NCBI GenBank assembly: GCA_002356455.1
Contig: AP017970.1
Location: 1-64,000 of the forward strand
DNA length: 64,000 nucleotides
Reading direction: 5' to 3'
DNA from: Fusobacterium varium
Lineage (GTDB): Bacteria > Fusobacteriota > Fusobacteriia > Fusobacteriales > Fusobacteriaceae
In this document: positions 1-64,000 of the stretch, one piece after another
Position numbering within the stretch: position 1 is the stretch's first letter
Layout of the letters: the number at the start of each line of letters is the position of its first letter
Notes under the pieces: model-generated
What the model was told of the DNA's origin: nothing
Seen by the model: only the letters and a program-made list of their open reading frames with translations
The model's database searches: none
Program-made: the position numbers and the translations under genes

Positions 1-172
1 TATATATAAACGATAAATATTAATAAAATATCTAGTAATGATAAAAAAATAAGAAAATTAATAAAACTTTATTACCATAATTACTGGATTTAATACTATA
101 TATTCTATACTAATATATAGCATTATTATATTATATTTGCTAACTTAAATCAACTATTTTAAAAAAAATTTT

Positions 173-334
173 AAAAGGACTTTTTTAAGTGAAAAAAATA
201 AGTCCTTTTCATTTTCCGCACAGGCGGAACTTAAATGTCGCTTCGGCGGCATTTAAAAATTGAAAAGGCACGCTTACCCATATCTCTACGAGATATGGAA
301 TCGTGCTTTCAAAATGCTCTCGCAATTTTGAAAG
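173..334 (+). other. Candidate origin of transfer (oriT)
   Basis: The 160 bp before the relaxase is packed with hairpins. There is a 10-bp stem at 173-182/200-209. TTCCGC-ACAG-GCGGAA lies at 214-229. An 11-bp stem closed by a C(TTCG)G tetraloop lies at 231-256. CCATATCTC/GAGATATGG at 278-298 is nested inside GCACG/CGTGC at 268-306. A 10-bp stem CTTTCAAAAT/ATTTTGAAAG spans 306-334. MobA/MobL relaxases usually nick a hairpin-associated site just upstream of their own gene, so this is the natural oriT candidate. The nic site itself is not identified. Confidence 0.6.
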
Positions 335-356
335 TTTTAGGGGAGGTGTAGACTGC

Positions 357-2936
357 ATGGCAGAGTTTAGATTGTGTTATAAAAGAGGAAAAGTAGGATA
401 TGCTAAAAATCATGCAGCCTACATTCTAAGGGAAAATGATTATAAAGCAAAAGAAGATTTGATATTTAAACAATCAGGAAATATGTCTTTTATTGATGGG
501 AATAATGCACTTGCTTTTTGGGAAGCAGCAGATCAGAACGAAGGTATGAATAGAAATGCTTATAGAGAACTTGAACTTAACATACCAAATGAACTAACAC
601 ATACACAAGCAATAGTGTTAATTCAAAAGTATGTTAAAAAAGAAATAGGGAACGACTTCCCTTATTCTTTTGCTATACATGAGAGTTTTAATGAAAATGG
701 AGAAAAAAACTTACATTGTCATCTAATGTTTTCTGAAAGAAAATTAGACGGCATAGACAGAGAATTAAATAGATTTTTCAAAAAAGCTAATAGCAAAAAT
801 CCAGAATTAGGTGGAGCTAAAAAAGACAGAGAATGGAAGAAAAAAGAGAGATTATTAGGACTTAGAAAATCATGGGAAGTTACAGCAAATGAAGTATTAA
901 AATCTCATGGTTATGAAGCAAGAATTGATTGTAGAAGCCTTGAAGATAGAAGAAATGAAGCTTTACAAAAAGGAGAGTATGCAAAGGCTGAAACATTAAA
1001 TAGAGCAGCAGTGAATATATCAGGTAAAATTTTACAAAAAATAAAAGTTGCTGGGTATATGAGTTTAACTAAAGCAGAGAAAGCAGAAATTGAAAGATAT
1101 AACAAAGCTAAAGAGATAAAAGCAGCTAAAGAAAGAGATTATGCAATCAGAAAAGGAAAGGTTATCCCTACTAAAGATGAGCTTATATCAAGAATAGAGA
1201 AAATAAAATCTATGGAACTTGCAGATGGAAGCCAAAGATTAGATGAAGCAGGACTAAAAAGAATGGCTGTAAATATTCTTAGTAAAGGTCAGTTTAATAA
1301 AGCTATAAAGGAAATGAAAACAGTTGAAAAGAAGCGTATAGCTTATCCTTTCAATGAAGAGCTTATAAAAGAAGAAAAAGAAGCACAGAAAAAAGTAATG
1401 GAAATTGCTAATAAATACACAATGTCAGATAAATATGTGAGAGTATTGAACCAGCTTGAAAGGGATTATACAAGAGAAAAAGAGCTGTATAGTAATTTAC
1501 TGAAAACACAGTATAACATCAACTTAAATTATGAGCTAGAAAAGAAAAAAGCTGAAAGAAATCAAGGTAATCAAGAAAAAATCAAGAGTAGATATGATGA
1601 TAAACCTGTTGAGGAATTAAGATATAGATTACAAGAGTTAGAGAAACAGGATAACTCTCATTTTGCTATGCAAATGTTGAGTAATTACAGGATAGAAGGA
1701 TTAGCACATAATAGTTTAAGATACCAGAAAGAATTAAAAGAGCTGGAACTTGAAAAAAGTAATGCAAGTCACTTTGGAACTGTAGAGGAAAGAAAAGAAA
1801 TACAAGATAAAATAAATGAACTTAATATCAAGATAGAGAAAACGGATCAGGAATATTCAAAAATAACTGAAAGCATTTTTAAAGATTTTGACAGAACAGA
1901 TGGAAAATTTGCAGAAACTTTAAAATATGTTGAAGATACTAGAAGAATTGAAATGAAAGTAATACAAGATTTATTAATTATAAAAGAAAAAGAACAGCAG
2001 CCAGTAGAAAATAATCTTGCTTCACATTTTAAAAATATTATTGAGTTTGAGAAACTCAAAAACTCTTATGAATACTTTATAAAGAACAATGAAAACGAAA
2101 AGTATAATAAGAGCTTATTCAAGCTTCATAACAGGCTTGATGTGATGGAGGACACATACAATAGAAGTCTTGATGAAATAGCAAAGATGGATTTTAAGAA
2201 GATACAGCCAGTTATAAAAGAGTACAGAACAGAATATCAGAGAAAGGTAAATCAAGATAGAGAAAATATTGAAAAATATGATAAAGGAATAAAAAATATA
2301 AATAATCTTTTAACTGGAAAGCAGCTAAAGACTAAAGAAGGATATACGCCACTAGAACTGATAGCACTAAATAAAATAACTAAAGGGGAATATTCTTTAG
2401 GATATAAAGAAAGAGAAAGACTTAAAAAAGAGATAAAAGATAATAAGAAAGAATTAGAAGGACTAGGAAAGCTATCTTTTGTTAAAAAACAAGCATTAAC
2501 AAAAGAGGTTACAGAAAAAAATATATTGGTAAATAAATTATTAATTAGAGAAACAGAACTTTTAAAAAAATACAAAGGAAATGAGTTTTTAGCAGATAAA
2601 ACAAAGGAGATAAAATCTATCTACAATTCATCACTTAAAAAGTTTGAAAAAGATAAAATGTCATCAGTAAGAGCTTTGAATGTAAACAAGCAAGTTTTAT
2701 ATAAAATAAAAGGAATTGAAGAAAGAGAGGTACTACAGAAAAAAGAAAAGAAAAAAGTATTTAAAGGAATCAATAAAATTAGAGAAATTAACAGACCAGA
2801 CGGAATGAGAAGTACAGGAGTGACAAGAGAACTTAATAAATTATCAAGATTTTTAAAAAGTCTTGATAATGGAGAAACAGGGTACAACAATCTTGATATT
2901 AAATTGGAAAAGGAGGGTAACTCATGGGAAATTTAA
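357..2936 (+). CDS. MobA/MobL-family conjugative relaxase
   Basis: DNA relaxase that would nick oriT and pilot the transferred strand. The first ~200 residues form the MobA/MobL domain: Tyr22 is the candidate catalytic tyrosine, the metal-binding motif NLHCHLMFSER has His120 and His122, and a RIDCRSLEDR segment near residue 200 is typical of the family. The remaining ~650 residues are Lys/Glu-rich and predicted coiled coil, with no helicase or primase motif seen. The ATG at 357 is chosen because GGGGAGGTG sits just upstream. An in-frame GTG at 303 would place translation inside the oriT hairpins. The next gene overlaps the 3' end by 13 nt. Confidence 0.92.
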   Translation: MAEFRLCYKRGKVGYAKNHAAYILRENDYKAKEDLIFKQSGNMSFIDGNNALAFWEAADQNEGMNRNAYRELELNIPNELTHTQAIVLIQKYVKKEIGNDFPYSFAIHESFNENGEKNLHCHLMFSERKLDGIDRELNRFFKKANSKNPELGGAKKDREWKKKERLLGLRKSWEVTANEVLKSHGYEARIDCRSLEDRRNEALQKGEYAKAETLNRAAVNISGKILQKIKVAGYMSLTKAEKAEIERYNKAKEIKAAKERDYAIRKGKVIPTKDELISRIEKIKSMELADGSQRLDEAGLKRMAVNILSKGQFNKAIKEMKTVEKKRIAYPFNEELIKEEKEAQKKVMEIANKYTMSDKYVRVLNQLERDYTREKELYSNLLKTQYNINLNYELEKKKAERNQGNQEKIKSRYDDKPVEELRYRLQELEKQDNSHFAMQMLSNYRIEGLAHNSLRYQKELKELELEKSNASHFGTVEERKEIQDKINELNIKIEKTDQEYSKITESIFKDFDRTDGKFAETLKYVEDTRRIEMKVIQDLLIIKEKEQQPVENNLASHFKNIIEFEKLKNSYEYFIKNNENEKYNKSLFKLHNRLDVMEDTYNRSLDEIAKMDFKKIQPVIKEYRTEYQRKVNQDRENIEKYDKGIKNINNLLTGKQLKTKEGYTPLELIALNKITKGEYSLGYKERERLKKEIKDNKKELEGLGKLSFVKKQALTKEVTEKNILVNKLLIRETELLKKYKGNEFLADKTKEIKSIYNSSLKKFEKDKMSSVRALNVNKQVLYKIKGIEEREVLQKKEKKKVFKGINKIREINRPDGMRSTGVTRELNKLSRFLKSLDNGETGYNNLDIKLEKEGNSWEI

Positions 2937-3268
2937 GAAGGAAAACATTATTATCATTAATACTTTGTAATTTTTGTTTTAACACTGTTGTTATGGGAGA
3001 GATTATACCAGCTAGTGTGTTGATGGAGCAAGAGCAAAGAAATGCAAATAATGAAGTGAGAACAGGGAAAAGCATATTTTATAACAATGGAAATACTGTA
3101 AGGATTGAAAAGAGGAAATTGAATGAAAAAAATAAGCCTGATGACACAGAAAGAGAAGATAAAGAAACTGGAAAACCAGTTGAAAAAGGGGAAAGTGAAT
3201 CTTCGGAAAATAACAATCAAGGAAAGGCAGCAGCAGATATGGGAGAACAAAAAACAAAGGAGAGCTAG
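2924..3268 (+). CDS. Small secreted or periplasmic protein in the mobilization operon
   Basis: A 114-aa protein with an N-terminal signal sequence (RRKTLLSLILCNFCFNTVVMG, then a mature start near residue 26) and a hydrophilic, Glu/Lys-rich, low-complexity tail. The ribosome site AAAAGGAGGG lies 6 nt before the ATG, which overlaps the relaxase stop region. No family is recognised. The last 146 nt are also read in another frame as the start of the next gene. Its position between relaxase and TraD-like gene suggests a transfer accessory role, but nothing more specific can be said. Confidence 0.6.
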   Translation: MGNLRRKTLLSLILCNFCFNTVVMGEIIPASVLMEQEQRNANNEVRTGKSIFYNNGNTVRIEKRKLNEKNKPDDTEREDKETGKPVEKGESESSENNNQGKAAADMGEQKTKES

Positions 3269-3656
3269 AGCTAAGAAACTTCTAAGGCTAGGGTTAGCTT
3301 TAGAAGTTACTCAGCTATTTATTTATTCACAAGAGATAATATTAGGTCATTTATTTCAATTTAAAAAAGTTATGCCAGTAGATCAGGAAAAGTTAAAAAT
3401 CTATGGAGAGGAAATATTAAAGGAAATAGACAGGCATGATGAAGAGGTAATATCAGACTTAACCAAAGAAGAGAAAAAGGCAAGAAACCATAAATTAATA
3501 ACTTATGGAGCATTATTTGAAATAGCAGGAGTAACAGAAGTAAATTTAGCTGTTATGCTTGGCTATTTAGACAGGCTTCATGGAAAAGAAAATAACTATA
3601 GGAACTTTTGCTACCAGGAAGGGAAAATATATTTTTTTAAAAATGAAAAGAAATAA
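3123..3656 (+). CDS. traD: TraD-like conjugal transfer accessory protein
   Basis: A 177-aa basic protein. Residues 45-70 (RRARAKKLLRLGLALE) and 130-160 (KKARNHKLITYGALFEIAGV) both match the pattern of the small TraD proteins found beside relaxases in Ti-type and MobA/MobL plasmids (RKxRxxxLIxxGALxExAG). The protein therefore appears to carry two copies of that motif, where the usual protein has one. GAGGA lies 7 nt before the ATG at 3123. The first ~48 codons overlap the preceding gene in a different frame. It probably assists the relaxosome; this is inferred from family and position. Confidence 0.6.
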   Translation: MKKISLMTQKEKIKKLENQLKKGKVNLRKITIKERQQQIWENKKQRRARAKKLLRLGLALEVTQLFIYSQEIILGHLFQFKKVMPVDQEKLKIYGEEILKEIDRHDEEVISDLTKEEKKARNHKLITYGALFEIAGVTEVNLAVMLGYLDRLHGKENNYRNFCYQEGKIYFFKNEKK

Positions 3657-3661
3657 AGAGA

Positions 3662-3685
3662 GGACTGGTTCGTAACTACCAGTCC
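3662..3685 (-). terminator. Terminator of toxin-like module C
   Basis: An 8-bp perfect stem GGACTGGT/ACCAGTCC with an 8-nt loop. Read on the minus strand it is followed by a T-rich stretch (TCTCTTTA). It lies about 25 bp beyond the minus-strand peptide ORF at 3711-3776 and also just past the stop of the plus-strand TraD-like gene, so it may serve both strands. Confidence 0.55.
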
Positions 3686-3710
3686 CTATGCAGCGGCTTA
3701 GAATTTTGTT

Positions 3711-3776
3711 CTAGTGAAGTACTTTATATACCAAGAAGAACAAAATTACAATAACAAAAATATAACTCTTTTTCAA
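3711..3776 (-). CDS. Candidate type I toxin peptide, module C
   Basis: A 21-aa hydrophobic peptide, KKSYIFVIVILFFLVYKVLH after the initiator, shaped as a single transmembrane helix with basic ends. The proposed start is TTG at 3776, with GGGGG about 8 nt upstream; in-frame TTG (3782) and GTG (3785) starts are also possible. A CCCTT/AAGGG hairpin partly masks the ribosome site. The second half of the ORF (AATTTTGTTCT) pairs perfectly with sequence beyond the stop, so the mRNA looks folded shut. A minus-strand promoter TTTACT-16-TATACT (3826-3853) precedes it. Toxicity is inferred from architecture only. Confidence 0.55.
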   Translation of the reverse strand: MKKSYIFVIVILFFLVYKVLH

Positions 3777-3850
3777 AATCAACACCCCCTTTCTTTAAGG
3801 GATCGTTTTTTAAAACCGCCGCACCAGTATATATTAGCATATTTAAGAGT

Positions 3851-3926
3851 AAAAAAAAAGAGATATCTGGTTACGACAGATATCTCTCTACTTGGTGTTA
3901 ATTTTGAAATTCATTTTTGTTATTGT
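3851..3926 (-). ncRNA. Candidate antitoxin small RNA, module C
   Basis: Predicted RNA of about 75 nt. It is bounded by the promoter at 3933-3961 and an 11-bp terminator hairpin (3859-3869/3877-3887) followed on the minus strand by eight or nine T. Its sequence from 3913 to the 5' end is the exact complement of codons in the peptide ORF (3744-3761, 18 bp when extended to 3930). Bases 3894-3909 are complementary to the ribosome-binding and start region at 3771-3786 over 16 bp with one G-U pair. The RNA could therefore cover both the start site and the coding region of the downstream peptide. Confidence 0.6.
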
Positions 3927-3932
3927 AATTGA

Positions 3933-3961
3933 ATTATATACCTAATCTACTAAAAAGTCAA
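3933..3961 (-). promoter_or_regulatory. Promoter of module C small RNA
   Basis: On the minus strand TTGACT (3956-3961) is separated by exactly 17 bp from TATAAT (3933-3938), close to the sigma-70 consensus. The same boxes occur ahead of modules A and B. It lies antisense in the leader of the plus-strand gene at 3985. Confidence 0.75.
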
Positions 3962-3984
3962 GCAAATACTAAGGAGGAAGAAAG

Positions 3985-4470
3985 ATGGAAGAGAAAAAAT
4001 TTTATGAGAGTTTTCATGAAAATGGGAAGTTAAAAGAAAGATGTCCTTTAAATAGAAAAGGAGAGCTTCATGGTTGGAAAATAGTCTTTGATGAGCTGGG
4101 AAATGAAATAGAGAAGATAAAATATGTAAATGATATGAGGATAGGAAATCCATTTTCAGCAAAAACACCAGAGCAAATAGTCGGAATGTTAGGAGGAACT
4201 ATAGAAGATGACCCTTTTGACGAAGAAGGAGAGGGAGAAATCGTTATAACAGACAAAACAGCGTCTACACTACTATTAGGAGAGAAATATTATAAAGAAG
4301 AACAAGAAAATGGACTACAGGCACTGATGAAAGACTTAGGGGTATCTAATTATAAAGAATTATTAGAGTATATGAAAAGTGAAGAACACAAGGAAGAACA
4401 GATAGTAAAGGACTTTAAAGAGTTTTTTAATTACTATGAAGAAAAAGAAGTGATTGAAAATGAAAAGTAA
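3985..4470 (+). CDS. Hypothetical protein with one YwqK/MORN-like repeat
   Basis: A 161-aa acidic cytoplasmic protein. Residues 5-35 (FYESFHENGKLKERC, then GELHGWKIVFDELGNE) resemble one YwqK/MORN-like repeat; the rest (residues 50-161) is Glu-rich and unrecognised. AAGGAGGAAG stands 6 nt before the ATG. It overlaps the start of the RadC-ArdC gene by about 11 nt, so the two are translationally coupled and probably work together, perhaps in protecting incoming DNA. That function is a guess from the neighbour. Confidence 0.65.
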   Translation: MEEKKFYESFHENGKLKERCPLNRKGELHGWKIVFDELGNEIEKIKYVNDMRIGNPFSAKTPEQIVGMLGGTIEDDPFDEEGEGEIVITDKTASTLLLGEKYYKEEQENGLQALMKDLGVSNYKELLEYMKSEEHKEEQIVKDFKEFFNYYEEKEVIENEK

Positions 4471-6457
4471 TTTATATCAGTATTTTAGCTGTGAGAATAA
4501 AGAAGAGCTTTATTTAAAGTTAAAAAATAATGACAAAGAAGTGAAAGAATTATCAGAATATCTTGAATATGCCAAAAAAGATTTAGATATTGAAAAGATA
4601 AGATTTCAAGGTAGAGATAAATTAAAAGAATATTTGAAAAATAATGTATCTCTAAATAAAAATGAAGTACAAATACTCATGTTGGATAGTAATTTTAATT
4701 TACAAAAGGATACTAAAATAGACATAGATAGCTCTTTTAAAGAAATTATGAAAGAATCTTATGATGAAAAGGCAAGATCAGTAATTTTACTTTATCATGA
4801 AGGAAATATTGATAAAGTTATTACTAATAAAGATAAAATACAAGAATTAGAAAATAATTTAGAGATTGCAGATTATCGTATTCTTGAAACACTAAAAATT
4901 GATAATGATTTGAGAATTTCTTCTAGTATAGATGAACAAATATTAACACTTCAGGAAGAAGATATTATAAATCAAAAAGAAACTCAAAATCATAGTAAAG
5001 ATATAGAAATTGTGAAAGCTCCAGAGTATAACGAATTTATGGATTATTACGCTAAAAAAGAACTGCCAGGCTTAGATGTTGTAAAAGATAAAGAGAGAAT
5101 AAAAGAAATTTTAAAAGTGTCATATCAAGAATCCAATCAAGAAAACTTTGGAGTAATAAAATATGATAAAGACTACAAAGTAACAGATATAAATATTTTA
5201 TTTAAAGGAGGCATAACAAAAGCTTTTATTGATCCCAAAATTCTTATACCAACACTTTTAGATGAGCAGGTAAAAGGAATTGAAATTTTTCATAATCACC
5301 CAAGTCAAAGTCCTACACCAAGTCAGGAAGATATAAGTTCAACTGAACTCTTACAAAGATTAGCTGAAAACTTAGATAAAGAATTATTAGATCATTACAT
5401 AGTAGCTAAAGAAAGTGTATTTAGTTTTAAAGATGAGTGGCTACTAGAAGAGAAAAAAGATATAGGCAAGAATTATGAAATTAGCGAAAAAGAGCCAGAT
5501 ATTAAAAATGAAAAGAAAAATAAATTTAAGGAAGAAAGAGAAAAATTTGTAGATGATGTAATAAAGAGCCTTGAAGCAGGAAAAATACCATGGGAAAAAG
5601 ATTGGAATAATGTATCAGGACCTATACAAAACCCAATAACAGGAACAAAGTATAGAGGAATAAATAATATAAAATTATATGCAGCAATGATAAAAAAAGG
5701 ATATACAGATAATAGATGGGTAACTTTCAAACAGGCACAGAAAGAAGAATGGAAAATAAGGAAAGGGGAAAAAGGTACATCTATTGAAATTTTTAAATAC
5801 TATGATAAATTGACTAAAAAAGATTTAGATAGAGAAATGTTAAGAACATTATCATTAGAAAAGCAGAGAGAATATTGGGTAAAAAATGTATACCCAATGG
5901 GAAAAACATATGTTGTATTCAATGCAGAACAAATAGAAGGTATACCTCCATTAGAACATAAAAAAGTAGAGATAGATTATAACAAGCTGGATAAGATAAT
6001 AGAAAACAGTGGAGTAACATTTAAATATGGAGGCAATGAAGCCTATTACAATAAAGCAAAAGACATGATAGTTTTACCAAGAAAGGAACAATTCAAATCA
6101 GAATCTGTTTTTTATGGTACAGCTTTACATGAACTAGCTCATAGCACAGGACATGAAGCTAGATTAAATAGAATAATGAAGGGAGGATTTGGGAGTAAAA
6201 AATACGCAAGGGAGGAACTTGTTGCAGAGTTCGCTAGTGTTTTTATAGGACAAGAAAAAGGAGTAGGTTATACAGAAAGAAATTTAGAAAATAGTAAGGC
6301 ATATATTCAAGAGTGGGTCAGTGTATTAAAAAATGACAAGAATGAGTTATTTGCTGCTATTAAAGACGCAGAAAAAGCGTCAGAAATGGTAATGGGATAT
6401 GAATTAGGAAAAGAATTAAATATAGATAAAAGCAAGAATAAGGGAATTGAGAGATAA
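4460..6457 (+). CDS. RadC-like/ArdC-like fusion, putative antirestriction protein
   Basis: A 665-aa two-module protein. Residues ~200-330 form a RadC/JAB metalloprotease-like domain with the motif His278-Asn-His280-Pro-Ser and Asp291. Residues ~355-480 match the ArdC N-terminal ssDNA-binding domain (DUF1738): IPWEKDW, NPITGTKYRGIN, RWVTFKQAQ. Residues ~545-600 form a zincin-type metallopeptidase with His557-Glu-Leu-Ala-His561. ArdC proteins bind incoming single-stranded plasmid DNA and protect it from restriction in the recipient. The ATG at 4460 is preferred to a TTG two codons upstream. The terminator at 6468-6494 closes the operon. Confidence 0.85.
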   Translation: MKSNLYQYFSCENKEELYLKLKNNDKEVKELSEYLEYAKKDLDIEKIRFQGRDKLKEYLKNNVSLNKNEVQILMLDSNFNLQKDTKIDIDSSFKEIMKESYDEKARSVILLYHEGNIDKVITNKDKIQELENNLEIADYRILETLKIDNDLRISSSIDEQILTLQEEDIINQKETQNHSKDIEIVKAPEYNEFMDYYAKKELPGLDVVKDKERIKEILKVSYQESNQENFGVIKYDKDYKVTDINILFKGGITKAFIDPKILIPTLLDEQVKGIEIFHNHPSQSPTPSQEDISSTELLQRLAENLDKELLDHYIVAKESVFSFKDEWLLEEKKDIGKNYEISEKEPDIKNEKKNKFKEEREKFVDDVIKSLEAGKIPWEKDWNNVSGPIQNPITGTKYRGINNIKLYAAMIKKGYTDNRWVTFKQAQKEEWKIRKGEKGTSIEIFKYYDKLTKKDLDREMLRTLSLEKQREYWVKNVYPMGKTYVVFNAEQIEGIPPLEHKKVEIDYNKLDKIIENSGVTFKYGGNEAYYNKAKDMIVLPRKEQFKSESVFYGTALHELAHSTGHEARLNRIMKGGFGSKKYAREELVAEFASVFIGQEKGVGYTERNLENSKAYIQEWVSVLKNDKNELFAAIKDAEKASEMVMGYELGKELNIDKSKNKGIER

Positions 6458-6467
6458 AAAAATACCA

Positions 6468-6494
6468 AAAGAGAGTTTAATGCTCTCTTTTTTT
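6468..6494 (+). terminator. Rho-independent terminator after the mobilization operon
   Basis: An 8-bp stem AAAGAGAG/CTCTCTTT with a 7-nt loop, followed by a run of T. It separates the relaxase/ArdC operon from the type IV secretion operon that starts at 6593. Confidence 0.85.
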
Positions 6495-6592
6495 GTTTTT
6501 ATAATACTGTATATTTGTATAGAATATATAGCTTCAAAAATCAAGCAGTTTTTATACTAATAAATATAAAAAAATTATAGGAGGAAAATTTT

Positions 6593-6922
6593 ATGGAAAA
6601 ACTGAAACAAAAATCTAAAGGAATGAGAAAGCATTTAATACTTTTAGCACTAATGACAATTAGTCTAAGTGCTATGGCAACCACTGCTGACGCACCTTGG
6701 CTTAGTGTTTTTGATAAGCTAATGAATATTTTAGTTGGTCCAACAGCAAGAATAATAGCTATCCTTGCAGTTGCTTTAGTAGGACTAAAAATGATTTTCG
6801 GTCAAATGGAAGAAGGAGGAAAACAAGGTATGAAAGCAGCAATGGGTATAGCTCTCATGTTTTTTGCTAGTACATGGGTTCCGAGTTTCTTTGGATATAG
6901 TGGTTCTGTATTAATTGGGTAA
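6593..6922 (+). CDS. trbC: VirB2/TrbC-like pilin subunit
   Basis: A 109-aa precursor of the conjugative pilus subunit. It has a basic start, a long signal sequence ending near ALA/MA-TTADA (residues ~18-35), then two hydrophobic helices (residues ~48-68 and 82-100) around a short polar loop containing GQMEEGG. This is the standard VirB2/TrbC layout. TAGGAGGAAAA precedes the ATG. It heads a long plus-strand operon of type IV secretion genes, the usual place for the pilin. Confidence 0.88.
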   Translation: MEKLKQKSKGMRKHLILLALMTISLSAMATTADAPWLSVFDKLMNILVGPTARIIAILAVALVGLKMIFGQMEEGGKQGMKAAMGIALMFFASTWVPSFFGYSGSVLIG

Positions 6923-6935
6923 AAGGAGAAGGTAA

Positions 6936-7643
6936 ATGGCAGGTTTTATGAATTTCAAACCTAAGAAGGGGTTGAAAGGTCAGAAAATGAGAAGTTTAAA
7001 TCCTCTTGATCCTGGTACTAATCTTTATCTACAGATGGCAAATCAATGTAAAAAGTGGCAATTAGCTTTTATTGCCACTTTCATACTACTTGTTTTATCA
7101 GGGATAGCCTATTTTAATCTATCCAAAGAAGTAAGAATAAAACCGTATGTTGTAGAGGTTAATAAGGAAGCAGGAGAGATAAAGACAATAGGGGTCATAG
7201 ATAACATTAAATATACAGTTGATGATAACCTAATTTTTTCTATGCTATCAGATCATGTAACAAATACAAGAACAATTTCTTTAGATATAGTTTTTTGCTA
7301 CAAGACTATCAAAAGACAGTATAACTTTGTAGACAAGGTAACAGGTTTAAAACTAAATGAACTTGTAGCAAGAGAGGAAATAGACAAGAAAATTCAACAA
7401 CAACAAAGTAGAGATGTAAAAATTACTTCTCTTTTAAAAGTAAGCGAGAATAACTATCAAGTAAGATGGCTTGAAAGAAGTTATACAAAAGGAAGTTTAG
7501 AAGCAGTAGAGAAAATGGCTGGAATATTTACTGTGAAAATATTAGCACCAGCTACAGAGGAAGCAAAAATTATAAATCCTTTAGGAATAACAATAACAGA
7601 TTTTAATTTTGCTCCTGAAATAATGGGACAAGGAGAGAAATAA
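6936..7643 (+). CDS. trbF: VirB8/TrbF-like inner-membrane component
   Basis: A 235-aa bitopic inner-membrane protein of the secretion channel. It has a cytoplasmic N-terminus (NPLDPGTNLYLQMANQCKKW), one membrane helix at residues ~45-65 (LAFIATFILLVLSGIAYF) and a periplasmic VirB8-like domain. That domain ends with the family motif NPLGITITDFNFAPE near residue 220. VirB8 nucleates core assembly and contacts VirB9 and VirB10. It lies 13 nt after the pilin gene and abuts the next gene (stop/start overlap of 1 nt). Confidence 0.9.
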   Translation: MAGFMNFKPKKGLKGQKMRSLNPLDPGTNLYLQMANQCKKWQLAFIATFILLVLSGIAYFNLSKEVRIKPYVVEVNKEAGEIKTIGVIDNIKYTVDDNLIFSMLSDHVTNTRTISLDIVFCYKTIKRQYNFVDKVTGLKLNELVAREEIDKKIQQQQSRDVKITSLLKVSENNYQVRWLERSYTKGSLEAVEKMAGIFTVKILAPATEEAKIINPLGITITDFNFAPEIMGQGEK

Positions 7644-8044
7644 TGAAATATATAACGAGAGAAGAAAAAGTTTTAAATATAGTAATAGCTATCATTTTTA
7701 ATGTAAGCATATATATTTTAATTAATTTATATGACTTAAAATATAAAAGTTTATACATGATAGCATTAAATATTTTTTTAATACTCATATGGTATGGACT
7801 TTTTGCGACTTCAAAAAGTATAGAGGAAGAAAGCAAAATATCCAAAGAAAAAGAAGAAAAATTATTAGAAATAAAACTTAGTTTTATTAAAAATATTATG
7901 GTAGATGAGAAGGTTAAAGAATTTGAAAAAGTTTTAAATATTCTACCAGAAGAGGATAAATCAGATTTTATAAAGTCTGTTTATGAGAATTTAATAACTG
8001 AAAAAATAGAAGAATTAGCACCTATGAAGGGGGAAGATGATTAA
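7643..8044 (+). CDS. Two-helix membrane protein of the transfer operon
   Basis: A 133-aa protein with two membrane helices (residues ~10-30 and 38-55) followed by a charged, probably helical cytoplasmic tail rich in Glu and Lys. It overlaps both neighbours by one base (ATGA-type junctions), so translation is coupled to TrbF and TrbG. No family is recognised. Its place between VirB8 and VirB9 is where other systems keep VirB7, but there is no lipobox, so it is not called VirB7. Confidence 0.7.
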   Translation: MKYITREEKVLNIVIAIIFNVSIYILINLYDLKYKSLYMIALNIFLILIWYGLFATSKSIEEESKISKEKEEKLLEIKLSFIKNIMVDEKVKEFEKVLNILPEEDKSDFIKSVYENLITEKIEELAPMKGEDD

Positions 8045-8904
8045 TGAAAAAGAAGATTTTGATTATATTCTGTCTGCTATCTTCACTTATGATGGCAGCA
8101 GATCAAGCAGAAATAAATCCTGATTATAACATAGAAGCCACAGAATATATAGATTTTTCTATGGCTGAACCTGAAATAAGAAGTGGTGCAAAAGCAGCCA
8201 GACAAAATATAGGAACTACCTTTGTCTATAATGAAAAAGATATGTACCGTATCTACTGTAGAGAAGGCTTTTTAACAACAATATATTTTAACCCAGATGA
8301 AGAAATCACTTTTATGGCTGGTGGAGATACTGAAAGATGGACTGTAGAAGAAGGAATAACAGGTAGTAAAGATGGAAATAGAACTATTGTCACTTTAAAA
8401 CCTTTTATGACAGGGATTAAAACAAATCTAATTATAAATACTAACAAAAGAACCTATAACTTCTTTTTACATGCTGCTAACGATTGGTATAACCCAATGG
8501 TTAGTTTTCAATACCCACAAGATATTATGTTAAAAAATCTTAAAAGAAAGCAGCAAGACGCACAGCTTACACCAGTTAACTTAGAGAATTTGAATTATGA
8601 TTATACTTGGAAAAAAACAAAAGACCCTTGGAACCCTATTCAAGTTTTTGATGATGGAAAACAAACTTTTGTTGTATTGAGTAAAAAATCAAGTTCTTAT
8701 CCTATTCCTGTTCTCTTTATAAAAGATGAACAAACAGGAAAAGAAGCAATGGTAAGAGAGGGGTATAATCCAAAAACTAATATCTATACAATAGACCGAT
8801 TAGTAAGCCAGATTGTGTTGCAATATGGAAAGAAAAAGATAATTATTAAAAAAGATGGTAGCTTTATTAAGCAGCCAAAAGATCATTACCCAGTAAGACT
8901 TTAG
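8044..8904 (+). CDS. trbG: VirB9/TrbG-like outer-membrane-complex protein
   Basis: A 286-aa secreted protein. The signal peptide KKKILIIFCLLSSLMMA is followed by an N-terminal VirB9/TrbG domain (MYRIYCREGFLTTIYFNPDE near residue 65, and GIKTNLIINTNKRTYNF near 130). The C-terminal domain contains NYDYTWKK (~185) and the ending seen in TrbG proteins, where Gly-Lys-Lys precedes hydrophobic strands. VirB9 forms the outer ring of the core channel with VirB10. It is 10 nt upstream of trbI. Confidence 0.88.
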   Translation: MKKKILIIFCLLSSLMMAADQAEINPDYNIEATEYIDFSMAEPEIRSGAKAARQNIGTTFVYNEKDMYRIYCREGFLTTIYFNPDEEITFMAGGDTERWTVEEGITGSKDGNRTIVTLKPFMTGIKTNLIINTNKRTYNFFLHAANDWYNPMVSFQYPQDIMLKNLKRKQQDAQLTPVNLENLNYDYTWKKTKDPWNPIQVFDDGKQTFVVLSKKSSSYPIPVLFIKDEQTGKEAMVREGYNPKTNIYTIDRLVSQIVLQYGKKKIIIKKDGSFIKQPKDHYPVRL

Positions 8905-8914
8905 GAGGTGGAAT

Positions 8915-10081
8915 ATGAGCCAGTTTGATGATGAAGAAATAAGAGAAGAAGAAAACATAAATCGTGAAGAAGAAAATCCTACACCACCTCCTAAACCTCC
9001 TTTTTTAGGGAGGCATATCAATTTTAAGATTATATATATGATAATAGGTGCAGTTCTCCTTTACTTGATAATAAGCGTTTTTAGAGGTCCTAGCATTAAT
9101 GGAAAAGATAAAACTAAGGATTCTAAAAAAGGAGTTCAAAAAGTAGAAGCTAACCTCAATGCTGGTTATGGGGATATAGATTTTAAAGAACCAAAATATG
9201 AGGACACTATAAAAGATACAGGAGTAAATACAGTTTATATAAATCAAGGGGGAGAGCAAAAAAATCAAGTAAATCAAGAAGAATTAGAACGGCTTAGAAA
9301 GCTTCAAGAAGAAGCTAACAAAGCTAAAAGAAGTCCAATAGGTTTTAAATCTGTAAGAGCTGAAACTGTTCAAACAGCACAAGGTACAGGTTCAGGTCGT
9401 GAGGAAGATTACGACCAAAACAGACAAGCTTCTAAAAAAGCCTTTCTCTATGAAGAAAAAAGAAATAATTTTGTACTCAATAGTGCAATAGTACCAGCAA
9501 TAAGTCCATATACTATAACCGCAGGGGATTTTATTCCAGCAGTTGTAATTACTGGAATGAATAGTGATCTTGCAGCTAAAACCATTGTAGCTCAAGTATC
9601 AGAAAATATATACGATACTATAAACCATAAGTTTTTACTTATACCACAAGGAACAAGAATTTTAGGAAAATATGACAGTAATGTCACTTGGGGTCAAGAA
9701 AGGTTACTTGTAGTATGGCAACGCTTGATTTTTCCTGATGGAAGTAGCCTTGACCTTGATAATATGCAAGGCGTGGATTTGACAGGACAAGCAGGAATAA
9801 CAGGAAAAGTTAATAATCATTTTGCTAGTTTACTTAAAGGAGTTCTTCTTTCATCAGCTCTTGGTGCTGCTGGTGCAGTAGTAACAGATAATGATGATAA
9901 CTGGCGTAATGCTGCTGCAAGTGGAGCAGGAGAGCAAATTATAACAATAGGAGATAAATTCGCTTCAAAAGCACTTGATAGACAACCTACTATAACAATT
10001 AAAGCAGGAGATAGATTTAATATCATGGTTCATGCAGATATGCTTTTAAGACCATATAAATCTCAAAGAGCGAGTTGGTAG
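8915..10081 (+). CDS. trbI: VirB10/TrbI-like channel protein
   Basis: A 388-aa protein with a cytoplasmic Pro-rich start (TPPPKPPF), one membrane helix near residues 38-58 (IIYMIIGAVLLYLIISVF), and a linker with Gln/Glu-rich helix. The C-terminal VirB10 beta-barrel domain begins near residue 185 (VLNSAIVPAISPYTITAG). Its signature pieces are LLIPQGTRILGKYDS, LIFPDGSSLDLDNMQG and INIMV-type FNIMVHADMLL at the end. It spans both membranes and gates the channel. AGGAGG lies 8 nt upstream. Confidence 0.92.
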   Translation: MSQFDDEEIREEENINREEENPTPPPKPPFLGRHINFKIIYMIIGAVLLYLIISVFRGPSINGKDKTKDSKKGVQKVEANLNAGYGDIDFKEPKYEDTIKDTGVNTVYINQGGEQKNQVNQEELERLRKLQEEANKAKRSPIGFKSVRAETVQTAQGTGSGREEDYDQNRQASKKAFLYEEKRNNFVLNSAIVPAISPYTITAGDFIPAVVITGMNSDLAAKTIVAQVSENIYDTINHKFLLIPQGTRILGKYDSNVTWGQERLLVVWQRLIFPDGSSLDLDNMQGVDLTGQAGITGKVNNHFASLLKGVLLSSALGAAGAVVTDNDDNWRNAAASGAGEQIITIGDKFASKALDRQPTITIKAGDRFNIMVHADMLLRPYKSQRASW

Positions 10082-10082
10082 T

Positions 10083-12011
10083 ATGAAAAAAGAAACTAAA
10101 AAGAAAATATCAGCAGTTGTATTTATAAGTAGTTTTTTCTTTGCATTATGGGGAGCAACTCAAACTTTTGCTAAATATACAGGGTATGCAAAAGGGCTAG
10201 GGAAGCCTTTAATGGTTGTAAAAGAAATACCAATATATCCTCCACATAAATATCTTGAATGGGGTAAATATAAGGATAATGCACCACAAGCATATCAAAA
10301 GGCAAATGGAAATTTTTTTATGGGATTAGTAATTGGAATGTTTCTTGTAGGAGCTATAAATTACAAGAAACAAAAGGTTACAACTCATGGATCGGCAGAA
10401 TGGGCAAGTAAAAATGATATTGATGAAATGGGATTTTTTCCATATAAGGAAACAGGGTTAATTATTAAAAAGAAACCTTACGAAAAAGACTATAAATATT
10501 CAGGAACATTAGGAATATATCAAAAAAATATATTAAAAAACCAAACTATAAATAAAAAATTAAGAGAGCCTGAATACAAAAAAGATGGAGTATTTGTAGG
10601 TCGTGATAAATGGGGAAGAGATTTAATTGATAATTCATCAGGTCATGTTATGATGATTGCTAAAACAGGGGGAGGGAAAGGAGTATCAGTTGTTCTTCCA
10701 ACTCTTTGGACTTGGAAAGGTGGAAGTCTTATAAATGATATTAAAGGGGAAAACTGGCAATATACAGCTTCTTACAGAAGAAATGTATTAGGACATAAAG
10801 TTTTAAGATTTCAGGCTACAGCAGATGGAATAACCAGCGTAAGCTGCAAATATAATCCTTTAGTTGAAATTAGAAAGGGAACAGTTTTTGAATATCAAGA
10901 TGCAAAAATAATAGCTGAAACACTTATTGCACCTGAAAAAGCGAAAGACCCATTTTTTGGACCAAGTGCAGTAAATTATTTAACAGCAGTCATATTGCAT
11001 GTTCTATATATAAAACAAAATAAAGTAGCTTCTTTAGCAGATGTATATAGGTTTATTACTTCTCCTGATTCATCAGAAGAAGATAAACTGGAACAAATGA
11101 GAACAGCTATTCATAATTCAGATGGGAAAGAAAGCCTTTTTGAAGAAATATATGGAGAAGTAATAATATTAGATGATATAGAAAGACCAAGAACACACCC
11201 TATTGTAAGTCCAGTAGGGGCGGAAATGATGGGGAGAGCTCCAAATGAAAGGTCAGGAATAATTTCAAGTGCAAAGACAGAATTAGCTGTATTTGTTGTA
11301 CCTACAATAGCTAGAAATACTGATTCATCAGATTTTAGAATAGATGATTTAATGAATTACGAAGTGCCAGTAGATTTGTACTTTGTTACCCCTCCAAATG
11401 CTGTAGATATATCAGCAGCTTTACTTAAATTATTTATCAATCAAATAGTTTTTATTTTGACAAACAATATGGATATTAATGATAGAGGGGAAAATGTTGC
11501 ATTTAAGCATAGATTCTTATTCTTGATGGATGAATTACCAGCAATAGGAAGAGTTGAGCTGTTTCATAAAGCTATTTCATATATACGGGGATATGGAATG
11601 AAAGCCTTGATAATCATTCAAGATATGAAGCAGTTAAAAGCTATTTATGGAGAAAACAATTCATTTTTAGGGAATATGACAACCTCTATATACTACAGTA
11701 CAAATGACGTAGATACAGCACAATATATTGAAAAGAGGATAGGAAATACTACAGTGCTTACAACTTCTAAATCATACAAAGGTGGAGGTTTTTTACCATC
11801 AGTAAACTATAATAAAAGTTATGCTGGTAGACCTTTAATAACAGCAGGAGAAATACATAATTTAGATGAAAATACCTCTATTATTTTAAAAGCAGGAACA
11901 AAGCCAATACAAGGAAAACTTGCTAAATGGTATGTAGATGAAGGATTTCAAGACAGATTTAAAAGATATCCAAAACTTGGAGATAATGCAAAATCAGATA
12001 AAATTAGATAA
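10083..12011 (+). CDS. traG: VirD4/TraG type IV coupling protein
   Basis: A 642-aa ATPase that would deliver the relaxase-DNA complex to the channel. Two N-terminal membrane helices are at residues ~10-30 and 75-95. A Walker A variant KTGGGKG lies at residues 194-200 and a Walker B FLFLMDELPAIG has Asp483 and Glu484. The HGSAEWAS segment near residue 105 is also typical of TraG. It starts one base after the trbI stop. The length is usual for the family. Confidence 0.93.
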   Translation: MKKETKKKISAVVFISSFFFALWGATQTFAKYTGYAKGLGKPLMVVKEIPIYPPHKYLEWGKYKDNAPQAYQKANGNFFMGLVIGMFLVGAINYKKQKVTTHGSAEWASKNDIDEMGFFPYKETGLIIKKKPYEKDYKYSGTLGIYQKNILKNQTINKKLREPEYKKDGVFVGRDKWGRDLIDNSSGHVMMIAKTGGGKGVSVVLPTLWTWKGGSLINDIKGENWQYTASYRRNVLGHKVLRFQATADGITSVSCKYNPLVEIRKGTVFEYQDAKIIAETLIAPEKAKDPFFGPSAVNYLTAVILHVLYIKQNKVASLADVYRFITSPDSSEEDKLEQMRTAIHNSDGKESLFEEIYGEVIILDDIERPRTHPIVSPVGAEMMGRAPNERSGIISSAKTELAVFVVPTIARNTDSSDFRIDDLMNYEVPVDLYFVTPPNAVDISAALLKLFINQIVFILTNNMDINDRGENVAFKHRFLFLMDELPAIGRVELFHKAISYIRGYGMKALIIIQDMKQLKAIYGENNSFLGNMTTSIYYSTNDVDTAQYIEKRIGNTTVLTTSKSYKGGGFLPSVNYNKSYAGRPLITAGEIHNLDENTSIILKAGTKPIQGKLAKWYVDEGFQDRFKRYPKLGDNAKSDKIR

Positions 12012-12031
12012 CAAGGGGGTTACATAAATAA

Positions 12032-12385
12032 ATGGATAAAGAGAATAAAGAAAAAATAAAAGTAGATCAGGAAGGGAAAAAACCTATACCAAGGCGGATA
12101 TTACAAGAGGAAAGAATAAGAAAACTTAGAGAAGATTTAAGAAAAGCACAAGAAAAGAAAAAAGAATATGTGAGTAATGACGCTTTAAAATTATGGAAAA
12201 AGATAAAACCACTCATATTAAGAGATGAAAGAATACTAATATCATTTCTTGAAAATGAGGAGTTGTTTAATGGACTACTAAAACAAATAGAGGAATATAT
12301 AAACAAAAATATTCCTTTAGAAGATAAAACAAAAGAAATAGAGGAAGTGAAGGAAGATGACACAACTACAGGAGAACACAATTGA
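12032..12385 (+). CDS. Hypothetical charged cytoplasmic protein
   Basis: A 117-aa, highly charged, probably helical protein without signal or membrane segment. The first half is Lys/Arg-rich (RRILQEERIRKLREDLRKAQ) and the C-terminus is Glu-rich. It overlaps the start of the VirB11 gene by 29 nt, so its translation is coupled to that ATPase. No family is recognised; a small adaptor or assembly role is possible from the position alone. Confidence 0.65.
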   Translation: MDKENKEKIKVDQEGKKPIPRRILQEERIRKLREDLRKAQEKKKEYVSNDALKLWKKIKPLILRDERILISFLENEELFNGLLKQIEEYINKNIPLEDKTKEIEEVKEDDTTTGEHN

Positions 12386-13292
12386 GGTTCTTAAATTCTC
12401 TTTTGGACCTGAAATAATGGGATTTTTAAATGATAAAGATGTTATAGAAGTATATCTCAATGACAATCAAGAATTATGGATAGACACTTTATCAGAGGGA
12501 AGAAAAAAAACAGGGCTGAGAATATCATATGAAGATAGTTTAAGAATAAATACTATTGTTGCTGGTGCAGTTGGTACTGAAATAAATATGAAAAATCCTC
12601 TTGTAACAGCAGAGCTTCCAATAGGAGGTAGTCGTTTTCAAGGGGAGATACCCCCTGTTGTGAAAAATCCTACATTCAATATAAGAAAAAAAGCAATAAA
12701 GATATTCACATTAGAAGAGTATGTAGATAATGGCACAATGACAGAAAAGCAGTATAACAGTATCTGTAAAGCAGTAAAAGAAAAGAAAAATATCCTAGTA
12801 ATTGGAGGAACAAGTTCAGGAAAAACAACTTTATGTAACGCTATTATCAATGAAATGGCAAAATACCAAGAAAGAATGATAATCATAGAAGATACCCAAG
12901 AACTTCAATGTGCTTGTGATGACAGAGTATTTTTAAGAACATCAGATACAGTGTCAATAAGGGATTTAATAAAAGCAACCCTAAGAATGCGACCAGACCG
13001 TATAAGTATAGGAGAAATAAGGGGAGGGGCAGCACTAGACCTATTAAAAGCATGGAACAGCGGACATCCAGGTGGAATATGTACAATTCACGCTGATTCC
13101 CCTAGAGCAGGGCTAGACCAGTTAGAACAGTACATTTCAGAGGTTTCAGTTAGCCCACAACAGAGAATGATTTCAAGAGTAGCTCATATCCTTGTCTTTA
13201 TTAAAAGAGAAGGCTTAAAAAGGGTAATAGGAAGTATAGCAGAGGTTAAAGGATATAAAGATGGAGAATATATTTTAGAGGAGGTTAAGTAA
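12357..13292 (+). CDS. trbB: VirB11/TrbB traffic ATPase
   Basis: A 311-aa hexameric ATPase of the GspE/VirB11 class that powers pilus assembly and substrate transfer. The Walker A motif GGTSSGKTT begins at residue ~150 and is followed by the Asp-box region IIIEDTQELQC. Then come LRMRPDRISIGEIRGG (Walker B region) and the His-box GHPGGICTIHADSP. It is full length and abuts the VirB3 gene (stop and ATG share one base). Confidence 0.95.
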   Translation: MTQLQENTIEVLKFSFGPEIMGFLNDKDVIEVYLNDNQELWIDTLSEGRKKTGLRISYEDSLRINTIVAGAVGTEINMKNPLVTAELPIGGSRFQGEIPPVVKNPTFNIRKKAIKIFTLEEYVDNGTMTEKQYNSICKAVKEKKNILVIGGTSSGKTTLCNAIINEMAKYQERMIIIEDTQELQCACDDRVFLRTSDTVSIRDLIKATLRMRPDRISIGEIRGGAALDLLKAWNSGHPGGICTIHADSPRAGLDQLEQYISEVSVSPQQRMISRVAHILVFIKREGLKRVIGSIAEVKGYKDGEYILEEVK

Positions 13293-13540
13293 TGGAATAT
13301 AGACAACCAATATGTCAAGCCTTTACACAAGATATCCTTTTTGCTGGTGGAGCAAAAGAACCAGTAGGACTAAATGTAATGTTTGCCATAATATCAGTTT
13401 TTGCCACAAGTAGTGGTTGGTTATTACCTTTATTTATAATAAATCACAAATATTTATTAGTGCCTCTTACAAAAAATGACCCTAAATTTTTTACAGCTTT
13501 TATAAGATATGCACAATATAGAAAATATTATCATAGATAA
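13292..13540 (+). CDS. trbD: VirB3/TrbD-like membrane protein
   Basis: An 82-aa protein with a short N-terminal stretch containing the family's P-x-x-x-A pattern (QPICQAFTQDILFAGGAKEP), one or two membrane helices (residues ~28-50), and a basic end (IRYAQYRKYYHR). VirB3 works with the VirB4 ATPase, whose gene follows after 20 nt. The size and position between VirB11 and VirB4 match P-type systems. Confidence 0.85.
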   Translation: MEYRQPICQAFTQDILFAGGAKEPVGLNVMFAIISVFATSSGWLLPLFIINHKYLLVPLTKNDPKFFTAFIRYAQYRKYYHR

Positions 13541-13560
13541 ATAAGGGAGAGATAAAAAAA

Positions 13561-16053
13561 ATGATGGAAAAAATATTAGATTCAATATCAAAAATTATCA
13601 ATCCTCCACAACAACAGAAACAATTTATACTTAATCCTGATAGTCTGGCTGATTTGCTGCCATGGGGATATTTCGCAGAAGGTACAGAATTTCCAATAAT
13701 GATAAATAAAGATGGAAGGTTTCAAACAACATTTAGGTTTAGAGGATATGACCTTGATAGTTCTACAGTAAGTCAATTAACAAGAGACGCAGATGTTCTA
13801 AATAATGCTTTGAAAAGACTAGGGAGTGACTGGTCTTTTCATGTAGATGCAATAAGGAAAAAAAGCAGGGATTATAGTACAAAAGAGGGGATAAAGAATA
13901 TACCAGTTTATCTTTTAGAAGTTGAAAGAGAGGAATTTTTTAAAAGTGGATTTCACTATGAAAGTGAATATTACATAACTTTTTCTTGGCTTACACCTAC
14001 AGACAAGCTGAAAAAAGCAGGAAATTTATTCTTTGAGAGAAGCGATGAAATAGAAATAATAAACACAACAGAAGAAAATTTAAAATATTACAAGAATGAG
14101 CTTATAAATATAGATGGTCTTTTATCATCTGTATTTAAAGAGTTTGAAGTTTTAACAGAAGAAGAAACACTAACTTATTACCATTCTTTAGTATCTGATA
14201 CAGAATTTACAGTAAAAGTACCAGAAGCAAAAGTATTTTTGGATAACTATATTACAGATTGTGGAATAGTAACAGGAACAGAACCTAAATTAGGAACTAA
14301 ACATTTAAGAATGATATCTGTTCTTGGTTTTCCAAATGAAAGTATACCTTGTATATTAGACAGCTTAAATAAAACTAACATTGAATATAGATGGAATACA
14401 AGGTTTTTATGTCTTGATAAGCTCACAGGGCAGAAATTAATAGATGATAGAACAGGAAAGTGGTTTTCAGCAAGACAGAGCCTAAAACAGATGATAACTG
14501 AAATTTTTACACAAAAAGAAACAAGATTTGTAAATAAGAATGCTCTTAGAAAAACAACAGAACTAGAAAGGGAAAGACAGCTTTTAGATGAGGGAAGTAC
14601 AGGATTAGGTTATTATACAACAGTGATTATAGTTGAAGATGAAAACCAGGCACAAGTAGAGAAAAAAGCTATGGAAATAAAGAAAACACTAAATAATCTT
14701 AATTTTACAGCAGAAATAGAGACGTTTCTTTCATTCGACGCTTGGCTTGGAACAATGCCAGGGAATACTGTTTGTAATGTAAGAAAACCTCCAATGAACA
14801 CTATTGTTTTATCACATTTGTTACCTACAAGTGCTATATGGGCAGGAGAACACTGGAATAAGCATTTAAACGAACCACCTTTGGTATATACACAGACTAC
14901 AGGAAATACACCATTTAGGCTAAATCTACATTTTGGAGATGTAGCACACTCTTTATTGGTTGGACCTACAGGAGCTGGAAAATCAGTACATTTAGCATTT
15001 ATACAAGGGCAGTATTTAAAATACAAAAATGCTCGAATTATAGCCTTTGATAAGGGAGGCTCTACAAGGGTACTTAATAAAGCTGCTGGGGGAATATTTT
15101 ATGATCTAGGAAGTAAAGGGCTAAAATTTCAACCACTAGGGAAATGTGATGATGAAATAGAAAGATTATGGTGTCAAGAATGGATTGAAGAAGTTTTAAC
15201 TTTAAATGAAGGTATAAAACTAACACCACTTCAAAAGACATATATAAGTGAAGCTTTAAAATCTGTAGGAACTATGCCAAAGAGTTTAAGAACTATGAGT
15301 TCTTTTGTAAATATAATTGCAGGAATGGATCAGGAATTAAAAATAGCATTAGCAAAATATACAGGAAAAGAAATACTAGGTCAATATTTTGATGGAGATA
15401 GTGATTTCATGGAAGCTAATGCTTCTTACATAGTATTTGAAATGGAGAAAATATCTCAATCAAAAATGGCTGTAACTCCTGCTCTATCTTATTTATTCCA
15501 TAAAATAGAAACAGAATTGTTGGATGGTAGACCTACTTTAATCACACTTGATGAATGCTGGTTATTCTTTGATAATCCACAATTTGAAGCTAAAATTCGT
15601 GAGTGGTTAAAAGTTCTTAGGAAGAAAAATGCAGGAGTATTATTTGCTACTCAATCATTAACGGATATAGCAAATTCTAGCATATTAAGTGCAGTATTGG
15701 ACGCTTGTTATTCAAGAATATATTTAGCTAACCAAAACGCAATGACTAAAGAACATACAGAAACATACACAGCATTTGGACTAAATGAAACAGAAATATA
15801 TATACTTACACAAATGACAGAAAAGAAGCATTACTATTTTAAAAGTCCTAAAGGAAGCAGATTATATGAACTAGCTTTAAGTCCATTAGAACTGGCTTAC
15901 ACGGCTACAGCAGGAGAGGACGACCAGAAGAAATACAAAGAATTAGAATATTTAGATACAAAAGAATTTAATATTGAATGGCTAAATTACAAAGGACTTG
16001 ATGGAAAGATGTTTGTAGATGGAGCAATTCAGATGATGAAAGGGGAGGAATAA
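13561..16053 (+). CDS. trbE: VirB4/TrbE secretion ATPase
   Basis: An 830-aa AAA+ ATPase, the largest component of the secretion machine. The N-terminal CagE/TrbE domain spans residues ~1-440. Walker A GPTGAGKS is at ~468-475, Walker B LITLDECWLFFD has Asp664 and Glu665, and VLFATQSLTDI follows near residue 700. It is soluble or peripherally membrane-bound and energises pilus biogenesis. GGGAGAG precedes the ATGATG start; the second ATG may also be used. Confidence 0.95.
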   Translation: MMEKILDSISKIINPPQQQKQFILNPDSLADLLPWGYFAEGTEFPIMINKDGRFQTTFRFRGYDLDSSTVSQLTRDADVLNNALKRLGSDWSFHVDAIRKKSRDYSTKEGIKNIPVYLLEVEREEFFKSGFHYESEYYITFSWLTPTDKLKKAGNLFFERSDEIEIINTTEENLKYYKNELINIDGLLSSVFKEFEVLTEEETLTYYHSLVSDTEFTVKVPEAKVFLDNYITDCGIVTGTEPKLGTKHLRMISVLGFPNESIPCILDSLNKTNIEYRWNTRFLCLDKLTGQKLIDDRTGKWFSARQSLKQMITEIFTQKETRFVNKNALRKTTELERERQLLDEGSTGLGYYTTVIIVEDENQAQVEKKAMEIKKTLNNLNFTAEIETFLSFDAWLGTMPGNTVCNVRKPPMNTIVLSHLLPTSAIWAGEHWNKHLNEPPLVYTQTTGNTPFRLNLHFGDVAHSLLVGPTGAGKSVHLAFIQGQYLKYKNARIIAFDKGGSTRVLNKAAGGIFYDLGSKGLKFQPLGKCDDEIERLWCQEWIEEVLTLNEGIKLTPLQKTYISEALKSVGTMPKSLRTMSSFVNIIAGMDQELKIALAKYTGKEILGQYFDGDSDFMEANASYIVFEMEKISQSKMAVTPALSYLFHKIETELLDGRPTLITLDECWLFFDNPQFEAKIREWLKVLRKKNAGVLFATQSLTDIANSSILSAVLDACYSRIYLANQNAMTKEHTETYTAFGLNETEIYILTQMTEKKHYYFKSPKGSRLYELALSPLELAYTATAGEDDQKKYKELEYLDTKEFNIEWLNYKGLDGKMFVDGAIQMMKGEE

Positions 16054-16055
16054 AT

Positions 16056-16799
16056 ATGAAAAATAGAATATTATTAATGTTTTTAACATTATCAGCAATA
16101 GCAGCAGCAGAAGGAATACAAACAGTGGGAGTGGCTGGGAATTACAGCACTTCCATTTATAAAGGTAAAAACCAAATAAGACCCTTACCACTTGTAAATT
16201 TAAACTATAACAGATTTTTTATAAAAGGACTAAAGCCAGGATTTACTCTTTATGAAGAACCACAATTTAAGGTAAATGCCATTATTGACCCCCTGGGAGG
16301 ATATTTTGATGGTTGGACTGTTAAAGGGTCTAATATGGATAATGGTTATGATGAAATAGATACAAGAAAAACACAATTTATGTATGGACTAGATATAGAT
16401 TTTGAATTTTCAGAAGAAGTTATAGGGAATATTAACTACTTGTTTGGTTCAAAAGGAAGTAAAGGAGAACTTTCTTTAACATATATCATACCAGTTAGTG
16501 AAAGATTGGTTATACTTCCATCAGCAGGGGTTAAATACTATCAATCAAAATGGGTAGATTATTATACTGGTGTTTCATCAGAAGAAGTAAGCAAGAATAC
16601 AAAGATAGATAAAACATACAAAGGAAAAGATTCTTTCAGTGCTAGTGCTTCACTAACTGTGGAATATGCAGTAACAGAGCAGTTATCAGCTAATACTTTT
16701 GTGGGGGTAGAGTATTTTGGAGATAAAATATCTGATTCTCCTATAGTAAAAGATAATCATAGAGTATATGGAGGAATAGGGATTAGATATAGTTTTTAA
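16056..16799 (+). CDS. MipA/OmpV-like outer membrane protein
   Basis: A 247-aa protein with a signal peptide (KNRILLMFLTLSAIAAAEG) and alternating beta strands ending in an aromatic residue (YGGIGIRYSF), as in outer membrane barrels. The segment RPLPLVNLNYNRFFIKG and the later GYDEIDTRKTQF are characteristic of the MipA/OmpV scaffold. It follows VirB4 by 2 nt, so it belongs to the transfer operon. An outer membrane barrel in this place is unusual and might help anchor the pilus, stabilise mating pairs or act in surface exclusion; that is speculation. Confidence 0.8.
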   Translation: MKNRILLMFLTLSAIAAAEGIQTVGVAGNYSTSIYKGKNQIRPLPLVNLNYNRFFIKGLKPGFTLYEEPQFKVNAIIDPLGGYFDGWTVKGSNMDNGYDEIDTRKTQFMYGLDIDFEFSEEVIGNINYLFGSKGSKGELSLTYIIPVSERLVILPSAGVKYYQSKWVDYYTGVSSEEVSKNTKIDKTYKGKDSFSASASLTVEYAVTEQLSANTFVGVEYFGDKISDSPIVKDNHRVYGGIGIRYSF

Positions 16800-16808
16800 G
16801 GAGGGATT

Positions 16809-16964
16809 ATGATATTTAATAAAATAATTTTTTTATTAATTATTTTTGGAGGAATAATTTTAAGCCATTTATTAAGGCGTTGTACATATAAAATAGCACT
16901 ACTAGAAAAAAGAGTTATAGACATTGAAAATAAATTAAAATTACACAAATTAGAAAGTCATTAA
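16809..16964 (+). CDS. Small single-helix membrane protein
   Basis: A 51-aa ORF starting 9 nt after the OmpV-like gene, with AAGGAGGGATT directly before the ATG. It has one N-terminal membrane helix (NKIIFLLIIFGGIILSHLL) and a basic amphipathic C-terminal helix. No family is recognised. The ribosome site and tight packing support a real gene. Confidence 0.6.
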   Translation: MIFNKIIFLLIIFGGIILSHLLRRCTYKIALLEKRVIDIENKLKLHKLESH

Positions 16965-16974
16965 GGAGGGAAAA

Positions 16975-17124
16975 GTGATTAAAATATTTAATTATATTAC
17001 AAATATTATTACTGTTATTATCTGTTATTTAATTGTAAATGAAAAAATTAGCAATAAATATGCTGCGATACCCATAGTAATGATCTTTATAATCCTTTTT
17101 CTAATTCCTAATATACAAAAATAA
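16975..17124 (+). CDS. Small two-helix membrane protein
   Basis: A 49-aa ORF with a GTG start preceded by AAGGAGGG. It has two hydrophobic stretches separated by a short polar loop (NEKISNKYAA). It lies 10 nt after the previous small gene and closes this run of transfer genes. No family is recognised. Confidence 0.5.
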   Translation: MIKIFNYITNIITVIICYLIVNEKISNKYAAIPIVMIFIILFLIPNIQK

Positions 17125-17136
17125 TAGAAAAATAAA

Positions 17137-17216
17137 TAAGAGTTTAGATGAAATTTTCAGTTTAATTTACTGATAATTTATTCTAAACTCAAAGGGGGTT
17201 TGGGTACTCCCAAGAT
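17137..17216 (+). promoter_or_regulatory. Structured leader ahead of the PcfJ-like gene
   Basis: A 9-bp stem GAGTTTAGA/TCTAAACTC encloses a second small stem TCAGT/ACTGA. It is followed by the short palindrome TTGGG-TACT-CCCAA and then the ribosome site AAAGAGG before the ATG at 17233. There is no T-run after the first stem, so it reads as a folded 5' leader rather than a terminator. The function is unknown. Confidence 0.4.
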
Positions 17217-17232
17217 AAAAGAGGTGTAGAAA

Positions 17233-18654
17233 ATGGAAATATTAATAGATGGAGAAGTTATTGAAATAATGCCAATAAAAAGTGGAGAGAATTTACTATT
17301 AGATAAACTTAAAACACTTGAAATTGACCTTGAACAACATTCTCCAAGACTAAAAAAGGTATTTTATGCTTTAAAGAAAAGTTGTTGTGTTGTGTCAATT
17401 AGAAGCACTTTATATTTTTTAAATCTTACTGAAGAAGAAAAAGGCTTTTTAAAAAATAATATAGAAAACTTAAAAAAATTTGATTTAATTTTAAAAATTA
17501 AAGATAGTTTTGTAGTTTCTTTTTCTGAATTTTATAATTATATTACTAGAAAAACTACTGGTTTTTATATAGATATTGGAGCATTTGATGGATTTGAGCT
17601 ATTTAAAGAAAAAGGAGAACAATTTATTACTAAAATGTATAATAAAATCTTCTTTGATAGTGATTACGATTTAAATTTAGGTCATTTAATACGTAAAAAA
17701 GGATCAAGTGGCACAACTGCTGTATCTAAAAAATTACAATTAAAAGATTTAACTAAGTTTAAAGATGGAATTAGAAAAATAGTAATAAAAAATTATTTAG
17801 AATATCTTGGGGAAACAAATTATTTTATAAAAGATATTTTAGAAGATTATATTTCAGATCCAATAAAAATTTCAGTTCCTATAGACTTTAAGCTTTTAGA
17901 AAATGCGAAGAATAAAAAACACTTATTAGAGTTAAAAACAAAAAAACAAGGGTTATTTAATAGGTTCAATAAAATATCATTAAATTTTTCATATACTATT
18001 TTGAAAATTTTAAAACATATTAATGAAAGAGAGCTAAACAAAGTTATTTTAAAAGAAATCTTAATAAATGGTTCAGAAAGAGAAAAAATCAAGCAATTCT
18101 TTTTAAAGTATTATAAAGAACACATAACAGATTTTAACCTTGATGATTATAGTTATGAAACTCAAATTGTATATGATTATATTGATATAACACGGCAGTT
18201 GAAAAGAAAATTTAATTTAGATATAACAACTATGAAAAAGTTATATAAAGAGCATGACAGGGTAGCAGAAATCCAAAGAGTGAAAGAATATAAGAAAATG
18301 GAGTTGAAAATAAAACCAAGCAATCCATTTTTACAATTAGAGTTACCGCCAGAATTTAAGATGTTAGAAACAAAAGAAGAATTTTTAAATGAAGGGAAAG
18401 AAAATAACAACTGTGTATTTTCATATATTCCAGCTGTAAATAAAGAAAGGTGCATTATATACACAACTTTATATAAAGGTAAGAAATATACAATAGAATT
18501 TGGAAAGAAAAAAACTAAATTTACTCTTGAACAAATAAGGGGGTATTCTAATTCATCAGCACCAAAAGAGCTTATTGAATATATAAAGAATTGTATAAAA
18601 GACCAAAGAATAGTTAAAAGGAGTAATTTAAAACATGAAGCTGTAGGGGCTTAG
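17233..18654 (+). CDS. PcfJ-like protein
   Basis: A 473-aa protein. Its last ~110 residues match the PcfJ-like domain found on conjugative elements: EGKENNNCVFSY, then CIIYTTLYKGKKYTIEF and LEQIRGYSNSSAPKEL. The remaining ~350 residues are a poorly conserved, Lys-rich helical region. PcfJ was named from the enterococcal pCF10 transfer region; its biochemical role is not established. AGAGGTG lies 7 nt upstream of the ATG. Confidence 0.75.
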   Translation: MEILIDGEVIEIMPIKSGENLLLDKLKTLEIDLEQHSPRLKKVFYALKKSCCVVSIRSTLYFLNLTEEEKGFLKNNIENLKKFDLILKIKDSFVVSFSEFYNYITRKTTGFYIDIGAFDGFELFKEKGEQFITKMYNKIFFDSDYDLNLGHLIRKKGSSGTTAVSKKLQLKDLTKFKDGIRKIVIKNYLEYLGETNYFIKDILEDYISDPIKISVPIDFKLLENAKNKKHLLELKTKKQGLFNRFNKISLNFSYTILKILKHINERELNKVILKEILINGSEREKIKQFFLKYYKEHITDFNLDDYSYETQIVYDYIDITRQLKRKFNLDITTMKKLYKEHDRVAEIQRVKEYKKMELKIKPSNPFLQLELPPEFKMLETKEEFLNEGKENNNCVFSYIPAVNKERCIIYTTLYKGKKYTIEFGKKKTKFTLEQIRGYSNSSAPKELIEYIKNCIKDQRIVKRSNLKHEAVGA

Positions 18655-18714
18655 ATGAAATTTTTAGTTAAGATCAAGAGTCTTTTATATAAAAAATTAA
18701 AAGGAGATTTTTAT

Positions 18715-19350
18715 ATGATTACTGATATTTTAAATTTTTATTTTTTTACAAGGGAATTTTTTACAAAAGCATTGTTTTTTTTCATACTTATATATGGGAT
18801 TGTAATATTGTTTAAAGCTTATATAGGTGGAGATACTAAAAAAAGTATTTCTTGGTTTCCATTGATAATTTTAATTGTTTTAGCCATAGGGTCTTTTGGA
18901 ATAAAACCAGTTTCAAATTTTGAAGATGGATATACTTATAAAGTTCTTAAAATTGAATATCCATCACCTGTATTTAGAATAGCAGGGGAAAGAGATATTT
19001 ACTATAGCTTAGAAAATGAACAACAAATTTTCAAAAATAAAGAAGATATTAAAAAATATCGGATTGATAACAACTCTAAACTAAGTGAGGAAGAAATTAA
19101 AAGATTATTAAAAGAATTAGAAAGTTTAAATTTTGAAAAAGAAAATATAGACAATTTTTTAAATGAGGTTTTGAAGTCTGAAATTAAAACTCAAATAAAT
19201 ATATATGTTGAAAATTTAACAAATAATGAAATTCAAGAAGTTAAAAAAGAAATAAAATCATTTAACTATGATGAAGAGAATATAGATGAGTTAGTTCTAA
19301 TTCTAAAGTTATACAAAGAAAAGGTAAGAGATAAACTTAATAAGGCTTAG
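18715..19350 (+). CDS. Hypothetical membrane protein
   Basis: A 211-aa protein with two membrane helices (residues ~15-33 and ~48-62, SWFPLIILIVLAIGSFGI) and a soluble, Glu/Lys-rich tail of about 140 residues. The ATG at 18715 is chosen because AAAAGGAG stands 9 nt before it; an in-frame ATG at 18655 lacks a ribosome site. The tail contains two similar segments (EEIKRLLKELESLNFEKENID and IQEVKKEIKSFNYDEENID), suggesting an internal duplication. The family is unknown. Confidence 0.6.
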   Translation: MITDILNFYFFTREFFTKALFFFILIYGIVILFKAYIGGDTKKSISWFPLIILIVLAIGSFGIKPVSNFEDGYTYKVLKIEYPSPVFRIAGERDIYYSLENEQQIFKNKEDIKKYRIDNNSKLSEEEIKRLLKELESLNFEKENIDNFLNEVLKSEIKTQINIYVENLTNNEIQEVKKEIKSFNYDEENIDELVLILKLYKEKVRDKLNKA

Positions 19351-19402
19351 TAGCTTTTTAAAGCTAAGATAATTTAAATTTAATGAAAGATAGGAGGTTA
19401 AA

Positions 19403-19936
19403 TTGAAAGTACCTAAATTTATGAATTATTTGTTAAAAAATAATTTTAAAGAAAAAAAAGTTCTATTAAACCTTGAAGAATACAGAAATTTTACATATGA
19501 AAAAAATATTGTTTTAGATGAAGATTGTATTATCCACATTGACAACAGGCATTATCAACATATAGTAAATTACTCAACAGGTGGAAAAGAAAAAGAATTA
19601 CGTTCAAGTCAATTTAATACTTGGAGTTCAACTTATATTCTTGAAGATAGAACAGCAAATTTTATGGAAATGACGAAATGTTTTCTAAAACTTCAAGATG
19701 TTTCATATATTGAGATAACTATGGAGAAAAATATAAAAGATATTAATAAACTTCAAAAAGAAAATTTTCCAAGAGAAATAAAATTTTTAGATGAAAATAA
19801 AAAAATTGTTTTAAAGCAAGAATTTAACGAGTTTGGCTTTATGATAAGAGTTATAGATGAATTTCAAAATACTATTTATGAAGATAAAGAAGTATTAGAG
19901 GTAGAAAACTTTATTTTATCAAAAGTCAATGAATAA
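19403..19936 (+). CDS. Hypothetical protein in the transfer region
   Basis: A 177-aa soluble protein beginning at TTG, with a strong AGGAGG 5 nt upstream. It has no signal or membrane segment and its residues alternate as in beta-rich folds (ENIVLDEDCIIHIDNRHY, KIVLKQEFNEFGFMIRV). No family is recognised. It is spaced 9 nt from the next small membrane protein, implying one transcript. Confidence 0.55.
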   Translation: MKVPKFMNYLLKNNFKEKKVLLNLEEYRNFTYEKNIVLDEDCIIHIDNRHYQHIVNYSTGGKEKELRSSQFNTWSSTYILEDRTANFMEMTKCFLKLQDVSYIEITMEKNIKDINKLQKENFPREIKFLDENKKIVLKQEFNEFGFMIRVIDEFQNTIYEDKEVLEVENFILSKVNE

Positions 19937-19945
19937 GGAGGAATT

Positions 19946-20257
19946 ATGGAACAAATATTAGAATGGATAAAATCAAACAATGCTTATCTAATCTTTGGTG
20001 TTTTAGTAATATTTGGAATAATGTTTAAGAGAAAAAATGATAAATATTTAATTTTGGATCATAAATTTACTTTATTAGCTTCAAGTATGGATAAAGAAGA
20101 ATTAAAGATGTTTAAATCTGATTTGAAAAATTTATTAACAAAACAAGAAAAAAAGATTTTGATTGATATGGTTTATGAACTAAAGGAGAAAACAAGGCAA
20201 GAAAAATTAAAAAAAGAACAAGAAAAAGTTAAAGAAATAGCTGAAAAATATCAATAA
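19946..20257 (+). CDS. Small membrane-anchored charged protein
   Basis: A 103-aa protein with one membrane helix (residues ~13-27, AYLIFGVLVIFGIMF) and a Lys/Glu-rich helical cytoplasmic domain. AAGGAGGAATT precedes the ATG. It sits between a hypothetical gene and topoisomerase III, each within 12 nt, so all three are probably co-transcribed. No family is recognised. Confidence 0.6.
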   Translation: MEQILEWIKSNNAYLIFGVLVIFGIMFKRKNDKYLILDHKFTLLASSMDKEELKMFKSDLKNLLTKQEKKILIDMVYELKEKTRQEKLKKEQEKVKEIAEKYQ

Positions 20258-20268
20258 AGGGGGAAAAG

Positions 20269-22368
20269 ATGGAAAAAATCTTAATTATAGCAGAAAAACC
20301 AAGTTTAGCAAAAACAATAGCAGGAGCTTTAAAAGCATATACCAGACAAGATGGATATTATGAGAATGATAAATATATTGTATCTTTTGCTTTCGGACAT
20401 CTATTTGAACTGTATGATGTAGAAAAATATCTAGGAGTAGAAAAATTACCATGGAAAGATACCAAACTACCATTTATACCAGAAGAATTTAAGTTTAATT
20501 TAAAAAATGATGATGGAGTAAAAAAACAGTTTGGAATATTAAAAAATTTAGTTGAAAAAGAAGAGATAAAGGAAATAGTCAACTGTGGCGACGCCGACAG
20601 GGAAGGTCAGCTAATAATTGATTTAATAATAGCAAATATAGGAACTAATAAGCCTGTAAAAAGATTATGGTTACCAGAACAAACAGAGGAAACAATAAGG
20701 AAACAGATGAACAGCTTAGAAGATAACAGCAAATATAAAAATTTATATGATGAAGGAATAGCCAGAACCTATCTTGACTGGTTATTAGGAATAAATATAA
20801 CAAGATATATGACTGTAAAATCAGGAACACTTCTAAGAGCAGGGAGAGTTTTAATACCAGTAGTGAAGTTTATATATGATAGGGATATGGCAATCAGGAA
20901 TTTTAAGGTAGAAAATTACTACCAGGTAGAAAGTCCTTTAAAGATAGAAGATATTGACTTAATTCTTTCTATAAAAGACAAAAAATTCAATGAAAATGAA
21001 GAGGAAGCAGCGAAAAAGTTTGCTGCTAATCTGAATAAAAATAAAGCTATAGTAACAAGCGTAGAAAATAAAGAAGTAAAAAAATATCCAGGTAAATTAT
21101 TTTCTTTATCAAAGCTACAGAGCTTTTTATCAAAAAACAATAAAATGAGTTTTTCTACATCAGAGAAAATCATTCAGGAACTTTACCAGAAAGGATATAT
21201 CACATATCCAAGAACTAATACAGAATACCTAGCAGAGAACGAAAAAGACAAGGTAAAAGAAATAATTGGGAAGCTTCCTGAAGAACTTGACCTTGATTTT
21301 AAAGATACTAAAAAAATATTTGATAGTTCTAAGGTAGAAAGTCATAGTGCAATTACCATAACTACTAAAATACCAAAAGAAGAGGATATAACAGATGAAA
21401 AAGAAAAAATTGTATACAAAGCTGTATTTAATAGATTTGTGAGCAATTTTCTAAAAGAAGAAACAATTATAAGTCAAGTTATTGCAACAATCAAGGTAGG
21501 AGATGAAACATTTGAGTTCAAAGGGGAAACAGTAAAACAAGAAGGTTTTCTAAAATATGAACCACAAAAGATAGAAAATAATCTACCAAAGTTTAAAGAA
21601 GGAGATAGCTACAAGGTAGATTTTAAACCAATAAAGAAGAAAACAAGTCCTCCTAAAGCTGTTACAGAAGAGGAACTAGCTAACTACCTAAAAAATCCAT
21701 TTAGAACAGAAAAAACAACAGAAGATGAAGAGTATAAGGCAATTTTTGAAGGAGTAGAGATAGGAACAGAAGCCACAAGAACTGGAATAATAGAAAATGC
21801 AAAGCATAATAACTATATCTCACAAAAAGGCTCTAATTTCTCTTTAGAACCATTAGGGGAAAAGTTGATAGAAATACTTGATAAGTTGAACATAAACCTC
21901 TACAAAGACAAAACTGTAGAGTTTAGTAAGATTTTAAAGAAAGTCTACAGAGGGGAAACAGGGATAGATGAATTAATAGAGATAACCAAAAAAGAATTGG
22001 AAGAAATAATAAAAACAGATATAGAGATAGAAAAGATAAATAGAGAAGATTTAAAAGAGGACTTAGGAGAATGCCCTATGTGTAAAACAGGGAAAATTTA
22101 TGAAAATAAGACAAAAGAGGGAAATAAAACATTCTACAGTTGCTCAAATAAAGACTGCAAGTTTTTTATGTGGGAAGACACAAAATATTATCAAAGTCCT
22201 ATAAAAGTAACTAAAGCAAAGCTAAAATCATTGTTAGCTGGTAAAAAAGTAGCTTTTAAACTTATAAGTAAAGCAGGTAAAGAATATGAGATGTATTTGA
22301 AATTACAAGTAGATGGAAAATTTGTAAATTTCAAAGATGATGGATTTGTTAATAAAAAGAAAAAATAA
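20269..22368 (+). CDS. topB: DNA topoisomerase III (type IA)
   Basis: A 699-aa type IA topoisomerase that relaxes or decatenates DNA through a 5'-phosphotyrosine intermediate. The TOPRIM domain begins ILIIAEKPSLAKTIAGA and continues with NCGDADREGQLI (acidic metal ligands). The catalytic tyrosine is Tyr313 in GYITYPRTNTEYL. A C-terminal zinc-finger-like CPMCKTG/CSNKDCKFFMW lies near residues 605-640. Plasmid topB genes accompany P-type transfer systems (traE of RP4 is the precedent) and may help replication or transfer intermediates. Confidence 0.95.
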   Translation: MEKILIIAEKPSLAKTIAGALKAYTRQDGYYENDKYIVSFAFGHLFELYDVEKYLGVEKLPWKDTKLPFIPEEFKFNLKNDDGVKKQFGILKNLVEKEEIKEIVNCGDADREGQLIIDLIIANIGTNKPVKRLWLPEQTEETIRKQMNSLEDNSKYKNLYDEGIARTYLDWLLGINITRYMTVKSGTLLRAGRVLIPVVKFIYDRDMAIRNFKVENYYQVESPLKIEDIDLILSIKDKKFNENEEEAAKKFAANLNKNKAIVTSVENKEVKKYPGKLFSLSKLQSFLSKNNKMSFSTSEKIIQELYQKGYITYPRTNTEYLAENEKDKVKEIIGKLPEELDLDFKDTKKIFDSSKVESHSAITITTKIPKEEDITDEKEKIVYKAVFNRFVSNFLKEETIISQVIATIKVGDETFEFKGETVKQEGFLKYEPQKIENNLPKFKEGDSYKVDFKPIKKKTSPPKAVTEEELANYLKNPFRTEKTTEDEEYKAIFEGVEIGTEATRTGIIENAKHNNYISQKGSNFSLEPLGEKLIEILDKLNINLYKDKTVEFSKILKKVYRGETGIDELIEITKKELEEIIKTDIEIEKINREDLKEDLGECPMCKTGKIYENKTKEGNKTFYSCSNKDCKFFMWEDTKYYQSPIKVTKAKLKSLLAGKKVAFKLISKAGKEYEMYLKLQVDGKFVNFKDDGFVNKKKK

Positions 22369-22370
22369 AG

Positions 22371-22402
22371 GAGATATTCCTATAAGTATATCTTCTTTTA
22401 TT
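22371..22402 (+). terminator. Weak hairpin after topB
   Basis: A short stem AGATAT/ATATCT followed by CTTCTTTTATT lies directly after the topB stop. It could attenuate transcription into the next gene; the stem is A-T rich and weak. Confidence 0.35.
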
Positions 22403-22462
22403 AGAAAACTAGAAATAAATGAGAAGTATTATGAGCATTATTTATTAATTTAAGGGGGAAAT

Positions 22463-23854
22463 ATGGAAAAAGAAACTGAAAAAAATATTTATTATGACTA
22501 CCATAAAAATGGAAAAGTTGAAAGAACTATAGAAAGATTAGAAGATGGAGGACTTATTACAAGGGAGTATTCAGAACGTGGAAAACTTATATCAACGAGA
22601 GAAGAAAAAGAAAACAGTATCATAAATAAAGAATATTACAGATCAGGAATATTAAAGAGTGAGGAAAGCTACTCTCGAGTGGAAGAAAATGGAGAACATC
22701 ATGTATATGGAAATATAAAAGATTATTATAGTAATGGAAATTTAGAAAGTGAGATAACAACTGTAGATTCCCTTTATCATGGAGAATATAAAAAATATCA
22801 CCCAAGTGGTGTTTTAGAACATGAAAGAACTTATGAAAATGGAAAGGGATTAAATAATTTTAAATTCTATAAAGAAAATGGAAAACTAGAATATGACCAT
22901 GAAAAATCTGAAAATAGCTTTATTAATAAACTACATTCCTTTATTTTTAAAAGAAATAAAGAAAAAGAAAATTTGGAAGAAAAAGAGACTTATATTTGGC
23001 GTTCTTATACAGATGGAGCAAGTCCACAGGACTTAGTTTACAAGGAAATAGAAGATAGAAAGAATGAAATTATTTATAAAGGCTTGGAAAAAGAAGAAGC
23101 TGGATTAGAAAATGACAAAGTAATATCACATGAAAAAAACAAAGAAAATAAGGAACTAGACAACGTTTATAAAGAATATTATGACAATGGAAGTTTAAAA
23201 CTAGAATATGAAAATAGAATATCTAAAGAATACTATCAAGATGGAAAACTTAAAAGTAGCAAGGAATATGATGAAAATTTAGAAGCAGATGGAACTTGGA
23301 AGTTTTATGAAAAAGATGGGTCTGTAAATAGAATGGAGGTATATGCAGGAGGCGAATTATTAGAAATAAGTCAAAAAGAATATGGGACAACAGAAATAGG
23401 GTATGTGCATTATGTCTATAATGGATATAATGAGGTACAAAGAAAGGAATACGCTCCTAATGAAGATGAATATATAAAGATTTATTATGAAGATGGAGGA
23501 GCAAAAGACATATATCATGAAAGAGATGGAATGACTTTCTATACAAGACGAAATGAAAATGATGAAATAGTGGCAAAAGGGACATTTGATGAGGAAATGA
23601 GAAAAGTAGGGGACTGGGTAACATTAGATAAAACTAATACTCCAACAAATATAAAAACCTATGATGAAGATATTCTGATAAAAGAGGTAAATTATAAAAA
23701 TGGAATACTAAATGGACCAATGAGAGAATATGACAAGGGAACAGGAGAGTTAATATCAGAAAAGGTATTTAAAGGTGGTGCAGAGGAAAAACTAATGGAA
23801 ACATTAAGAGCAGCACAGCCAACACAAGAAAAATCACAAGGAATAGAAAGATAG
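22463..23854 (+). CDS. YwqK/MORN-like repeat protein
   Basis: A 463-aa cytoplasmic protein without signal sequence, built of imperfect ~22-residue repeats of the pattern YYxNGKLxxExxYxxGxxxG (for example YYSNGNLESEITTVDSLYHG and KYHPSGVLEHERTYENGKG). Such repeats form beta-hairpin rods and are often annotated as 'toxin-antitoxin system YwqK family antitoxin' or MORN variants. Residues ~160-230 are a charged break between two repeat blocks. Its presence in the transfer operon is unexplained. AAGGGGGA lies upstream. Confidence 0.7.
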   Translation: MEKETEKNIYYDYHKNGKVERTIERLEDGGLITREYSERGKLISTREEKENSIINKEYYRSGILKSEESYSRVEENGEHHVYGNIKDYYSNGNLESEITTVDSLYHGEYKKYHPSGVLEHERTYENGKGLNNFKFYKENGKLEYDHEKSENSFINKLHSFIFKRNKEKENLEEKETYIWRSYTDGASPQDLVYKEIEDRKNEIIYKGLEKEEAGLENDKVISHEKNKENKELDNVYKEYYDNGSLKLEYENRISKEYYQDGKLKSSKEYDENLEADGTWKFYEKDGSVNRMEVYAGGELLEISQKEYGTTEIGYVHYVYNGYNEVQRKEYAPNEDEYIKIYYEDGGAKDIYHERDGMTFYTRRNENDEIVAKGTFDEEMRKVGDWVTLDKTNTPTNIKTYDEDILIKEVNYKNGILNGPMREYDKGTGELISEKVFKGGAEEKLMETLRAAQPTQEKSQGIER

Positions 23855-23891
23855 ATTCATTAAGAGAATTAAATGTAAAGGAGGTCTAATT

Positions 23892-23999
23892 ATGCGTTTT
23901 ATTACAATGTTTTTCATATTTATAGTAGTTTTAGCAGTAATAGATACAGTAAGAAGAATAAAGATAGCACAAATAAAGAGGGGGAGAAAGAAAAAATAA
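23892..23999 (+). CDS. Tiny basic membrane peptide
   Basis: A 35-aa ORF with an excellent ribosome site (AAAGGAGGTC, 7 nt before the ATG). It has one hydrophobic helix (ITMFFIFIVVLAVIDTV) and a strongly basic tail (RRIKIAQIKRGRKKK). It ends where the convergent toxin-like module A terminates. The function is unknown; it might be a transfer-operon membrane peptide. Confidence 0.5.
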   Translation: MRFITMFFIFIVVLAVIDTVRRIKIAQIKRGRKKK

Positions 24000-24007
24000 A
24001 TAAAAAA

Positions 24008-24022
24008 AGCCCCAAAGGGGCT
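24008..24022 (-). terminator. Terminator of module A toxin-like gene
   Basis: A six-base-pair GC-rich stem AGCCCC/GGGGCT with loop AAA. On the minus strand it is followed by a run of T. It ends the minus-strand transcript a few bases past the stop of the 29-aa ORF and lies against the end of the plus-strand small gene. Confidence 0.85.
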
Positions 24023-24029
24023 GAGGTTA

Positions 24030-24119
24030 CTATTTGTTCTTATACCACCACCAACCAATAATGAAGAAAGCAATTGCAATTCCTCCATGAATTGAAAGTG
24101 TGTTGACATAAATGTACAT
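24030..24119 (-). CDS. Candidate type I toxin peptide, module A
   Basis: A 29-aa hydrophobic peptide starting MYIYVNTLSIHGGIAIA, with a membrane core AIAFFIIG and an aromatic-basic end WWWYKNK. GGAGGT stands 6 nt before the ATG. The peptide of module B is identical at 25 of 29 positions, and synonymous-looking differences between the two genes suggest that the protein is conserved. Its size, single helix, own terminator and adjoining antisense-like RNA match type I toxins. It is not recognisably Hok, Fst/Ldr, TisB or Ibs. Toxicity is inferred. Confidence 0.7.
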   Translation of the reverse strand: MYIYVNTLSIHGGIAIAFFIIGWWWYKNK

Positions 24120-24130
24120 AATAGTACCTC

Positions 24131-24225
24131 CTGATAATTGTGATTTCTACCTTGCTTAAGGGCAGAATAAAAGCCCCCAGATATTGAGGGCTGATATTCT
24201 AAGCTTAATTAATCACAATTATCAG
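24131..24225 (-). repeat. Inverted repeat linking small RNA and toxin leader, module A
   Basis: CTGATAATTGTGATT (24131-24145) and its exact 15-nt complement at 24211-24225 bracket the small-RNA terminator. On the minus-strand transcript the right copy lies near the small-RNA 5' end and the left copy abuts the toxin-like ORF's GGAGGT. Pairing, in cis or in trans, would place a duplex against the ribosome-binding site. Confidence 0.75.
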
Positions 24226-24243
24226 TGCCCCTAAGGGTCTTGT
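24165..24243 (-). ncRNA. Candidate antitoxin small RNA, module A
   Basis: Predicted transcript of about 79 nt. It starts a few bases after TATAAT (24250-24255) and ends at a 7-bp hairpin (24172-24178/24186-24192, one G-U) followed on the minus strand by TTTTATT. It carries the 15 nt complementary to the toxin-like mRNA. Its 5' end contains CCCTTAGGGG, also found in module B. Read-through would give a longer toxin mRNA with its ribosome site next to a duplex; a separate toxin promoter is not obvious. Confidence 0.6.
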
Positions 24244-24249
24244 AACTTA

Positions 24250-24277
24250 ATTATATCATAAATCTTCAAAAAGTCAA
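24250..24277 (-). promoter_or_regulatory. Promoter of module A
   Basis: Minus-strand TTGACT (24272-24277), a 16-bp spacer and TATAAT (24250-24255). The spacer and flanks (TTTTTG-A-TTTATG) resemble those of module B, showing common descent of the promoter as well as of the peptide. Confidence 0.8.
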
Positions 24278-24307
24278 TTTTTTAAAAAGTTTAAGGAGGA
24301 AAGAAAT

Positions 24308-25051
24308 ATGAAAAGAAAAATTTGTTTAATTGGATTATTTATAGTTCTATCTATTAGTTCATTTGCATTGTTTGGTGGGGGAAGTAAAGGACCAATGGGT
24401 AAGATATTAGCAATAATAGAAAGAATGGAAACAAATCAAATAGCCATGAAACTAGACCAGCTAAAACAACTGGAAGCTGATTTAAGAAACATGGCTAACC
24501 TAGGAACTGAATTAACGACAGGGCAACTTCAACAGCTTCAAAATGGTTTAAAATTTGTTATGGATACTCAATATGCAATTCAAAGCCAGATAAATGATTA
24601 TAAGAACTTTCAGAACCAATTCAAGAATGTCTATAACGACTTTGTGGACTTTAAAAATCTATCTCCAGAAGATTATATATCTCATGCTAATAGATTATTA
24701 AATAACACTAAGGGAATAATGGAAGATGGAATGAGAATGGTAGGACTTGCAAATCCTGAAAAGATAGGAAATGATGCACAAAGAGTAAGACAGATCATGA
24801 CTGCTGCAAATAGTGCAGAAGGACAACAACAAGTCCTACAAGCTACAGCAGCAATGGCAGGACATCAAATAGAGGTATTATCAGAACTAAAGGTTTTAAT
24901 GGCTCATTCATTGAAAGTACAAAGTGCAGCAATAATGGAAGAAGTACAAAAAGAAGCACTGGAAACAGAAAGAGTAAAAGCCTTAGCAAATCCAAATAAT
25001 AAAATAAAACAGTTTAATAAAACAATAGGTCATGAAATAGGAACGTGGTAA
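24308..25051 (+). CDS. trbJ: VirB5/TrbJ-like transfer protein
   Basis: A 247-aa secreted, mostly helical protein with a signal peptide ending near SISSFA. The body is Gln/Leu-rich (QIAMKLDQLKQLEADLRNMA), and the C-terminal part has the TrbJ pattern of Ala/Gln-rich helix (QQQVLQATAAMAGHQIEVL). TrbJ/VirB5 is a minor pilus-tip component involved in contact with the recipient. It is separated from the rest of the Trb genes but followed directly by trbL, as in P-type systems. Confidence 0.85.
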   Translation: MKRKICLIGLFIVLSISSFALFGGGSKGPMGKILAIIERMETNQIAMKLDQLKQLEADLRNMANLGTELTTGQLQQLQNGLKFVMDTQYAIQSQINDYKNFQNQFKNVYNDFVDFKNLSPEDYISHANRLLNNTKGIMEDGMRMVGLANPEKIGNDAQRVRQIMTAANSAEGQQQVLQATAAMAGHQIEVLSELKVLMAHSLKVQSAAIMEEVQKEALETERVKALANPNNKIKQFNKTIGHEIGTW

Positions 25052-25054
25052 TAA

Positions 25055-26677
25055 ATGAACCCAATAAATAGCTTTATTTTAACAGATATAACTAAAAATT
25101 TCATAAAATATTTAATAGTTATTCCTGAAAATTTAAAAATGAGTTCTGTAGCAATGTTAACCTTACTTTTAACATTAGATTTAATGTTAATGGGGAAAAA
25201 GTTGGTATTGGATGAAAACTTCAATCCAATAAAATACTTGATTAATAAGACATGGCAGTTTTCATATTTAATATTTGTTGTTTTAAATTATTCTTGGTTA
25301 ATAGGAAGCTTAAGAGAAGGGTTTAAAAAGTTAGCTTCATTAGCTACAGGAATAACAATTAATTCAGCGTATATAAATGACCCTAGTGGAATAATAGATT
25401 TAGGAACAGAATTTGCATGGGGAGTTGTAGAAAAAGGAGTAGGACTTAATCCTATATCTTGGTCTTATCTACTAATAGCTTTACTCATTTTAATAGCTTT
25501 TTGTATGATAGGATTTGGTTTGGTTATGACTTGGATAGAATACTATTTTTTAATTGGGATATCTATAATATTTGTTCCATTTGGTATTTTAGATACCACA
25601 GAGGGATATTATAAAAATATATTTAAAACAATAATTGGATGTAACATAAAGTTATTTGTTTTAGAGTTTTGGCTGTTACTTTGTGAACCAATTATAAAGA
25701 ACTTACAAGTATCAAATAAAATGATAGACTTTTACAATATAGTACCTGTTTCAATAACCTTATTAGTTTTAGGACTGATCTTACTTTCATTACCTAGATT
25801 AGCTTCTTCCATTCTAACAGGAAGTCCAGCAATGGGAGCAGGACAAGCAATGAGTAGTGCAGTATCAGGACTTAGAACCGCTACAGGAATGTTGGTAGCT
25901 GGAATGGCGGGGGCAGGGAAAACAGCTCAATTAGGTGGCGAAGGAGCAAAAGAAACAGCATTAGGAACTATGAAAGGAGCTCAAAGGGGTGGAGAGATGG
26001 GAGCTAAGCTAGGAAGTGTGCTTGGTCCAGTAGGTACAGCTCTTGGTGGAGCAATAGGAACAGCAGCAGGGGCAACGGTAGGAGGTGCTTACAGTGGAGC
26101 TAAATTTGCAACTAAAAAGACAGCAGGAGCGGTAAAAACAGCTTTTACAGGAAAAAGTAATAACAGTGGATCAGGAAAACAAGAAGCAGTTAAAAATAAT
26201 ATAGCTGCTGCTAAAAGTCCAGCGAAAGAAACACCAACAGAAAGTAATAGTGGAGTGACAGCAACTACAGGAGAAGCAAGAAACAGTGGTTCTAGTGCAA
26301 AAGAAGCAGAACAAGGAGATACTTCTACTGTTTCATCTGTAGATACAGGAGCAGGAAGAGCAGAAACACCAAATATTTCAAAAAGTGATCAAGGAACAGA
26401 AACAAGTAAAAGCAGTGACACAATATCTACAGGGGAAACAAGAAATAGTGTTTCAAGTGCTTCAAATGATGGGAAAAAATCATCAGAAAGTCAAAATGTG
26501 ACATCAAGCTCTAATACAAGTGTAGAAGCAAAAACAACTACAGGAGAAGTAAGACCAGACATAACAGAAAAGAAGCAAGATATAGGGGAAATTAAAGAAC
26601 CAAAATATAATTTTTATGACACAAGAGGAACAACTAAAATAAATGGGGTAGAGATAAATGAGAAAAAGAAAAAATAG
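25055..26677 (+). CDS. trbL: VirB6/TrbL-like polytopic membrane protein
   Basis: A 540-aa inner-membrane protein. About five to six membrane helices lie in residues ~25-260 (for example SYLIFVVLNYSWLIGSL, LLIALLILIAFCMIGFGLVM, ITLLVLGLILLSLPRLA). A Gly/Ala-rich stretch (~265-370) follows, then a low-complexity Ser/Thr/Glu tail with repeated TTGEARNSGSS-like units. This arrangement is typical of TrbL. It lines the translocation path through the inner membrane. It overlaps traF by 20 nt. Confidence 0.9.
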   Translation: MNPINSFILTDITKNFIKYLIVIPENLKMSSVAMLTLLLTLDLMLMGKKLVLDENFNPIKYLINKTWQFSYLIFVVLNYSWLIGSLREGFKKLASLATGITINSAYINDPSGIIDLGTEFAWGVVEKGVGLNPISWSYLLIALLILIAFCMIGFGLVMTWIEYYFLIGISIIFVPFGILDTTEGYYKNIFKTIIGCNIKLFVLEFWLLLCEPIIKNLQVSNKMIDFYNIVPVSITLLVLGLILLSLPRLASSILTGSPAMGAGQAMSSAVSGLRTATGMLVAGMAGAGKTAQLGGEGAKETALGTMKGAQRGGEMGAKLGSVLGPVGTALGGAIGTAAGATVGGAYSGAKFATKKTAGAVKTAFTGKSNNSGSGKQEAVKNNIAAAKSPAKETPTESNSGVTATTGEARNSGSSAKEAEQGDTSTVSSVDTGAGRAETPNISKSDQGTETSKSSDTISTGETRNSVSSASNDGKKSSESQNVTSSSNTSVEAKTTTGEVRPDITEKKQDIGEIKEPKYNFYDTRGTTKINGVEINEKKKK

Positions 26678-27176
26678 AGATTACAAAGGAATTTTTATTT
26701 TAATAATATTTTTAATATTTATGGGAATACTAAAAAAAGAAGGTAAAAATTATACAATCAATAAAACTAGAAGTCTACCAAGAGGGATATACAAGCTATA
26801 TCCCCCTGTAGATTTACATAAGGGAGATATAATAGTATTTGAAATCCCTAAAAGTGCTGAACTCATGTTTAAAAGAGGGTATGTTAGTAATATAGATTCT
26901 CTTATGAAAAAATTGGCAGCACTTCCAGGAGAGGAAATAAAAATAGAAAATCATGAGCTTATAATTGACACTAAAAACTGGGGGAAGATATATGATAGGG
27001 ATAATCTTAACAGACAGTTGCCAAAGCTAGAAAAAGAGCAAATAAGACCATCAGAAAATGAAGTATTAGCATTATCAGAGGTGGATAAAAGTTTTGATGG
27101 GAGATATTTTGGACCAATAGAAATAAAAAGTATAAAACATAAAGCAAAGCCAGTATTTATACTTTCAGAAAAATAA
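26658..27176 (+). CDS. traF: TraF-like S26 signal peptidase
   Basis: A 172-aa membrane-anchored serine peptidase. One N-terminal helix (IFILIIFLIFMGIL) is followed by RSLPRGIY with the nucleophile Ser39 and by MKKLAALPGE with the general base Lys85 (or Lys84). SFDGRYFGPIEI near residue 155 is the usual late motif. In RP4, TraF matures and cyclises the TrbC pilin, and this plasmid has such a pilin. The stop codon touches the terminator of module B. Confidence 0.9.
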   Translation: MRKRKNRDYKGIFILIIFLIFMGILKKEGKNYTINKTRSLPRGIYKLYPPVDLHKGDIIVFEIPKSAELMFKRGYVSNIDSLMKKLAALPGEEIKIENHELIIDTKNWGKIYDRDNLNRQLPKLEKEQIRPSENEVLALSEVDKSFDGRYFGPIEIKSIKHKAKPVFILSEK

Positions 27177-27181
27177 AAAAA

Positions 27182-27194
27182 GCCCTTAAAGGGC
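27182..27194 (-). terminator. Terminator of module B toxin-like gene
   Basis: A GCCCTT/AAGGGC hairpin, followed on the minus strand by seven or eight T. It ends the minus-strand transcript eight bases after the 29-aa ORF and overlaps the end of traF on the other strand. Confidence 0.85.
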
Positions 27195-27201
27195 GAGGTA
27201 A

Positions 27202-27291
27202 CTATTTGTTTTTATACCACCACCAAGCAATGATGAAGAAAGCTATAGCTATTCCTCCATGAATTGAAAGTGAATGAATATAGATGTACAT
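27202..27291 (-). CDS. Candidate type I toxin peptide, module B
   Basis: A 29-aa peptide nearly identical to that of module A: MYIYIHSLSIHGGIAIA, then FFIIA and WWWYKNK. AGGAGGT lies 6 nt before the ATG. Several codons differ only at third positions from module A, as expected of selection on the peptide. It is a single membrane helix with an aromatic, basic C-terminus. Two copies of one toxin-like gene in separate gaps of the same operon suggest independent retention. Toxicity is inferred, not shown. Confidence 0.7.
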   Translation of the reverse strand: MYIYIHSLSIHGGIAIAFFIIAWWWYKNK

Positions 27292-27302
27292 AATAGTACC
27301 TC

Positions 27303-27413
27303 CTTTGAGTGATATTCTACTGTATACCAAGAGTTCTGAGGTCTTGCTATACATGAGAAAAGCTCCCACCTAGTGAGAGCTTACCTCATTCAGAACTTTA
27401 ATATCACTCAAAG
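27303..27413 (-). repeat. Inverted repeats linking small RNA and toxin leader, module B
   Basis: CTTTGAGTGATATT (27303-27316) is the exact complement of 27400-27413, and AGTTCTGAGGT (27332-27342) pairs with 27383-27397 across a four-base bulge. The sequences differ from module A, yet the geometry is the same: the left copy abuts the AGGAGGT of the toxin-like ORF and the right copy is at the small-RNA 5' end. Both arms have therefore co-varied between the modules. Confidence 0.75.
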
Positions 27414-27430
27414 AGCCCCTAAGGGTTTCT
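27355..27430 (-). ncRNA. Candidate antitoxin small RNA, module B
   Basis: Predicted RNA of about 76 nt. It starts after TATAAT (27437-27442) and ends at a strong 9-bp hairpin (27361-27369/27373-27381) followed on the minus strand by TTTT. Its 5' part contains CCCTTAGGGG, as in module A, then the 14 nt complementary to the toxin-like ORF's ribosome-site region. Confidence 0.6.
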
Positions 27431-27436
27431 AATCTA

Positions 27437-27464
27437 ATTATAACATAAATTTACAAAAAGTCAA
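27437..27464 (-). promoter_or_regulatory. Promoter of module B
   Basis: Minus-strand TTGACT (27459-27464), 16-bp spacer, TATAAT (27437-27442). It is nearly the same as the module A promoter. Confidence 0.8.
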
Positions 27465-27545
27465 AAGATTCAAAAAATACTTGTAACAAATTTAAATATT
27501 AAAGGTAATTAATAAAAATATAGACCGTATTTTAATTAAAACGCC

Positions 27546-27574
27546 TTTAAAAATGGAGTGAAAACAGGTATAAT
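27546..27574 (+). promoter_or_regulatory. Promoter for the lipoprotein gene at 27610
   Basis: TATAAT at 27569-27574 with TTTAAA 17 bp upstream (27546-27551). It lies about 35 bp before the lipoprotein start and beyond the divergent module B promoter. Confidence 0.5.
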
Positions 27575-27609
27575 AAATTTGAATATATTAAAATATGGGA
27601 GGTATTCAA

Positions 27610-27945
27610 ATGAAAAAAGTATTAATAGGATTAATGCTATTAAGTTTATTAGTAGGGTGTGGAGGAACTGAATATAGTTATGAGCAAAAAATGAAACTTA
27701 TAAGAGAGGCTTATGTAATGACAAGTTATGAGACTAAAGATGAAAAAGCAAAAGCAAAGTTAGAAAAGATAATGGAAGATTTAGAAATAAAAGCTACCAA
27801 AGGAGATAAAAAAGCAGAGGCAGAACTTCAAGACTGGAAGGAATCTATAATGATGAGTAGACCTTTTTATAATCCAAAATTAAAAAGAACATGGGACCCT
27901 GTAAAGTGGGAATATGGAGAAGAAGAACCAGAAAGAAGCTGGTAG
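27610..27945 (+). CDS. Small lipoprotein
   Basis: A 111-aa protein with a clear lipoprotein signal: KKVLIGLMLLSLLVGC with Cys17. The mature part is helical and charged (KAKLEKIMEDLEIKATKGDKK) with an aromatic, acidic end. The ATG at 27610 has GGGAGGT 7 nt upstream; an ATG five codons earlier overlaps that ribosome site. Small lipoproteins at the end of P-type transfer operons can be entry-exclusion factors (TrbK), but no sequence match supports that here. Confidence 0.75.
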   Translation: MKKVLIGLMLLSLLVGCGGTEYSYEQKMKLIREAYVMTSYETKDEKAKAKLEKIMEDLEIKATKGDKKAEAELQDWKESIMMSRPFYNPKLKRTWDPVKWEYGEEEPERSW

Positions 27946-27968
27946 TATAAAAGTAAATAAAAAAGCTC

Positions 27969-28004
27969 CTGTGATGTCTGGTCAACTTTCAGGAACTTTC
28001 TTAA
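27969..28004. terminator. Bidirectional terminator
   Basis: The 8-bp stem AGCTCCTG/CAGGAACT (one G-U) is preceded by AAAAAA and followed by TTTCTTAATTT. It ends the lipoprotein transcript and could stop minus-strand transcription too. Confidence 0.55.
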
Positions 28005-28013
28005 TTTAAACTA

Positions 28014-28102
28014 TTTAGGATTGTTGTATAACGATTTAAGTTATACATATTTTATTATGGTAATTAATTTTAGCATAAAAAAAGAAAAAAGACAATCCTA
28101 AA
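28014..28102. repeat. 11-bp inverted repeat element of unknown role
   Basis: TTTAGGATTGT (28014-28024) and its exact complement (28092-28102) enclose 67 bp holding a second stem GTATAAC/GTTATAC (about 28026-28046) and an A-rich tract. No ORF with a ribosome site lies inside on either strand. It may be a structured RNA, an operator or a small mobile remnant. The wider gap 27946-28237 otherwise holds only the operator-like repeat described next. Confidence 0.4.
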
Positions 28103-28128
28103 CAAAATGTTTTTAGCTCGTGTCTAAA

Positions 28129-28206
28129 GTCCGATAATTCAATAGATAAAAAATAACTTTTACATTATAATCAATAGCTATTTCATATCTAACAGTTTTA
28201 TCGGAC
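28129..28206 (+). promoter_or_regulatory. Operator-like inverted repeat around a promoter
   Basis: GTCCGATAA (28129-28137) and its exact complement TTATCGGAC (28198-28206) flank a TATAAT box at 28166-28171, about 65 bp ahead of the DNA-binding protein gene at 28238. The arrangement suggests autoregulation by looping; no clear -35 box is seen. Confidence 0.45.
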
Positions 28207-28237
28207 ATTATCAAATATTTTGAGGGAGGATTTTATA

Positions 28238-29458
28238 ATGAATATAAATAACTTAAATATAAATTTTGAAAATATATTATTTGATATGCTTAGTTGGGAA
28301 TCAGGATTATATCTTAATAAAAAATTAATAGGATTTTTTGGCTTAGAATTGGCAGCCATAACATCATATTTAATAAGCCAGGCTAAATATCACAAAGAAA
28401 ATTATTCAATGACTGAAGATGGATTTTTTTATGCTACAGATTTAGATATAATTCTTTATGTTGGAATAAAGAATACAAGAATAACAGAGATAAAACGAGA
28501 AGGACTTGAATATAATTTATTTACTATAGAAAAAAGAGGTATGCCACAAAAAACCTATTACAAGATAAATTATGAACAGCTTATAAAGCTATTTTCAACT
28601 GATAAAACATTCATTGAAATATCATTTAATAGACTTTTTACCCATGAAAATTTAGAAACTCCATTTGAATTAACGGAAAGTTCTATATTAAAGCTTTCTT
28701 ATGCAGAACTAAGAATGTTATGTAAAATCTTAAAAATAAAGTATAGTGGTAAAAGTAAAAAACAAGATTTGATAGATGAAATATTAAAAAATCAAGAACT
28801 AATAGAACCTAAAAAAGAAACTTTTTCCAGTGTACAGAAAAATCGCACACTGAACAAAAGCTCAATAAAACATAAAAGTTCCCAGTGTGTGAATCTACCA
28901 CACACAAGTGTGTGGAATTTCCGCCACAAACTTAAATCATATAAACATAAAACAAATATAAAGAATCATGATCAAGAAGAAAAAAAAGTTGACCTTGATT
29001 TTTTTGAAAATCTATTTAAAAAATTTAAAATTAATTTTACAAAGACTAACCAGGAAGCAGTAAAAAAATTATTGGTATCTCTTTCATCACAAAAGAAAGT
29101 CGAAGAATATTTAAGAGAAACATATAATAATATACAGGCAACACCAGGGGTAAAAGACCCAGCAAGATTATTTTCAGCTAAAATTGCAAAAGGAGAAAGA
29201 CAAGTAATACCTAAAGCTGCTATGAAAAAAATAATGCATAGTAATTCAGATCAGGAAACAGAAAATGAAGAAATTCTTATAAAACAAGAAAAAGTTTTAA
29301 AAACAGAGTTAAATTATTTACTGGGATATGTAAAAAATAATTTTAAAACACCTATAGAAGCATATCAAGATATGGTTAATTTTACAAAAAAGAAAGAATA
29401 TAACAGTATTTTAATAGAAAAATATTTATTAAAGATGAAAGATTGTTTAAGCTTATAA
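28238..29458 (+). CDS. Winged-helix/SAP DNA-binding protein, possible replication protein
   Basis: A 406-aa protein. Residues ~25-115 look like a replisome-organiser or RepA-type winged helix: FFYATDLDIILYVGIKNTRI, then EGLEYNLFTIEKRGMPQKTYY. Residues ~155-190 form a SAP-like helix-turn-helix (LSYAELRMLCKILKIKYSGK). A Ser/His-rich linker follows. The C-terminal part, with GVKDPARLFSAKIAKG, resembles ends of primosome or replication proteins. The ATG at 28238 has GGGAGGA upstream. The linker DNA (28829-28920) contains GTGTG/CACAC palindromes that could be an intragenic origin. Function is inferred. Confidence 0.6.
   Translation: MNINNLNINFENILFDMLSWESGLYLNKKLIGFFGLELAAITSYLISQAKYHKENYSMTEDGFFYATDLDIILYVGIKNTRITEIKREGLEYNLFTIEKRGMPQKTYYKINYEQLIKLFSTDKTFIEISFNRLFTHENLETPFELTESSILKLSYAELRMLCKILKIKYSGKSKKQDLIDEILKNQELIEPKKETFSSVQKNRTLNKSSIKHKSSQCVNLPHTSVWNFRHKLKSYKHKTNIKNHDQEEKKVDLDFFENLFKKFKINFTKTNQEAVKKLLVSLSSQKKVEEYLRETYNNIQATPGVKDPARLFSAKIAKGERQVIPKAAMKKIMHSNSDQETENEEILIKQEKVLKTELNYLLGYVKNNFKTPIEAYQDMVNFTKKKEYNSILIEKYLLKMKDCLSL
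28829..28920 (+). repeat. Palindromic cluster inside the DNA-binding gene
   Basis: Between the N- and C-terminal domains the coding DNA carries CAGTGTA, CGCACACTG, CCCAGTGTGTG and the perfect palindrome CCACACAC-AA-GTGTGTGG (28899-28917). In RepA_N-type plasmids the origin lies in just such a linker inside rep. Here this is only an analogy. Confidence 0.4.
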
Positions 29459-29487
29459 AGTTCTTAAATACTTTTTTTTATTATTGA

Positions 29488-29515
29488 TTGGTGCTAAAAG
29501 GCAAAAAAACCGACG
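29488..29515 (+). repeat. 28-nt repeat, copy 1
   Basis: TTGGTGCTAAAAGG followed by CAAAAAAACCGACG. It matches copy 2 (40861-40888) at 25 of 28 positions in the same orientation, 11.4 kb away. It lies 29 bp after the stop of the DNA-binding protein gene. A 17-nt word TATCTCAATAAAATCAA follows at 29556-29572; near copy 2 that word occurs in the opposite orientation (40835-40851). Confidence 0.6.
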
Positions 29516-29589
29516 TTCCTTTTGATTTAATGGCTTTTCTCCCCAAATATTGAATTATCTCAATAAAATCAAGGTTTTTCAAAGAGAGA

Positions 29590-29721
29590 ATGCATAAATT
29601 TAAAAAAAATAAATTTTTAATGATACAATTTTTGGAAAAAAACGGAGTTAAATATATAAATAAATATGAGTTTAAGGATATGTTAATAGAAAAATATACG
29701 CAAATAACAAGAGAAAATTAA
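29590..29721 (+). CDS. Doubtful small ORF
   Basis: A 43-aa basic ORF (HKFKKNKFLMIQFLEKNGV, ending EKYTQITREN), preceded by AGAGAG and not by a clear ribosome site. It may be the remnant of a larger gene. The rest of the gap 29459-30027 shows no coding signs. A plus-strand TATAAT near 29983 with TTTAGG 16 bp upstream probably serves the next gene. Confidence 0.25.
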   Translation: MHKFKKNKFLMIQFLEKNGVKYINKYEFKDMLIEKYTQITREN

Positions 29722-30027
29722 AAAAGTTGCTAGAAACTCACTGTCAAAAGATATATTAAATATGCCTGTGGCTTTGTAATTTTAATTTTAACCTATTTCA
29801 AATGTGTTCTCGGAGATTTTATCAAAGAAAAGAAAAAAAGCTTTTAAAATCAATTTTACAAGATATTTATATAATAAATACTTTGAAAAATTAATGTTCT
29901 AAATTACTACGATTTTTAAAAAAAGAAAATTAAATTGACTGTGCTATTCTAAAACAAGATTTTAGGATAACTTTTAATATGATATAATTTAATTTTCAGT
30001 AAACTATAATCCAAAGAAGGAGGAAGT

Positions 30028-30072
30028 ATGATAAAAATATTATTTAATTTTTGTCATATCAAAAATAAATGA
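30028..30072 (+). CDS. Leader peptide coupled to the C92-like lipoprotein
   Basis: A 14-aa ORF (MIKILFNFCHIKNK) with an excellent ribosome site, AAGAAGGAGGAAG. Its TGA stop overlaps the ATG of the next gene (ATGA). The downstream gene has no ribosome site of its own, so translation must depend on this leader, or the true start is elsewhere. Confidence 0.45.
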   Translation: MIKILFNFCHIKNK

Positions 30073-30605
30073 AATTTTTTTTATTTATCTTTTTAGTGTT
30101 TTTAAACATTGGTTGTTCTAATATTCCTACAAAAGCTTGGAAAGAAATAAAAGAACCTGAAATTTTTCTAAATTTAAGTCCTGGAGATATAATTATAAAA
30201 GAAAAAGAATATAATTTATTAGGAATATTTGGTCATGCTGGAATTATGATGACTGAAAGACTTATTGTTGATTATCCTAAATTAGGAGCTGGAATATCTG
30301 TTATGGATATAAATCTTTGGCTTGAAAAAGAAAGAAGATTTATTATTCTAAAATTCAATGACAAAGATGAACTATTTGAAAAAAAATTATTGAAGAATTT
30401 GCAAGAATATATTTCTTATGATAAAAAATATAAGGTTTTTATAAATAAAAGAAATGAAAGTGGTTTTTATTGTTCTCAGTTTATCTGGTATATATATTAT
30501 AAAACAGGATTGGATATAGGAAAAACAATAGATATAGATTCAAATGGAGGTATATTTGTGTTACCATATGACTTTATTATGTCAAATAAATTTTATATTA
30601 ATTGA
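30069..30605 (+). CDS. YiiX-like permuted papain-fold lipoprotein (C92 family)
   Basis: A 178-aa lipoprotein: FFLFIFLVFLNIGC with Cys16. Then LSPGDIIIKE, GIFGHAGIMM with His56 and FYCSQFIWYIYYKTG with Cys135. The His-before-Cys order and these motifs fit the YiiX/YaeF group of circularly permuted NlpC/P60-like enzymes (amidase or thioesterase-like, substrates poorly known). It would act at the envelope. Translation appears coupled to a 14-aa leader ORF. Confidence 0.7.
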   Translation: MKFFLFIFLVFLNIGCSNIPTKAWKEIKEPEIFLNLSPGDIIIKEKEYNLLGIFGHAGIMMTERLIVDYPKLGAGISVMDINLWLEKERRFIILKFNDKDELFEKKLLKNLQEYISYDKKYKVFINKRNESGFYCSQFIWYIYYKTGLDIGKTIDIDSNGGIFVLPYDFIMSNKFYIN

Positions 30606-30677
30606 AAAATAATTTTAGTTATGTTAATATAAGCTTATTATACTAAATTAATTATAGATAAGCTTGGAGGAAAATTT

Positions 30678-31058
30678 ATGAAAAAAATGATTTTATTATC
30701 TGTTTTAGGATTATCATTACTAATGCAAGGCTGTTCGGCTATGATGGCTTTAGGAGGGCAAAAAGATCCTGATTTTTCTGTCATAACTAGAGGTCAAAGC
30801 AAATCAATAGTTGAATCTCAACCTTTAAAACCTGTTAGTACTGAAAAATTGTCAAATGGAAATCTACTTTCAACGTATCATTATGTTGTTGGAAAAGAGC
30901 CTAGTGCTGGAAGAGCTGCTGTTTATGTTTTACTTGATTGTGTTACATTATTTATTTCTGAACTTGTAACTATGCCTATTGAAATGACAAAAGGAGGAGA
31001 AACTAAGTTTATAAAAGTAGAATATACTCCTACAGGTGAGGTTGTAGCAGTAAGATAA
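30678..31058 (+). CDS. Lipoprotein of unknown function
   Basis: A 126-aa lipoprotein with LSLLMQGC (Cys19). The mature part contains RGQSKSIVESQPLKP, then YHYVVGKEPSAGRAAVYV and a hydrophobic segment (VLLDCVTLFISELVTMPIEM). This layout is common in small envelope lipoproteins that begin with a RGxSKxxVE segment. Function is unknown. A good GGAGG ribosome site and a following terminator make it a single-gene unit. Confidence 0.75.
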   Translation: MKKMILLSVLGLSLLMQGCSAMMALGGQKDPDFSVITRGQSKSIVESQPLKPVSTEKLSNGNLLSTYHYVVGKEPSAGRAAVYVLLDCVTLFISELVTMPIEMTKGGETKFIKVEYTPTGEVVAVR

Positions 31059-31089
31059 GAAAAGATAATTGAATTTTTATTAGCAATAT

Positions 31090-31118
31090 GAAAGGCTGAA
31101 ATTATCAGCCTTTTTTTA
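31090..31118 (+). terminator. Terminator after the lipoprotein gene
   Basis: AGGCTGA/TCAGCCT stem with a short AT loop and TTTTTTT tail, about 35 bp after the stop codon. Confidence 0.85.
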
Positions 31119-31151
31119 AATAAAAGATAAAATTTCTTCCCTTTAAGAAGA

Positions 31152-31192
31152 ATCTTTAAGATATCTTTAAATAATCTTTAAATAATCTTTAA
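31152..31192 (+). repeat. 11-bp phased AT repeats, probable unwinding element
   Basis: ATCTTTAA recurs at 31152, 31163, 31174 and 31185, exactly 11 bp apart, so all copies face one side of the helix. It lies beside the iterons, where an AT-rich DNA-unwinding element is expected. Confidence 0.65.
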
Positions 31193-31242
31193 AGATTTAG
31201 GTGGCTGAAACTCCTTATTATATAAGACTTTGAAAGGGATTA

Positions 31243-31372
31243 TAGACTACTTCCTGTAACAGATAAGGCTACCTGGTGTAACAAAAAGGGCTACTTCCTG
31301 TAACAGATAAGGCTACCTGGTGTAACAAAAAGGGCTACTTCTTGTAACATAGAGGCTCCCTATTGTAACAAA
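31243..31372 (+). repeat. Iteron array of the plasmid replication origin (oriV)
   Basis: Six tandem ~19-nt repeats of the form AAGGCTACYTSSTGTAACA have cores at 31245, 31267, 31289, 31311, 31333 and 31354. The period is 22 bp (21 for the last). They stand upstream of the Rep_3-type initiator gene, the classical layout of theta iteron plasmids; RepB monomers would bind them to open the origin. Two further copies lie nearer the gene (31464-31474 partial, 31534-31552). Confidence 0.92.
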
Positions 31373-31391
31373 AATAATATTTTCTAAAATA

Positions 31392-31424
31392 AATAGGCTA
31401 CTTATTATTGACAAGTAGCCTATT
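31392..31424 (+). promoter_or_regulatory. Inverted iteron pair, probable rep operator
   Basis: AATAGGCTACTT (31392-31403) and its exact complement (31413-31424) share the iteron core in inverted orientation. RepB dimers of this family usually repress their own promoter at such a site. Confidence 0.7.
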
Positions 31425-31582
31425 ATGTGTTAAAATTATTTTTGAGTAAGTATTTAAAAATAATAAGGCTACCTAAATTGAAAAAGTAATCTTAATCTGT
31501 AAATGCTTGATTTTTACTAAAATTTTAAATCAATAAGGCTACTTTTTGTAACAATAATTTAGTTGATTATATGGGGGAATTT

Positions 31583-32920
31583 ATGGGAGAGATAATTAAG
31601 TATCATAATGATATGAATAAAGTTAGTTTTGCAGGGTTTAAGGAAAAAGAATTAGACTTATTTTTTTCAATATGTCAAAAGATGAAAGAAAAAGGAACAA
31701 ATGAAGTTATATTTTCTTTTGCTGAACTTCGCCAAGTTTCACAATATACTAATAGAAGTGTAGAAAGGCTTTATTCTGATTTAGATAAAGTCTATAAAAA
31801 AATGTTAGAACTTAATTTAAAATATGAAGATGATAAAGAAATAAGAAGATTTGTTTTATTTAATAGATATGTTATCAAAAAGGAAGAGAAAATCATACTG
31901 ATAAAATCAAGTGAAGATTTTGAATATGTTTTAAATAATTTAATTGGTAATTTTACAAAATTTGATTTAATTGAATTTGTAAGTTTAAAAAGCATATATT
32001 CTAAGAATATGTTTAAGTTATTAAAGCAATGGGAAAGTAAAAAAGAACGTAAATTTGAAATAGAAGAATTTAGGCATTTACTTGCAATACCAGAAAAATA
32101 TAGAATGTCAATAATAGATTTAAAAGTTTTAAAACCAATTATGGCAGAGTTACCACGATATTTTCCTAAATTAAAACTTGAAAAAATTAAAACAGGAAGA
32201 AAAGTAACAGAATTGAAGTTTACTTGGAATTTTAAAAAAGAAAATATAGATATTGAAGAAACTCAAGAAGAAATTAAAATATCTGAAAAATTGAATAAGG
32301 CAATAGAAAAAGCTAAAAAGAATAGATTCATAACAAATCTTTTTACAGATGAAAATATAGAGAAACTTCTTAATAGATTTGAAGAAAATACACTTATAAA
32401 AGGTTTAAATGCTTGTTATAAGGATATACAGAAAGATATAAAGTCTTTAAATTATCTTATAAAAGCAATAGAAACAGCAGCAGGAAAGAAAACTAAAAAA
32501 ATTGTAGTTGAGAAGGAAAAAGAAACGGATCAGGAAAAAATCAAACCAGATTCAAAAGAAAAAGTACCTACAGTACAAAAAATAAAAGTATTAGAAAGTG
32601 AACTGAAAAAAGCCTACAAACACTATCTTAAAAAAAATAAATTATCTGATAATCCTTTCACTAAGAAAGCTTTTACAATGAATTATGAGATTGTTGAAAA
32701 AATTGAATTATCAGAAAAGCTAAAAAAGTTAATAAAAGAAAATTCTATAACAGAAGAAGATATAATAGATGGGATAAGTGCAGGATATGAAAGAGAAGAT
32801 GTTATTGAAATATTAGCAGATGATAGATCTTATAAACCATCGCCAGAAGAACTTCAAAAAGAATATGAAGAGTTCCTGGCATGGAAAAAATGGAATGAAG
32901 AAAGAGAAAAACAAAAGTAA
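31583..32920 (+). CDS. repB: Rep_3-family plasmid replication initiator
   Basis: A 445-aa initiator. Residues ~1-215 contain the two winged-helix halves of Rep_3 proteins: FAELRQVSQYTNRSVERLYSD in the first half, then SLKSIYSKNMFKLLKQWESK and EEFRHLLAIPEKYR in the second. A long charged C-terminal extension (residues ~225-445) is larger than in most RepB proteins. The ATG at 31583 has GGGGGAA 5 nt upstream; the ATG at 31571 has no ribosome site. It binds the iterons directly upstream. Confidence 0.9.
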   Translation: MGEIIKYHNDMNKVSFAGFKEKELDLFFSICQKMKEKGTNEVIFSFAELRQVSQYTNRSVERLYSDLDKVYKKMLELNLKYEDDKEIRRFVLFNRYVIKKEEKIILIKSSEDFEYVLNNLIGNFTKFDLIEFVSLKSIYSKNMFKLLKQWESKKERKFEIEEFRHLLAIPEKYRMSIIDLKVLKPIMAELPRYFPKLKLEKIKTGRKVTELKFTWNFKKENIDIEETQEEIKISEKLNKAIEKAKKNRFITNLFTDENIEKLLNRFEENTLIKGLNACYKDIQKDIKSLNYLIKAIETAAGKKTKKIVVEKEKETDQEKIKPDSKEKVPTVQKIKVLESELKKAYKHYLKKNKLSDNPFTKKAFTMNYEIVEKIELSEKLKKLIKENSITEEDIIDGISAGYEREDVIEILADDRSYKPSPEELQKEYEEFLAWKKWNEEREKQK

Positions 32921-32927
32921 AATAAAT

Positions 32928-32966
32928 AAAAAGGGAAAACTACAATATTAGGTTTTCCCTTTTATA
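32928..32966. terminator. Bidirectional terminator between repB and the membrane gene
   Basis: AAAGGGAAAAC/GTTTTCCCTTT stem with A-rich left and T-rich right flanks, between convergent genes. Confidence 0.8.
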
Positions 32967-32980
32967 TTACTTTCAAATTT

Positions 32981-33244
32981 TTAATAATGATTGAAATAGG
33001 CAAATCCGAGTACTCCAAAAACGAAAATTAAATAAATTACAAGCAATATAGCAAAGATTACGAGATAAGCTATTAAAAAATTTTTTAAGTTTTTGTTTGT
33101 TTTATCAGAAACTAACCATATAATCCACATTACTATATTTACAATAGGAATTATCATTATTATGTGTATTTTTAACCAATCTTTTATTCTTAAAACTTTT
33201 TCATTTTCTTTCACTTTATAATTGTTTATATCCATATTTTCCAT
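32981..33244 (-). CDS. Small two-helix membrane protein, paralogue of 61198-61407
   Basis: An 87-aa protein with two hydrophobic helices separated by SDKTNKNLKNF. It shares the pattern IIPxxNIxMWxxWL, then TNxNLKNxLI, with the protein at 61198-61407, so the two are paralogues. AAGGAG precedes the ATG. The family is not recognised; both lie alone beside replication or decayed regions. Confidence 0.7.
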   Translation of the reverse strand: MENMDINNYKVKENEKVLRIKDWLKIHIIMIIPIVNIVMWIIWLVSDKTNKNLKNFLIAYLVIFAILLVIYLIFVFGVLGFAYFNHY

Positions 33245-33271
33245 ATCAAAACTCCTTTAGTATTTTTAAAA

Positions 33272-33547
33272 TTATTTAATTTTTTCTGAAAGAGCTTTAC
33301 CAGCTTTAAATTTAACTGCTTTTTTAGCTTCTACTTTCATTTCTTTTCCAGTTTGAGGATTTCTACAAGTTCTAGCAGCTCTTTCTACAACTTCAAATTT
33401 TCCAAATCCAAGAAAAGTAATTTCTTCTCCTTTTAGTAATCCTTCTTCAATAACATTTAAAAAGGCAGCAGCTTTTCTTTCAGCGTCTGCTTTAGTTTCA
33501 AATTCTCCTTTTGCAAAGTATAAATCAATAAATTCTTTTTTAGTCAT
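33272..33547 (-). CDS. hup: HU-family DNA-binding protein
   Basis: A 91-aa histone-like protein. ITFLGFGKFEVVERAART and the arm motif CRNPQTGKEMKVEAKK are the HU/IHF signature, and the C-terminus KFKAGKALSEKI is standard. It dimerises and bends DNA; next to repB and parA it may assist replication or partition complexes. AGGAGGTC precedes the ATG. A second, divergent HU-like protein is encoded at 47328-47639. Confidence 0.95.
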   Translation of the reverse strand: MTKKEFIDLYFAKGEFETKADAERKAAAFLNVIEEGLLKGEEITFLGFGKFEVVERAARTCRNPQTGKEMKVEAKKAVKFKAGKALSEKIK

Positions 33548-33699
33548 TATGACCTCCTGTTGTAATGTAATTAAAATTTGCTTACATAAGAATTATAAGG
33601 TGAAAATAAGAAGAAAGTCAAATAAAAAAATAGTAATATTTTATAAAAGGAAAGAAGAATAACTATATTTTAGTAAAAAAGTTCAATTTATATATAATA

Positions 33700-33727
33700 A
33701 ACTAAGTCGACCATAGTCGAGTTAGTT
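33700..33727 (+). repeat. parS: parS-like site 1
   Basis: A 28-nt imperfect palindrome, half-sites AACTAAGTCGAC and GTCGAGTTAGTT around CATA. It is the first of four copies (also 33904, 34115 and 35323) flanking the parA locus. A TATAAT (about 33693) overlaps its left edge, so ParA/ParB binding could also repress transcription. Confidence 0.85.
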
Positions 33728-33794
33728 ATGAAAAATGAAAAAAATCATTTTTCGGGTAGACAAAACAAAAAAAATAATGTATAATAATTTTAGA

Positions 33795-33870
33795 TAAAGA
33801 AAAAAGCTATTTTGCTGGTAACAAAATAGCTTCTTAAATGATATAAAATATCATATGCTTTACATGATTA
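33795..33870 (-). ncRNA. Candidate small RNA between parS sites 1 and 2
   Basis: A minus-strand promoter TTGAAA-17-TATAAT (about 33873-33901) is followed by a small hairpin ATGATA/TATCAT. A strong 11-bp terminator AAGCTATTTTG/CAAAATAGCTT (33804-33832) with six T on the minus strand comes next. The predicted RNA is ~70 nt with no ORF. It could be a copy-control, partition or antitoxin RNA; no target was found by eye. Confidence 0.55.
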
Positions 33871-33903
33871 TATCATTCTTTATCTAATATTTCAATAGTA
33901 AAA

Positions 33904-33931
33904 AACTAACTCGACTATGGTCGACTTAGTT
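33904..33931 (-). repeat. parS: parS-like site 2
   Basis: The same 28-nt element as site 1, in inverted orientation. It lies 25 bp before the ATG of the 45-aa gene. Confidence 0.85.
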
Positions 33932-33956
33932 ACATAATTTAATGGAGAGTGATATA

Positions 33957-34094
33957 ATGAAACTATCAGAACTAAACAATTTTATAATGGAAATAATCAA
34001 AAAAGTAAATTCACATGAAAAAGAGATTGTAAGCTATGAAAAAGTAACTAAAATGAAATATTCAGAATTAGAATTACTATTACATGAGAATTAA
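33957..34094 (+). CDS. Small protein between parS sites
   Basis: A 45-aa hydrophilic helical protein (KLSELNNFIMEIIKKVNSHE, ending MKYSELELLLHEN). GGAGAG lies 8 nt before the ATG. It is boxed in by parS sites 2 and 3 and is probably co-transcribed with parA. No family is recognised; a small regulator of partition is a fair guess. Confidence 0.5.
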   Translation: MKLSELNNFIMEIIKKVNSHEKEIVSYEKVTKMKYSELELLLHEN

Positions 34095-34114
34095 TTCTCT
34101 TTATCATGGTAAAC

Positions 34115-34142
34115 AACTAACTCGACTATGGTCGACTTAGTT
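34115..34142 (-). repeat. parS: parS-like site 3
   Basis: The same 28-nt element and orientation as site 2, ending 25 bp before the parA ATG. Confidence 0.85.
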
Positions 34143-34167
34143 GTTTTATGATTAAAGGAGAGCAATA

Positions 34168-35322
34168 ATGGAAATTGAAAAGAAAGTAAAAGTTAATTTA
34201 AGCTATAAAAAAGATAAAAGATTGTCATTTGCTAGAATAAATTTAATAAAAGAATATTTAGAAGTTTTAGGTTTAAATGAAGAGAATAGAAATGTTGAAA
34301 TACTCTATGAAGAGAAAGTAATTCAATTAAAAAAAGTAAATGATAAATCTAAAAGGATAACTAGGGTAAGTTATGAAAAATCTAAAAATAATTTTAAGTT
34401 CTGTATTCCTCTACCAATAGTTAGGGAATGGGAATTAGAAAAAGAAGGAAACAATAATGTTATTATAGATAAAAAAGAAGATTATATAGAAATCAGGAGG
34501 GAAAAAATGACCATAGAGAGCAATAAAAAGAAAAAGGGGAAATTCTATATAGTAAAAGTTGCAAAAGGTGGAAGTGGAAAAACTTTAGTAGCTGTAACCC
34601 TAGCTTATTTATTAGCATTAATAAAAAAATACAGAGTAGCAATTTTTTCTACAGATACCCAAAACGACCATTTATATAATTTGCTTTCTTTAGAAGAAGT
34701 TGCTGAAAGAGGAAAGAAGATAATTAAAGTAGAAGATGATGGAGATATAAGTATAACCAAAGGATTAAAAACTTTGGTAATAAAAGAAGGAAATTATGAG
34801 GATTTTATAATTAATGCTAGAGAAAATTTAGATGTAATTCCTTTAGAAAGTGATATTTTTAATTTTAAAACTAGAAAAGAAATAAATGAATTTCAAAAAT
34901 TTAAAGAAAAATTTCCAATGTTTATAGAAAAATTAAAAGAAAATTATGATATTATAATAGGTGATGGAATACCAGTTTTAAATATAGATGACTTCGCTGT
35001 AAACTGTGCTGACAAAGTTATTATTCCAGTAACAGCAGATGAAGCGACAATAAAAGGAGCTATAAGAATGGTTCAATCAATAGGGGTAGATAAAATACAT
35101 GCTATTCTTGTAAATAAATATAGAAATACATCAACTAGGAATTATTTCTTAGATGAATTGAAAGAAAAAATAGGTAAAACAGATATAATTTTTCCAGAAC
35201 CAGTAAAGGAGCTATCTCAAATAGAGCAGTTGATAAAAAATAAGAAAACATTATTTGAAAGTAAAAGTAAATATTTGAAAGAAGCTCAAATTTCTTTTAT
35301 AGATATAGCAAAAGAAATGTAA
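34168..35322 (+). CDS. parA: ParA partition ATPase with N-terminal AbrB-like domain
   Basis: A 384-aa protein. Residues ~115-384 are a ParA/MinD ATPase: KGGSGKT deviant Walker A at 133-139 (Lys133 signature, Lys138), FSTDTQND, IIGDGIPVLNIDDFAV, and IIPVTADEATIKG. Residues ~1-112 are an added region whose end (CIPLPIVREWELEKEG, then VIIDKKEDYIEIRRE) looks like an AbrB/SpoVT swapped-hairpin DNA-binding fold. The fusion could bind the parS palindromes itself. An in-frame ATG at residue 114 has its own AGGAGGG, so a ParA-only form is likely also made. GGAGAG precedes the first ATG. Confidence 0.88.
   Translation: MEIEKKVKVNLSYKKDKRLSFARINLIKEYLEVLGLNEENRNVEILYEEKVIQLKKVNDKSKRITRVSYEKSKNNFKFCIPLPIVREWELEKEGNNNVIIDKKEDYIEIRREKMTIESNKKKKGKFYIVKVAKGGSGKTLVAVTLAYLLALIKKYRVAIFSTDTQNDHLYNLLSLEEVAERGKKIIKVEDDGDISITKGLKTLVIKEGNYEDFIINARENLDVIPLESDIFNFKTRKEINEFQKFKEKFPMFIEKLKENYDIIIGDGIPVLNIDDFAVNCADKVIIPVTADEATIKGAIRMVQSIGVDKIHAILVNKYRNTSTRNYFLDELKEKIGKTDIIFPEPVKELSQIEQLIKNKKTLFESKSKYLKEAQISFIDIAKEM
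34495..34509 (+). promoter_or_regulatory. Internal ribosome-binding site and ATG inside parA
   Basis: AGGAGGG at 34495-34501 is spaced 5 nt from the in-frame ATG at 34507 (codon 114), exactly at the junction of the AbrB-like and ATPase regions. It would yield a 271-aa ATPase without the DNA-binding domain. Confidence 0.6.
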
Positions 35323-35350
35323 AACTAAGTCGACCATAGTCGAGTTAGTT
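35323..35350 (+). repeat. parS: parS-like site 4
   Basis: A copy identical in orientation to site 1, starting one base after the parA stop and ending 25 bp before the next gene. Confidence 0.85.
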
Positions 35351-35375
35351 TATTCTAAAGGAGGACAAAATAATA

Positions 35376-36125
35376 ATGAAAGAAGAAAAAAAAGTAAAAC
35401 AAACAACAGATTATTTTGGAGATTTATTAAAAGAAAGAGAAAATAAAAATAATAATAATGTAGAAATTAAAGAGATTATAAAAGAAGTTGAAGTAATAAA
35501 AGAGGTAGTAAAAGAAGTACCAGCAGAAAATAGTTTATGCAAAGTTCAAGAAATGAAAGAACTTTTAAAAATTGATAAAAATATTTTTGGTTCTCTAACA
35601 ACTGATAATGAAATAATAAATTTTTTAGAAGCAAAAACTTTTGAAATGACAAAATTAAAAACTAGTGGAACTTTATATTTTGGAAAAATTTTATCAGAAG
35701 TAGCGAAAGAATTAGGAAAAAAAGGAAGTCCAGATGGATTGTACACAAGATTTTTAGAAATAAATGGATTTAAAAAAGATTCTGCATTACAACATAGAAA
35801 AAAATATGAATTATGGGAAAATGCCAAATCAGATAGAACAAAACAAATTATAGCTTTATTATCTTTGAAAGATTGTGAAAAGCTTTATAAAGTACCAGAG
35901 TTACTAATAGATATTGAAGAAAATAAGACAATTACTTTAGAAGAGGTAAAAAATCTTTTAAGTCCATCAAAACAAATAACAGAAAAAACAGAAAATGAGA
36001 TAGAGGAATTTGACTTTAATATAATGCTAAGTTTTCAAGAAAAATTTGAAAAATTAGAAGAAAGTAAAAAACAAGAAGTAACAAAACTTTTATTGAAAAT
36101 AGAAAGAATTATGGAAGCAAATTAA
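35376..36125 (+). CDS. ParB-position partition partner, non-canonical
   Basis: A 249-aa protein following parA and preceded by AAGGAGGAC. The N-terminus includes YFGDLLKERENK and a Val/Glu/Lys-rich helix (EVIKEVVKEVP). The middle contains LYTRFLEINGFKKDSALQHR, which looks like a DNA-binding helical segment. There is no recognisable canonical ParB (CTPase, KorB-type) domain. By position and the flanking parS sites it should be the centromere-binding partner or adaptor of ParA. Confidence 0.6.
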   Translation: MKEEKKVKQTTDYFGDLLKERENKNNNNVEIKEIIKEVEVIKEVVKEVPAENSLCKVQEMKELLKIDKNIFGSLTTDNEIINFLEAKTFEMTKLKTSGTLYFGKILSEVAKELGKKGSPDGLYTRFLEINGFKKDSALQHRKKYELWENAKSDRTKQIIALLSLKDCEKLYKVPELLIDIEENKTITLEEVKNLLSPSKQITEKTENEIEEFDFNIMLSFQEKFEKLEESKKQEVTKLLLKIERIMEAN

Positions 36126-36129
36126 AAAA

Positions 36130-36162
36130 GGAGGTAATCTTAAAAAGGTTACCTCTCTTTTA
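36130..36162 (+). terminator. Terminator of the par operon
   Basis: GAGGTAATCTT/AAGGTTACCTC stem with a T-rich tail, 5 bp after the stop codon. Confidence 0.8.
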
Positions 36163-36166
36163 TTAT

Positions 36167-36517
36167 TTAAAGCATTTCTTCTAAATCTTCAAACAATCCA
36201 TAATCTTTCAATTTTTCATATTCTTGAAAATCTAAATCTGTATCAATAATTACAGTACCAAAATAATTTGATCCTCTTTTACTTTTGGAAAGATATGTTT
36301 CTTCTGGTATGTCATATTGATATAAAGAATAAAAATAAATATCAGGATATTTTTTTAAAAGTTCTTTATTTACTTCATCATTTATATATAAATCTGTAAA
36401 AACTCCATTTATTTCTTTAGAATTAAGTTCAATATTAATTCCTTTGTAACCATTAATAAAATCTTTAGAAATTTTTCTTAACTCTTCACTTACTAACATT
36501 ATTTTTTCAATTCTCAT
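36167..36517 (-). CDS. Hypothetical cytoplasmic protein
   Basis: A 116-aa acidic protein with the N-terminus MRIEKIMLVSEELRKISKD and an acidic C-terminus (YEKLKDYGLFEDLEEML). GGAGGTAAA lies 7 nt before the ATG at 36517; an ATG five codons earlier overlaps that ribosome site and is rejected. No family is recognised. It lies downstream of the frameshifted gene at 36580-37091 on the same strand. Confidence 0.6.
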   Translation of the reverse strand: MRIEKIMLVSEELRKISKDFINGYKGINIELNSKEINGVFTDLYINDEVNKELLKKYPDIYFYSLYQYDIPEETYLSKSKRGSNYFGTVIIDTDLDFQEYEKLKDYGLFEDLEEML

Positions 36518-36544
36518 ATATTTTACCTCCAATAATTTATTTTG

Positions 36545-36571
36545 TGAGAGTAATACTTTTAGTATTACTCT
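36545..36571. terminator. Hairpin between two minus-strand genes
   Basis: GAGAGTAATACT/AGTATTACTCTC stem followed on the plus strand by CTTATTTTT. It lies just beyond the stop of the pseudogene and may act on either strand. Confidence 0.5.
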
Positions 36572-36579
36572 CTTATTTT

Positions 36580-37091
36580 TTATCTATATAAAATATTTGG
36601 TAGTTGGTTTAAAGAAACATTATTAAATTCAATATTAACTTTATTATTTTTAAAATATTTAATATCATACAAGTCTTTGTCTAAACTTTTTCCATTAAGT
36701 AAAATTTTTATATATCTATCTTTTTTTATTGAGTAAAATTTAATTCCACCTCTTTGAGCAAATCCTCCTAAAATTTCTACTCTATCAATATCTGAATGAA
36801 ATTTATCAGAAATTTGAGAACAGTTTCCTAGCTCTTGAATGATAATCTGACCTTGTAGTTTACGATAATTGTATTCTTGTTGTATTAAGGAAGATGGAGC
36901 TATTTCTTTATATTCATTTTCAGGAAGAATATTATCAATATTTTCTTCTTTATTGTGTAAAATTATATAGTAGTAATTTTCTAAATATTTAACTGTGTAT
37001 ATAGCTTCTTTATGATAGAATTTTCTCTCATAAAAATAGCTATAACATCATGTTTCAGACTATCAGCTTCTTTTGTTCTGTACCATTTCAT
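36580..37091 (-). pseudogene. Frameshifted hypothetical gene
   Basis: From ATG (37089-37091, AAGGAG upstream) the frame reads KWYRTKEADSLKHDVIAIF and then stops early. Continuing in another frame gives a clean run (YERKFYHKEAIYTVKYLE, later FAQRGGIKFYSIKKDR, ending QLPNILYR). Adding one T to the run of five T in the ATTTTTATG stretch (about 37030) restores a single ~170-aa frame. The deletion is either real, a slipped-strand switch or a sequencing error. The family is unknown. Confidence 0.7.
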
Positions 37092-37266
37092 TTTTACCAC
37101 TCCTTATTTTTTTATTTTTTAAAACTATATGTTTTTTTTGAGCCTGAAAAAGATCTTTTATCTTTTAATTTTTTCAATGCTATATAAATCTAAGTAAAAA
37201 TTTTTTATTCTTTTGCCAATTTCCATATAGTTCTATGTGTTTTCTCCGTCGCCTTGAAATCCAACA

Positions 37267-37392
37267 AGCAAATTTGGAAAAAATAAAGTCAAAATTTCCG
37301 CAGGAACAAAAAATAAAAATTTTATAAGCTACAGAGTGGCCAAGTAAAAGTTTTATTTTTTGCTTGATTTTTACTTTATTAAAAATTTGCTA
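37267..37392. repeat. Large nested inverted repeat
   Basis: Outer arms 37267-37295 and 37366-37392 pair imperfectly over ~25 bp. Inner arms 37308-37324 and 37345-37361 pair over 17 bp with one mismatch, around a loop with GCTACAGAGTGGCCAAG. No ORF is inside. It could be a structured RNA or a single-strand origin. The surrounding gap 37092-37690 otherwise holds only the leader of the peptide gene at 37691. Confidence 0.4.
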
Positions 37393-37463
37393 AGATGAAA
37401 GGCAGCGAGGGAGAGATAGAACTGTAAGGAAATAAAGAAGAAAAATAAGAACTTAGAGCAGCA

Positions 37464-37491
37464 TTGAAAAAATTTTAGATTATTTTATAAA
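37464..37491 (+). promoter_or_regulatory. Promoter of module D peptide
   Basis: TTGAAA (37464-37469), 16 bp, TATAAA (37486-37491). The expected transcript begins at the inverted repeat GAATCTTAGTATA (37501-37513). Confidence 0.5.
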
Positions 37492-37500
37492 AGATTTAAG

Positions 37501-37628
37501 GAATCTTAGTATAATAAAGTATAGGAAGAAAATTAATTATATAATTTAAAAAAAATTAGCTCATAGACTATAAAAATAGACATAATATAAGTGAGATGAA
37601 AATTTATATTTATACTGAGATTCTTCCT
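37501..37628 (+). promoter_or_regulatory. Folded leader of module D peptide
   Basis: GAATCTTAGTATA (37501-37513) pairs with TATACTGAGATTC (37611-37623) with one G-U. The adjacent AGGAAGAA (37523-37530) can pair with TTCTTCCT (37621-37628). The two pairings compete for the same 3' arm, which suggests a switchable leader. Confidence 0.45.
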
Positions 37629-37690
37629 AAATAAAATTTAAAAAGAAGGTATTGAAAATAGAAAAACTAAATATGAACGGAGGTGAGAAA

Positions 37691-37780
37691 ATGAAAAAGT
37701 TAAAATTTATACTAAACCATATTTTTTTACCTATTATAACAAGTTTAATAGGAGGTTATATTTTACTTATTATGTTATAG
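37691..37780 (+). CDS. Candidate Fst-like type I toxin peptide, module D
   Basis: A 29-aa hydrophobic peptide: KKLKFILNHIFLPIITSLIG and then GYILLIML. A basic start, a Pro-Ile motif followed by Gly and one membrane helix recall Fst/Ldr-type plasmid toxins, although the usual charged tail is missing. The ribosome site CGGAGGTGAG is very strong. An in-frame ATG six codons upstream would bury that site. Its own promoter, long folded leader and downstream hairpin suggest a self-contained toxin-like unit. No antisense RNA was pinned down. Confidence 0.5.
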   Translation: MKKLKFILNHIFLPIITSLIGGYILLIML

Positions 37781-37839
37781 GAAACTGAATTTATTTAGCT
37801 ATTTCAATTAAAGGAGAAATAATGAATAAAAAAATAAAA

Positions 37840-37875
37840 AGTAGGAATGAATTTTATTATATTCCTACTTTTTTA
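37840..37875. terminator. Bidirectional terminator after module D
   Basis: AGTAGGAAT/ATTCCTACT stem (37840-37848/37861-37869) with A-rich left and T-rich right flanks, just before the left end of the IS element. Confidence 0.75.
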
Positions 37876-38005
37876 TTGTATAAAAAAACCACTTGCTAAG
37901 CGAGTGGTACAAAAAAGCCGGAAGGCTATGCTTAGAAAATAAAAGCTCCTTTGATATAATTAATTAGGTTTGCCGGCCGATTAACTAATCAAAGGAGGTC
38001 ATAAA

Positions 38006-38467
38006 ATGTATGACAATAATAGTCTATCACATATAACATGGAATTGTAAATATCATATCATATTCGCACCAAAATATAGAAGGCAGGTAATATATGGAAA
38101 AATCAAAGGAGATATAGGGCAGATATTAAGAAAACTCTGCGAATTTAAAGGAGTAGAAATAATAGAGGCTAATGCCTGTAAAGACCATATACATATGTTG
38201 GTAAGTATACCTCCGAAAATAAGCATATCAAGTTTTATGGGATATTTGAAAGGGAAAAGTTCATTGATGATATTTGATAAACATGCAAATTTAAAATATA
38301 AATATGGGAATAGACATTTTTGGTGTAGAGGATATTATGTTGATACAGTAGGAAGAAATAAAGAAAGGATCGCAAAATATATAAGAGAACAGTTGCAAGA
38401 AGATATAGCAAATGATCAATTGACATTGAAAGAGTATATAGATCCTTTCGGAGAAAAAACAAACTAA
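38006..38467 (+). CDS. tnpA: IS200/IS605-family Y1 HUH transposase TnpA
   Basis: A 153-aa transposase. KYHIIFAPKYRRQVIYG is the usual start, DHIHMLVSIPP holds the HUH motif, and the GYYVDTVGRN segment has the catalytic tyrosine. Full length for the family and apparently intact. It transposes single-stranded DNA, often at replication forks. AAAGGAGG lies ahead of the ATG. Confidence 0.95.
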   Translation: MYDNNSLSHITWNCKYHIIFAPKYRRQVIYGKIKGDIGQILRKLCEFKGVEIIEANACKDHIHMLVSIPPKISISSFMGYLKGKSSLMIFDKHANLKYKYGNRHFWCRGYYVDTVGRNKERIAKYIREQLQEDIANDQLTLKEYIDPFGEKTN

Positions 38468-38471
38468 AGCA

Positions 38472-38570
38472 CACCAGCTACTTAAGTAGCTGAATGAAGA
38501 ATTACGCGGTTGGCAAACCATTCAGTAAGGCTTAAGCCTAAGCTAGTACCATACCCTTATAGGGTGGAGC
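38472..38570 (+). other. Structured right-end segment of the IS
   Basis: About 100 bp between the tnpA stop and the terminal hairpin contain the palindrome CAGCTACTTAAGTAGCTG and GGCTTAAGCC. In relatives that carry tnpB this zone encodes the guide (omega) RNA scaffold. Here tnpB is absent, so a remnant or a relaxed right-end structure is possible. Confidence 0.35.
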
Positions 38571-38597
38571 AAACCACCACTTGAAGTGGTGGTTTGT

Positions 38598-39013
38598 GAT
38601 TATTTGTATGAAAGTTTCTTCTATTCTATAAAGATGGTTACTACCTTCAAGCGGACCTATTAAATAAAATTTATTATCTTTTTTATAGATATATCTCATA
38701 TTGTAAGGAAAATTTCGTAATTTTTTTCAAGGTCTTTTATGCTTTGAAGCCAAAATAAATCAGGATTTTTATTATATGAATGTTCACAAATGCTATATTC
38801 AATAATATCATATTGAATGATAATTACTGATAAAGCAAAAAAATGTCTCATATGGAAAATATAGTGGAATTTCCTTAGAACCAACTTTTGAAAAAGGAAA
38901 AATAACATAATATTCTTCGTTTTTCTCTACACATTTTGGCTTTTTCAATATCCATGGTTCACCATTTTTTATATACTTTTCTTTAAGATAATTTTTTCAA
39001 CAATATTATTCAT
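38598..39013 (-). pseudogene. Decayed gene truncated by the IS element
   Basis: Starting at ATG (39011-39013), protein-like text continues through at least three frames: IKNGEPWILKKPKCVEKNEE, then YDIIEYSICEHSYNKNPDLF, then KKDNKFYLIGPLEGSNHLY. The text ends at the right end of the IS. The product is unknown. No continuation was found on the other side of the IS, so a deletion probably accompanied insertion. Confidence 0.65.
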
Positions 39014-39034
39014 TTGAAATTATCTCTTAATTAT

Positions 39035-40003
39035 TTATATCTCAAATTGAGGATATATTTTAGTGATATTTTCTTCTTCAATACCAATATACTTTAATGT
39101 TTGTTCTGCTGAAGAGTGATTAAAAGCTTTCATTAGAAGTGCAATATTTAAAGTTCCTTTATATACATGATATCCCCATGTTTTTCTTAGAGAATGTGAT
39201 CCAATAGGATATTCAATACTAAGCATATCACGTAGCTTATGAAATTCTTGGCTAACTCCATTAACACTAATAGGACTATCAATTTTATGTTTGGTATTGT
39301 AACGTGAAAGGCTCTTAAATATATAACCTTCTTTTGTAGAAAAACCTATAGACTTATAATAAGCTTTTAATTCTTTAATAGCTTTTTGACAAGTCTTATT
39401 AAAAGCAATAGTTCTAATCTTCTGAGTTTTCTTTTCTTTTATAGTAACTTCCCAGTTAGGATTAATCATTTCAAATCTTAGTTGAGCTAGATCAGAAATT
39501 CTAAGTCCTACATTTACCCCAATATTAATAAAATTAAGGAAACTAATTTTATTAATCTCTCCCAGATACTTTCTAATATTTTCTAAATCTTTTTCTTTTA
39601 GTCTTTTTACTTCTTGTCCTTTTTGATTTTGATTCATTGGTAAAACTCTCCCTATAGAATAATAATATTTTTCTGAATGGGTATCATAAATAGCATTTGT
39701 GAAAAATCCCATTTGAAATATTATATCATGTAACTGGTAAAAAAAATAGCTGTATATAACAGTTGAAAAATCAAAAAAAATACAGATTACCTCAATATAG
39801 TCAATTATGTTTATACTTTTATTCTTTAGATACATAAGTTGCAAGGCATACCCTAGTTGATGAGAAGGTTTCTCCAATTTTTTTATTCTTAAAATTTCAC
39901 TTTTTGAAAGGATAAAATGGGTATTTAAATTTTTTTCGTTAACTAAAAAATTTATATTCTCTTCATTTTCCTTCTTAGAGAGAATTGTATTTCTATATTT
40001 CAT
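39035..40003 (-). CDS. Tyrosine recombinase with a Tn3-transposase-like N-terminal segment
   Basis: A 322-aa integrase. Catalytic residues are Arg168 (VGLRISDL), Lys193 region (KKTQKIRT), His270 and Arg273 (GSHSLRKTWGYH), His296 (FNHSSAEQT) and Tyr305 (LKYIGI). Residues ~30-60 (FILSKSEILRI, then SHQLGYALQLMYLK) look like the DUF4158 start of Tn3-family transposases instead of a usual arm domain. Its ATG overlaps the resolvase stop by 11 nt, so both are made together. It likely resolves multimers or moves a module. Confidence 0.85.
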   Translation of the reverse strand: MKYRNTILSKKENEENINFLVNEKNLNTHFILSKSEILRIKKLEKPSHQLGYALQLMYLKNKSINIIDYIEVICIFFDFSTVIYSYFFYQLHDIIFQMGFFTNAIYDTHSEKYYYSIGRVLPMNQNQKGQEVKRLKEKDLENIRKYLGEINKISFLNFINIGVNVGLRISDLAQLRFEMINPNWEVTIKEKKTQKIRTIAFNKTCQKAIKELKAYYKSIGFSTKEGYIFKSLSRYNTKHKIDSPISVNGVSQEFHKLRDMLSIEYPIGSHSLRKTWGYHVYKGTLNIALLMKAFNHSSAEQTLKYIGIEEENITKIYPQFEI

Positions 40004-40580
40004 TTAAGTTTCCTTTCTGTATATCTTCCCAGTCTTTAAGTAACTTATAAAATGTTGTTTTTTTAAGTTTTAGCATTTCCATAGCTCTAGTTCCTGTAAT
40101 CTCTCTAGTTTTCCAACTATGATAAACATTCTCCCAATTTTCTGGAAAAGGGATAGGTTTACGCCCTTTGTACTTTCCTAATTCTTTTGCTATCAATATT
40201 CCTTCCTTTTGACGTTCTAAAAGATTAGTTCTTTCAAATTCGTTTATAGCAGCTATCATAGTTAGCATTAGCTTTCCAGTAGGTGTAGATGTATCAATAT
40301 TTTCTTTAAAGGAGACTAAGTTTACTCTTTTTTTAGCTAAAAGATCTGTTATATGCAAAAGATCTTTAGTTGATCTAGCTAATCTAGAAAAGTCATGGAC
40401 ATAAACAGTATCTTCTTCTCTAACAAACTCTAGCATATTTTTAAGTTCAGGTCGTCCCTCAATATCTTTACCAGATACTTTTTCAATATATAGTTTTTCC
40501 ACTTTGACCTCTTTCATCTTCACCAATTGGCGACCTTCATTTTGATCTACAGTGGAAACTCTCACATATCCGACTTTCAT
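39993..40580 (-). CDS. Serine resolvase/invertase
   Basis: A 195-aa small serine recombinase. The catalytic Ser9 is in VGYVRVSTVDQ, then FVREEDTVYVHDFSRLARST, GKLMLTMIAAINEFERTNLLERQ and a C-terminal helix-turn-helix (TGTRAMEMLKLKKTTFYKLL). The ATG at 40580 has GGAGGAA upstream; a TTG four codons earlier is inside that site. It should bind a res site in the gap upstream and resolve cointegrates or dimers. Confidence 0.95.
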   Translation of the reverse strand: MKVGYVRVSTVDQNEGRQLVKMKEVKVEKLYIEKVSGKDIEGRPELKNMLEFVREEDTVYVHDFSRLARSTKDLLHITDLLAKKRVNLVSFKENIDTSTPTGKLMLTMIAAINEFERTNLLERQKEGILIAKELGKYKGRKPIPFPENWENVYHSWKTREITGTRAMEMLKLKKTTFYKLLKDWEDIQKGNLNEI

Positions 40581-40621
40581 TTCTTCCTCCAATAATTAAA
40601 ATTCTTGAATATATTATACAA

Positions 40622-40735
40622 TGATGTTCGTTTTAAGTAAATAGCAAACATATGTTTATAAAATACGTTCGAAAATTATTTTTATAACTTTATAATATTA
40701 ATTTCAATATGTTTGTTTGAACTACACCCTATTAG
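40622..40735. other. Candidate res site
   Basis: Upstream of the resolvase lie related, partly inverted TGTTYG motifs: GATGTTCGTTTTAAG, TAGCAAACATATG, TACGTTCGAAAA and ATATGTTTGTTTGAAC. Such dispersed half-sites are typical of three-subsite res regions. The gap 40581-40917 also holds 28-nt repeat copy 2 and the terminator of the next gene. Confidence 0.4.
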
Positions 40736-40807
40736 AACAAGATGTTTTCAAAGAATCTAACTTTATTTTAAAAATATTTTATAACATTAATTGATAATTA
40801 AGAGTAA

Positions 40808-40834
40808 TAAAAAAGCTACCCTAGTGAGTAGCCA
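40808..40834 (-). terminator. Terminator of the frameshifted lipoprotein gene
   Basis: On the minus strand GGCTAC-TCACTAG-GGTAGC is followed by TTTTTTA. Confidence 0.75.
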
Positions 40835-40860
40835 TTGATTTTATTGAGATAGTTGTAAAT

Positions 40861-40888
40861 TTGGTGCCAAAGGACAAAAAAACCGACG
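40861..40888 (+). repeat. 28-nt repeat, copy 2
   Basis: TTGGTGCCAAAGGA followed by CAAAAAAACCGACG, 25/28 identical to copy 1 at 29488 and in the same orientation. It lies in the loop of a 9-bp stem GAGATAGTT/AACTATCTC (about 40846-40924). Confidence 0.6.
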
Positions 40889-40917
40889 CGAGGCCTAAAT
40901 ATCTTTTCAATATTTAA

Positions 40918-41408
40918 CTATCTCTCATTTTCTTGTGTTCTTGGTCTACCTTTCGGTTTTGCCCAGGTATTTTTCTTTCCTGAAGCTTTTTTTTCTACTT
41001 TCTGATCCTTACTCTTCAAGTATTTATTCTTTGCTTTCTGGGGTAACCTAATATTGCCACCAAAATCGGAGCTACCCCTTACAGGATAATAATTAGGATA
41101 ATAACCTTGTTCAAATCCATAAATAGAAAGGTCTTTATTATAATAATCAGCAGCATAAAAAGAAGGAGGTTTCTCCAGTTCTTTATATTTTTTATGCTTA
41201 ATTAAATTTAGAAAATTAATTAAATAACTTAAATCATTTATCTCTTTTTCTTCTTTTTTATAACCATAAGATGGACTTTCTATAAAAACACCTGATATTT
41301 CTACTAATACTTGTAACATAAGATTTTTTGATGGTACCGGCTTTTTTCACAACTAGTAAACACTGAATTAAGAAATAATAAGAAAAATAAAATTATATAT
41401 TTTTTCAT
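40918..41408 (-). pseudogene. Frameshifted lipoprotein, paralogue of the gene at 43028
   Basis: The start (41406-41408, AGGAGGA upstream) encodes a lipoprotein signal: KKYIILFFLLFLNSVFTSC with Cys20, then a run of six A (41342-41347 on the plus strand as T). One more A would join it to the long frame VPSKNLMLQVLVEISGVFIE that continues to 40918. That part matches NPSQELMVQVLTEIQGIKV of the lipoprotein at 43028-43657, so the two are paralogues. The C-terminus is Lys-rich. A real frameshift, phase switching or a sequencing error are all possible. Confidence 0.75.
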
Positions 41409-41498
41409 TTAAAATCCTCCTAAATTTTAGTAAAGCTACTAATATACCTGTCTTTCTATTCCATATTAAAATCTAATATTTTTTAAATGTTTATAATA

Positions 41499-42551
41499 TT
41501 AATGCCATACTTTCGGTTTTGCATTTTTATAAACTTCTTCAAAATTAACTGTTTTTTTAGGTTTTCCAAGAATATTATAATCTCTAATACCTATAAATCT
41601 ACCATTTTCATCATAAAATTCTTCTGTTTCAATTTTGCCATTTTCATTATAATGTTTCCAAGTTCCATAGGGTTTTCCATTTTTAAATAGTGAATGTAAA
41701 CGAATTTTCCCATTTTTATAGTATTCAAACCATTCACCAGTAGGAGTTCCTTTGTCATATTGAGATATCGTAAATAATTTCCCAGAATCATAGTATGATT
41801 TTGAAATTCCCTGTCTTTTTCCTAGCTTATAATTTTCATCTAAAATTAAAATTCCTTTCTTATTATATAGCTGATAACTTCCATCTATTTCTCCCTCTTT
41901 ATATTCTATTATAAACTTAGAACCATTTCTCTTATCTATAACAACCCATTTTCCTATCCTTTTTTCAAGTAAATTATATTTTCCTTTACTTCGAGTAGCT
42001 ATTTTTGTGGAGTTAGGAGGATAATTTACATTAAATGTTTTTCTCTCATATTCAGTTGTAAAAACATAGTTTAAAATCTCTATATCATATTCTGATAAGT
42101 TTTTTTGATACTTTACCTTTCTTATAATTTCACCAGAAGAACTATACTCAATTAAGTAATCAGTAAGTGGAATTGTACCTTTAGCATCTTGATAAACTCC
42201 TAATAATTTCCCTCTAGAATAGTTTTTTACTGCCATTAAATTTCCATTAGGATGATAATAAAAATTTAATCTATCTAAAAGATCATTCTTATAATTTTCA
42301 TCTTTGTATAATTTTCCATTATCAAAGTAAACTTTACACTGACCATTAAGAATTCCTTGTACAACCTTAGCCTTCATGTAGATTTTATTAGTTTTCTTGT
42401 AATTGTCTTTATCAATATAATATATTTCAACCTCTCCATTATAAAGCTTTCCCTTATAGTAATATTTATGATTTTTTATACTTAATAAATCTTCATCTAT
42501 TGCAAATATACTAAAAGACATTAGTATATAGAAAAATAGTTTTTTTATCAT
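41499..42551 (-). CDS. Secreted YwqK/MORN-like repeat protein
   Basis: A 350-aa protein with a signal peptide (IKKLFFYILMSFSIFA) followed by about ten ~23-residue repeats with the pattern YYxNGKLxxxxxYKxGxxxG (KVYFDNGKLYKDENYKND, FYHPNGNLMAVKNYSRGKLLG, YYDSGKLFTISQYDKGTPTG). It would be periplasmic or surface-exposed. Its function is unknown; the fold is a repeated beta-hairpin. It belongs to a cluster of four such genes between 41.5 and 46.2 kb. Confidence 0.75.
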   Translation of the reverse strand: MIKKLFFYILMSFSIFAIDEDLLSIKNHKYYYKGKLYNGEVEIYYIDKDNYKKTNKIYMKAKVVQGILNGQCKVYFDNGKLYKDENYKNDLLDRLNFYYHPNGNLMAVKNYSRGKLLGVYQDAKGTIPLTDYLIEYSSSGEIIRKVKYQKNLSEYDIEILNYVFTTEYERKTFNVNYPPNSTKIATRSKGKYNLLEKRIGKWVVIDKRNGSKFIIEYKEGEIDGSYQLYNKKGILILDENYKLGKRQGISKSYYDSGKLFTISQYDKGTPTGEWFEYYKNGKIRLHSLFKNGKPYGTWKHYNENGKIETEEFYDENGRFIGIRDYNILGKPKKTVNFEEVYKNAKPKVWH

Positions 42552-42576
42552 AATTTATAGCCACCTCATATTAATA

Positions 42577-42900
42577 TTAAAAAAATTCTCCCACAAATAA
42601 CTCTACATCCTGTTTTAATGTTTTAATTTTTTTATCATTTTCATAAATATAATGTATACCTACTGTACTATCAGCAGCAGTTTTTCTATCACCATAATAT
42701 TTTTTCCAGTTACCACAACGACGTCCATTTCTATATTCTATTTCATATTTTAGACTTCCATCAGCATAGTAAACTCTTTCAATACCATCTATTTTTCCAT
42801 CCTTATAAGGAGTTACAATGGCTATAGAATTGGGATATTTATTATAAAATGTTGATTTTCCATGTTTTTTCCCAAATTTATAAAAAGTTTCGCTTTTCAT
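42577..42900 (-). CDS. YwqK/MORN-like repeat protein, probably 5'-truncated
   Basis: A 107-aa ORF of three repeats (SETFYKFGKKHGKSTFYNK, ERVYYADGSLKYEIEYRNG). No ribosome site or signal peptide precedes the ATG. The reading frame continues upstream as repeat-like text (FTGKSIIYYFGTLTG) to a stop near 42950, so the original N-terminus seems lost. It lies 25 nt upstream of the secreted repeat gene, on the same strand. Confidence 0.5.
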   Translation of the reverse strand: MKSETFYKFGKKHGKSTFYNKYPNSIAIVTPYKDGKIDGIERVYYADGSLKYEIEYRNGRRCGNWKKYYGDRKTAADSTVGIHYIYENDKKIKTLKQDVELFVGEFF

Positions 42901-43027
42901 TCCCGTTAAAGTTCCAAAATAATAAATTATTGATTTTCCTGTAAATTTTATTTATATTTTTTATTTGAAAAAAGAAATCATTTCTTTTAAAATTCTAAAC
43001 AACAATTCTTTTTTTCATCTTCATTTC

Positions 43028-43657
43028 TTACTTTTGAATTTTATACATCCAGTATGGAATCCTTACACGATAGTAGGAAGTAAGATTTCTCTCTAAGTAG
43101 ATAACATTATCCCTTTGTAAATAGGGAATCTTTGCTTGATAAGTTTTTATATTTCCATCTTTATAAATTATAGCTATTTCAGGAGACTCTAAAACTTTAA
43201 CACGAGCTTCTATATCGTCACGTATACTCGTTGGCTCTAAATCTTGATATTTTACTCGTAATAATTTATACTTACCCTTGAATATAAATGCTATTGCGTC
43301 TGTTAAATCCAAAGATGGATTTTGAAGTTTCAAAAAATATATTCCTGATATAAATTCAACATAATACAATTCATTATTGTCATAACGACTAGCAATAAAG
43401 TCAGGATGAGCCTTAAGTTTTTCTACTTTTTTATTTTTTAGTAAATCTTTAAAATTATTATTAAAAGCATTTTCGTCTTTTACAGGATTATGAAAATTGC
43501 CATCGTTGATTACTTTAATTCCTTGTATCTCTGTTAATACCTGAACCATTAGTTCTTGTGAAGGGTTTTGAATTTTCCAAACGACTTGATAATCTCCTAT
43601 TCTTCCACAACTGATAAAAAATAATATGCTAAAAAGTAAAATTAATTTTTTCTTCAT
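43028..43657 (-). CDS. Lipoprotein of unknown function
   Basis: A 209-aa lipoprotein: KKKLILLFSILFFISC with Cys17. The mature part has QNPSQELMVQVLTEIQGIKV, then FKDLLKNKKVEKLKAHPDFI and a C-terminus rich in beta strands (YYRVRIPYWMYKIQK). It is paralogous to the frameshifted gene at 40918-41408. It is 9 nt downstream of the 517-aa repeat-type gene, suggesting a lipoprotein/secreted-protein pair. Confidence 0.7.
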   Translation of the reverse strand: MKKKLILLFSILFFISCGRIGDYQVVWKIQNPSQELMVQVLTEIQGIKVINDGNFHNPVKDENAFNNNFKDLLKNKKVEKLKAHPDFIASRYDNNELYYVEFISGIYFLKLQNPSLDLTDAIAFIFKGKYKLLRVKYQDLEPTSIRDDIEARVKVLESPEIAIIYKDGNIKTYQAKIPYLQRDNVIYLERNLTSYYRVRIPYWMYKIQK

Positions 43658-43666
43658 AGTTCTCCT

Positions 43667-45220
43667 TTAATCACTTATTCCATAAAAATATCTTTTTTTG
43701 CTTATTTTTATCCTTTTAGAGTTTATATATATTCCAAATTCTGTTAATCTATTATCTGCATCATAATCCCAATAACATATTGGAATCCCTTTTATATAAT
43801 ATACTTTTGAATAAATTTGACCAGCATAATTAAATATCCACATTCCATCTTTTTTATTTTTTTTATAATATCCTTTTTCAATTATTTGAGTCGAAGAATC
43901 TAGCGAAACAGGATAAGATTTGCTATATATCTCTGTATATCCATTTTTAAGAATATCTGAAATTCCATTTTTTAAATTTAAATCAGATACAGTGCCATAA
44001 AAAATCTCTTTTACATAAAAATAATCCCATTCTTTTGGATGCCTTTCCATTAAAACATAACACCATTTTTCTGTTTTATTGTTATAGAGAGTATATAATC
44101 TAGTGTTTAAACTTTCATAGAGAAGCTGTCCTTTTGAAACATCTAATTCTTGAAATTCTGTCTTGTATCTCTCTTTTAATTTTCCATTTTTGTCTTTTTG
44201 CCAATTTCGTATCTGTTTAAAATCATCATAATTTTCTACAACTTTTTCGCGATTTCCATTGCTTGAATATGTATACAATATTTTTTTAGACAAAATGCCA
44301 TTTCTGTAAATATATTCTTTTTGAACTCTTGAAGTATTTAAATCATAAAATATATCTTGTGATATTTTAGGCTCAAAACTTTGAATAATACTCTCCTTTA
44401 ATATTTTTTTATCTTTATATTCTACTTTTCTAATAACTCCATCTCCAGAGCTTCCATAATTTTTATAATAAGCAATACCAGTTATAGGATAGTAATTCTT
44501 CCCAAGTTCTCCTTCACAATAAGAAAACAATGAATAAATATTTCTTGTACCTGAATAATAGAAAACATAATAATTTTTACTATTATCAATATAAACTAAT
44601 TCATTACCTAAGTTAACACGTAAAAATTTTAAATTTTCACTTAATAAATTTTTATCAAATTCCTTTTTAATATTATATAAAAACTCTCTTGTATCCAACT
44701 CAACAAAAGGTAACTTGTCATTTAAATATTTTTTTAATTTATCTATTGAAAAATTTTTATCAGTTGAAAATAATCTTTTTATTTCTTGATTTTGTTCCTC
44801 ATTTAAGAAGTCATAAAATTTATCATCTTCAGAGGAATAATAATATATTTTTATATAATTTTTCCCATCTTTTTTTAAAACTAAGCATATTTCTTCATTA
44901 TCATCAAAATTTAAATTAATAGTAAATATGTCTATAATTGAATAATTTTTTGAAATATTATCTACTAAAATACTGATTTCTTCTTCATAGTAATCATAGT
45001 ACTCTTTTTCATGGGAATCATAGTACTCTTCTTCAGAATTATCATTCCATACTTTTTGCACTATCTTTTCTATTCCTTCAACATATATTTTAATTTCATT
45101 TCTCTTTTTAGTTGTCTTTATCTTTCCAATTATTGGGGAATTGGTGTATGATTTTAATTTTATCTCTTCACTAAAACAAAGATTTATTAATAATAAAAAT
45201 ATAAAAATAATCCTAAACAT
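43667..45220 (-). CDS. Large secreted protein with YwqK-like C-terminal repeats
   Basis: A 517-aa protein with a signal peptide (FRIIFIFLLLINLCFSEE). The N-terminal ~250 residues are Asp/Glu/Tyr-rich with no recognised fold. The C-terminal half contains degenerate repeats (YIYRNGILSKKILYTYSSNG, KGYYKKNKKDGMWIFNYAG). It is probably periplasmic or exported. AAAGGAAAAA lies before the ATG. The function is unknown. Confidence 0.65.
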   Translation of the reverse strand: MFRIIFIFLLLINLCFSEEIKLKSYTNSPIIGKIKTTKKRNEIKIYVEGIEKIVQKVWNDNSEEEYYDSHEKEYYDYYEEEISILVDNISKNYSIIDIFTINLNFDDNEEICLVLKKDGKNYIKIYYYSSEDDKFYDFLNEEQNQEIKRLFSTDKNFSIDKLKKYLNDKLPFVELDTREFLYNIKKEFDKNLLSENLKFLRVNLGNELVYIDNSKNYYVFYYSGTRNIYSLFSYCEGELGKNYYPITGIAYYKNYGSSGDGVIRKVEYKDKKILKESIIQSFEPKISQDIFYDLNTSRVQKEYIYRNGILSKKILYTYSSNGNREKVVENYDDFKQIRNWQKDKNGKLKERYKTEFQELDVSKGQLLYESLNTRLYTLYNNKTEKWCYVLMERHPKEWDYFYVKEIFYGTVSDLNLKNGISDILKNGYTEIYSKSYPVSLDSSTQIIEKGYYKKNKKDGMWIFNYAGQIYSKVYYIKGIPICYWDYDADNRLTEFGIYINSKRIKISKKRYFYGISD

Positions 45221-45302
45221 TTCATTTTTTCCTTTCTATCCTATTTTAAATTTTTTATAAAATCTGTAAATAGATTTTCATCTAATTAAGTTGTTAACTT
45301 AG

Positions 45303-46214
45303 TTATTGGCTATTTTTTTCATGTTGTCTGATTATAAAATCTTCTAATTCATCAATTTCTTTATCAGTCATACTAACATCTGCTCTTTGTAGTAATTCCC
45401 TTAACTCAACTACCTCAACTATTTTAGGTTTTTTTATTATTCTTTCTAGTATTCCCTTTTTTAATTCTCCATTTTTATATTTTGATTTTTCTATAACTTT
45501 TCCATTTTTAGAATAAATAATTCTTTCACCATGAAGAACTCCATTTTTATAGTTTTCTTCTATATGTAATTCCCCACTTTCATAGTACCACTTGAATATT
45601 CCCTCATAATTATAATATTTTTGATATCCTTCACTTCGTAATTTTCCATTTTTATAATATGTTTTGCTAATACCAATTGGTTTTCCATATTCCCAAAAAC
45701 TATCTTCATATAAATCCCCATCAGTATCATATACCTTTCTACTTCCATGAATTCTTCCACAGTCATCAAATTCCTCTTCTATACTTCCAGCATCATAATA
45801 ATATTTGATTTTTTTAGTATAAATGACCTCTTTATCATAAAATTTCCCATTTTTCTTGACTAAAAACTTCTGTGAATATATATCATAAACAACCTCATCA
45901 TTATTCAATCTGCTATTTTTTATTTCCACAATAAATTCTCCAGTTTTTGAAAAATATTGAGTAATTTCTTCTCCTGTTTCTTTATTAAATATTTCTTTTC
46001 TGAAAGTAGCTCCATTAGAGTAAAATATTTCCTTTATTACATAATTATTTGTATTTTTTTCCATAAATTCCTCGCTCATCCATATTTTGTTATTATTTAT
46101 AATTAACTCTTTTACTCCTAAAACTTCATTTAATGCTTTATGCCTTTCTTCATTTAAAATATAAATAAAAATAAAAGAAAAAATTAATATAAATATTCCT
46201 GTTAATATTTTCAT
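45303..46214 (-). CDS. Membrane-anchored YwqK/MORN-like repeat protein
   Basis: A 303-aa protein with one N-terminal hydrophobic helix (KILTGIFILIFSFIFIYIL) and about seven repeats (YYKNGKLRSEGYQKYYNYEG, WYYESGELHIEENYKNGVLHG). The start at 46214 is preferred: the upstream ATG at 46265 lies in the terminator of the mscS gene. AAGGTAAGG precedes it. The C-terminus is acidic and helical. Function is unknown. Confidence 0.7.
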   Translation of the reverse strand: MKILTGIFILIFSFIFIYILNEERHKALNEVLGVKELIINNNKIWMSEEFMEKNTNNYVIKEIFYSNGATFRKEIFNKETGEEITQYFSKTGEFIVEIKNSRLNNDEVVYDIYSQKFLVKKNGKFYDKEVIYTKKIKYYYDAGSIEEEFDDCGRIHGSRKVYDTDGDLYEDSFWEYGKPIGISKTYYKNGKLRSEGYQKYYNYEGIFKWYYESGELHIEENYKNGVLHGERIIYSKNGKVIEKSKYKNGELKKGILERIIKKPKIVEVVELRELLQRADVSMTDKEIDELEDFIIRQHEKNSQ

Positions 46215-46253
46215 AATTACCTTACCTTTATTTAAAAATTTCTTTATTACAAG

Positions 46254-46288
46254 AAAAATCCCCATATGATTTTATGTGAACGGGGATT
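46254..46288 (-). terminator. Terminator of mscS
   Basis: AATCCCC/GGGGATT stem with further pairing inside, followed on the minus strand by TTTTTC. Confidence 0.8.
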
Positions 46289-46306
46289 AATCTACTTAAA
46301 TTAATA

Positions 46307-47131
46307 TTATTTATTATAAATATCTATTTTTTGATATGGTATCTCTATTCCTTCTTCCTCAAAACATTTTGCCACAGCTTCTGTTAAGGAAAAATATACA
46401 TCCCAGTATGTTTCTTTCTTAGTCCATACTCTATATACATAATCTAATGAACTGGAATTATGCTTCTTCATTCTTATTGTATATCCCATATTATGAAGAA
46501 TTTCTGGATTTTTATCTGCTATTTCAGTCAATACTTTTTTTACTTTTTCTTCTGAAGTTCCATAAGCAACAGAAATTTCTAAATCAACTCTTCTTTCTGG
46601 ATTTCTTGATATGTTTGTTACAGCTGAATTTGCCAATTGGCTGTTTGGAATTATTATTTTTGAATTATCTGGTGTTGTTAAAACAGTATATAAAATATGA
46701 ATACAATCAACTGTCCCATCTCCTGAAGATGTCTTTATGTATTCTCCTTTAAGAAAAGGTTTGAAAAAAAGAATTAATACTCCTCCTGCCAAATTAGATA
46801 AGCTTCCCTGTAAAGCTAAGCCTACTGCTAATCCTGCTGTTCCCAATACTGTTAGTAAAGAAGTTGCTCTAACTCCTAAACTGCCAATTAATAAAAAGAA
46901 AAATCCAATATATATTAACGTTTTTGTTAAAGATAGCATAAAAGATATTAACAGTTCATCTGCATTACTTTTTTCCATTAAAACTTTTAAGGCATGGGCA
47001 CTTATTTTTACTACATATTTCATTATTGAAACTAGGAATATAACCCATAATATTCTTAATATTGTTTCTGGAAGAATTTTCAATATTTCTTCTCCCCATG
47101 ATTCTAATAACTTCAACATATTGCTTTTCAT
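46307..47131 (-). CDS. mscS: MscS-family mechanosensitive channel
   Basis: A 274-aa small-conductance mechanosensitive channel. There are three N-terminal helices; the pore helix GTAGLAVGLALQGSLSNLAGG has the Gly/Ala pattern typical of MscS TM3. The beta domain (GTVDCIHILYTVLTTPDN, PNSQLANSAVTNISRNPERR) and an alpha-beta tail follow. It opens on hypo-osmotic stress to release solutes. The length is normal. An MscS gene on a plasmid, at the end of a surface-protein cluster, is uncommon. Confidence 0.93.
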   Translation of the reverse strand: MKSNMLKLLESWGEEILKILPETILRILWVIFLVSIMKYVVKISAHALKVLMEKSNADELLISFMLSLTKTLIYIGFFFLLIGSLGVRATSLLTVLGTAGLAVGLALQGSLSNLAGGVLILFFKPFLKGEYIKTSSGDGTVDCIHILYTVLTTPDNSKIIIPNSQLANSAVTNISRNPERRVDLEISVAYGTSEEKVKKVLTEIADKNPEILHNMGYTIRMKKHNSSSLDYVYRVWTKKETYWDVYFSLTEAVAKCFEEEGIEIPYQKIDIYNK

Positions 47132-47161
47132 ATTTATAAATATATTTCTCCTCTTATAAAA

Positions 47162-47347
47162 TTATTCTCCACAACATTCATCACATAATTTTACTTTCTT
47201 ATAACCTTGTTTTTTAGCAAAGAAAAGTGCATATTCATCATAGGGAAATTCTCCAAGAAATACAATATTTGAATTTCTTAGAGAATCTGCATATCTACAA
47301 GTTCCTTCATGAATTTTTTGAGTTGCTTTATCTATATAAAAGATCAT
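47162..47347 (-). CDS. Small Cys-rich protein
   Basis: A 61-aa protein with EGTCRYADSL and a terminal CDECCGE, a set of cysteines and one histidine that could bind a metal (pattern H-x3-C ... C-x2-CC). Similar short domains are linked to Ada-type or nucleic-acid metal-binding peptides. It overlaps the HU-like gene by 20 nt. No firm family. Confidence 0.5.
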   Translation of the reverse strand: MIFYIDKATQKIHEGTCRYADSLRNSNIVFLGEFPYDEYALFFAKKQGYKKVKLCDECCGE

Positions 47348-47639
47348 TTTCTTCTTCTCCTATTGTATTAAATCTTTTCTTAAGAAGTTTTCCCTGTTTG
47401 AATATTATTTTCTTACTTGCTGGTATTCTTTCTGCTTTCTTTGTTTTTGGATTATTAAATATTTTTGCTTTTCTTTCTTTTACTTCAAAACTCCCCCAGC
47501 CTTTAAAAGTAACTTTCTCTCCTTCTTTTAAAATATCTACTAATGTTTCCCAGAAAATCTCAACTTTTTCTTTTGCTGTCTTTAAATTTTTTAATTCCCT
47601 AACTCTTCTATATTCTCTTATAAATTCTGTTTCTCTCAT
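47328..47639 (-). CDS. Divergent HU/IHF-like DNA-binding protein
   Basis: A 103-aa protein with the HU core EKVTFKGWGSFEVKERKAKI and an arm-like NNPKTKKAERIPASKK. An extra, basic C-terminal tail (GKLLKKRFNTIGEEEN) makes it longer than the HU at 33272. It is embedded in the operon with the FadA-like gene. AAAGGA lies upstream. Confidence 0.85.
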   Translation of the reverse strand: MRETEFIREYRRVRELKNLKTAKEKVEIFWETLVDILKEGEKVTFKGWGSFEVKERKAKIFNNPKTKKAERIPASKKIIFKQGKLLKKRFNTIGEEENDLLYR

Positions 47640-47644
47640 AATTT

Positions 47645-47836
47645 CTATCCTTTCATTTCATTTTTATCTTTTAATGCAAGTTTAAATAGCTCTATCAATA
47701 TCTGAGTATTGTTCCTTCTTTGACCTTTAATATTACTTAATCTTTTTATTTTCTTTTGTATAAAAGTATATTCTTCTTTAGTAAAGTGACAGCCATATAA
47801 ACGATATTTTTGTAACTCTTTTTCTCTTTTTTCCAT
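47645..47836 (-). CDS. Small DNA-binding-like protein
   Basis: A 63-aa basic protein with the segment FTKEEYTFIQKKIKRLSNIK and NNTQILIELFKLAL, which resembles a ribbon-helix-helix or short helical regulator. The protein at 48692-48994 has a similar pattern (TNREIIIYLFKKY), so both may be related regulators. Eight nt follow the FadA-like stop. Confidence 0.5.
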   Translation of the reverse strand: MEKREKELQKYRLYGCHFTKEEYTFIQKKIKRLSNIKGQRRNNTQILIELFKLALKDKNEMKG

Positions 47837-47844
47837 ATCTTCCT

Positions 47845-48207
47845 CTACATAATTGCCTGATAAATATTTATTATCTCTTCTTTTTCTTCAATTTCTTTTT
47901 TCACTTCTTCTTTCTCTTCTCTACATTTTTTTAATAATTCTTTATAGTCTTTTTGGTAATATCTATATGGTTCCACTTCAGTTATATATTTTTCTGTTCC
48001 TAGCAGTTTCTGATATTTTGCTCTTAAAGATATCAGTGCTTCCTCTGCTTCTTTCGCTTCAGCTTTTCTTTGATTATACATAGCCGTTTCTTCTATTTCT
48101 AATTGCTTGAAATTAACTTCAAGCTGCTCTAATGTTGATAATACATCTGCTGATGAATATGACACTGTTGATATTAATAATATGCATCCTACCAGTATTT
48201 TTTTCAT
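47845..48207 (-). CDS. FadA-like adhesin
   Basis: A 120-aa secreted coiled-coil protein. The signal peptide KKILVGCILLISTVSYSSA is followed by a helical hairpin with LEQLEVNFKQLEIEETAMY, an Ala/Glu-rich helix, RYYQKDYKELLKKC and EIEEKEEIINIYQ. These match the Fusobacterium FadA pattern (VGELQALDAEYQNLANQEE, RFYKSQYQELASKY). FadA mediates binding to host cadherins in F. nucleatum. Cys102 in the second helix is not usual. GAGGTGAAA lies upstream. Confidence 0.8.
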   Translation of the reverse strand: MKKILVGCILLISTVSYSSADVLSTLEQLEVNFKQLEIEETAMYNQRKAEAKEAEEALISLRAKYQKLLGTEKYITEVEPYRYYQKDYKELLKKCREEKEEVKKEIEEKEEIINIYQAIM

Positions 48208-48217
48208 AATTTCACCT

Positions 48218-48631
48218 CTATTTTTTTTCTTCTAAGGGGATATATTCTTTCAATATATCATTTATCTTATACTTCTCAACTATTTCATTTATTACTTTTA
48301 CTTTTTCTTCTCCAAGTTTTTGATTAAATAGTGCTTGCTGCAGCTGTGGATATATTTCTACTGTATTTTTATCTTTTAGTAATTCTGCATTATTCTTATA
48401 TACTTCTAAAAGTTCATAATCATATATTTGAACTGTCTTTTGTGCTATTGAATTAAGATAATATTCTATCTCCATATTAAGTTTCATTTCTTCTAAATAC
48501 TTCTTTTCTTCCTCTGTATATTTTTTATTTTTCATTTCTGTAAGGACAGCTTTTCTTACTAGAAGCTGTGCTATTCCATCTTTATTTCCATTTAATCTTT
48601 TTAATTCTTCCTTTGTTAATTTTATTTCCAT
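48218..48631 (-). CDS. Helical protein resembling SurA/parvulin N-terminal region
   Basis: A 137-aa mostly helical soluble protein (KLTKEELKRLNGNKDG, then IAQLLVRKAVLTEM, YYLNSIAQKTVQIYDYELLEVY). The pattern recalls the N-terminal helical domain of SurA/PrsA-type chaperones, but no PPIase domain or signal peptide follows. AAGGAGAAG precedes the ATG. Next to the FadA-like gene, it might help export; this is inference. Confidence 0.55.
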   Translation of the reverse strand: MEIKLTKEELKRLNGNKDGIAQLLVRKAVLTEMKNKKYTEEEKKYLEEMKLNMEIEYYLNSIAQKTVQIYDYELLEVYKNNAELLKDKNTVEIYPQLQQALFNQKLGEEKVKVINEIVEKYKINDILKEYIPLEEKK

Positions 48632-48691
48632 TTCTTCTCCTTAATTATTATTTCGTATATTGAAGATTTTTGTTATCCCTTTGTTTTGGAT

Positions 48692-48994
48692 TTATATATA
48701 TTTTTTTCTTAGTTGTCTTTTTTCTTCTTTTGTATATCTATTTTTATTTAATTCTTCACTTATTAATTCAAGAAGTGGATTATTATCTTCAACATTGTCT
48801 TTTACTTCAAGATTATCGTATTTTTTAAATAGATATATAATTATTTCTCTGTTTGTTTTAAATTCAGTTTTTAGTTTTCTAAGTCCTTTTTGAATTATTT
48901 CAAATTCTTCATCAGTAACCCTTATCCCTAAAATAGTCTTATTTCTATTTCCACTTCCTAATGGTCTTCCTCTTCTTTTAATTTTTTCATTCAT
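48692..48994 (-). CDS. Small regulator-like protein with RGRPLGS motif
   Basis: A 100-aa protein starting NEKIKRRGRPLGSGNRNKTI, an AT-hook-like RGRP motif. A short region follows resembling ribbon-helix-helix (ILGIRVTDEEFEIIQKGLRK, then TNREIIIYLFKKY). GGAAGG lies 8 nt before the ATG at 48994. It may control the surface-protein operon. Confidence 0.55.
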   Translation of the reverse strand: MNEKIKRRGRPLGSGNRNKTILGIRVTDEEFEIIQKGLRKLKTEFKTNREIIIYLFKKYDNLEVKDNVEDNNPLLELISEELNKNRYTKEEKRQLRKKYI

Positions 48995-49022
48995 ATTTTT
49001 CACCTTCCAAATTAGCTCAAGG

Positions 49023-49343
49023 TTACTTTATGACCTTTACTGCTTTAAATTTTTTATAACATATTGGAATATTTATTAAATCGCTAAAAATACTTTTTTT
49101 CATGTCCAATATTAATTCATTATCTTGAATTGTTGCCTCTACTATTAAAAATTTATTATCTTTTTTATCATAACTTATTACTGCATATTTCTTTCCATCT
49201 AATTCTAGAATTTCATAATCCTGGTACCATTCTGGTTTATGGTATCTTCCATTTGCTTTCCAATAATGATGGCTTCCTATGAATATTGTTACAATAATCC
49301 AAAATAAGATAAAATTTTTTAAATAATTTTTAAATTTATACAT
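49023..49343 (-). CDS. Small membrane-anchored protein
   Basis: A 106-aa protein with one N-terminal helix (FILFWIIVTIFIGSHHYW) and a beta-rich periplasmic-like part (YEILELDGKKYAVISYD). It lies after the terminator of the autotransporter gene. Function is unknown. Confidence 0.55.
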   Translation of the reverse strand: MYKFKNYLKNFILFWIIVTIFIGSHHYWKANGRYHKPEWYQDYEILELDGKKYAVISYDKKDNKFLIVEATIQDNELILDMKKSIFSDLINIPICYKKFKAVKVIK

Positions 49344-49376
49344 TATCTTTTTTTCCTTTAGTTTCTTTTGGAAATA

Positions 49377-49413
49377 TTAGACCACCCTTATTCAAGGGTA
49401 GTCTAATATTTTT
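49377..49413. terminator. Terminator of the autotransporter gene
   Basis: ATTAGACTACCCTT on the minus strand pairs with AAGGGTGGTCTAAT (two wobble or mismatched positions). It lies 10 bp after the autotransporter stop. Confidence 0.8.
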
Positions 49414-49422
49414 TTATTATTC

Positions 49423-52400
49423 CTAGAATTTATAATTGAATCTTACTCCATATTTAATTGATGAATCTTTTTTATTACTTTCATCTGCTGCCTCTACTTC
49501 AAATGTTACTCCCATGTGGTTGGCTTTTTCTACTGTAAGTCCAATTTTTCCTGTAAGTTTACCTTCACTTTCTTCTGAAGTAATCAGACTGTAGTATCCT
49601 TCTCCTCCATTTTTTAGTCTTGCTTTGTTTCCATCATAGTTATCTCCAAGCTCATATGCGTATTTTACATCTGCTGTTACTTTTACAGATACATCATTTC
49701 CTGCATAGATTCTCTGTTGTGCTTTTACTCCTACTCCTAACTGGGCGCTTAAATAATCATTATCTTTAATTTGCACTTCCAGTCCACCTTTGCTTCCTGC
49801 TTTTTCTTTAAATCCGTCTACTTTTCCATACTCTAAATCTAAATCAGTATATACATCCAATTGTCTAGAAACATCTGAATAGATAACTTTAGTAAATCTG
49901 TTATCAAATGCTACAGAGTAAGTATTGTACTCTCCTTTATTTTCAAATGTTTCCTGAAGATTAAGCTTTCTCTTAGCTATATGTCTGTTATATCCTAGTT
50001 CTATTCTTGACAGCCATGATACTTTATGTTCATCACTTAAATTTTTAACTCTGTGTACTCCTGCTCTTAATGAATATACATCCTCTTTTGAACCACCATC
50101 ATCAAAGTCAAATTTTGACCCGGCAAATCCTAATGTATATCCATATTTACTTCCATATTCTGTTCCTTCTTTTTCTTTCATATACAAAAGCCCCATTACC
50201 TTATAGTCATAGTCATCTATTCCCACAGTAGAATCCTTATAGTTTCCTTCAGTATAGATAACACTGTATTTACTGCTGTCTCTAGTTAAATTGTATGATG
50301 ATTCAAGCTCATAGAAAGAATTGTCAAATGCTCTATTGATATCCTGCATTCTTCCTTGAATAGTCGAATAGATATCTCCTCTTGTTTCTGCTAAAGTTCT
50401 AGCTGTTTCATTTGCAAACTCCTCTCCAGAAAGCCCTGCAAGATAACTATTTAATCCTTTCAATATATCTGCATCTTTTCCATTTCCTCCACTATTGGCA
50501 AGAATGTTATCCAAACCTTTATCCAATGCATCAAACTGATTTCCTATTGTTAAATCTGCATATGGTCTTTTTACTATTACTAAATCTTTTCCATTAACTA
50601 TTTTTGATACAAATAAAGGAGAAGTTACTGGTGTAAGTTTATTTCCTGTAACTGTTCCTGCTGCTACATTTACAAAGTCTTTTATCTCATATGAGATTCC
50701 ATTTCCTGTCAATGCAAAGTTTGGAAGTATATTTACTTCACCATTTACACTATGTGCATTAAACAGAGGAATTCCTGTTGTTACATCTACATAGGCCCCA
50801 TTTACCGTTATATCTCCCTGAGTAGTAAGGGTTCCTCCAATTGATACATAGTTATCATTTATTGTAATATTTCCGTTTGAATCTATTTGGACACTTCCTA
50901 TAGTTGCTGTTGCAGCTCCTGAACTTCCAGCGCCACCACTTGAACCTGTTGCACTTCCTCCTGCTCCTACAATTACATTTCCTATATTTACGAAGCTTCC
51001 AGCACCTTCTATTCCTATTCCATTATTTACATAAATAGTTCCTGTATTTTTAAAAGAACCTCCTGGACCTACTAACATTCCTACTCCATTATTTACTGTA
51101 ATAATCCCATCATTTATTATTTCAGAATTTTGATATGCTGCCATTCCTACTGTAACTGCTCCACAAGAAGCTAAAGTACTTCCTAAAGTTACATTTCCTG
51201 TATTTACAGCTACTGCTCCATTTTTTACAAGAATTCCTACTCCACCATTATCTACAGTCATGTTTCCTGTATTTGTAACCTTTGTTCCTATTCCATCTCC
51301 ATAGATTCCTACTGAATGATCATGATTTACAGTTATATTTCCAGAATTATTTACAATAGTTCCTGCAGTTGCAAAGATTCCTACTGAGTTCAGATGTTTT
51401 TCAGTATCCTTATGGTCTCCATTTACATCTGTAGCTCCTACTGTTATCTTTCCATTATTATTTATTGTGTTTAATCCATTTGAGAATATTCCTACAGATG
51501 ACATTCCTAATGTCATATCTGCATTGTTATTAACTGTTATTCCCTGACCTTTTGAATAAATTCCATATCCACTGTTTCCTACAGTCCAGCTTCCTGATGA
51601 TGTAATAGTTGATGGCGCTGTTCCTCCAACTTTATATATTCCCACAGAACCTGTTTTTGTTTTGTCAGCTATTGTCATATTGCCTGCATATGTTACATTT
51701 CCATTTCCTTCACTTACTATTCCTATACTTGTATCTGTTCCAATAGTCATATTACCTGTCACTACTGAATTTAGTCCTTTTGCATATACACCTATAGAGT
51801 TTTCATCATTCAGAGCTATTGTTCCCATTGACAAGTTGATATTTCCGCTTCCTGCTCCATAAATACCGACTCCATTAGTTCCTACATTCATAGTTGTTCC
51901 ACTTTGTGAAATTGTTCCTCCAGTCATATTTTTTCCATAGATTCCAATACTGTTATTTTCTGCTGAAACATTTCCTATTCCTGTATATGAACCTTTTTCT
52001 ACAAATATTCCTATTGATGAATTTGTTAGTGAAGTAGCTTCAGCTACTGATATATTTCCATTTACTCCTACTATACTGTTTTCTCCATATACACCAATAT
52101 TATTATTTCCTCCAGTTATGCTAACATTTCCATTTACTTTAATGTTAGAACCTTCTTTTGCCATTATTCCTACCTGATTACTAGCATTTGAATTTCCTAT
52201 AGATATTCCTGTTGGAGCTGTTTCTACTTTTGAATCCTTTAATACTATACCTATATTATAGTCTCCTGTTTGTGTAATTGTTGGAAGAACTACTGTTGCT
52301 CCTAAAACTTGAGGCTCTACCCCTTCATAATAAGCTCCTATTGAGTATTTAGATGGTGTTCCTCCCTGTACTGCTATTGTAGTTCCTCCAAGTGTTGGAG

Positions 52401-55400
52401 CTGTATTTTTTACATATATTCCTATTCCGCCATTTTTAGCTGTTATCACTGAGTTTCCATTAGCAGTTACACTTCCTCCATCTGCTACTATTCCTATTTG
52501 ATTATCAGCTGTTATATTTCCTGTGAACGTTAAAGCAGCACCTTTAGAATACATATATATTCCATCTGTTCCTACTGTTATATTTCCTGTATTTGAAACT
52601 ATAACTGATGTCCCTGCTCCTTCAGCATATACTCCTATTCCACCTTTTCCAGCTGTGATTGCTGTTCCTGTCAGAGTTATATGTGAACCTGCATTAGCTA
52701 TTATTCCTATTGCACTCTTACTTGAACTTGAGTCTCCTACTTTAATAGTTCCATTTATTGTAGAATTTGTAGCTGTTGCCATAACTCCTACACTTTCATT
52801 TCCCAAAGTAATAGTTCCTGCATTAATATTTGGTAATATTACTTCCTTAAGAACTAATCCTGTATTACCAGACTTAGTAGAATTTATATTATTTGATATA
52901 AGTCCATTTGTTACTCCTTCTATGTATACTCCTATTCCATTTGTTCCAGTAATATTTATATTATCATTTTTTACTGTTTCATTTGTCCAAGTTGTATATA
53001 TTCCAACTCCATTATTCCCTACATTTATAACTCCACTATTTTCTACCTTTGCTATATTTGTATATATTGCAGCCACTGGCTTATTTTTATCTGTAGACTC
53101 TACATTAATACTTCCAGCATTACTTACAGTTATACTTCCAGGGATTCCTCCTGCTACTCCTTCTTTCTTAACTGCTGCTAATCCTGTTCCATCTACAATG
53201 TTAATAACTCCACTTGCAGTATTAGTTATATTATAGTTTCCATTTGCACTAGTATCATATTGTCCTATAAGCCCTATTGAATCCTTCCCTATATTTAGGC
53301 TTCCTGCTGAAGATAAGCTTCCATTTGTTGTAGACATAAATGAACCAGAACCATTCATAGTAATATTAGCTCCAAGTTGAAGAGTTCCACCATTATTTAA
53401 TATTCCTATTCCTCCATTAGTTCCAAAATTTAATACAAGATTATCTCCATTTCCTCCAAGACTGGCATTTCCACCATCTCCTATATATATTCCTGCACCA
53501 CCATTTATATTTATAGTTGCACCTTGTGTTATAAGATTATTTCCCTTTTCTACATATATTCCTATTCCACCAGTAGTAGTTATAGTTCCATTATATGAAA
53601 GTGTCTTGCCTCCTGAATTTGTATGTGTACTATCTTCCAGATATACTCCTACACCATCTTTAGCATTTACACTTACACCATTTAAGGCATAATTTCCAGC
53701 AGCCTTTGTATAGATTCCTACTGAAGTTTTTCCATCATTAGCCCCTAAGCCTGAATCAGGTTTGCTCTCTCCAGTTTCTATTGCTACTCCATTAGCAAAT
53801 GCTACTGCATCATCAAAAAGATACACTCCAATTGATCCCTTGCCAGTAGTTGTTATATCTCTAGAAATTACAGAATTATTACCCTGAACAGCAACCCCTA
53901 TTGCTCCATCTCCTTTTACATTTACTGCAAAATCTATCTTAGCATTTTCTCCAAATATTCCAACTCCACCTGAACCTATTTCCAAAGTTCCAACACTTAC
54001 TTTATTGACATCTGTTCCTGCTAGATAAATTCCAAGTTTATCTGATTTAATAATTCCATCTGCACCATCAAAATTTGCATTTGTACCCTCTACATATACT
54101 CCTGTTCCTGTCGTAGCAGTTATTGTTCCACTATTTTTCCCACTGCTTGTTCCATTACCTGCTATATACATTCCAAGGTTAACTCCAGCATTTATAGTAT
54201 CAGTATTTTCTACAACAGCTGTATCTCCTGCTGCTGTCTTAGCTACCATTCCTGCTGACGACGTTCCTGTTGCTCCACTTACATCAAGAACTCCTCCATT
54301 CACTCCTTTTCCTTCAGCAACATATATTCCTATATTATCTAATCCTGACATAGTTATGTTTCCTTTTGAAGTTAAAGTTGAATTTTCTCCTATATATGAA
54401 GCTGTATTATTTGAAGTACTAGATTCTATATTTTTAGTATTAACAAGATTTATTCCATCAGCTGCATATATTCCTATACTTTTAGTTCCTGTAAGTTTAA
54501 TATCAGAACTATTTGTTATAGGCCCTAAAGCATTTCCTTTACTATAATATATTCCTATATTTTCAGTTCCTGATGTATTATTTACAGTAATTAATCCTCC
54601 AGTTGCATAAGCGCCATCAACAAGATACATTCCTGTTCCTTTTCCAGAGTTTGTATTAAGAGTAAGTCCTCCTGCACCTATAGTTACAGTTCCTTCACTT
54701 CCATATACTCCTATTGCATCAGTTTTAGCTGCTACTGTTCCTGATATAGTTGATGCTCCATCTATAAACACTCCTATAGTTTTATCTCCAGTAGCTGCTA
54801 CATTTACATCTAAAGTATTATTTCCTTTAGAATAAATTCCTACTGCTTCTTTTACAACATTCAATAGCCCTGTTGTATTACTTGTAAATGTACTTCCAGT
54901 ATTAGCATTTTCAAGATATATTCCAACTGTTTTATTTCCTGCTGTTGTTGGAGTAACTACACCATCTACTGTTATTGTTTTCCCTGCATCTAATTCAATA
55001 GCTGCATCTTTACCATATAGATAGATATTTTTATTTTCATTATTATTTGTAAAAGTTAGATTTTGTTTAATATTTACTATTCCATTTTCTGCAAAAACTC
55101 CTATATTAGATTTTCCACCAAATGCAATATTATTTCCAGTAAGTTCTGCCTTCGCACCATCTTTTACATAAATCCCAATACCTTTATCTGGCTTGATATT
55201 AATTAAATTAGTATTTTTAACAATACTTCCATTTCCTAAGCCTGTCATTCCAATCTGACTGCTCGAATTTAATGTTATTGTACCTGTATTTGTTATAGTC
55301 CCTTGAGCTACACCCATTCCTATAGCATTATTCTTTCCAGTCACTAAATTAATAATTCCTCTATTAGTACCATTTCCATTTTTTATATAAATTCCAGTCC

Positions 55401-58400
55401 CGTTTTCTCCAACCTTTATATTCCCAGTTGAATTAAAACTATTCATATTTTCAGAATATAAAGCTATTCCTTTTTCCATAGCCTCAGCATCTAAGTTTAT
55501 ATTTACATTTGTATTTTCATTCCCTGTTCCTTTATAGAATATTCCTATTCTTTCTTTATTAGAATTTTCATTAGATTTTAATGTAATACTAGACCCAGAT
55601 ATCTGTGAAGTTCCATCTACCATAACCCCTATTGCATCTGTTCCTAAATTTATAGTTCCTAAGTCAGCAATCTCACTTCCATTTATTCCATAAATTCCAA
55701 CTCCATTTTTGCCTGTTACAATCTCTCCTGTATTTGAAATAACTGCATTCTTTGCATAAATTCCTATCGCTGTTGCATCATCCTTTGAACTTCCAACTTG
55801 AATCTTTCCAATATTTTTTACTTCAGCATCAGTATTTAGACCATTTTGTTTATTATTATCTGCATATATTCCTATTGTTCCTTCTCCAGTTAAAAGGATA
55901 TCTCCTTTATTTTCTACTTTAAGTGTTCCTTCTCCTTGCTTTCCTCCAAATTCAGAAACTATTGGATTGCCATCTTCTCCTACTCTGTACGCTTGTGCCA
56001 GAATTCCAATTCCTTCATTTCCTGCTACATCTATAGTTCCTTCACTTTTTACTTGACTTCCATTTACAGCAAATACACCTACACCTTTACTATTTACTAT
56101 ATTATTTTCTTTTTCTACTTCTATTCTACTATTAGTTCCAAGAGTTACTTGTCCATAATTAATATATGCTCCTATTGCTCCATTTCCACTCTCTGTCCTA
56201 TCTGCCACAATTTTAGAACCAGTTCCTAAATTAATCTGAGTATCAGCAACACTAGCAGCAGATTCACTTGAAGTTACTTTCATCCCTATAACATTACCAT
56301 TTCCAAATTTATCAGCTTCTTCATTTGTAAGTGTAGAGTTCGCTGTTATTCCATTTGCTATATTTATTTTAAATTTTTCCCCTAAGAATCTATTGTAAAA
56401 AATATATTCCATTGAGTTTTTATTTGTTGAACTTTGATTTATATTTTGGTCTATATTTATACTTCCACCATTTACTAAAGCAAGCCGATAATCCTGATGT
56501 ACTCCATCATCAATTATTGTTGCTCCTATTTTATTTTCTAAGTCATCTCTTAATGTTCCTAAATTCAATGGACCTACATTATCAAGTTTAACTGCTGCAA
56601 TAATATCATTAGAAATAACTTTAATTCTAGTATTTGCATCGCTCTTTATTGGATCGACACTTCCTGCAGAACAGTCTTTAATAAATGCTATAGATGTTCC
56701 ATCTAAAACTATTGTTCCTCCAGATATATCTATTATCCCTGCAGTCTGAGTAGCACTTGAGTGATACATAGTACTAATTGCTATTCCATTATTAACATGA
56801 AGAATTGAATTCTTTAAATTTATTTCTCCTCCATTTAAAGAAATTACCCCAGCTTGACCATTATCCACTTTAATATAGTTATTTTCCGCATTTATAACTA
56901 CTTCATTACCAGTCTTATTCCCGTCTTTTGATGCATAAAGAGCTACTCCGTTTTTTCCATTAAATCCTGTAATTTCTATATCTGGATTTTCTGCAGTTCC
57001 TATATTTCCTTTATTATTAATTGTTATCTTAGCATGATAATCTGCATATGCTCCTACTGCATTTGAATCTTTTGAAACACTTTTCACTTTTATTTTTGTA
57101 TCCTCTACTTCAACTTCCCCCTGTTTTATACCATAGTACTTTGTAGTATAAGCTTTTCCATCAACTCCTATATAACTATAACTTTTTTCCCCACCTAAAG
57201 CTACTATAAGTGTTGAATCTTCCACACTATCTGGGACTTCTATATTTTTAACTTTTACTGATCCAGCAATAGAATAGATAGCACTATTTTTTGAACCTTT
57301 ACTTAAAGATATCCCTCCATCAGAAATTGCTGTTCCTCCAAAGGTATAAATTCCTATGTTTTGTTTTCCTCCTTCTAACATAATTTTTCCAGTTCCCAAA
57401 TTTAAAGTAGTTCCCTCTTTAACATAAACTCCTGTATTTCCTTTAGTCAAGTCATATATATTAATTTTATGTGAATCTAATTCTATTTTGGGTCCCCCTC
57501 TAAATATATCTGCAATAATTCCACTAGAACCTTCTATATTCATTTCTGTATAATAAGGTGGGTCGTTACTAACATCGTAGTCTATTAAAGGAACCCCTGC
57601 TGTTGTTGTTGTTGTAAATTTTTTATTTCCTTCACCAGGAGCACCAATATTAACATTAACATTTCCTTTTATAGTTGTACCTGATACTCCATAGAAATAA
57701 TATCCTGTATTTCTATCACCAAATATATTAATAGGATTTTCAAAACTTAAAATTATTGTATTTTGATTATTATTTGGATTATTATCTGAAGTGACATCTA
57801 CTGTCACTCCTATATTATTATAACCATACGCATTTATTTCTCCTTTATTTCCTATGTGAAATATAGAACCAGAATCATTTCGGCTATCATCAATTCTAAA
57901 AATTGCTGTATTTCTAGTCCAAACATTAATTTTTCCTGTTTTTCCATTATAAAAAACATTATTTCCACCACTATTCCTACCACCAAAAATATTATTAGAA
58001 CCACTAAAAACAGAATCTTGTCCATTCCAACTCCCTTTATATGGTTGTGAAATTATTTCACCAGTATTAATTACATAGCCTTCTCTATTGTAGCTTCCAT
58101 TGTAATTAATTAGAGCTATTCCGTTTCCTTCAGCAGTTATTTTTCCATTATTTAACCATACAAGTGCTTCATCTTTTGGAGAAGTGATTAGTTTTTCAGA
58201 ATCTTTAAATGCTTCCAATACTATTAATTTATCCTCTTCAGAGATTACAGATTTTGTTAATTGGTTTTCAAGCTCTATTTTATTGATAGAAAAACGAGGG
58301 ACAAAATCAATAAAACCATACCCTGATCCTATTAATAAAGGAGATGTATATAAAATATTCCCACCATTAAATGAAATTCCATTTCCATATCCATTAATTT

Positions 58401-59580
58401 TTATAAAAAAACCTAAACTATTTTGAGTAATAGTTTCTCCTCTATTTTGATTTACTTTTTCTTCGTTGGGATTCAAATCACTGTTGTCTCCAACAGCTAT
58501 TTGATTAGTAGGATTATACACTGTGTAATTATCATAACTATATTTTATTTTAGTTCTAGAATATTTATAATCATTTGGATCAGTAGAAGATATTCTTTCT
58601 ATTTTAAAATCACCATTTTTTATAACTACATTTCCTATTACACTATTTACACTACTATTAGCCTTTGAATCATCCCAATTAACACTACTATTTGCTACTT
58701 GCTTTGTTAAAGAATATGTATAAACTGAAGGAGAAGCAAAAAGATTAAGAAATAAATTAGGTATTTCCACTTTAGGAACTTCTATCCCTACATTATTTAT
58801 TGTTGAAGCTGTTATATTAGGCACAATATTATTCTCTGAAATTTTAATATCATTAGATTTTTCTATTTCACTATTAATTTTTTCATTTTTATTAATTGTT
58901 ACTTGATTTAAATTTATAGAATTAGGTTTTGATATAGCAACAGATACATTATCTACTTTCGGAATATTTACTTTTGGCATTTTAGGATTCAAAAGATTTT
59001 TAATTCCACTAATTTCTACATTAGGCATTGCTACATTAACATTAACTTCTTTAGAAACTTTTGGTACTTCTATTTCAGGAACATTAATATTTACTCCTAA
59101 ATTTATTTCTTCCCTAGGCAATTCTGTAGAATCCACTATATTTCCATTTCCAATTTCTAATTTATTTAAAATTATATTTTGAGGATAAAACTCTTGTGCT
59201 GCTTTTATGGTTTCACTAAATTCTTTTTCTGTTCTGTTTTTCATTTTTCCATTTTTTTCATTTTGATATGTAAAAAACACTTGTGTACTCGGGAACATAC
59301 TCTTTGAATAAAAATTTCCTTTTTTCAATAAATCTAATAACTCTGAATTATATTCTTTTATAAATTTTTCATTTTCAAGAATCTTTTTCTTTATTTCTTC
59401 TTTTTCTGCTTGTACTTTACTTAAAAGTTCAGCTTTGCTCTCTTGTATTTCCTCAGTTGTTATTCCAGCTCCAAAAGATATACTCCCAGTTATCATGAAA
59501 GTTATCAAAAGTGAAAGAGAATAACTAATTTTTCTTTTCAAAAATCTTTTTAATGATTTTTCAATATCATTATTTTTCAT
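49423..59580 (-). CDS. Giant fusobacterial type V autotransporter adhesin
   Basis: A 3385-aa protein. An extended signal region (KSLKRFLKRKISYSLSLLIT, then GSISFGAGIT) opens it. Next is a coiled-coil (KEEIKKKILENEKFIKEYN) and a VNVP/NVEI-rich linker (~150-300). A long beta-helical passenger follows, with scores of degenerate repeats centred on GVGIYxxxG, GIGVYxEG or xGNITVxxxG. The C-terminal ~280 residues (from about SKYSVIYTEGNYKDS, residue ~3100) form the 12-strand barrel and end YGVRFNYKF. The ATG at 59580 has AGGAGGAAA. Family size is like Fap2/RadD of F. nucleatum; the ligand is unknown. Confidence 0.93.
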   Translation of the reverse strand: MKNNDIEKSLKRFLKRKISYSLSLLITFMITGSISFGAGITTEEIQESKAELLSKVQAEKEEIKKKILENEKFIKEYNSELLDLLKKGNFYSKSMFPSTQVFFTYQNEKNGKMKNRTEKEFSETIKAAQEFYPQNIILNKLEIGNGNIVDSTELPREEINLGVNINVPEIEVPKVSKEVNVNVAMPNVEISGIKNLLNPKMPKVNIPKVDNVSVAISKPNSINLNQVTINKNEKINSEIEKSNDIKISENNIVPNITASTINNVGIEVPKVEIPNLFLNLFASPSVYTYSLTKQVANSSVNWDDSKANSSVNSVIGNVVIKNGDFKIERISSTDPNDYKYSRTKIKYSYDNYTVYNPTNQIAVGDNSDLNPNEEKVNQNRGETITQNSLGFFIKINGYGNGISFNGGNILYTSPLLIGSGYGFIDFVPRFSINKIELENQLTKSVISEEDKLIVLEAFKDSEKLITSPKDEALVWLNNGKITAEGNGIALINYNGSYNREGYVINTGEIISQPYKGSWNGQDSVFSGSNNIFGGRNSGGNNVFYNGKTGKINVWTRNTAIFRIDDSRNDSGSIFHIGNKGEINAYGYNNIGVTVDVTSDNNPNNNQNTIILSFENPINIFGDRNTGYYFYGVSGTTIKGNVNVNIGAPGEGNKKFTTTTTAGVPLIDYDVSNDPPYYTEMNIEGSSGIIADIFRGGPKIELDSHKINIYDLTKGNTGVYVKEGTTLNLGTGKIMLEGGKQNIGIYTFGGTAISDGGISLSKGSKNSAIYSIAGSVKVKNIEVPDSVEDSTLIVALGGEKSYSYIGVDGKAYTTKYYGIKQGEVEVEDTKIKVKSVSKDSNAVGAYADYHAKITINNKGNIGTAENPDIEITGFNGKNGVALYASKDGNKTGNEVVINAENNYIKVDNGQAGVISLNGGEINLKNSILHVNNGIAISTMYHSSATQTAGIIDISGGTIVLDGTSIAFIKDCSAGSVDPIKSDANTRIKVISNDIIAAVKLDNVGPLNLGTLRDDLENKIGATIIDDGVHQDYRLALVNGGSINIDQNINQSSTNKNSMEYIFYNRFLGEKFKINIANGITANSTLTNEEADKFGNGNVIGMKVTSSESAASVADTQINLGTGSKIVADRTESGNGAIGAYINYGQVTLGTNSRIEVEKENNIVNSKGVGVFAVNGSQVKSEGTIDVAGNEGIGILAQAYRVGEDGNPIVSEFGGKQGEGTLKVENKGDILLTGEGTIGIYADNNKQNGLNTDAEVKNIGKIQVGSSKDDATAIGIYAKNAVISNTGEIVTGKNGVGIYGINGSEIADLGTINLGTDAIGVMVDGTSQISGSSITLKSNENSNKERIGIFYKGTGNENTNVNINLDAEAMEKGIALYSENMNSFNSTGNIKVGENGTGIYIKNGNGTNRGIINLVTGKNNAIGMGVAQGTITNTGTITLNSSSQIGMTGLGNGSIVKNTNLINIKPDKGIGIYVKDGAKAELTGNNIAFGGKSNIGVFAENGIVNIKQNLTFTNNNENKNIYLYGKDAAIELDAGKTITVDGVVTPTTAGNKTVGIYLENANTGSTFTSNTTGLLNVVKEAVGIYSKGNNTLDVNVAATGDKTIGVFIDGASTISGTVAAKTDAIGVYGSEGTVTIGAGGLTLNTNSGKGTGMYLVDGAYATGGLITVNNTSGTENIGIYYSKGNALGPITNSSDIKLTGTKSIGIYAADGINLVNTKNIESSTSNNTASYIGENSTLTSKGNITMSGLDNIGIYVAEGKGVNGGVLDVSGATGTSSAGMVAKTAAGDTAVVENTDTINAGVNLGMYIAGNGTSSGKNSGTITATTGTGVYVEGTNANFDGADGIIKSDKLGIYLAGTDVNKVSVGTLEIGSGGVGIFGENAKIDFAVNVKGDGAIGVAVQGNNSVISRDITTTGKGSIGVYLFDDAVAFANGVAIETGESKPDSGLGANDGKTSVGIYTKAAGNYALNGVSVNAKDGVGVYLEDSTHTNSGGKTLSYNGTITTTGGIGIYVEKGNNLITQGATININGGAGIYIGDGGNASLGGNGDNLVLNFGTNGGIGILNNGGTLQLGANITMNGSGSFMSTTNGSLSSAGSLNIGKDSIGLIGQYDTSANGNYNITNTASGVINIVDGTGLAAVKKEGVAGGIPGSITVSNAGSINVESTDKNKPVAAIYTNIAKVENSGVINVGNNGVGIYTTWTNETVKNDNINITGTNGIGVYIEGVTNGLISNNINSTKSGNTGLVLKEVILPNINAGTITLGNESVGVMATATNSTINGTIKVGDSSSSKSAIGIIANAGSHITLTGTAITAGKGGIGVYAEGAGTSVIVSNTGNITVGTDGIYMYSKGAALTFTGNITADNQIGIVADGGSVTANGNSVITAKNGGIGIYVKNTAPTLGGTTIAVQGGTPSKYSIGAYYEGVEPQVLGATVVLPTITQTGDYNIGIVLKDSKVETAPTGISIGNSNASNQVGIMAKEGSNIKVNGNVSITGGNNNIGVYGENSIVGVNGNISVAEATSLTNSSIGIFVEKGSYTGIGNVSAENNSIGIYGKNMTGGTISQSGTTMNVGTNGVGIYGAGSGNINLSMGTIALNDENSIGVYAKGLNSVVTGNMTIGTDTSIGIVSEGNGNVTYAGNMTIADKTKTGSVGIYKVGGTAPSTITSSGSWTVGNSGYGIYSKGQGITVNNNADMTLGMSSVGIFSNGLNTINNNGKITVGATDVNGDHKDTEKHLNSVGIFATAGTIVNNSGNITVNHDHSVGIYGDGIGTKVTNTGNMTVDNGGVGILVKNGAVAVNTGNVTLGSTLASCGAVTVGMAAYQNSEIINDGIITVNNGVGMLVGPGGSFKNTGTIYVNNGIGIEGAGSFVNIGNVIVGAGGSATGSSGGAGSSGAATATIGSVQIDSNGNITINDNYVSIGGTLTTQGDITVNGAYVDVTTGIPLFNAHSVNGEVNILPNFALTGNGISYEIKDFVNVAAGTVTGNKLTPVTSPLFVSKIVNGKDLVIVKRPYADLTIGNQFDALDKGLDNILANSGGNGKDADILKGLNSYLAGLSGEEFANETARTLAETRGDIYSTIQGRMQDINRAFDNSFYELESSYNLTRDSSKYSVIYTEGNYKDSTVGIDDYDYKVMGLLYMKEKEGTEYGSKYGYTLGFAGSKFDFDDGGSKEDVYSLRAGVHRVKNLSDEHKVSWLSRIELGYNRHIAKRKLNLQETFENKGEYNTYSVAFDNRFTKVIYSDVSRQLDVYTDLDLEYGKVDGFKEKAGSKGGLEVQIKDNDYLSAQLGVGVKAQQRIYAGNDVSVKVTADVKYAYELGDNYDGNKARLKNGGEGYYSLITSEESEGKLTGKIGLTVEKANHMGVTFEVEAADESNKKDSSIKYGVRFNYKF

Positions 59581-59616
59581 TATTTCCTCCTGGTTCAACT
59601 AAATTACAATTATTTT

Positions 59617-60156
59617 TTAATTTATCTTTTTTTCAATTTGTTCTAGTCTTCTCAAATATTCATCGAGTTTTTTATTTTCAAACAAAAGAAATTCAATTTC
59701 ATTGTTATTAGTCTTGAACTTATCATATACTTCATCAAATTTCTGACTTAAAAATACTCTGTTTTCATTTGTTTCCATTCCCAGAACTTCTTCAAGCTTC
59801 ATAATTTCTTCCTCTTCCATTTTCAGAAAAACCATTCTTTCTCTTCCTATTTCAAAAGCTGTTTCTGCTGCTGCAATTCTGACTTCAGGAGTATTTTCAC
59901 TTCTGAACACTTTTTCCTCAAGAGATTCATTCATATCCCTTCTGATCCCCTCAATTATTTTCTTTCCTTTTTCCTCTTCTGCTTTTTTTACTTTTTCAGC
60001 CTCTTTAATTTCTTTTTCTTTTTTCTTTTCTTCCATTTTTATTTCTTTTCTAATTTGTTTAAGAACTTTCATTCCTTCTTTTTCATTTATTTCTTGTGAA
60101 TGAAGGGCTGTAGTTAAACAAGATAAGAAAATAAATCCTGTAAAAAACTTTTTCAT
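59617..60156 (-). CDS. Secreted coiled-coil protein paired with the autotransporter
   Basis: A 179-aa protein with a signal peptide (KKFFTGFIFLSCLTTALHSQ) and a very charged coiled coil (EEKKKEKEIKEAEKVKKAE). Then comes RIAAAETAFEIGRERMVFL and a last helix. Small secreted proteins of this kind precede many Fusobacterium autotransporters; a chaperone or partner role is assumed, not known. It lies 36 nt upstream of the autotransporter start. GGAGG precedes the ATG. Confidence 0.75.
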   Translation of the reverse strand: MKKFFTGFIFLSCLTTALHSQEINEKEGMKVLKQIRKEIKMEEKKKEKEIKEAEKVKKAEEEKGKKIIEGIRRDMNESLEEKVFRSENTPEVRIAAAETAFEIGRERMVFLKMEEEEIMKLEEVLGMETNENRVFLSQKFDEVYDKFKTNNNEIEFLLFENKKLDEYLRRLEQIEKKIN

Positions 60157-61197
60157 TGTTATTTAGCCTCCTTTAATATTAAAGATAAAAACACTATAAT
60201 AATTATCTATAATTTTATTTTTTAATATATTATAATTACTTTATTCACATTATTAGTTTTAATATTGACAATTAACATCAAGATTATATCATAAAATATT
60301 ATGTACATACAAATAAAAAATAAATATATAATTTAAAATTATCAATATTTTTTAATTTATAAAATTATATACTTGTTATTATTTTTATTTAAAGATAATT
60401 ATTGATATATACAAAAAAATATATTTTATATTATGAATTAATATCACGATACTATTTTAATCTGTACATTTTTTACTTTAATATTTTCTAATTATATAAA
60501 ATCCTTTTCTCAAGCTATAAAAAATTTCTTTATAGCTTTTTTTATCAAAAATATCATATAATATTTATTTTCTTTATAATAATTAATATTTTTATATTTA
60601 TAAAACAAATCAACTTAATAAAGTCTTATATTATAGAGATTATTACAAAAAAATAAAAATCCTTTTTCTAAATTATTTAAATTAACTACCATATTTAAAA
60701 GCCCAAAAGAAAAACGAAAACAATTCAACAAGTTAGTATTAAATAAAAAAATAAATGAAAAATTATTAAGAATAATTTAATACTGATATACGTAGTTAAT
60801 TTATCTAAAAAAGGTTTCTACTTAATGGAAACCTTTTTTAGTACTATTATATTTTTTCATATTCTAGAATAAATTTTTTTATTTTTGTTTTTATTCTCTG
60901 TATACTATTATCTACAAATTTTAATTCTCGTCCAGTTTTTTGAAATATCTACATATGTCAAGCCTAATATCTTATATCTCTTTCTCCATTGGGCTTAAAT
61001 GAAATTTCAAATATTTATTTAAAACTTTAATTTTTTCTTTACTTATTGTTTTTTATAAGCTAATTTAACATTGGAAAACTCTAAGTATTAATTCATCGGA
61101 TTTTAGAATAGAATTGAGTTTTAAAATAAGAAATATTTGACATATTTAATATTTTATTATAAATTTTTAATTATTATTTACTAATTTAGGAGGATAC
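60157..61197. other. AT-rich non-coding gap with terminators and decayed text
   Basis: No intact gene. Two good terminators are present: AAGCTATA/TATAGCTT followed by T at 60512-60545, and a 12-bp AAAAAAGGTTTC/GAAACCTTTTTT at 60807-60839 that works on both strands. On the minus strand, 60890-61060 contains text like KYLKFHLSPMEKE broken by stops, perhaps an old transposase. The upstream region of the autotransporter operon (60157-60300) must hold its promoter, but no consensus boxes stand out. Confidence 0.5.
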
Positions 61198-61407
61198 ATG
61201 AACACCGAAATAAAAGATTTGTTGAGAATACTTGTAGTAACAATAATTCCTACAATAAATATAATAATGTGGTTTAAGTGGTTAATTTCAAAAAATACAA
61301 ATTTAAACTTAAAAAATTATTTAATATCAATATTGATAATTACAATGTTATGGTTCTTTTTATGGTTTGGAATTTTAGGAATCTTAATGATGATTGATCT
61401 TTATTAG
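61198..61407 (+). CDS. Small two-helix membrane protein, paralogue of 32981-33244
   Basis: A 69-aa protein with two hydrophobic helices. IIPTINIIMWFKWLIS and TNLNLKNYLIS align with the protein at 32981-33244. TTAGGAGG is 6 nt upstream of the ATG. The function is unknown. Confidence 0.65.
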   Translation: MNTEIKDLLRILVVTIIPTINIIMWFKWLISKNTNLNLKNYLISILIITMLWFFLWFGILGILMMIDLY

Positions 61408-61469
61408 CTCTATTTTATAGGAGTATTAGATTAATATACAAAATAGAAAATGTTACTCAGAACTTATAA

Positions 61470-61545
61470 GCTCTCTACTTTTTTGAAAGCCTTTAAATTC
61501 AATTTTAAAAGGCTGGTACTACTATGTAAGTAATTTGAGAAAGTA
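61470..61545. repeat. Degenerate repeat, copy 1
   Basis: TTTTTTGAAAGCCTTTAAATT, then TTTTAAAAGGCTGGTACTACTATG. It resembles parts of 63088-63232 (TTTTTGAAAGCCTTCAAATT, and TTTTAAAAGGCTG, TAGTAG). AAAGCCTTT/AAAAGGCT gives a hairpin. It may be a small mobile remnant or a repeated terminator. Confidence 0.4.
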
Positions 61546-61617
61546 TATTTAAAAGATTTTAGTTTAGTGTCCATAATAATATATTAATTTAAAACAAAAA
61601 AAGAAAGAGATAAACAA

Positions 61618-61647
61618 AAAAAGCTACCAAAAGGTAGCCACTTTTTA
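61618..61647 (-). terminator. Terminator of the repeat-protein gene
   Basis: AAAAAAAGCTACC-AAAA-GGTAGC; on the minus strand a T-run follows. It is 4 bp after the stop of the next gene. Confidence 0.8.
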
Positions 61648-61650
61648 TTT

Positions 61651-62172
61651 TTAAAACATTTTTTCATCATCTATTAACTTTATGGGCTTGAAATGTTTTT
61701 CTGCTTTAAGTTCTCCAGTTTCAGAATATTCTTTTAAAAGACCATCTCGATTTCCATTTTTATAGTTTTCTTCTCTTTCAAGTTGTCCGTTTTCATAATA
61801 GTATTTTAAAATACCTTCTAGTTCATCATCTTTGTAGTTTCCTTCACTTAGAAGTTGCCCGTTTTCATAATAGTATCTTAAAATACCTTCTAATTCATCA
61901 TCTTTGTAGTTTCCTTCACTTAAAAGTTGTCCGTTTTCATAGTACTCTTTAAAAAAACCGTTCAGTCTTCCATTTATGTAATTATATTCGCTAAAAAGGC
62001 TCCCATTATCATATTTGGAAATCACTTTACCTGTAAATGGTCTTATACTCTTTTTTTCATAAATTAAATCATTTTTTACTTCAATTTGATTGATTTCTAA
62101 AACTTTTTTTTCTTTGCCACACCTTGTAATAAATAAGCCAAAACTTAATATAATAATTAAATATTTTTTCAT
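61651..62172 (-). CDS. Secreted YwqK/MORN-like repeat protein
   Basis: A 173-aa protein with a hydrophobic signal (KKYLIIILSFGLFITRC). Cys18 could be lipidated, but Arg before it is unusual for a lipobox. It contains five 23-residue repeats; two in the middle are nearly identical (YYENGQLLSEGNYKDDELEG twice), showing recent duplication of a 69-bp unit. GGAGGAATT stands before the ATG at 62172. Function is unknown. Confidence 0.75.
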   Translation of the reverse strand: MKKYLIIILSFGLFITRCGKEKKVLEINQIEVKNDLIYEKKSIRPFTGKVISKYDNGSLFSEYNYINGRLNGFFKEYYENGQLLSEGNYKDDELEGILRYYYENGQLLSEGNYKDDELEGILKYYYENGQLEREENYKNGNRDGLLKEYSETGELKAEKHFKPIKLIDDEKMF

Positions 62173-63246
62173 ATAAAATTCCTCCAATAAATTTATTTTT
62201 TAGTAAATCTAGAAATAGCATAATTGTCATCGTTTTTAAGGCTTTTATTTATATTTTCTATATCTACCTTTGATTTAATACTTTTTCATAATTACTTCTT
62301 TTTTAATTCTTACTAATAGGTTTCTTGGACAGGATATTTAACATTTTAAAACCAGCTATCTACAATGATTATTCTTTATATTTTTTAACTTTTCATCATA
62401 AATAATAACTCTATTTTTTATAATTAATCTTTTTGAAATAAGAATATAGTACTGAAGTAATTTTTAATATTATTTTAATATTAAAATTTAAAAAATGCAA
62501 TATTTTAGAAAAAAATTATGTCCAAAATTTAGATTATTAAATAAGGTAAAATAAGTGTATTATCTAAGTTAGAATACATTTATTTTACAAAATTAATTAC
62601 AAGTCAAATTACCAACTAAAGAATTTATATTTTGTTATAAAAAATATTAATATTGATGTCTCTTTGTCTATAAGTTGAAATATTTTTAAGAATTTTTTTT
62701 CTTAGTAATAAATTTTTTATAAAGCTCTATTATTGACTTATCCTGATTTTATGTGCATTATATTTTTGTAGTTAAAAGTATATATTAAATTAGATTTTAC
62801 TCATAAATTTTGCTTTCTTTTTTTATTTCCTATTCTGTGCTTTTCAAGTACTTATTCTCTCTTTCTCTAAAGTCTTTCATCAGTTCCTTTACCGCTTTTT
62901 CCACTTTTATGGTACTTTCTTCTTGTGCCTTTTTTTCTCCATAAAGAACTTCAAATATTTTTGAAAAGAATTTTTCACTTTTCTTTCATCAAGAAAAAGA
63001 CCCTAATCTATTTTTTGAAAAATCATTTTCAAAATTACTTAATAATATAAATTTTATAATAAATTTCAAGCATAGTATAGTCTTCTATATTTTTGAAAGC
63101 CTTCAAATTGAGTTTTGCAAAACTATTTCTTATAACTTGTAAAAAATAACAACGATTAATTCTACTAAGTTTTACTTATTTGTTAATGAACATTTTAAAA
63201 GGCTGTATACTCATAGTAGTCCCAGCCTTTTTATCTACAAATATTT
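62173..63246. other. AT-rich gap with gene remnants
   Basis: No intact gene. On the minus strand at 62830-62985 a short open stretch reads EKFFSKIFEVLYGEKKAQ and KAVKELMKDFRERENKYL, a clear coding remnant without start. A second copy of the 61470 repeat lies at 63088-63232, ending in AAAAGGCTG...CAGCCTTTTT, which acts as a terminator-like hairpin. The rest shows nothing recognisable. Confidence 0.45.
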
Positions 63247-63654
63247 TTATTCAATTAAGTTATCTTTTTTATGTGAAATTTTTTTAAAAGTTTGATATAA
63301 AAAACCTTCTAAATAACAAATTAAAAATGTAACAACAAGACTAAATGACACCATTTCTCTTATTCCTCCTTTACCTGTATATCTTAGTACAGAAAGAACT
63401 CTTACCACAAATCCTATGGCATCTCCCATTAGAAAACTAACGATTATATATCCCAGAAAGTATTTTATTTTAAATGATTTATCTTTTAATTTATAGAAAA
63501 AAATAATACTATAAAAAATAATATTTCCATAATTTTTTATTTTATTTAAATCTACTTCCCCATAAAATAATGGAAATAAAATACCTAAAATCGCTGCAAT
63601 AACATTGAAACTTATTGCAGCATAAAATACAAACATATCAATTTTTTTAAACAT
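63247..63654 (-). CDS. Polytopic membrane protein
   Basis: A 135-aa protein with about four membrane helices (VFYAAISFNVIAAILGILFP, GNIIFYSIIFFYKL, FLGYIIVSFLMGDAIGFVVR, MVSFSLVVTFLICYLEG). TAGGAGGAA lies before the ATG. No family is recognised. Confidence 0.6.
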   Translation of the reverse strand: MFKKIDMFVFYAAISFNVIAAILGILFPLFYGEVDLNKIKNYGNIIFYSIIFFYKLKDKSFKIKYFLGYIIVSFLMGDAIGFVVRVLSVLRYTGKGGIREMVSFSLVVTFLICYLEGFLYQTFKKISHKKDNLIE

Positions 63655-63815
63655 AAATTCCTCCTAAAAATTTGTAAATTATATAGATATATTACCTTAT
63701 TTTAATAAAAACTTCTACTCTTAAAATGGATTTAATAATAAAAAAAATATTTCTTATAATTTTTAAGCTTATGATACAATTAAAATATATTAGTTTTGTT
63801 CTATATGGAGGGAAT

Positions 63816-64000
63816 ATGGATTTAAAATTTTTTAGATATTTTTTACTAACTTCATTTTTTGTTATATTAACCTTTATTGGATTTTTCTTATTTATAATAT
63901 CTCTAACTACATGGAAAAAGGATAAAAGTAATAAAATAGCTAAAAGAAAAATGCAAATTTCTTTAGTTTTTTTCATACTGATGATAATAGCAAATACTAT
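63816..64000 (+). CDS. Partial membrane protein gene running off the window
   Basis: An ATG preceded by TGGAGGGA begins an open frame to the window end. There are two helices (FLLTSFFVILTFIGFFLFII, and ISLVFFILMIIANTM) separated by a basic loop (KKDKSNKIAKRKMQ). The opposite strand is also open but lacks a ribosome site at its start. Product unknown; the 3' end is outside the window. Confidence 0.6.
   Translation, partial: MDLKFFRYFLLTSFFVILTFIGFFLFIISLTTWKKDKSNKIAKRKMQISLVFFILMIIANT

What the first reader, a model, noticed from the sequence alone, without database searches (positions are those of the whole stretch)
33700..35350. Four parS palindromes separating every unit of the par locus
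The 28-nt element occurs at 33700, 33904, 34115 and 35323 (orientations +, -, -, +). Sites 2, 3 and 4 each end 25 bp before a start codon (45-aa gene, parA, parB-like gene). The sites could act both as centromere and as operators for every gene; the small-RNA gene fills the first interval.
Basis: partly seen in the sequence, partly recalled or inferred. Interest (0 to 1): 0.7.

Follow-up and report, generated by a model that had tools for sequence, protein, structure and literature searches.

The report
Four identical palindromes in plasmid par locus
A fusobacterial plasmid carries four identical 28-base palindromes, one before each part of its DNA-partition gene cluster; comparison with relatives suggests they are docking sites for the partition protein ParB, helping to pass the plasmid to daughter cells and perhaps to regulate the genes.

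Summary
Confirmed: AACTAAGTCGACCATAGTCGAGTTAGTT occurs exactly four times (33700+, 33904-, 34115-, 35323+), nowhere else in the 4.12-Mb genome, never in 100 shuffles. Sites 2-4 each end exactly 25 bp before a start codon. The locus, on a 68-kb plasmid contig, reads site 1, an antisense-RNA gene facing the operon promoter, site 2, 45-aa gene, site 3, parA, site 4, parB-like gene. About 40 related fusobacterial par loci show a family: 13 of 15 loci with this ParA architecture carry a palindrome scoring above every shuffle. Palindrome sequence tracks the parB-like protein (Mantel r=0.42, p=0.001), not the AbrB-like N-terminus of ParA (r=0.05, p=0.32). A relative lacking that N-terminus keeps the site, and two relatives carry a second copy 8-9 kb away on the same plasmid. 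So the ParB-like protein is the likelier binder, and the sites look like dispersed partition sites. 'Operator for every gene' is only partly supported: sites 3 and 4 lack a convincing promoter. Binding, repression and partition are untested. Closest working analogue: omega/parS of pSM19035, with other kinds of protein and site. New variant of a known kind.

The parts
33700..33727 (+). palindromic site 1, upstream of the operon promoter
   Evidence: exact match; ends 29 bp before the sense -35
33904..33931 (-). palindromic site 2, 25 bp before the 45-aa gene and 8 bp upstream of the antisense -35
34115..34142 (-). palindromic site 3, 25 bp before parA
35323..35350 (+). palindromic site 4, directly after the parA stop codon and 25 bp before the parB-like gene
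33757..33785 (+). sense promoter candidate TAGACA-17-TATAAT (11/12)
   Evidence: similar promoters in relatives
33790..33893 (+). structured leader RNA of the operon (-27 kcal/mol, z -5.8)
   Evidence: comparable leaders in relatives
33867..33895 (-). antisense promoter candidate TTGAAA-17-TATAAT with TG before the -10
33795..33861 (-). antisense RNA gene, about 65-70 nt, ending in the terminator hairpin 33835-33801
   Evidence: the promoter-terminator unit recurs antisense in 7 of 10 loci and sense in 0 of 10
33957..34094 (+). 45-aa gene of unknown function
   Evidence: the position is kept in relatives, with two unrelated protein types
34168..35322 (+). parA: Walker-type ATPase with a ~120-aa N-terminal AbrB/MazE-like region
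35376..36125 (+). parB-like gene (249 aa), proposed site-binding protein
   Evidence: family alignment; no Pfam match
36130..36156 (+). terminator-like hairpin closing the operon

Best explanation
The 28-bp palindromes are cognate binding sites of the parB-like protein encoded at 35376-36125. Shown: the sites are exact, unique to this locus, and across relatives follow ParB rather than the AbrB-like part of ParA. Inferred: a ParB dimer binds each palindrome through a helix-turn-helix-like core, the four occupied sites together form the partition complex (a dispersed parS), and the ParA ATPase moves that complex over the nucleoid. Also inferred: ParB at sites 1 and 2, which bracket the convergent sense and antisense promoters, feeds back on operon transcription, and ParB at sites 3 and 4 may act as a roadblock inside the operon. 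The antisense RNA made between sites 1 and 2 adds a second, RNA-level control on the leader of the 45-aa gene. The AbrB-like part of ParA, if it binds DNA, probably uses a different site.
For: Exact fourfold recurrence, absent from the rest of the genome and from 97 other genomes of the phylum. The related class CTAAGTCGCAYNNRTGCGACTTAG occurs in 61 genomes only beside ParA/ParB of this type: once at each of six loci in the same genus, and three times on the 89.6-kb sibling contig of this genome. 13 of 15 AbrB-ParA loci have a par palindrome above all 60 shuffles. Site similarity correlates with ParB identity (r=0.42, p=0.001; partial 0.44) and not with the ParA N-terminus (r=0.05, p=0.32; partial -0.16). 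The window is the telling case: the nearest ParA N-terminus, L041 (45%), has the site GGGACAGATTTGTCCC, while the nearest ParB, L038 (41%, core 51%), shares ten consecutive half-site bases. The ParB tree groups the window with the AACTAAGTCG set (93/91), and forcing it with L041 and L049 is marginally rejected (p-AU 0.048). L014 lacks the AbrB part and the small gene but keeps a similar ParB and the site of its relatives. L029 and L044 lack the AbrB part and still have palindromes before parB. Second sites lie about 8-9 kb from par on the same plasmid in G009 and G005, between non-par genes.
Against: No binding, repression or stability data. The parB-like protein matches no Pfam family, no member of its family matches a ParB domain, and its model is too poor to use (pLDDT 39), so the DNA-binding core is inferred from the alignment only. 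The sites used in the Mantel test were picked by eye (the objective scan agrees except at L041). The correlation falls to r=0.27, p=0.023 when the near-identical AACTAAGTCG relatives are collapsed. Placing the window ParA N-terminus with the AACTAAGTCG group is not rejected (p-AU 0.215). L043 has no significant palindrome.
Confidence: 0.58

Rival explanations
1. AbrB-ParA binds the palindromes and represses its own operon, as type Ia ParA proteins do with their N-terminal helix-turn-helix.
For: ParA has a ~120-aa N-terminal region with weak AbrB/MazE similarity (3 of 12 members match PF04014, best E 0.0011; top PDB matches are MazE/AbrB at E 0.08-0.14). Type Ia ParA proteins autoregulate (PMC9178275). 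In the same-genus loci L020, L039 and L053 the only site lies between a promoter-like sequence and parA (for L020, L039 and L054).
Against: Site sequence does not follow the N-terminus. L014, L029 and L044 lack the domain but have palindromes.
Confidence: 0.15
2. The palindromes are only operators of the parB-like regulator, and the real centromere lies elsewhere.
For: All four sites are in the regulatory gaps of the operon. L020, L039 and L054 have one site, between a promoter-like sequence and parA.
Against: The Cetobacterium distal sites lie near no par gene. Sites 3 and 4 have no significant promoter. No other comparable repeat family stands out in the region.
Confidence: 0.17
3. The palindromes act as RNA hairpins between cistrons (attenuation, processing or stability).
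For: The transcribed copies fold strongly (z -4 to -7), sit just 5' of ribosome-binding sites, and in L020, L039 and L054 are followed by a run of T.
Against: Site 1 and the first sites of L038 and L040 lie upstream of the promoter candidate. Copies are identical in both orientations, so the RNA carries a G-G or a C-C mismatch depending on the copy. Distal copies are outside the operon.
Confidence: 0.06
4. The 45-aa protein binds the palindromes.
For: It is encoded between sites 2 and 3, and the position of a small gene is kept in relatives.
Against: L014, L020, L039 and L053 have the site but no small gene immediately upstream of parA. Two unrelated small proteins occupy the position.
Confidence: 0.04

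Closest known systems
pSM19035 delta/omega/parS (Streptococcus pyogenes)
   Different: Omega is a ribbon-helix-helix protein and binds arrays of 7-bp heptads; here the sites are single 28-bp palindromes, the ParB-like protein has no known family, ParA has an extra N-terminal region, and an antisense RNA is present.
Type Ia ParA systems (P1, F)
   Same: ParA of about 380 aa with an extra N-terminal domain, followed by parB (PMC9178275).
   Different: No helix-turn-helix was detected; the N-terminus is AbrB/MazE-like at best, and site evolution does not follow it.
Type Ib systems with small ParA (TP228 ParFG, chromosomal ParAB)
   Same: Relatives without the AbrB region have 230-240-aa ParA and a ParB-like partner with a palindromic site.
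   Different: No ParB or RHH domain match in the partner.
pMF1 parCAB (Myxococcus)
   Same: A small gene sits upstream of parA in the same operon (PMC7843461).
   Different: ParC is an acidic three-helix protein that binds ParA; no similarity to the 45-aa protein was tested.

Membership tests
Type I (Walker) ParABS partition locus | ParA ATPase with deviant Walker A motif | tested here: met
   AAA_31 E=3.4e-18, CbiA E=2e-10; KGGSGKT motif
Type I (Walker) ParABS partition locus | site-specific DNA-binding partner encoded next to parA | tested here: inconclusive
   partner gene adjacent and conserved and sites follow it, but no known DNA-binding domain found
Type I (Walker) ParABS partition locus | cis-acting parS on the same replicon | tested here: inconclusive
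   candidate sites confined to the par replicon; function not tested
Type I (Walker) ParABS partition locus | ATP-dependent nucleoid binding and ATPase stimulation by the partner | not testable with these tools
   needs biochemistry
Type Ia ParA | N-terminal helix-turn-helix that binds the operator | tested here: not met
   no HTH match; AbrB/MazE-like at best
Type Ib ParA | ParA of about 200-250 aa without an N-terminal domain | tested here: not met
   384 aa here; some relatives do fit
pSM19035 omega/parS | arrays of 7-bp WATCACW heptads | tested here: not met
   the 28-bp element has no WATCACW and is a single palindrome
Canonical ParB (CTPase) and parS | ParB_N/HTH domain; TGTTTCACGTGAAACA site | tested here: not met
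   no ParB domain match in 16 members; the site differs, and no exact canonical parS was found in the genus
AbrB/MazE fold in the ParA N-terminus | swapped-hairpin AbrB domain | tested here: inconclusive
   weak profile hits; model pLDDT 43

The most novel reading that the evidence does not exclude
A fusobacterial partition system in which an unclassified ParB-like protein uses one palindrome both as a dispersed centromere and as a regulatory element before every cistron, on an operon whose leader is also controlled by a dedicated antisense RNA, with the AbrB-like part of ParA recognising a separate sequence.
Probability: 0.3. Interest if true: 0.65.

Novelty: new variant of a known kind. Interest (0 to 1): 0.5.

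Why it matters
Partition is little described in Fusobacteriota: two of my literature searches showed no study of it. The comparison names the unannotated partner gene (deposited as 'hypothetical protein') as the likely centromere-binding protein, gives its candidate site in about a dozen loci, and offers a direct specificity test, since this genome appears to hold two plasmids with related but different sites. A par operon under antisense-RNA control would also be unusual.

Tried and rejected
Single-sequence structure models of the ParB-like protein and of the ParA N-terminus had pLDDT 39 and 43 and were not used for fold searches. Searches of viral contigs and phages for the site and the proteins found nothing. 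A DNA-level search of plasmids gave only short ParA matches. The genome-contig scan gave only distant ParA-like hits. The PDB profile search with the ParB-like family found no relative. Rfam gave no match at or above gathering score to the leader or antisense RNA. A chance or low-complexity origin of the repeats was rejected.

Full report
Observation. The 28-nt element AACTAAGTCGACCATAGTCGAGTTAGTT is present four times without a mismatch, at the stated places and orientations. It is absent elsewhere in the genome and from the other 97 genomes of the phylum that were searched; shuffled sequence never contains it. Sites 2, 3 and 4 each end exactly 25 bp before an ATG, with the ribosome-binding site in between.

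Setting. The window is part of a 68,063-bp contig with a Rep3-type initiator gene at 31571-32920, taken here as a plasmid. The operon reads: promoter candidate 33757-33785, structured leader 33790-33893, 45-aa gene, parA, parB-like gene, terminator 36130-36156. The first interval also holds a minus-strand gene for a short RNA: promoter candidate 33895-33867 and a strong intrinsic terminator 33835-33801, giving an RNA antisense to the leader.

Family. I fetched about 40 related par loci and mapped genes, palindromes and leaders. Of the 15 AbrB-ParA loci scanned objectively, 13 have a palindrome in non-coding par DNA that exceeds all 60 shuffles. The exceptions are L043, which has none, and L041, where the scan picked the leader hairpin (p 0.033) while a repeated GGGACAGATTTGTCCC-type site lies elsewhere in the locus. 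L020, L039 and L053 are close relatives, so the independent count is somewhat lower. Site number varies from one to four, so the four-site 'separator' layout is special to this plasmid. A further plasmid, pKKCOM1330A of F. polymorphum, shows the same order of palindrome, leader, small gene, parA, parB.

Which protein binds. Three lines point to the ParB-like protein. First, pairwise site similarity correlates with ParB identity and not with identity of the ParA N-terminus; the ordering survives every leave-one-out (ParB 0.33 to 0.53, ParA N-terminus -0.07 to 0.19), but the ParB correlation weakens to 0.27 (p=0.023) when near-identical relatives are collapsed. Second, the window locus looks mosaic: its ParA N-terminus is nearest to L041 and its ParB to L038, and all four sites are of the L038 kind. 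Tree support for this is moderate: the ParB side is favoured (p-AU 0.048 against grouping with L041 and L049), the ParA side is not decisive (p-AU 0.215). Third, L014 has no AbrB-like region and no small gene but keeps the site and a similar ParB.

Centromere or operator. The Cetobacterium site TGTAACACATGTGTTACA occurs in only five of 61 genomes; in G009 and G005 it occurs twice on the par plasmid, once at par and once about 8-9 kb away between unrelated genes. That fits a partition site better than a pure operator. Operator action at sites 1 and 2 is plausible from their distance to the sense and antisense promoter candidates (29 and 8 bp). At sites 3 and 4 no promoter stands out from chance, so 'operator for every gene' is not shown.

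Antisense RNA. A promoter-to-terminator unit antisense to the leader is found in 7 of 10 loci with a small gene, in the sense direction in none, and in 4 of 1000 shuffles. The window and its sibling plasmid differ in the hairpin loop (CUGGUAA against ACCGCAA). No Rfam family matches. What the RNA controls is inferred only.

Known systems. In pSM19035 the partition sites overlap three promoters (PMC9499535), which is the closest precedent for the proposed way of working, but protein and site are of other kinds. Type Ia ParA proteins use an N-terminal HTH (PMC9178275), not found here. I therefore file this as a new variant of a known kind, with the partner protein unclassified. Everything about function remains untested.

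Noticed in passing
window 33272-33547 (-): An HU-like gene lies beside par; a 93% identical copy lies near par on the sibling contig (L038 4990-5262), and another near par in L027.
   Followed up: partly
L020, L039, L053, L054, L056, L057: AbrB-ParA/ParB pairs with a single palindrome occur in other genomes of the genus, at least one on a 1.9-Mb contig; the promoter spacer carries a shared TCATACCAAA stretch that could be a separate operator.
   Followed up: partly
12 genomes of the genus: No strong DnaA (PF00308) match was found, only weak matches to ~250-290-aa proteins, and no exact canonical parS. Could be real, or an effect of masking or of the search.
   Followed up: no
L033, L034, L045, L046: Relatives without the AbrB region carry G+C-rich palindromes inside the parB-like gene at nearly the same place, about 1180-1210 bases after the parA start.
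   Followed up: no
L040 395-414 and 2552-2571: A 20-base piece of the leader is repeated downstream of the parB-like gene.
   Followed up: no
window 38006-38464 (+): IS200-like transposase gene (Y1_Tnp, E=6e-41).
   Followed up: no

What the first reader, a model, noticed from the sequence alone, without database searches (positions are those of the whole stretch)
37464..37875. A fourth toxin-like peptide gene with a switchable leader
At 37691 a 29-aa hydrophobic peptide with a very strong ribosome site follows a ~190-nt leader with two mutually exclusive long-range stems. It recalls Fst/Ldr toxins (Pro-Ile, Gly, one helix). It sits next to the replication/partition block, where an addiction module would be expected.
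Basis: inference. Interest (0 to 1): 0.6.

Follow-up and report, generated by a model that had tools for sequence, protein, structure and literature searches.

The report
Orphan silenced small membrane-peptide gene
On a Fusobacterium-type plasmid there is a small gene for a 29-residue membrane peptide whose messenger RNA looks folded so that it is hardly translated, as in known plasmid "addiction" toxins, but no relatives and no antitoxin RNA could be found, so its toxin role is unproven.

Summary
The observation largely holds. At 37691-37780 (+) a 29-aa hydrophobic peptide follows an eight-base ribosome site, and a 14-bp terminator hairpin stands behind it. The leader has a strong 5'-terminal helix (37499-37525/37603-37625; duplex -20.5 against -9.0 in shuffles, 0 of 1000). 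The start is the third most closed of 50 chosen gene starts, behind two conserved 29-aa peptides of the same plasmid, and fourth of 50 in an unselected list. The "switch" is weakly supported: the second stem is about 5 kcal/mol worse and neither stem changes access to the start. Fst/Ldr membership is not supported: no Pfam hit, no tryptophan or charged tail, no PxxxG, no convergent antisense RNA. No relative turned up in any collection searched, and no antisense promoter exceeded chance. It is not a fourth copy of the conserved family at 24030 and 27202. Best reading: an orphan type I-toxin-like, self-silenced mRNA on a plasmid; antitoxin, transcription and toxicity are not shown.

The parts
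37464..37491 (+). possible promoter TTGAAA-16-TATAAA; start about 37498
   Evidence: read by eye; the best site with its -35 at 37464 scored 5.7, below the mean best of shuffles, 8.0; weak
37499..37525 (+). 5' strand of the 5'-terminal helix (stem A)
   Evidence: duplex -20.5 against -9.0 +- 2.5, 0 of 1000 shuffles; real-window control
37603..37625 (+). 3' strand of stem A; overlaps the 3' arm of stem B (37621-37629)
37522..37530 (+). 5' arm of the alternative stem B, 9 perfect pairs
   Evidence: about 5 kcal/mol less stable than A
37679..37686 (+). ribosome-binding site GGAGGTGA, 4 nt before ATG
37681..37732 (+). hairpin 37681-37693/37720-37732 that closes the ribosome site and start codon, -10.8 kcal/mol
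   Evidence: as closed in 0.5% of 400 synonymous-codon and 0.5% of 400 codon-order shuffles
37691..37780 (+). 29-aa hydrophobic peptide gene
   Evidence: chance test
37822..37899 (+). second short ORF with ribosome site AAAGGAG that runs through the terminator into IS200; probably not a gene
   Evidence: its start region resembles ordinary gene starts no better than shuffles
37836..37873 (.). terminator hairpin with a T run on each strand
   Evidence: z -5.5, 0 of 300 shuffles for 37834-37876; symmetrical palindrome
37876..38605 (+). IS200-like insertion (Y1 transposase 38006-38467); left end approximate
   Evidence: 98% copy on contig C2; PF01797; weak STnc490 match at 37887-37995

Best explanation
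A short plasmid mRNA (about 37498-37875) encodes a 29-residue single-helix membrane peptide with a KKLK start. Translation is held off in cis by a hairpin between the ribosome site plus ATG and codons 10-14, and the extreme 5' end is tucked into a long helix that would stabilise the mRNA. This is the build of type I toxin mRNAs, nearest in plan to those with long leaders and a closed ribosome site (tisB, zorO, shoB) and to the two closing structures of Fst RNA I. Most likely it makes a membrane-active peptide only when the RNA is processed or unfolded, and may serve plasmid maintenance. Shown by computation: ORF, ribosome site, hairpins, terminator. Inferred: transcription, membrane insertion, toxicity, and an antitoxin RNA, which was not found.
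For: Peptide plus ribosome site far above chance. Start closure ranks third of 50 hand-chosen starts, behind only the two conserved peptides at 24119 and 27291, and fourth of 50 unselected ORFs with a site; only 0.5% of synonymous or codon-order shuffles are as closed. 5'-terminal helix. Terminator. The implied 193-nt leader is long against a median of 39 nt in F. nucleatum (PMC11005410, passages). For many type I toxins the ribosome site is sequestered and translation needs processing (PMC4147584, passages).
Against: No relative found: own genome, 98 Fusobacteriota genomes, plasmids, phages, viral and genome contigs. No antisense promoter above chance; no complementary stretch in the window above shuffles. 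Promoter weak. Folding z-scores of larger stretches are modest: -1.3 for 37498-37690 and -1.3 for 37640-37800. It lies among decayed genes.
Confidence: 0.45

Rival explanations
1. An ordinary small membrane protein gene of the plasmid whose translation is damped by its own hairpin, with no antitoxin and no killing role.
For: Same facts on ORF, ribosome site and hairpin; no antisense RNA signal.
Against: The closing hairpin and 5' helix would be unusual for a plain housekeeping peptide; other gene starts of the window are mostly more open.
Confidence: 0.27
2. A remnant or chance ORF: the N-terminal membrane anchor of a lost protein, left in a decaying stretch between two broken genes, a palindromic element and IS200.
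For: Neighbours 36560-37100 and 38600-39030 on the minus strand read as broken frames; no conservation; in 98 genomes the other matches to the site-plus-motif pattern that have a long in-frame product are starts of long membrane and other proteins.
Against: Intact ribosome site, stop, terminator and closing hairpin beyond chance.
Confidence: 0.2
3. A true par/Fst-type module whose convergent antitoxin gene was cut off from the shared terminator by the IS200 insertion.
For: 5' helix, closed ribosome site and two-way terminator match three listed RNA I features (PMC7472228); IS200 sits directly behind the terminator.
Against: Beyond IS200 lies a broken protein gene on the minus strand, with no repeat of the toxin region above chance (35% of shuffles as good) and no leader-terminator direct repeat above chance; Fst signature residues missing; no Pfam hit.
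Confidence: 0.08

Closest known systems
Fst/par of pAD1 (Fst/Ldr family)
   Same: short hydrophobic peptide on a plasmid, helix at the extreme 5' end, stem-loop over the ribosome site, two-way terminator
   Different: no convergent antisense RNA or direct repeats found; no tryptophan or charged tail; P-I-I-T-S instead of PxxxG; no Pfam hit
tisB/IstR-1, zorO/OrzO, shoB/OhsC
   Same: long leader, closed ribosome site, peptide of similar size (ZorO is 29 aa, PMC8309996 passage)
   Different: no divergent antitoxin RNA complementary to the leader found; no family match in Pfam or NCBIfam; those are chromosomal in E. coli
The MYIY...WWWYK peptides of Fusobacteriota (24030-24119, 27202-27291 here)
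   Same: 29 aa, strong ribosome site, most closed starts of the window
   Different: those have a leader inverted repeat ending at the ribosome site in 14 of 14 sites and a nested terminator-like hairpin in 12 of 14; this gene has neither and no visible sequence relation

Membership tests
Fst/Ldr family | Pfam/NCBIfam profile match | tested here: not met
   0 families at E up to 10; PF13955 not over cut-off anywhere in the own genome
Fst/Ldr family | conserved tryptophan between helix and charged C-terminus | tested here: not met
   sequence has no W and ends YILLIML; feature from PMC7472228. The tryptophan is a valine in Fst pAD1 itself
Fst/Ldr family | P/D/S/TxxxG(C) motif in the helix | tested here: inconclusive
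   PxxxG absent (PIITS); TSLIG and SLIGG fit T/SxxxG but are easily met by chance (motif from PMC7472228)
par (Fst) locus | helix sequestering the extreme 5' end | tested here: met
   if transcription starts near 37498
par (Fst) locus | ribosome site closed by an intramolecular stem-loop | tested here: met
par (Fst) locus | bidirectional terminator | tested here: met
   hairpin with T run on both strands
par (Fst) locus | convergent promoters and antitoxin RNA II | tested here: not met
   no minus-strand promoter above chance in 37450-37990; IS200 and a broken gene beyond the terminator
par (Fst) locus | direct repeats DRa/DRb | tested here: not met
   best direct repeat, leader against terminator, reached by 39% of shuffles
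type I toxin-antitoxin (any) | antisense antitoxin RNA | tested here: inconclusive
   no complementary stretch in the window better than shuffles; only RNA-seq can settle it
type I toxin-antitoxin (any) | toxicity of the peptide on expression | not testable with these tools
   needs a bench test
MYIY peptide family of this plasmid | leader inverted repeat abutting the ribosome site | tested here: not met
   3' strand of the 5' helix ends at 37625, ribosome site starts at 37679; family pattern in 14 of 14 sites

The most novel reading that the evidence does not exclude
A plasmid toxin mRNA lineage that is silenced in cis alone: the coding sequence carries its own anti-ribosome-site stretch (codons 10-14) and the 5' end is locked, so that no antisense antitoxin is needed and activation depends on RNA processing.
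Probability: 0.1. Interest if true: 0.6.

Novelty: new member of a known kind. Interest (0 to 1): 0.3.

Why it matters
The six literature searches run here listed no paper whose title or abstract start describes type I toxin-antitoxin genes of Fusobacteria. If the peptide is toxic, this would add an orphan toxin on a Fusobacterium-type plasmid and a case where silencing is written into the coding sequence. It also points to the better-supported MYIY family of the same plasmid.

Tried and rejected
Homology. Weak DNA matches in 12 genus genomes: I read 15 of 17 non-self loci; by eye all looked like chance AT-rich or gene-start matches. Weak protein matches at E up to 1 in 98 genomes: I read 10 of 24 non-self loci, none a short ORF with a ribosome site at that place; most of the other 14 lie in long open frames. 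Pattern scans: 36 genome contigs and 47 viral contigs; in-frame products read, none a similar short peptide. Pattern in 98 genomes: 19 matches, only this locus gives a 29-aa peptide. Sensitivity limit: 29-aa queries are weak in tblastn. The MYIY peptide, used as a positive control, was found in 9 of 98 genomes but also gave nothing in the plasmid collection, so "no match" there is weak evidence.

Antitoxin. Minus-strand promoters, repeats with both flanks and window-wide complementarity all stayed at chance level.

Switch. The first constraint run failed to enforce stem B (identical energies); it was repeated correctly. Rfam: nothing at gathering threshold; weak hits near the locus are not meaningful except STnc490 over IS200.

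The gene list (50 starts) was chosen by hand; one search repeats the test on 50 unselected ORFs.

Full report
Setting. The window is bases 1-64000 of a 68,063-bp contig (C3) of a 4.12-Mb, 3-contig genome. Plasmid relatives of its ParA are nearly all in Fusobacteria (14 of 15 records, mostly Cetobacterium and Fusobacterium). The contig carries a Rep3-type replication gene and a ParA gene and reads like a conjugative plasmid by its large transfer-like genes (my reading, not tested).

The gene. ATG 37691 to TAG 37780 gives MKKLKFILNHIFLPIITSLIGGYILLIML. The ribosome site GGAGGTGA lies 4 nt upstream. With a site of 8 bases and a hydrophobic stretch, the shuffled window gives 0.017 such ORFs per shuffle (60 shuffles); 0.05% of 2000 local shuffles give one with a site of 7. 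An in-frame ATG at 37673 exists, but the ribosome site lies inside that extension, so 37691 is preferred.

The leader. The 5' helix pairs 37499-37514 with 37610-37625 and, after a 4-nt bulge, 37519-37525 with 37603-37609. Its duplex energy is -20.5 against -9.0 +- 2.5, reached by 0 of 1000 shuffles. Of 5508 real 193-nt windows of both strands, 2.3% reach it; of 1468 with under 24% G+C, 0.27%. Closure of the start is much the same when the leader is trimmed away (0.16-0.22). So the two-stem switch does not appear to control translation by itself.

The closing hairpin. 37681-37693 pairs with 37720-37732, within the codons for His-Ile-Phe-Leu-Pro, at -10.8 kcal/mol, with near-certain pairing of most of the ribosome site and the ATG. 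In 400 synonymous-codon shuffles and in 400 codon-order shuffles, 0.5% were as closed over the start. Among 50 hand-chosen gene starts it ranks third, after the two conserved 29-aa peptides at 24119 and 27291; among 50 unselected ORFs with a ribosome site it ranks fourth. Against this, whole-stretch folding scores are only mildly better than shuffles (z -1.3 to -2.5).

Ends. The promoter is weak by score, though in F. nucleatum the -35 box is weak in general (PMC11005410, passages). Its TTGAAA lies in the right end of a 308-bp imperfect palindrome (37167-37474; 66% identical to its own reverse complement). The terminator 37836-37873 is strong and reads both ways. Directly behind it lies an IS200-like element that has a 98% copy on contig C2, also directly behind a terminator-like hairpin. 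Beyond it, 38600-39030 reads as a broken minus-strand gene.

Relatives. None in the own genome (one other hit, E 0.57, inside a 450-aa frame), in 61 family genomes at E up to 0.05, in 98 phylum genomes above noise, in 72,556 plasmid records, in 50,697 phage records, in viral contigs or in genome contigs. The control search with the MYIY peptide found 14 sites in 9 of 98 genomes, so the genome search can find a 29-aa family; the same control found nothing in the plasmid collection.

Antitoxin. No minus-strand promoter in 37450-37990 exceeds the mean best of shuffles (7.2 against 8.0). No repeat or complementary stretch in the flanks or the window exceeds shuffles.

Known kinds. The Fst review (PMC7472228; abstract, passages and the section "Regulation of Toxin Expression") lists convergent promoters, shared terminator, direct repeats, 5' upstream helix, ribosome-site stem-loop, and in the peptide a tryptophan and charged tail. 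Three RNA features are met; the convergent promoter, direct repeats, tryptophan and charged tail are not. Long-leader systems such as tisB, shoB and zorO (PMC4147584 and PMC8309996, passages) share the closed ribosome site and long leader, but need a complementary RNA that I did not find.

Verdict. A well-formed but orphan gene with the build of a type I toxin mRNA; its toxin role is a fair guess, not a finding. It is a different kind of gene from the conserved MYIY peptides of the same plasmid.

Noticed in passing
window 24030-24119 (-) and 27202-27291 (-), with leaders to about 24280 and 27465: A conserved 29-aa peptide family (MYIY...GG..IAFFI.WWWYK.K): 14 sites in 9 of 98 Fusobacteriota genomes. 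In 14 of 14 a leader inverted repeat with different arms ends at the ribosome site, 12 of 14 have a nested terminator-like hairpin and 13 of 14 (by eye) a CCTC just behind the stop that could pair with the ribosome site. No Rfam gathering match (weak only in 77) and no NCBIfam or PHROG match. This looks like a genuine silenced-peptide family and deserves its own study.
   Followed up: partly
window 23892-23999 (+): 35-aa peptide MRFITMFF... convergent to the MYIY gene at 24030; the same neighbour pair is on contig C2 of the same genome (L190).
   Followed up: partly
window 37167-37474: 308-bp imperfect palindrome with 15-bp perfect ends, no second copy among 12 genus genomes; G-U type mismatches are few (4 of 36), so it looks DNA-level, perhaps a MITE-like remnant or a centromere or origin structure.
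   Followed up: partly
window 37876-38605 and contig C2 48297-49033: Two 98% identical IS200-like copies each sit directly behind the T run of a terminator-like hairpin.
   Followed up: partly
window 39035-40003 (-): ORF joins an N-terminal DUF4158 match (recalled as the Tn3-type transposase N-terminus) to a phage-type integrase domain, next to a serine resolvase; probably a fused remnant.
   Followed up: no
window 32981-33244 (-) and 61198-61407 (+): Two small membrane ORFs (87 and 69 aa) look like paralogues by eye (IIP..NI.MW..WL.S..TN.NLKN).
   Followed up: no

What the first reader, a model, noticed from the sequence alone, without database searches (positions are those of the whole stretch)
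39035..40003. Tyrosine recombinase with a Tn3-transposase-like N-terminus, coupled to a resolvase
Residues 30-60 resemble the DUF4158 opening of Tn3 transposases (LGYALQLMYLK), while the rest is a tyrosine recombinase with all catalytic residues. The gene overlaps a serine resolvase. A tyrosine and a serine recombinase in one operon, with a borrowed DNA-binding domain, suggests a chimeric mobile or resolution module.
Basis: inference. Interest (0 to 1): 0.58.

Follow-up and report, generated by a model that had tools for sequence, protein, structure and literature searches.

The report
Transposon scrap fused to recombinase gene
The odd 'chimeric' gene is the broken-off start of a common Tn3-type transposon that happens to run, in frame, through a former spacer into a complete ordinary small recombinase gene, so it looks like a scar of DNA rearrangement rather than a new kind of mobile module.

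Summary
In detail: the 322-aa ORF has a Tn3-transposase N-terminus (DUF4158, above Pfam's cut-off), a complete tyrosine-recombinase domain, and overlaps a serine resolvase by 11 nt. The interpretation does not. At the DNA level the ORF is three pieces. (1) 40003-39794: the 5' end of a Tn3 tnpA (177 of 212 nt identical to an intact Tn3 in a related genome); the resolvase is that element's tnpR, and its terminal repeat lies at 40898-40829. (2) 39784-39638: the non-coding leader of a recombinase gene, with stops in the own-genome homologue and changing as fast as third codon positions. (3) 39637-39035: a complete 200-aa recombinase with its own start and ribosome-binding site. No Tn3 catalytic domain is detected in the genome; an internally deleted copy of the same transposon lies in contig C1. 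The fusion is open in none of the other genomes. Most likely: a truncated Tn3 remnant joined, in frame by chance, to an ordinary small recombinase gene. In passing: a relative of this recombinase lies in an ~806-bp segment between 26-bp inverted repeats, upstream of a gene row with two FadA-type adhesin genes; the segment is inverted in one of three species.

The parts
40829..40898 (-). Terminal inverted repeat of a Tn3-family transposon (the tnpR-side end); no partner end was found next to the truncated tnpA
   Evidence: 88.6% over 70 nt and 89.9% over 69 nt to the left and right ends of the intact Tn3 in L032; 82.5% over 63 nt to the tnpR-side end in L034; also found at C1:1670037-1670112, C1:1670664-1670726 and C1:1676528-1676592 in the own genome
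40593..40828 (.). Region between the end repeat and tnpR, where a res site would be expected; no res site was demonstrated
   Evidence: Position only; res upstream of tnpR in tnpR-tnpA elements is stated in PMC7157771 (passages seen). Promoter-like match at 40641-40613 (-), but promoter-like matches in 38600-41000 are not above chance (18 against 14.2 +/- 4.3); a terminator-like stem at 40833-40814 (-), 2 such sites found against 0.6 +/- 0.9
39993..40592 (-). Serine resolvase (tnpR of the Tn3 remnant); likely true start at the ATG 40580
   Evidence: PF00239, 136.4 bits; Shine-Dalgarno -9.3 kcal/mol before the ATG at 40580; the 3' end of a resolvase of this type, up to the position of the tnpA start, lies between two end repeats in a second remnant, L077
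39794..40003 (-). 5' end of a Tn3-family tnpA (about 70 codons), truncated
   Evidence: 177 of 212 nt identical to L032 2644-2855; 56 of 73 residues identical to its TnpA; DUF4158 29.1 bits
39785..39793 (-). Junction between tnpA and the recombinase leader
   Evidence: tnpA DNA similarity ends at 39794 and similarity to own-genome C2 begins at 39784; the sequences around the breakpoint are printed
39638..39784 (-). Former non-coding leader of the recombinase gene, now read as residues 74-122
   Evidence: Homologous to L043 9100-8954, where all three frames hold stops; 26 of 146 aligned sites differ, with 2 gap columns, against 34 of 199 third codon positions
39035..39637 (-). Complete small tyrosine recombinase, native start at M123 (200 aa)
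   Evidence: PF00589; the 11 relatives aligned with it are 194-200 aa proteins that begin within about six residues of this start; Shine-Dalgarno -7.4 kcal/mol against -4.0 at the ORF's first ATG; substitutions against the C2 copy by codon position 12, 4 and 34 of 199 each
38600..39034 (-). Downstream stretch that reads like a decayed gene broken by frameshifts and stops; homology to C2 ends at the recombinase stop
38006..38467 (+). IS200-type transposase gene beside the locus; not part of the fusion
   Evidence: PF01797 Y1_Tnp, 139.8 bits

Best explanation
The ORF is an accidental in-frame junction. A Tn3-family transposon (end repeat - tnpR - tnpA) lost everything beyond about codon 70 of tnpA, including its transposase catalytic domain and its other end. 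The break was joined to the leader of a small tyrosine-recombinase gene of a kind that is repeated in this genome and its relatives. The frame happens to stay open through the 147-nt leader. The functional product is most likely still the 200-aa recombinase made from its own start at 39637. A 322-aa read-through product from the tnpA start may be made as well, but nothing suggests it has a function. Shown: the three segments, the junction to within 9 bp, the native start context, the constraint on the recombinase part, the absence of a detectable Tn3 catalytic domain. Inferred: that the join arose by illegitimate recombination or deletion, and which start the ribosome uses.
For: DNA of 40005-39794 matches a Tn3 tnpA 5' end (177 of 212 nt) and DNA of 39784-39031 matches own-genome contig C2 (671 of 756 nt); the two similarities meet within 9 bp. 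The C2 copy is a 198-aa gene with a leader holding stops in all frames. The leader changes like third codon positions (26 of 146 against 34 of 199), while codon positions 1 and 2 of the recombinase are constrained (12 and 4 of 199). The native start has a Shine-Dalgarno energy matched or beaten by 3.9% of 1981 window ATGs, the ORF's first ATG by 20.7%. A Tn3 end repeat lies outside the resolvase. Own-genome L077 holds a second, internally deleted copy: end repeat, 3' end of this resolvase type up to the position of the tnpA start, TnpA residues 897-922, inverted end repeat. PF01526 gives no match at E <= 0.001 in the genome. In one search (196 genomes, own one included) nine matches are N-terminal only, five of them inside frames of 834-937 aa, and all five listed rows besides the window that start before residue 62 and run past residue 130 hold 3-9 stops.
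Against: The 49 leader codons are open, with a chance of about 3.5% under a first-order Markov simulation, before counting the need for the right frame on both sides; selection for a fusion could explain that, though the ORF was noticed because it is open. The resolvase is only 27% identical to the tnpR of the intact Tn3 used for comparison, and its closest relatives (90% identity) lie in stretches without a Tn3 tnpA, so the resolvase lineage is not specific to this transposon. There is no expression or proteomic evidence either way.
Confidence: 0.93

Rival explanations
1. A true chimeric recombinase: the Tn3 N-terminal piece gives the recombinase a new DNA-binding or protein-contact function, and it works with the resolvase in a resolution or mobility module.
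For: Open frame of 322 codons, operon-like 11-nt overlap with the resolvase, DUF4158 above cut-off; the tnpA start keeps a weak Shine-Dalgarno (-4.0 kcal/mol); an open leader has only ~3.5% chance.
Against: Only 57 of 165 DUF4158 positions; the linker is former non-coding DNA; no other open example among the genomes; the native recombinase start is intact.
Confidence: 0.04
2. A Tn3 transposon that carries a tyrosine recombinase as its resolvase, like TnpI of Tn4430.
For: TnpI-type Tn3 elements exist (PMC7157771, passages seen).
Against: This element already has a TnpR; the recombinase lies beyond a truncated tnpA, not before an intact one, and close relatives of it lie outside Tn3 elements beside autotransporter, FadA and other genes.
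Confidence: 0.01
3. An assembly error joined two unrelated pieces.
For: The fusion is seen in one genome only.
Against: The genome is in 3 contigs with 100% completeness; the junction-flanking DNA differs by 11-17% from its best relatives, so no near-identical copy was seen that could mislead the assembly.
Confidence: 0.02

Closest known systems
Tn3-family transposons of tnpR-tnpA layout (TnpA of Tn4430 as solved relative, 7qd4-7qd8)
   Same: End repeat, tnpR, then tnpA overlapping it by 11 nt as in L034 and L035; N-terminal ~73 residues of TnpA; the intact relative matches Tn4430 TnpA in two stretches covering most of it (residues 10-476 and 511-919 of 923)
   Different: tnpA cut after about 70 codons; no second end found beside it and no catalytic domain detected: a remnant, not a transposon
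Small (~200 aa) tyrosine recombinases of the FimB/FimE or RecV kind (comparison and sizes recalled; RecV as an invertase is named in abstracts listed)
   Same: Catalytic domain only, about 200 aa, catalytic residues present; one close relative lies in a segment inverted between species
   Different: No significant inverted repeats found around the window copy (14-nt pair reached by 4 of 40 simulated controls), so its target is unknown
TnpI of Tn4430 / Tn5401
   Same: Tyrosine recombinase linked to Tn3 sequence
   Different: TnpI serves as the element's resolvase and is colinear with tnpA (PMC7157771, passages); here a TnpR is present and tnpA is truncated

Membership tests
Tn3-family transposon | Terminal inverted repeats at both ends | tested here: not met
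   One end repeat at 40898-40829; the own-genome search found no partner beside the truncated tnpA: on this contig only two partial matches at 29488-29572, the other strong ones on C1
Tn3-family transposon | TnpA with DDE catalytic domain | tested here: not met
   PF01526: no match at E <= 0.001 in the genome; only a 26-residue C-terminal scrap of TnpA in L077
Tn3-family transposon | tnpR overlapping the start of tnpA | tested here: met
   11-nt overlap, against 11-20 nt by ORF listing in 5 of 5 relatives
Tn3-family transposon | res site bound by TnpR | not tested
   Region 40593-40828 noted by position only
Tyrosine recombinase | PF00589 catalytic domain with R, K, H-x-x-R, H and Y | tested here: met
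   74.9 bits; R168, K192, H270, R273, H296, Y305 invariant in 12 of 12 sequences (catalytic roles recalled)
Tyrosine recombinase | Strand exchange activity | not testable with these tools
   No biochemical data
Functional chimeric recombinase | Fusion conserved in more than one lineage | tested here: not met
   Open across the junction only in the window among 196 genomes; no plasmid record with 80% coverage (0 of 1434 with a match, 0 of 8; records of the window's own genome may be left out there)
Functional chimeric recombinase | Complete borrowed domain | tested here: not met
   57 of 165 positions of DUF4158
DNA invertase acting at local inverted repeats | Inverted repeats flanking a switchable segment | tested here: inconclusive
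   14-nt exact pair 39690-39703 / 38783-38796, reached by 4 of 40 simulated controls

The most novel reading that the evidence does not exclude
The tnpA start signals drive translation of a 322-aa recombinase whose Tn3-derived N-terminus changes its DNA or partner binding: a gene fusion caught soon after birth, made from a transposase fragment, a translated spacer and an intact recombinase.
Probability: 0.05. Interest if true: 0.5.

Novelty: new member of a known kind. Interest (0 to 1): 0.15.

Why it matters
It shows how a truncated transposon can produce a domain combination that a profile search reports above its curated cut-off and that looks like a new chimeric module. Comparing the DNA, not the protein, separates scar from invention. 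The recombinase half belongs to a family of which at least one member lies in a segment that is inverted between species, upstream of adhesin genes, and that is the part worth follow-up.

Tried and rejected
Rejected: TnpI-like resolvase (a TnpR is already present, tnpA is truncated). A conserved chimeric family: no second open example; the genome-contig scan used six short peptide patterns and found only 3 distant recombinases (25-31% identity), so it is a weak negative, and the viral-contig scan confirmed none of 5 candidates. An invertible cassette at the window copy: 14-nt repeat, reached by 4 of 40 simulated controls; a first, smaller test had scored it 14 against a maximum of 13 in 12 shuffles. 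In one search, 13 gene copies were tested on two sides; besides L044, L078 and L079 one further pair, upstream of L040, was reached by 0 of 40, and I did not follow it. Rfam gave no match at gathering score in 37500-41500. Promoter-like matches were not above chance. PHROGs labels the recombinase 'integrase' and the resolvase 'DNA invertase', which I did not take as function.

Literature: listings only for (15 of 19 listed; 12 of 43 listed; 10 of 23 listed); passages of PMC7157771 seen, no paper read whole. No title or start of abstract listed or 57 announced an invertible adhesin element in Fusobacterium; those papers were not read.

Full report
What was claimed. A tyrosine recombinase with a Tn3-transposase-like N-terminus, overlapping a serine resolvase, read as a chimeric mobile or resolution module.

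What is there. The ORF 39035-40003 (-) codes for 322 aa and overlaps the resolvase ORF 39993-40592 by 11 nt. Pfam finds DUF4158 at residues 7-62 (29.1 bits, cut-off 27.4; profile positions 1-57 of 165) and Phage_integrase at 133-307 (74.9 bits). A whole-genome search with DUF4158 finds this one place only at E <= 0.001.

The N-terminus is a truncated tnpA. Residues 1-73 share 56 of 73 residues with the N-terminus of a 923-aa Tn3 transposase in related genome G027 (L032), and 39-60% over 66-74 residues with four more in G079, G042 (two) and G057. The L032 transposase matches the solved Tn4430 transposase in two stretches that cover most of it. At the DNA level 40005-39794 is identical to L032 2644-2855 at 177 of 212 nt, and the similarity ends there. 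L032 carries a complete element: end repeat 1695-1764, resolvase 2003-2656, transposase 2637-5408, inverted end repeat 5491-5424. The same end repeat stands in the window at 40898-40829, outside the resolvase. Resolvase-transposase overlaps by ORF listing in five Tn3 loci are 11-20 nt, two of them exactly 11 nt as here; in one of the five, L041, the transposase frame is broken into two ORFs.

The resolvase belongs to the remnant. It is only 27% identical to L032's resolvase. Relatives with about 90% identity lie in G052 and in G046, whose contig appears to be the Cetobacterium somerae plasmid NZ_CP092523.1 also found; the stretches examined around these and other close relatives show no Tn3 transposase by tblastn at E <= 1e-4. 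The link to the transposon comes from a second copy in the own genome, at C1:1670037-1670726 (L077): end repeat, an internal deletion, the 3' end of a resolvase of this type up to the position of the tnpA start, then TnpA residues 897-922, then the inverted end repeat. So this resolvase type and tnpA lie between one pair of ends there. In G043 (L073) a resolvase with 82% identity also has two end-repeat copies upstream. No Tn3 catalytic domain (PF01526) is detected in the genome at E <= 0.001.

The rest is a recombinase gene with its leader. 39784-39031 is identical at 671 of 756 nt to own-genome contig C2 (L043 9100-8352), where the gene is a 198-aa ORF beginning MNQKGQEV. The tnpA and C2 similarities meet within 9 bp, which places the junction at 39793-39785. 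Residues 74-122 are thus the old leader: in C2 all three frames of the leader hold stops. Between the copies the leader differs at 26 of 146 sites with 2 gap columns, like third codon positions (34 of 199), while first and second positions differ at 12 and 4 of 199. The eleven relatives aligned are 194-200 aa and start within about six residues of M123; L039's listed ORF is longer (234 aa) and I aligned it from an internal ATG. The alignment is a chosen set, not every match: L046, nearly identical to L045, and many more distant matches were left out.

Which start. The 20 bases before ATG 39637 pair with the anti-Shine-Dalgarno at -7.4 kcal/mol (matched or beaten by 3.9% of 1981 ATGs in the window), like C2 (-7.5) and two other copies (-7.1, -7.4); the ORF's first ATG gives -4.0 (20.7%) and the L032 transposase ATG at 2646 gives -3.4 (29.8%). 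A read-through product is possible, but the native start is the stronger.

Is the fusion conserved? In 196 genomes (own one included) 45 had some match. Nine matches cover only residues 1-73, five of them within frames of 834-937 aa. All five listed rows besides the window that begin before residue 62 and run past residue 130 (own C2, G011, G049, G052, G058) contain 3-9 stops. In plasmids 1434 records matched the protein and none covered 80% of it; 8 matched the DNA of the region and none covered 80%; records of the own genome may be left out there. The genome contigs and viral-contig scans gave no fusion but were weak tests.

Against this reading. The open 49-codon leader has about a 3.5% chance under a simple simulation, and less when the frame match is counted. 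The ORF was picked because it is open, so this carries limited weight, but it keeps a small probability for a selected fusion. There are no expression data.

What the recombinase probably does. It is a catalytic-domain-only recombinase of about 200 aa. One own-genome relative (L044 6169-6765) lies between 26-nt inverted repeats matching at 25 of 26 (6082-6107 and 6862-6887); 0 of 40 simulated controls reached its score, and likewise for its relatives in the same place in G007 and G002 (L078, L079). Aligned with G002 (L079) the region is collinear. Aligned with G007 (L078) the flanks are collinear but the part between the repeats is inverted, with breakpoints at the repeats. The genes downstream in L044 include two FadA-family adhesin proteins (PF09403, 106.0 and 95.9 bits), the first beginning about 1.4 kb beyond the segment, after other ORFs; that they form one operon is inference. 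A promoter-like match (TTGATT-17-TATCAT, L044 6821-6849) points out of the segment toward them, but such matches are not above chance there (11 against 9.8 +/- 3.7). So this relative is probably a DNA invertase that switches an adhesin gene row from inside its own segment; that is inference from three genomes. For the window copy no such repeats are significant (14 nt, 4 of 40).

Verdict. A real ORF with a correctly seen domain, but a rearrangement scar: truncated Tn3 (end repeat, tnpR, 70 codons of tnpA) joined in frame by chance to an ordinary small recombinase gene.

Noticed in passing
L044 6082-6887 (own genome C1:1631081-1631886); L079 3177-3981; L078 3975-4779: A relative of this recombinase lies inside an ~806-bp segment flanked by 26-27-nt inverted repeats, about 1.4 kb upstream of FadA-family adhesin genes; the segment is in one orientation in two species and inverted in the third, with breakpoints at the repeats. 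A likely phase switch of adhesin genes.
   Followed up: partly
L077 2038-2727 (own genome C1:1670037-1670726): A ~690-bp internally deleted derivative of the same Tn3 transposon with both end repeats; a further end-repeat copy stands at C1:1676528-1676592.
   Followed up: partly
window 29488-29572: Two partial, oppositely oriented matches to the Tn3 end repeat, 28 and 30 nt, separated by 27 nt; a possible remnant of two transposon ends.
   Followed up: no
L043 4680-11202 (own genome C2): Two small recombinase genes (198 and 194 aa) near a 1207-aa autotransporter (PF03797) that converges on the first.
   Followed up: partly
L045 and L046 (own genome C1, near 3156378 and 3237085): Two loci about 80 kb apart share 6.4 kb at 99.95% identity, including the recombinase and the start of a long ORF that reaches past 1177 aa (to the end of the stretch) in one copy and ends at 395 aa in the other.
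   Followed up: no
L040 (G027), about 80 to 210 bases upstream of the recombinase gene: An inverted-repeat pair upstream of the gene that 0 of 40 simulated controls reached; one of 26 tests made, so it may be chance.
   Followed up: no
window 49423-59598 (-): A 3391-aa ORF with no Pfam match above its cut-off (best hit 24.2 bits against a cut-off of 27).
   Followed up: no
window 31571-36125: Rep3-type initiator gene and a ParA-like AAA_31 gene, so contig C3 (68,063 bases) is probably a plasmid.
   Followed up: partly
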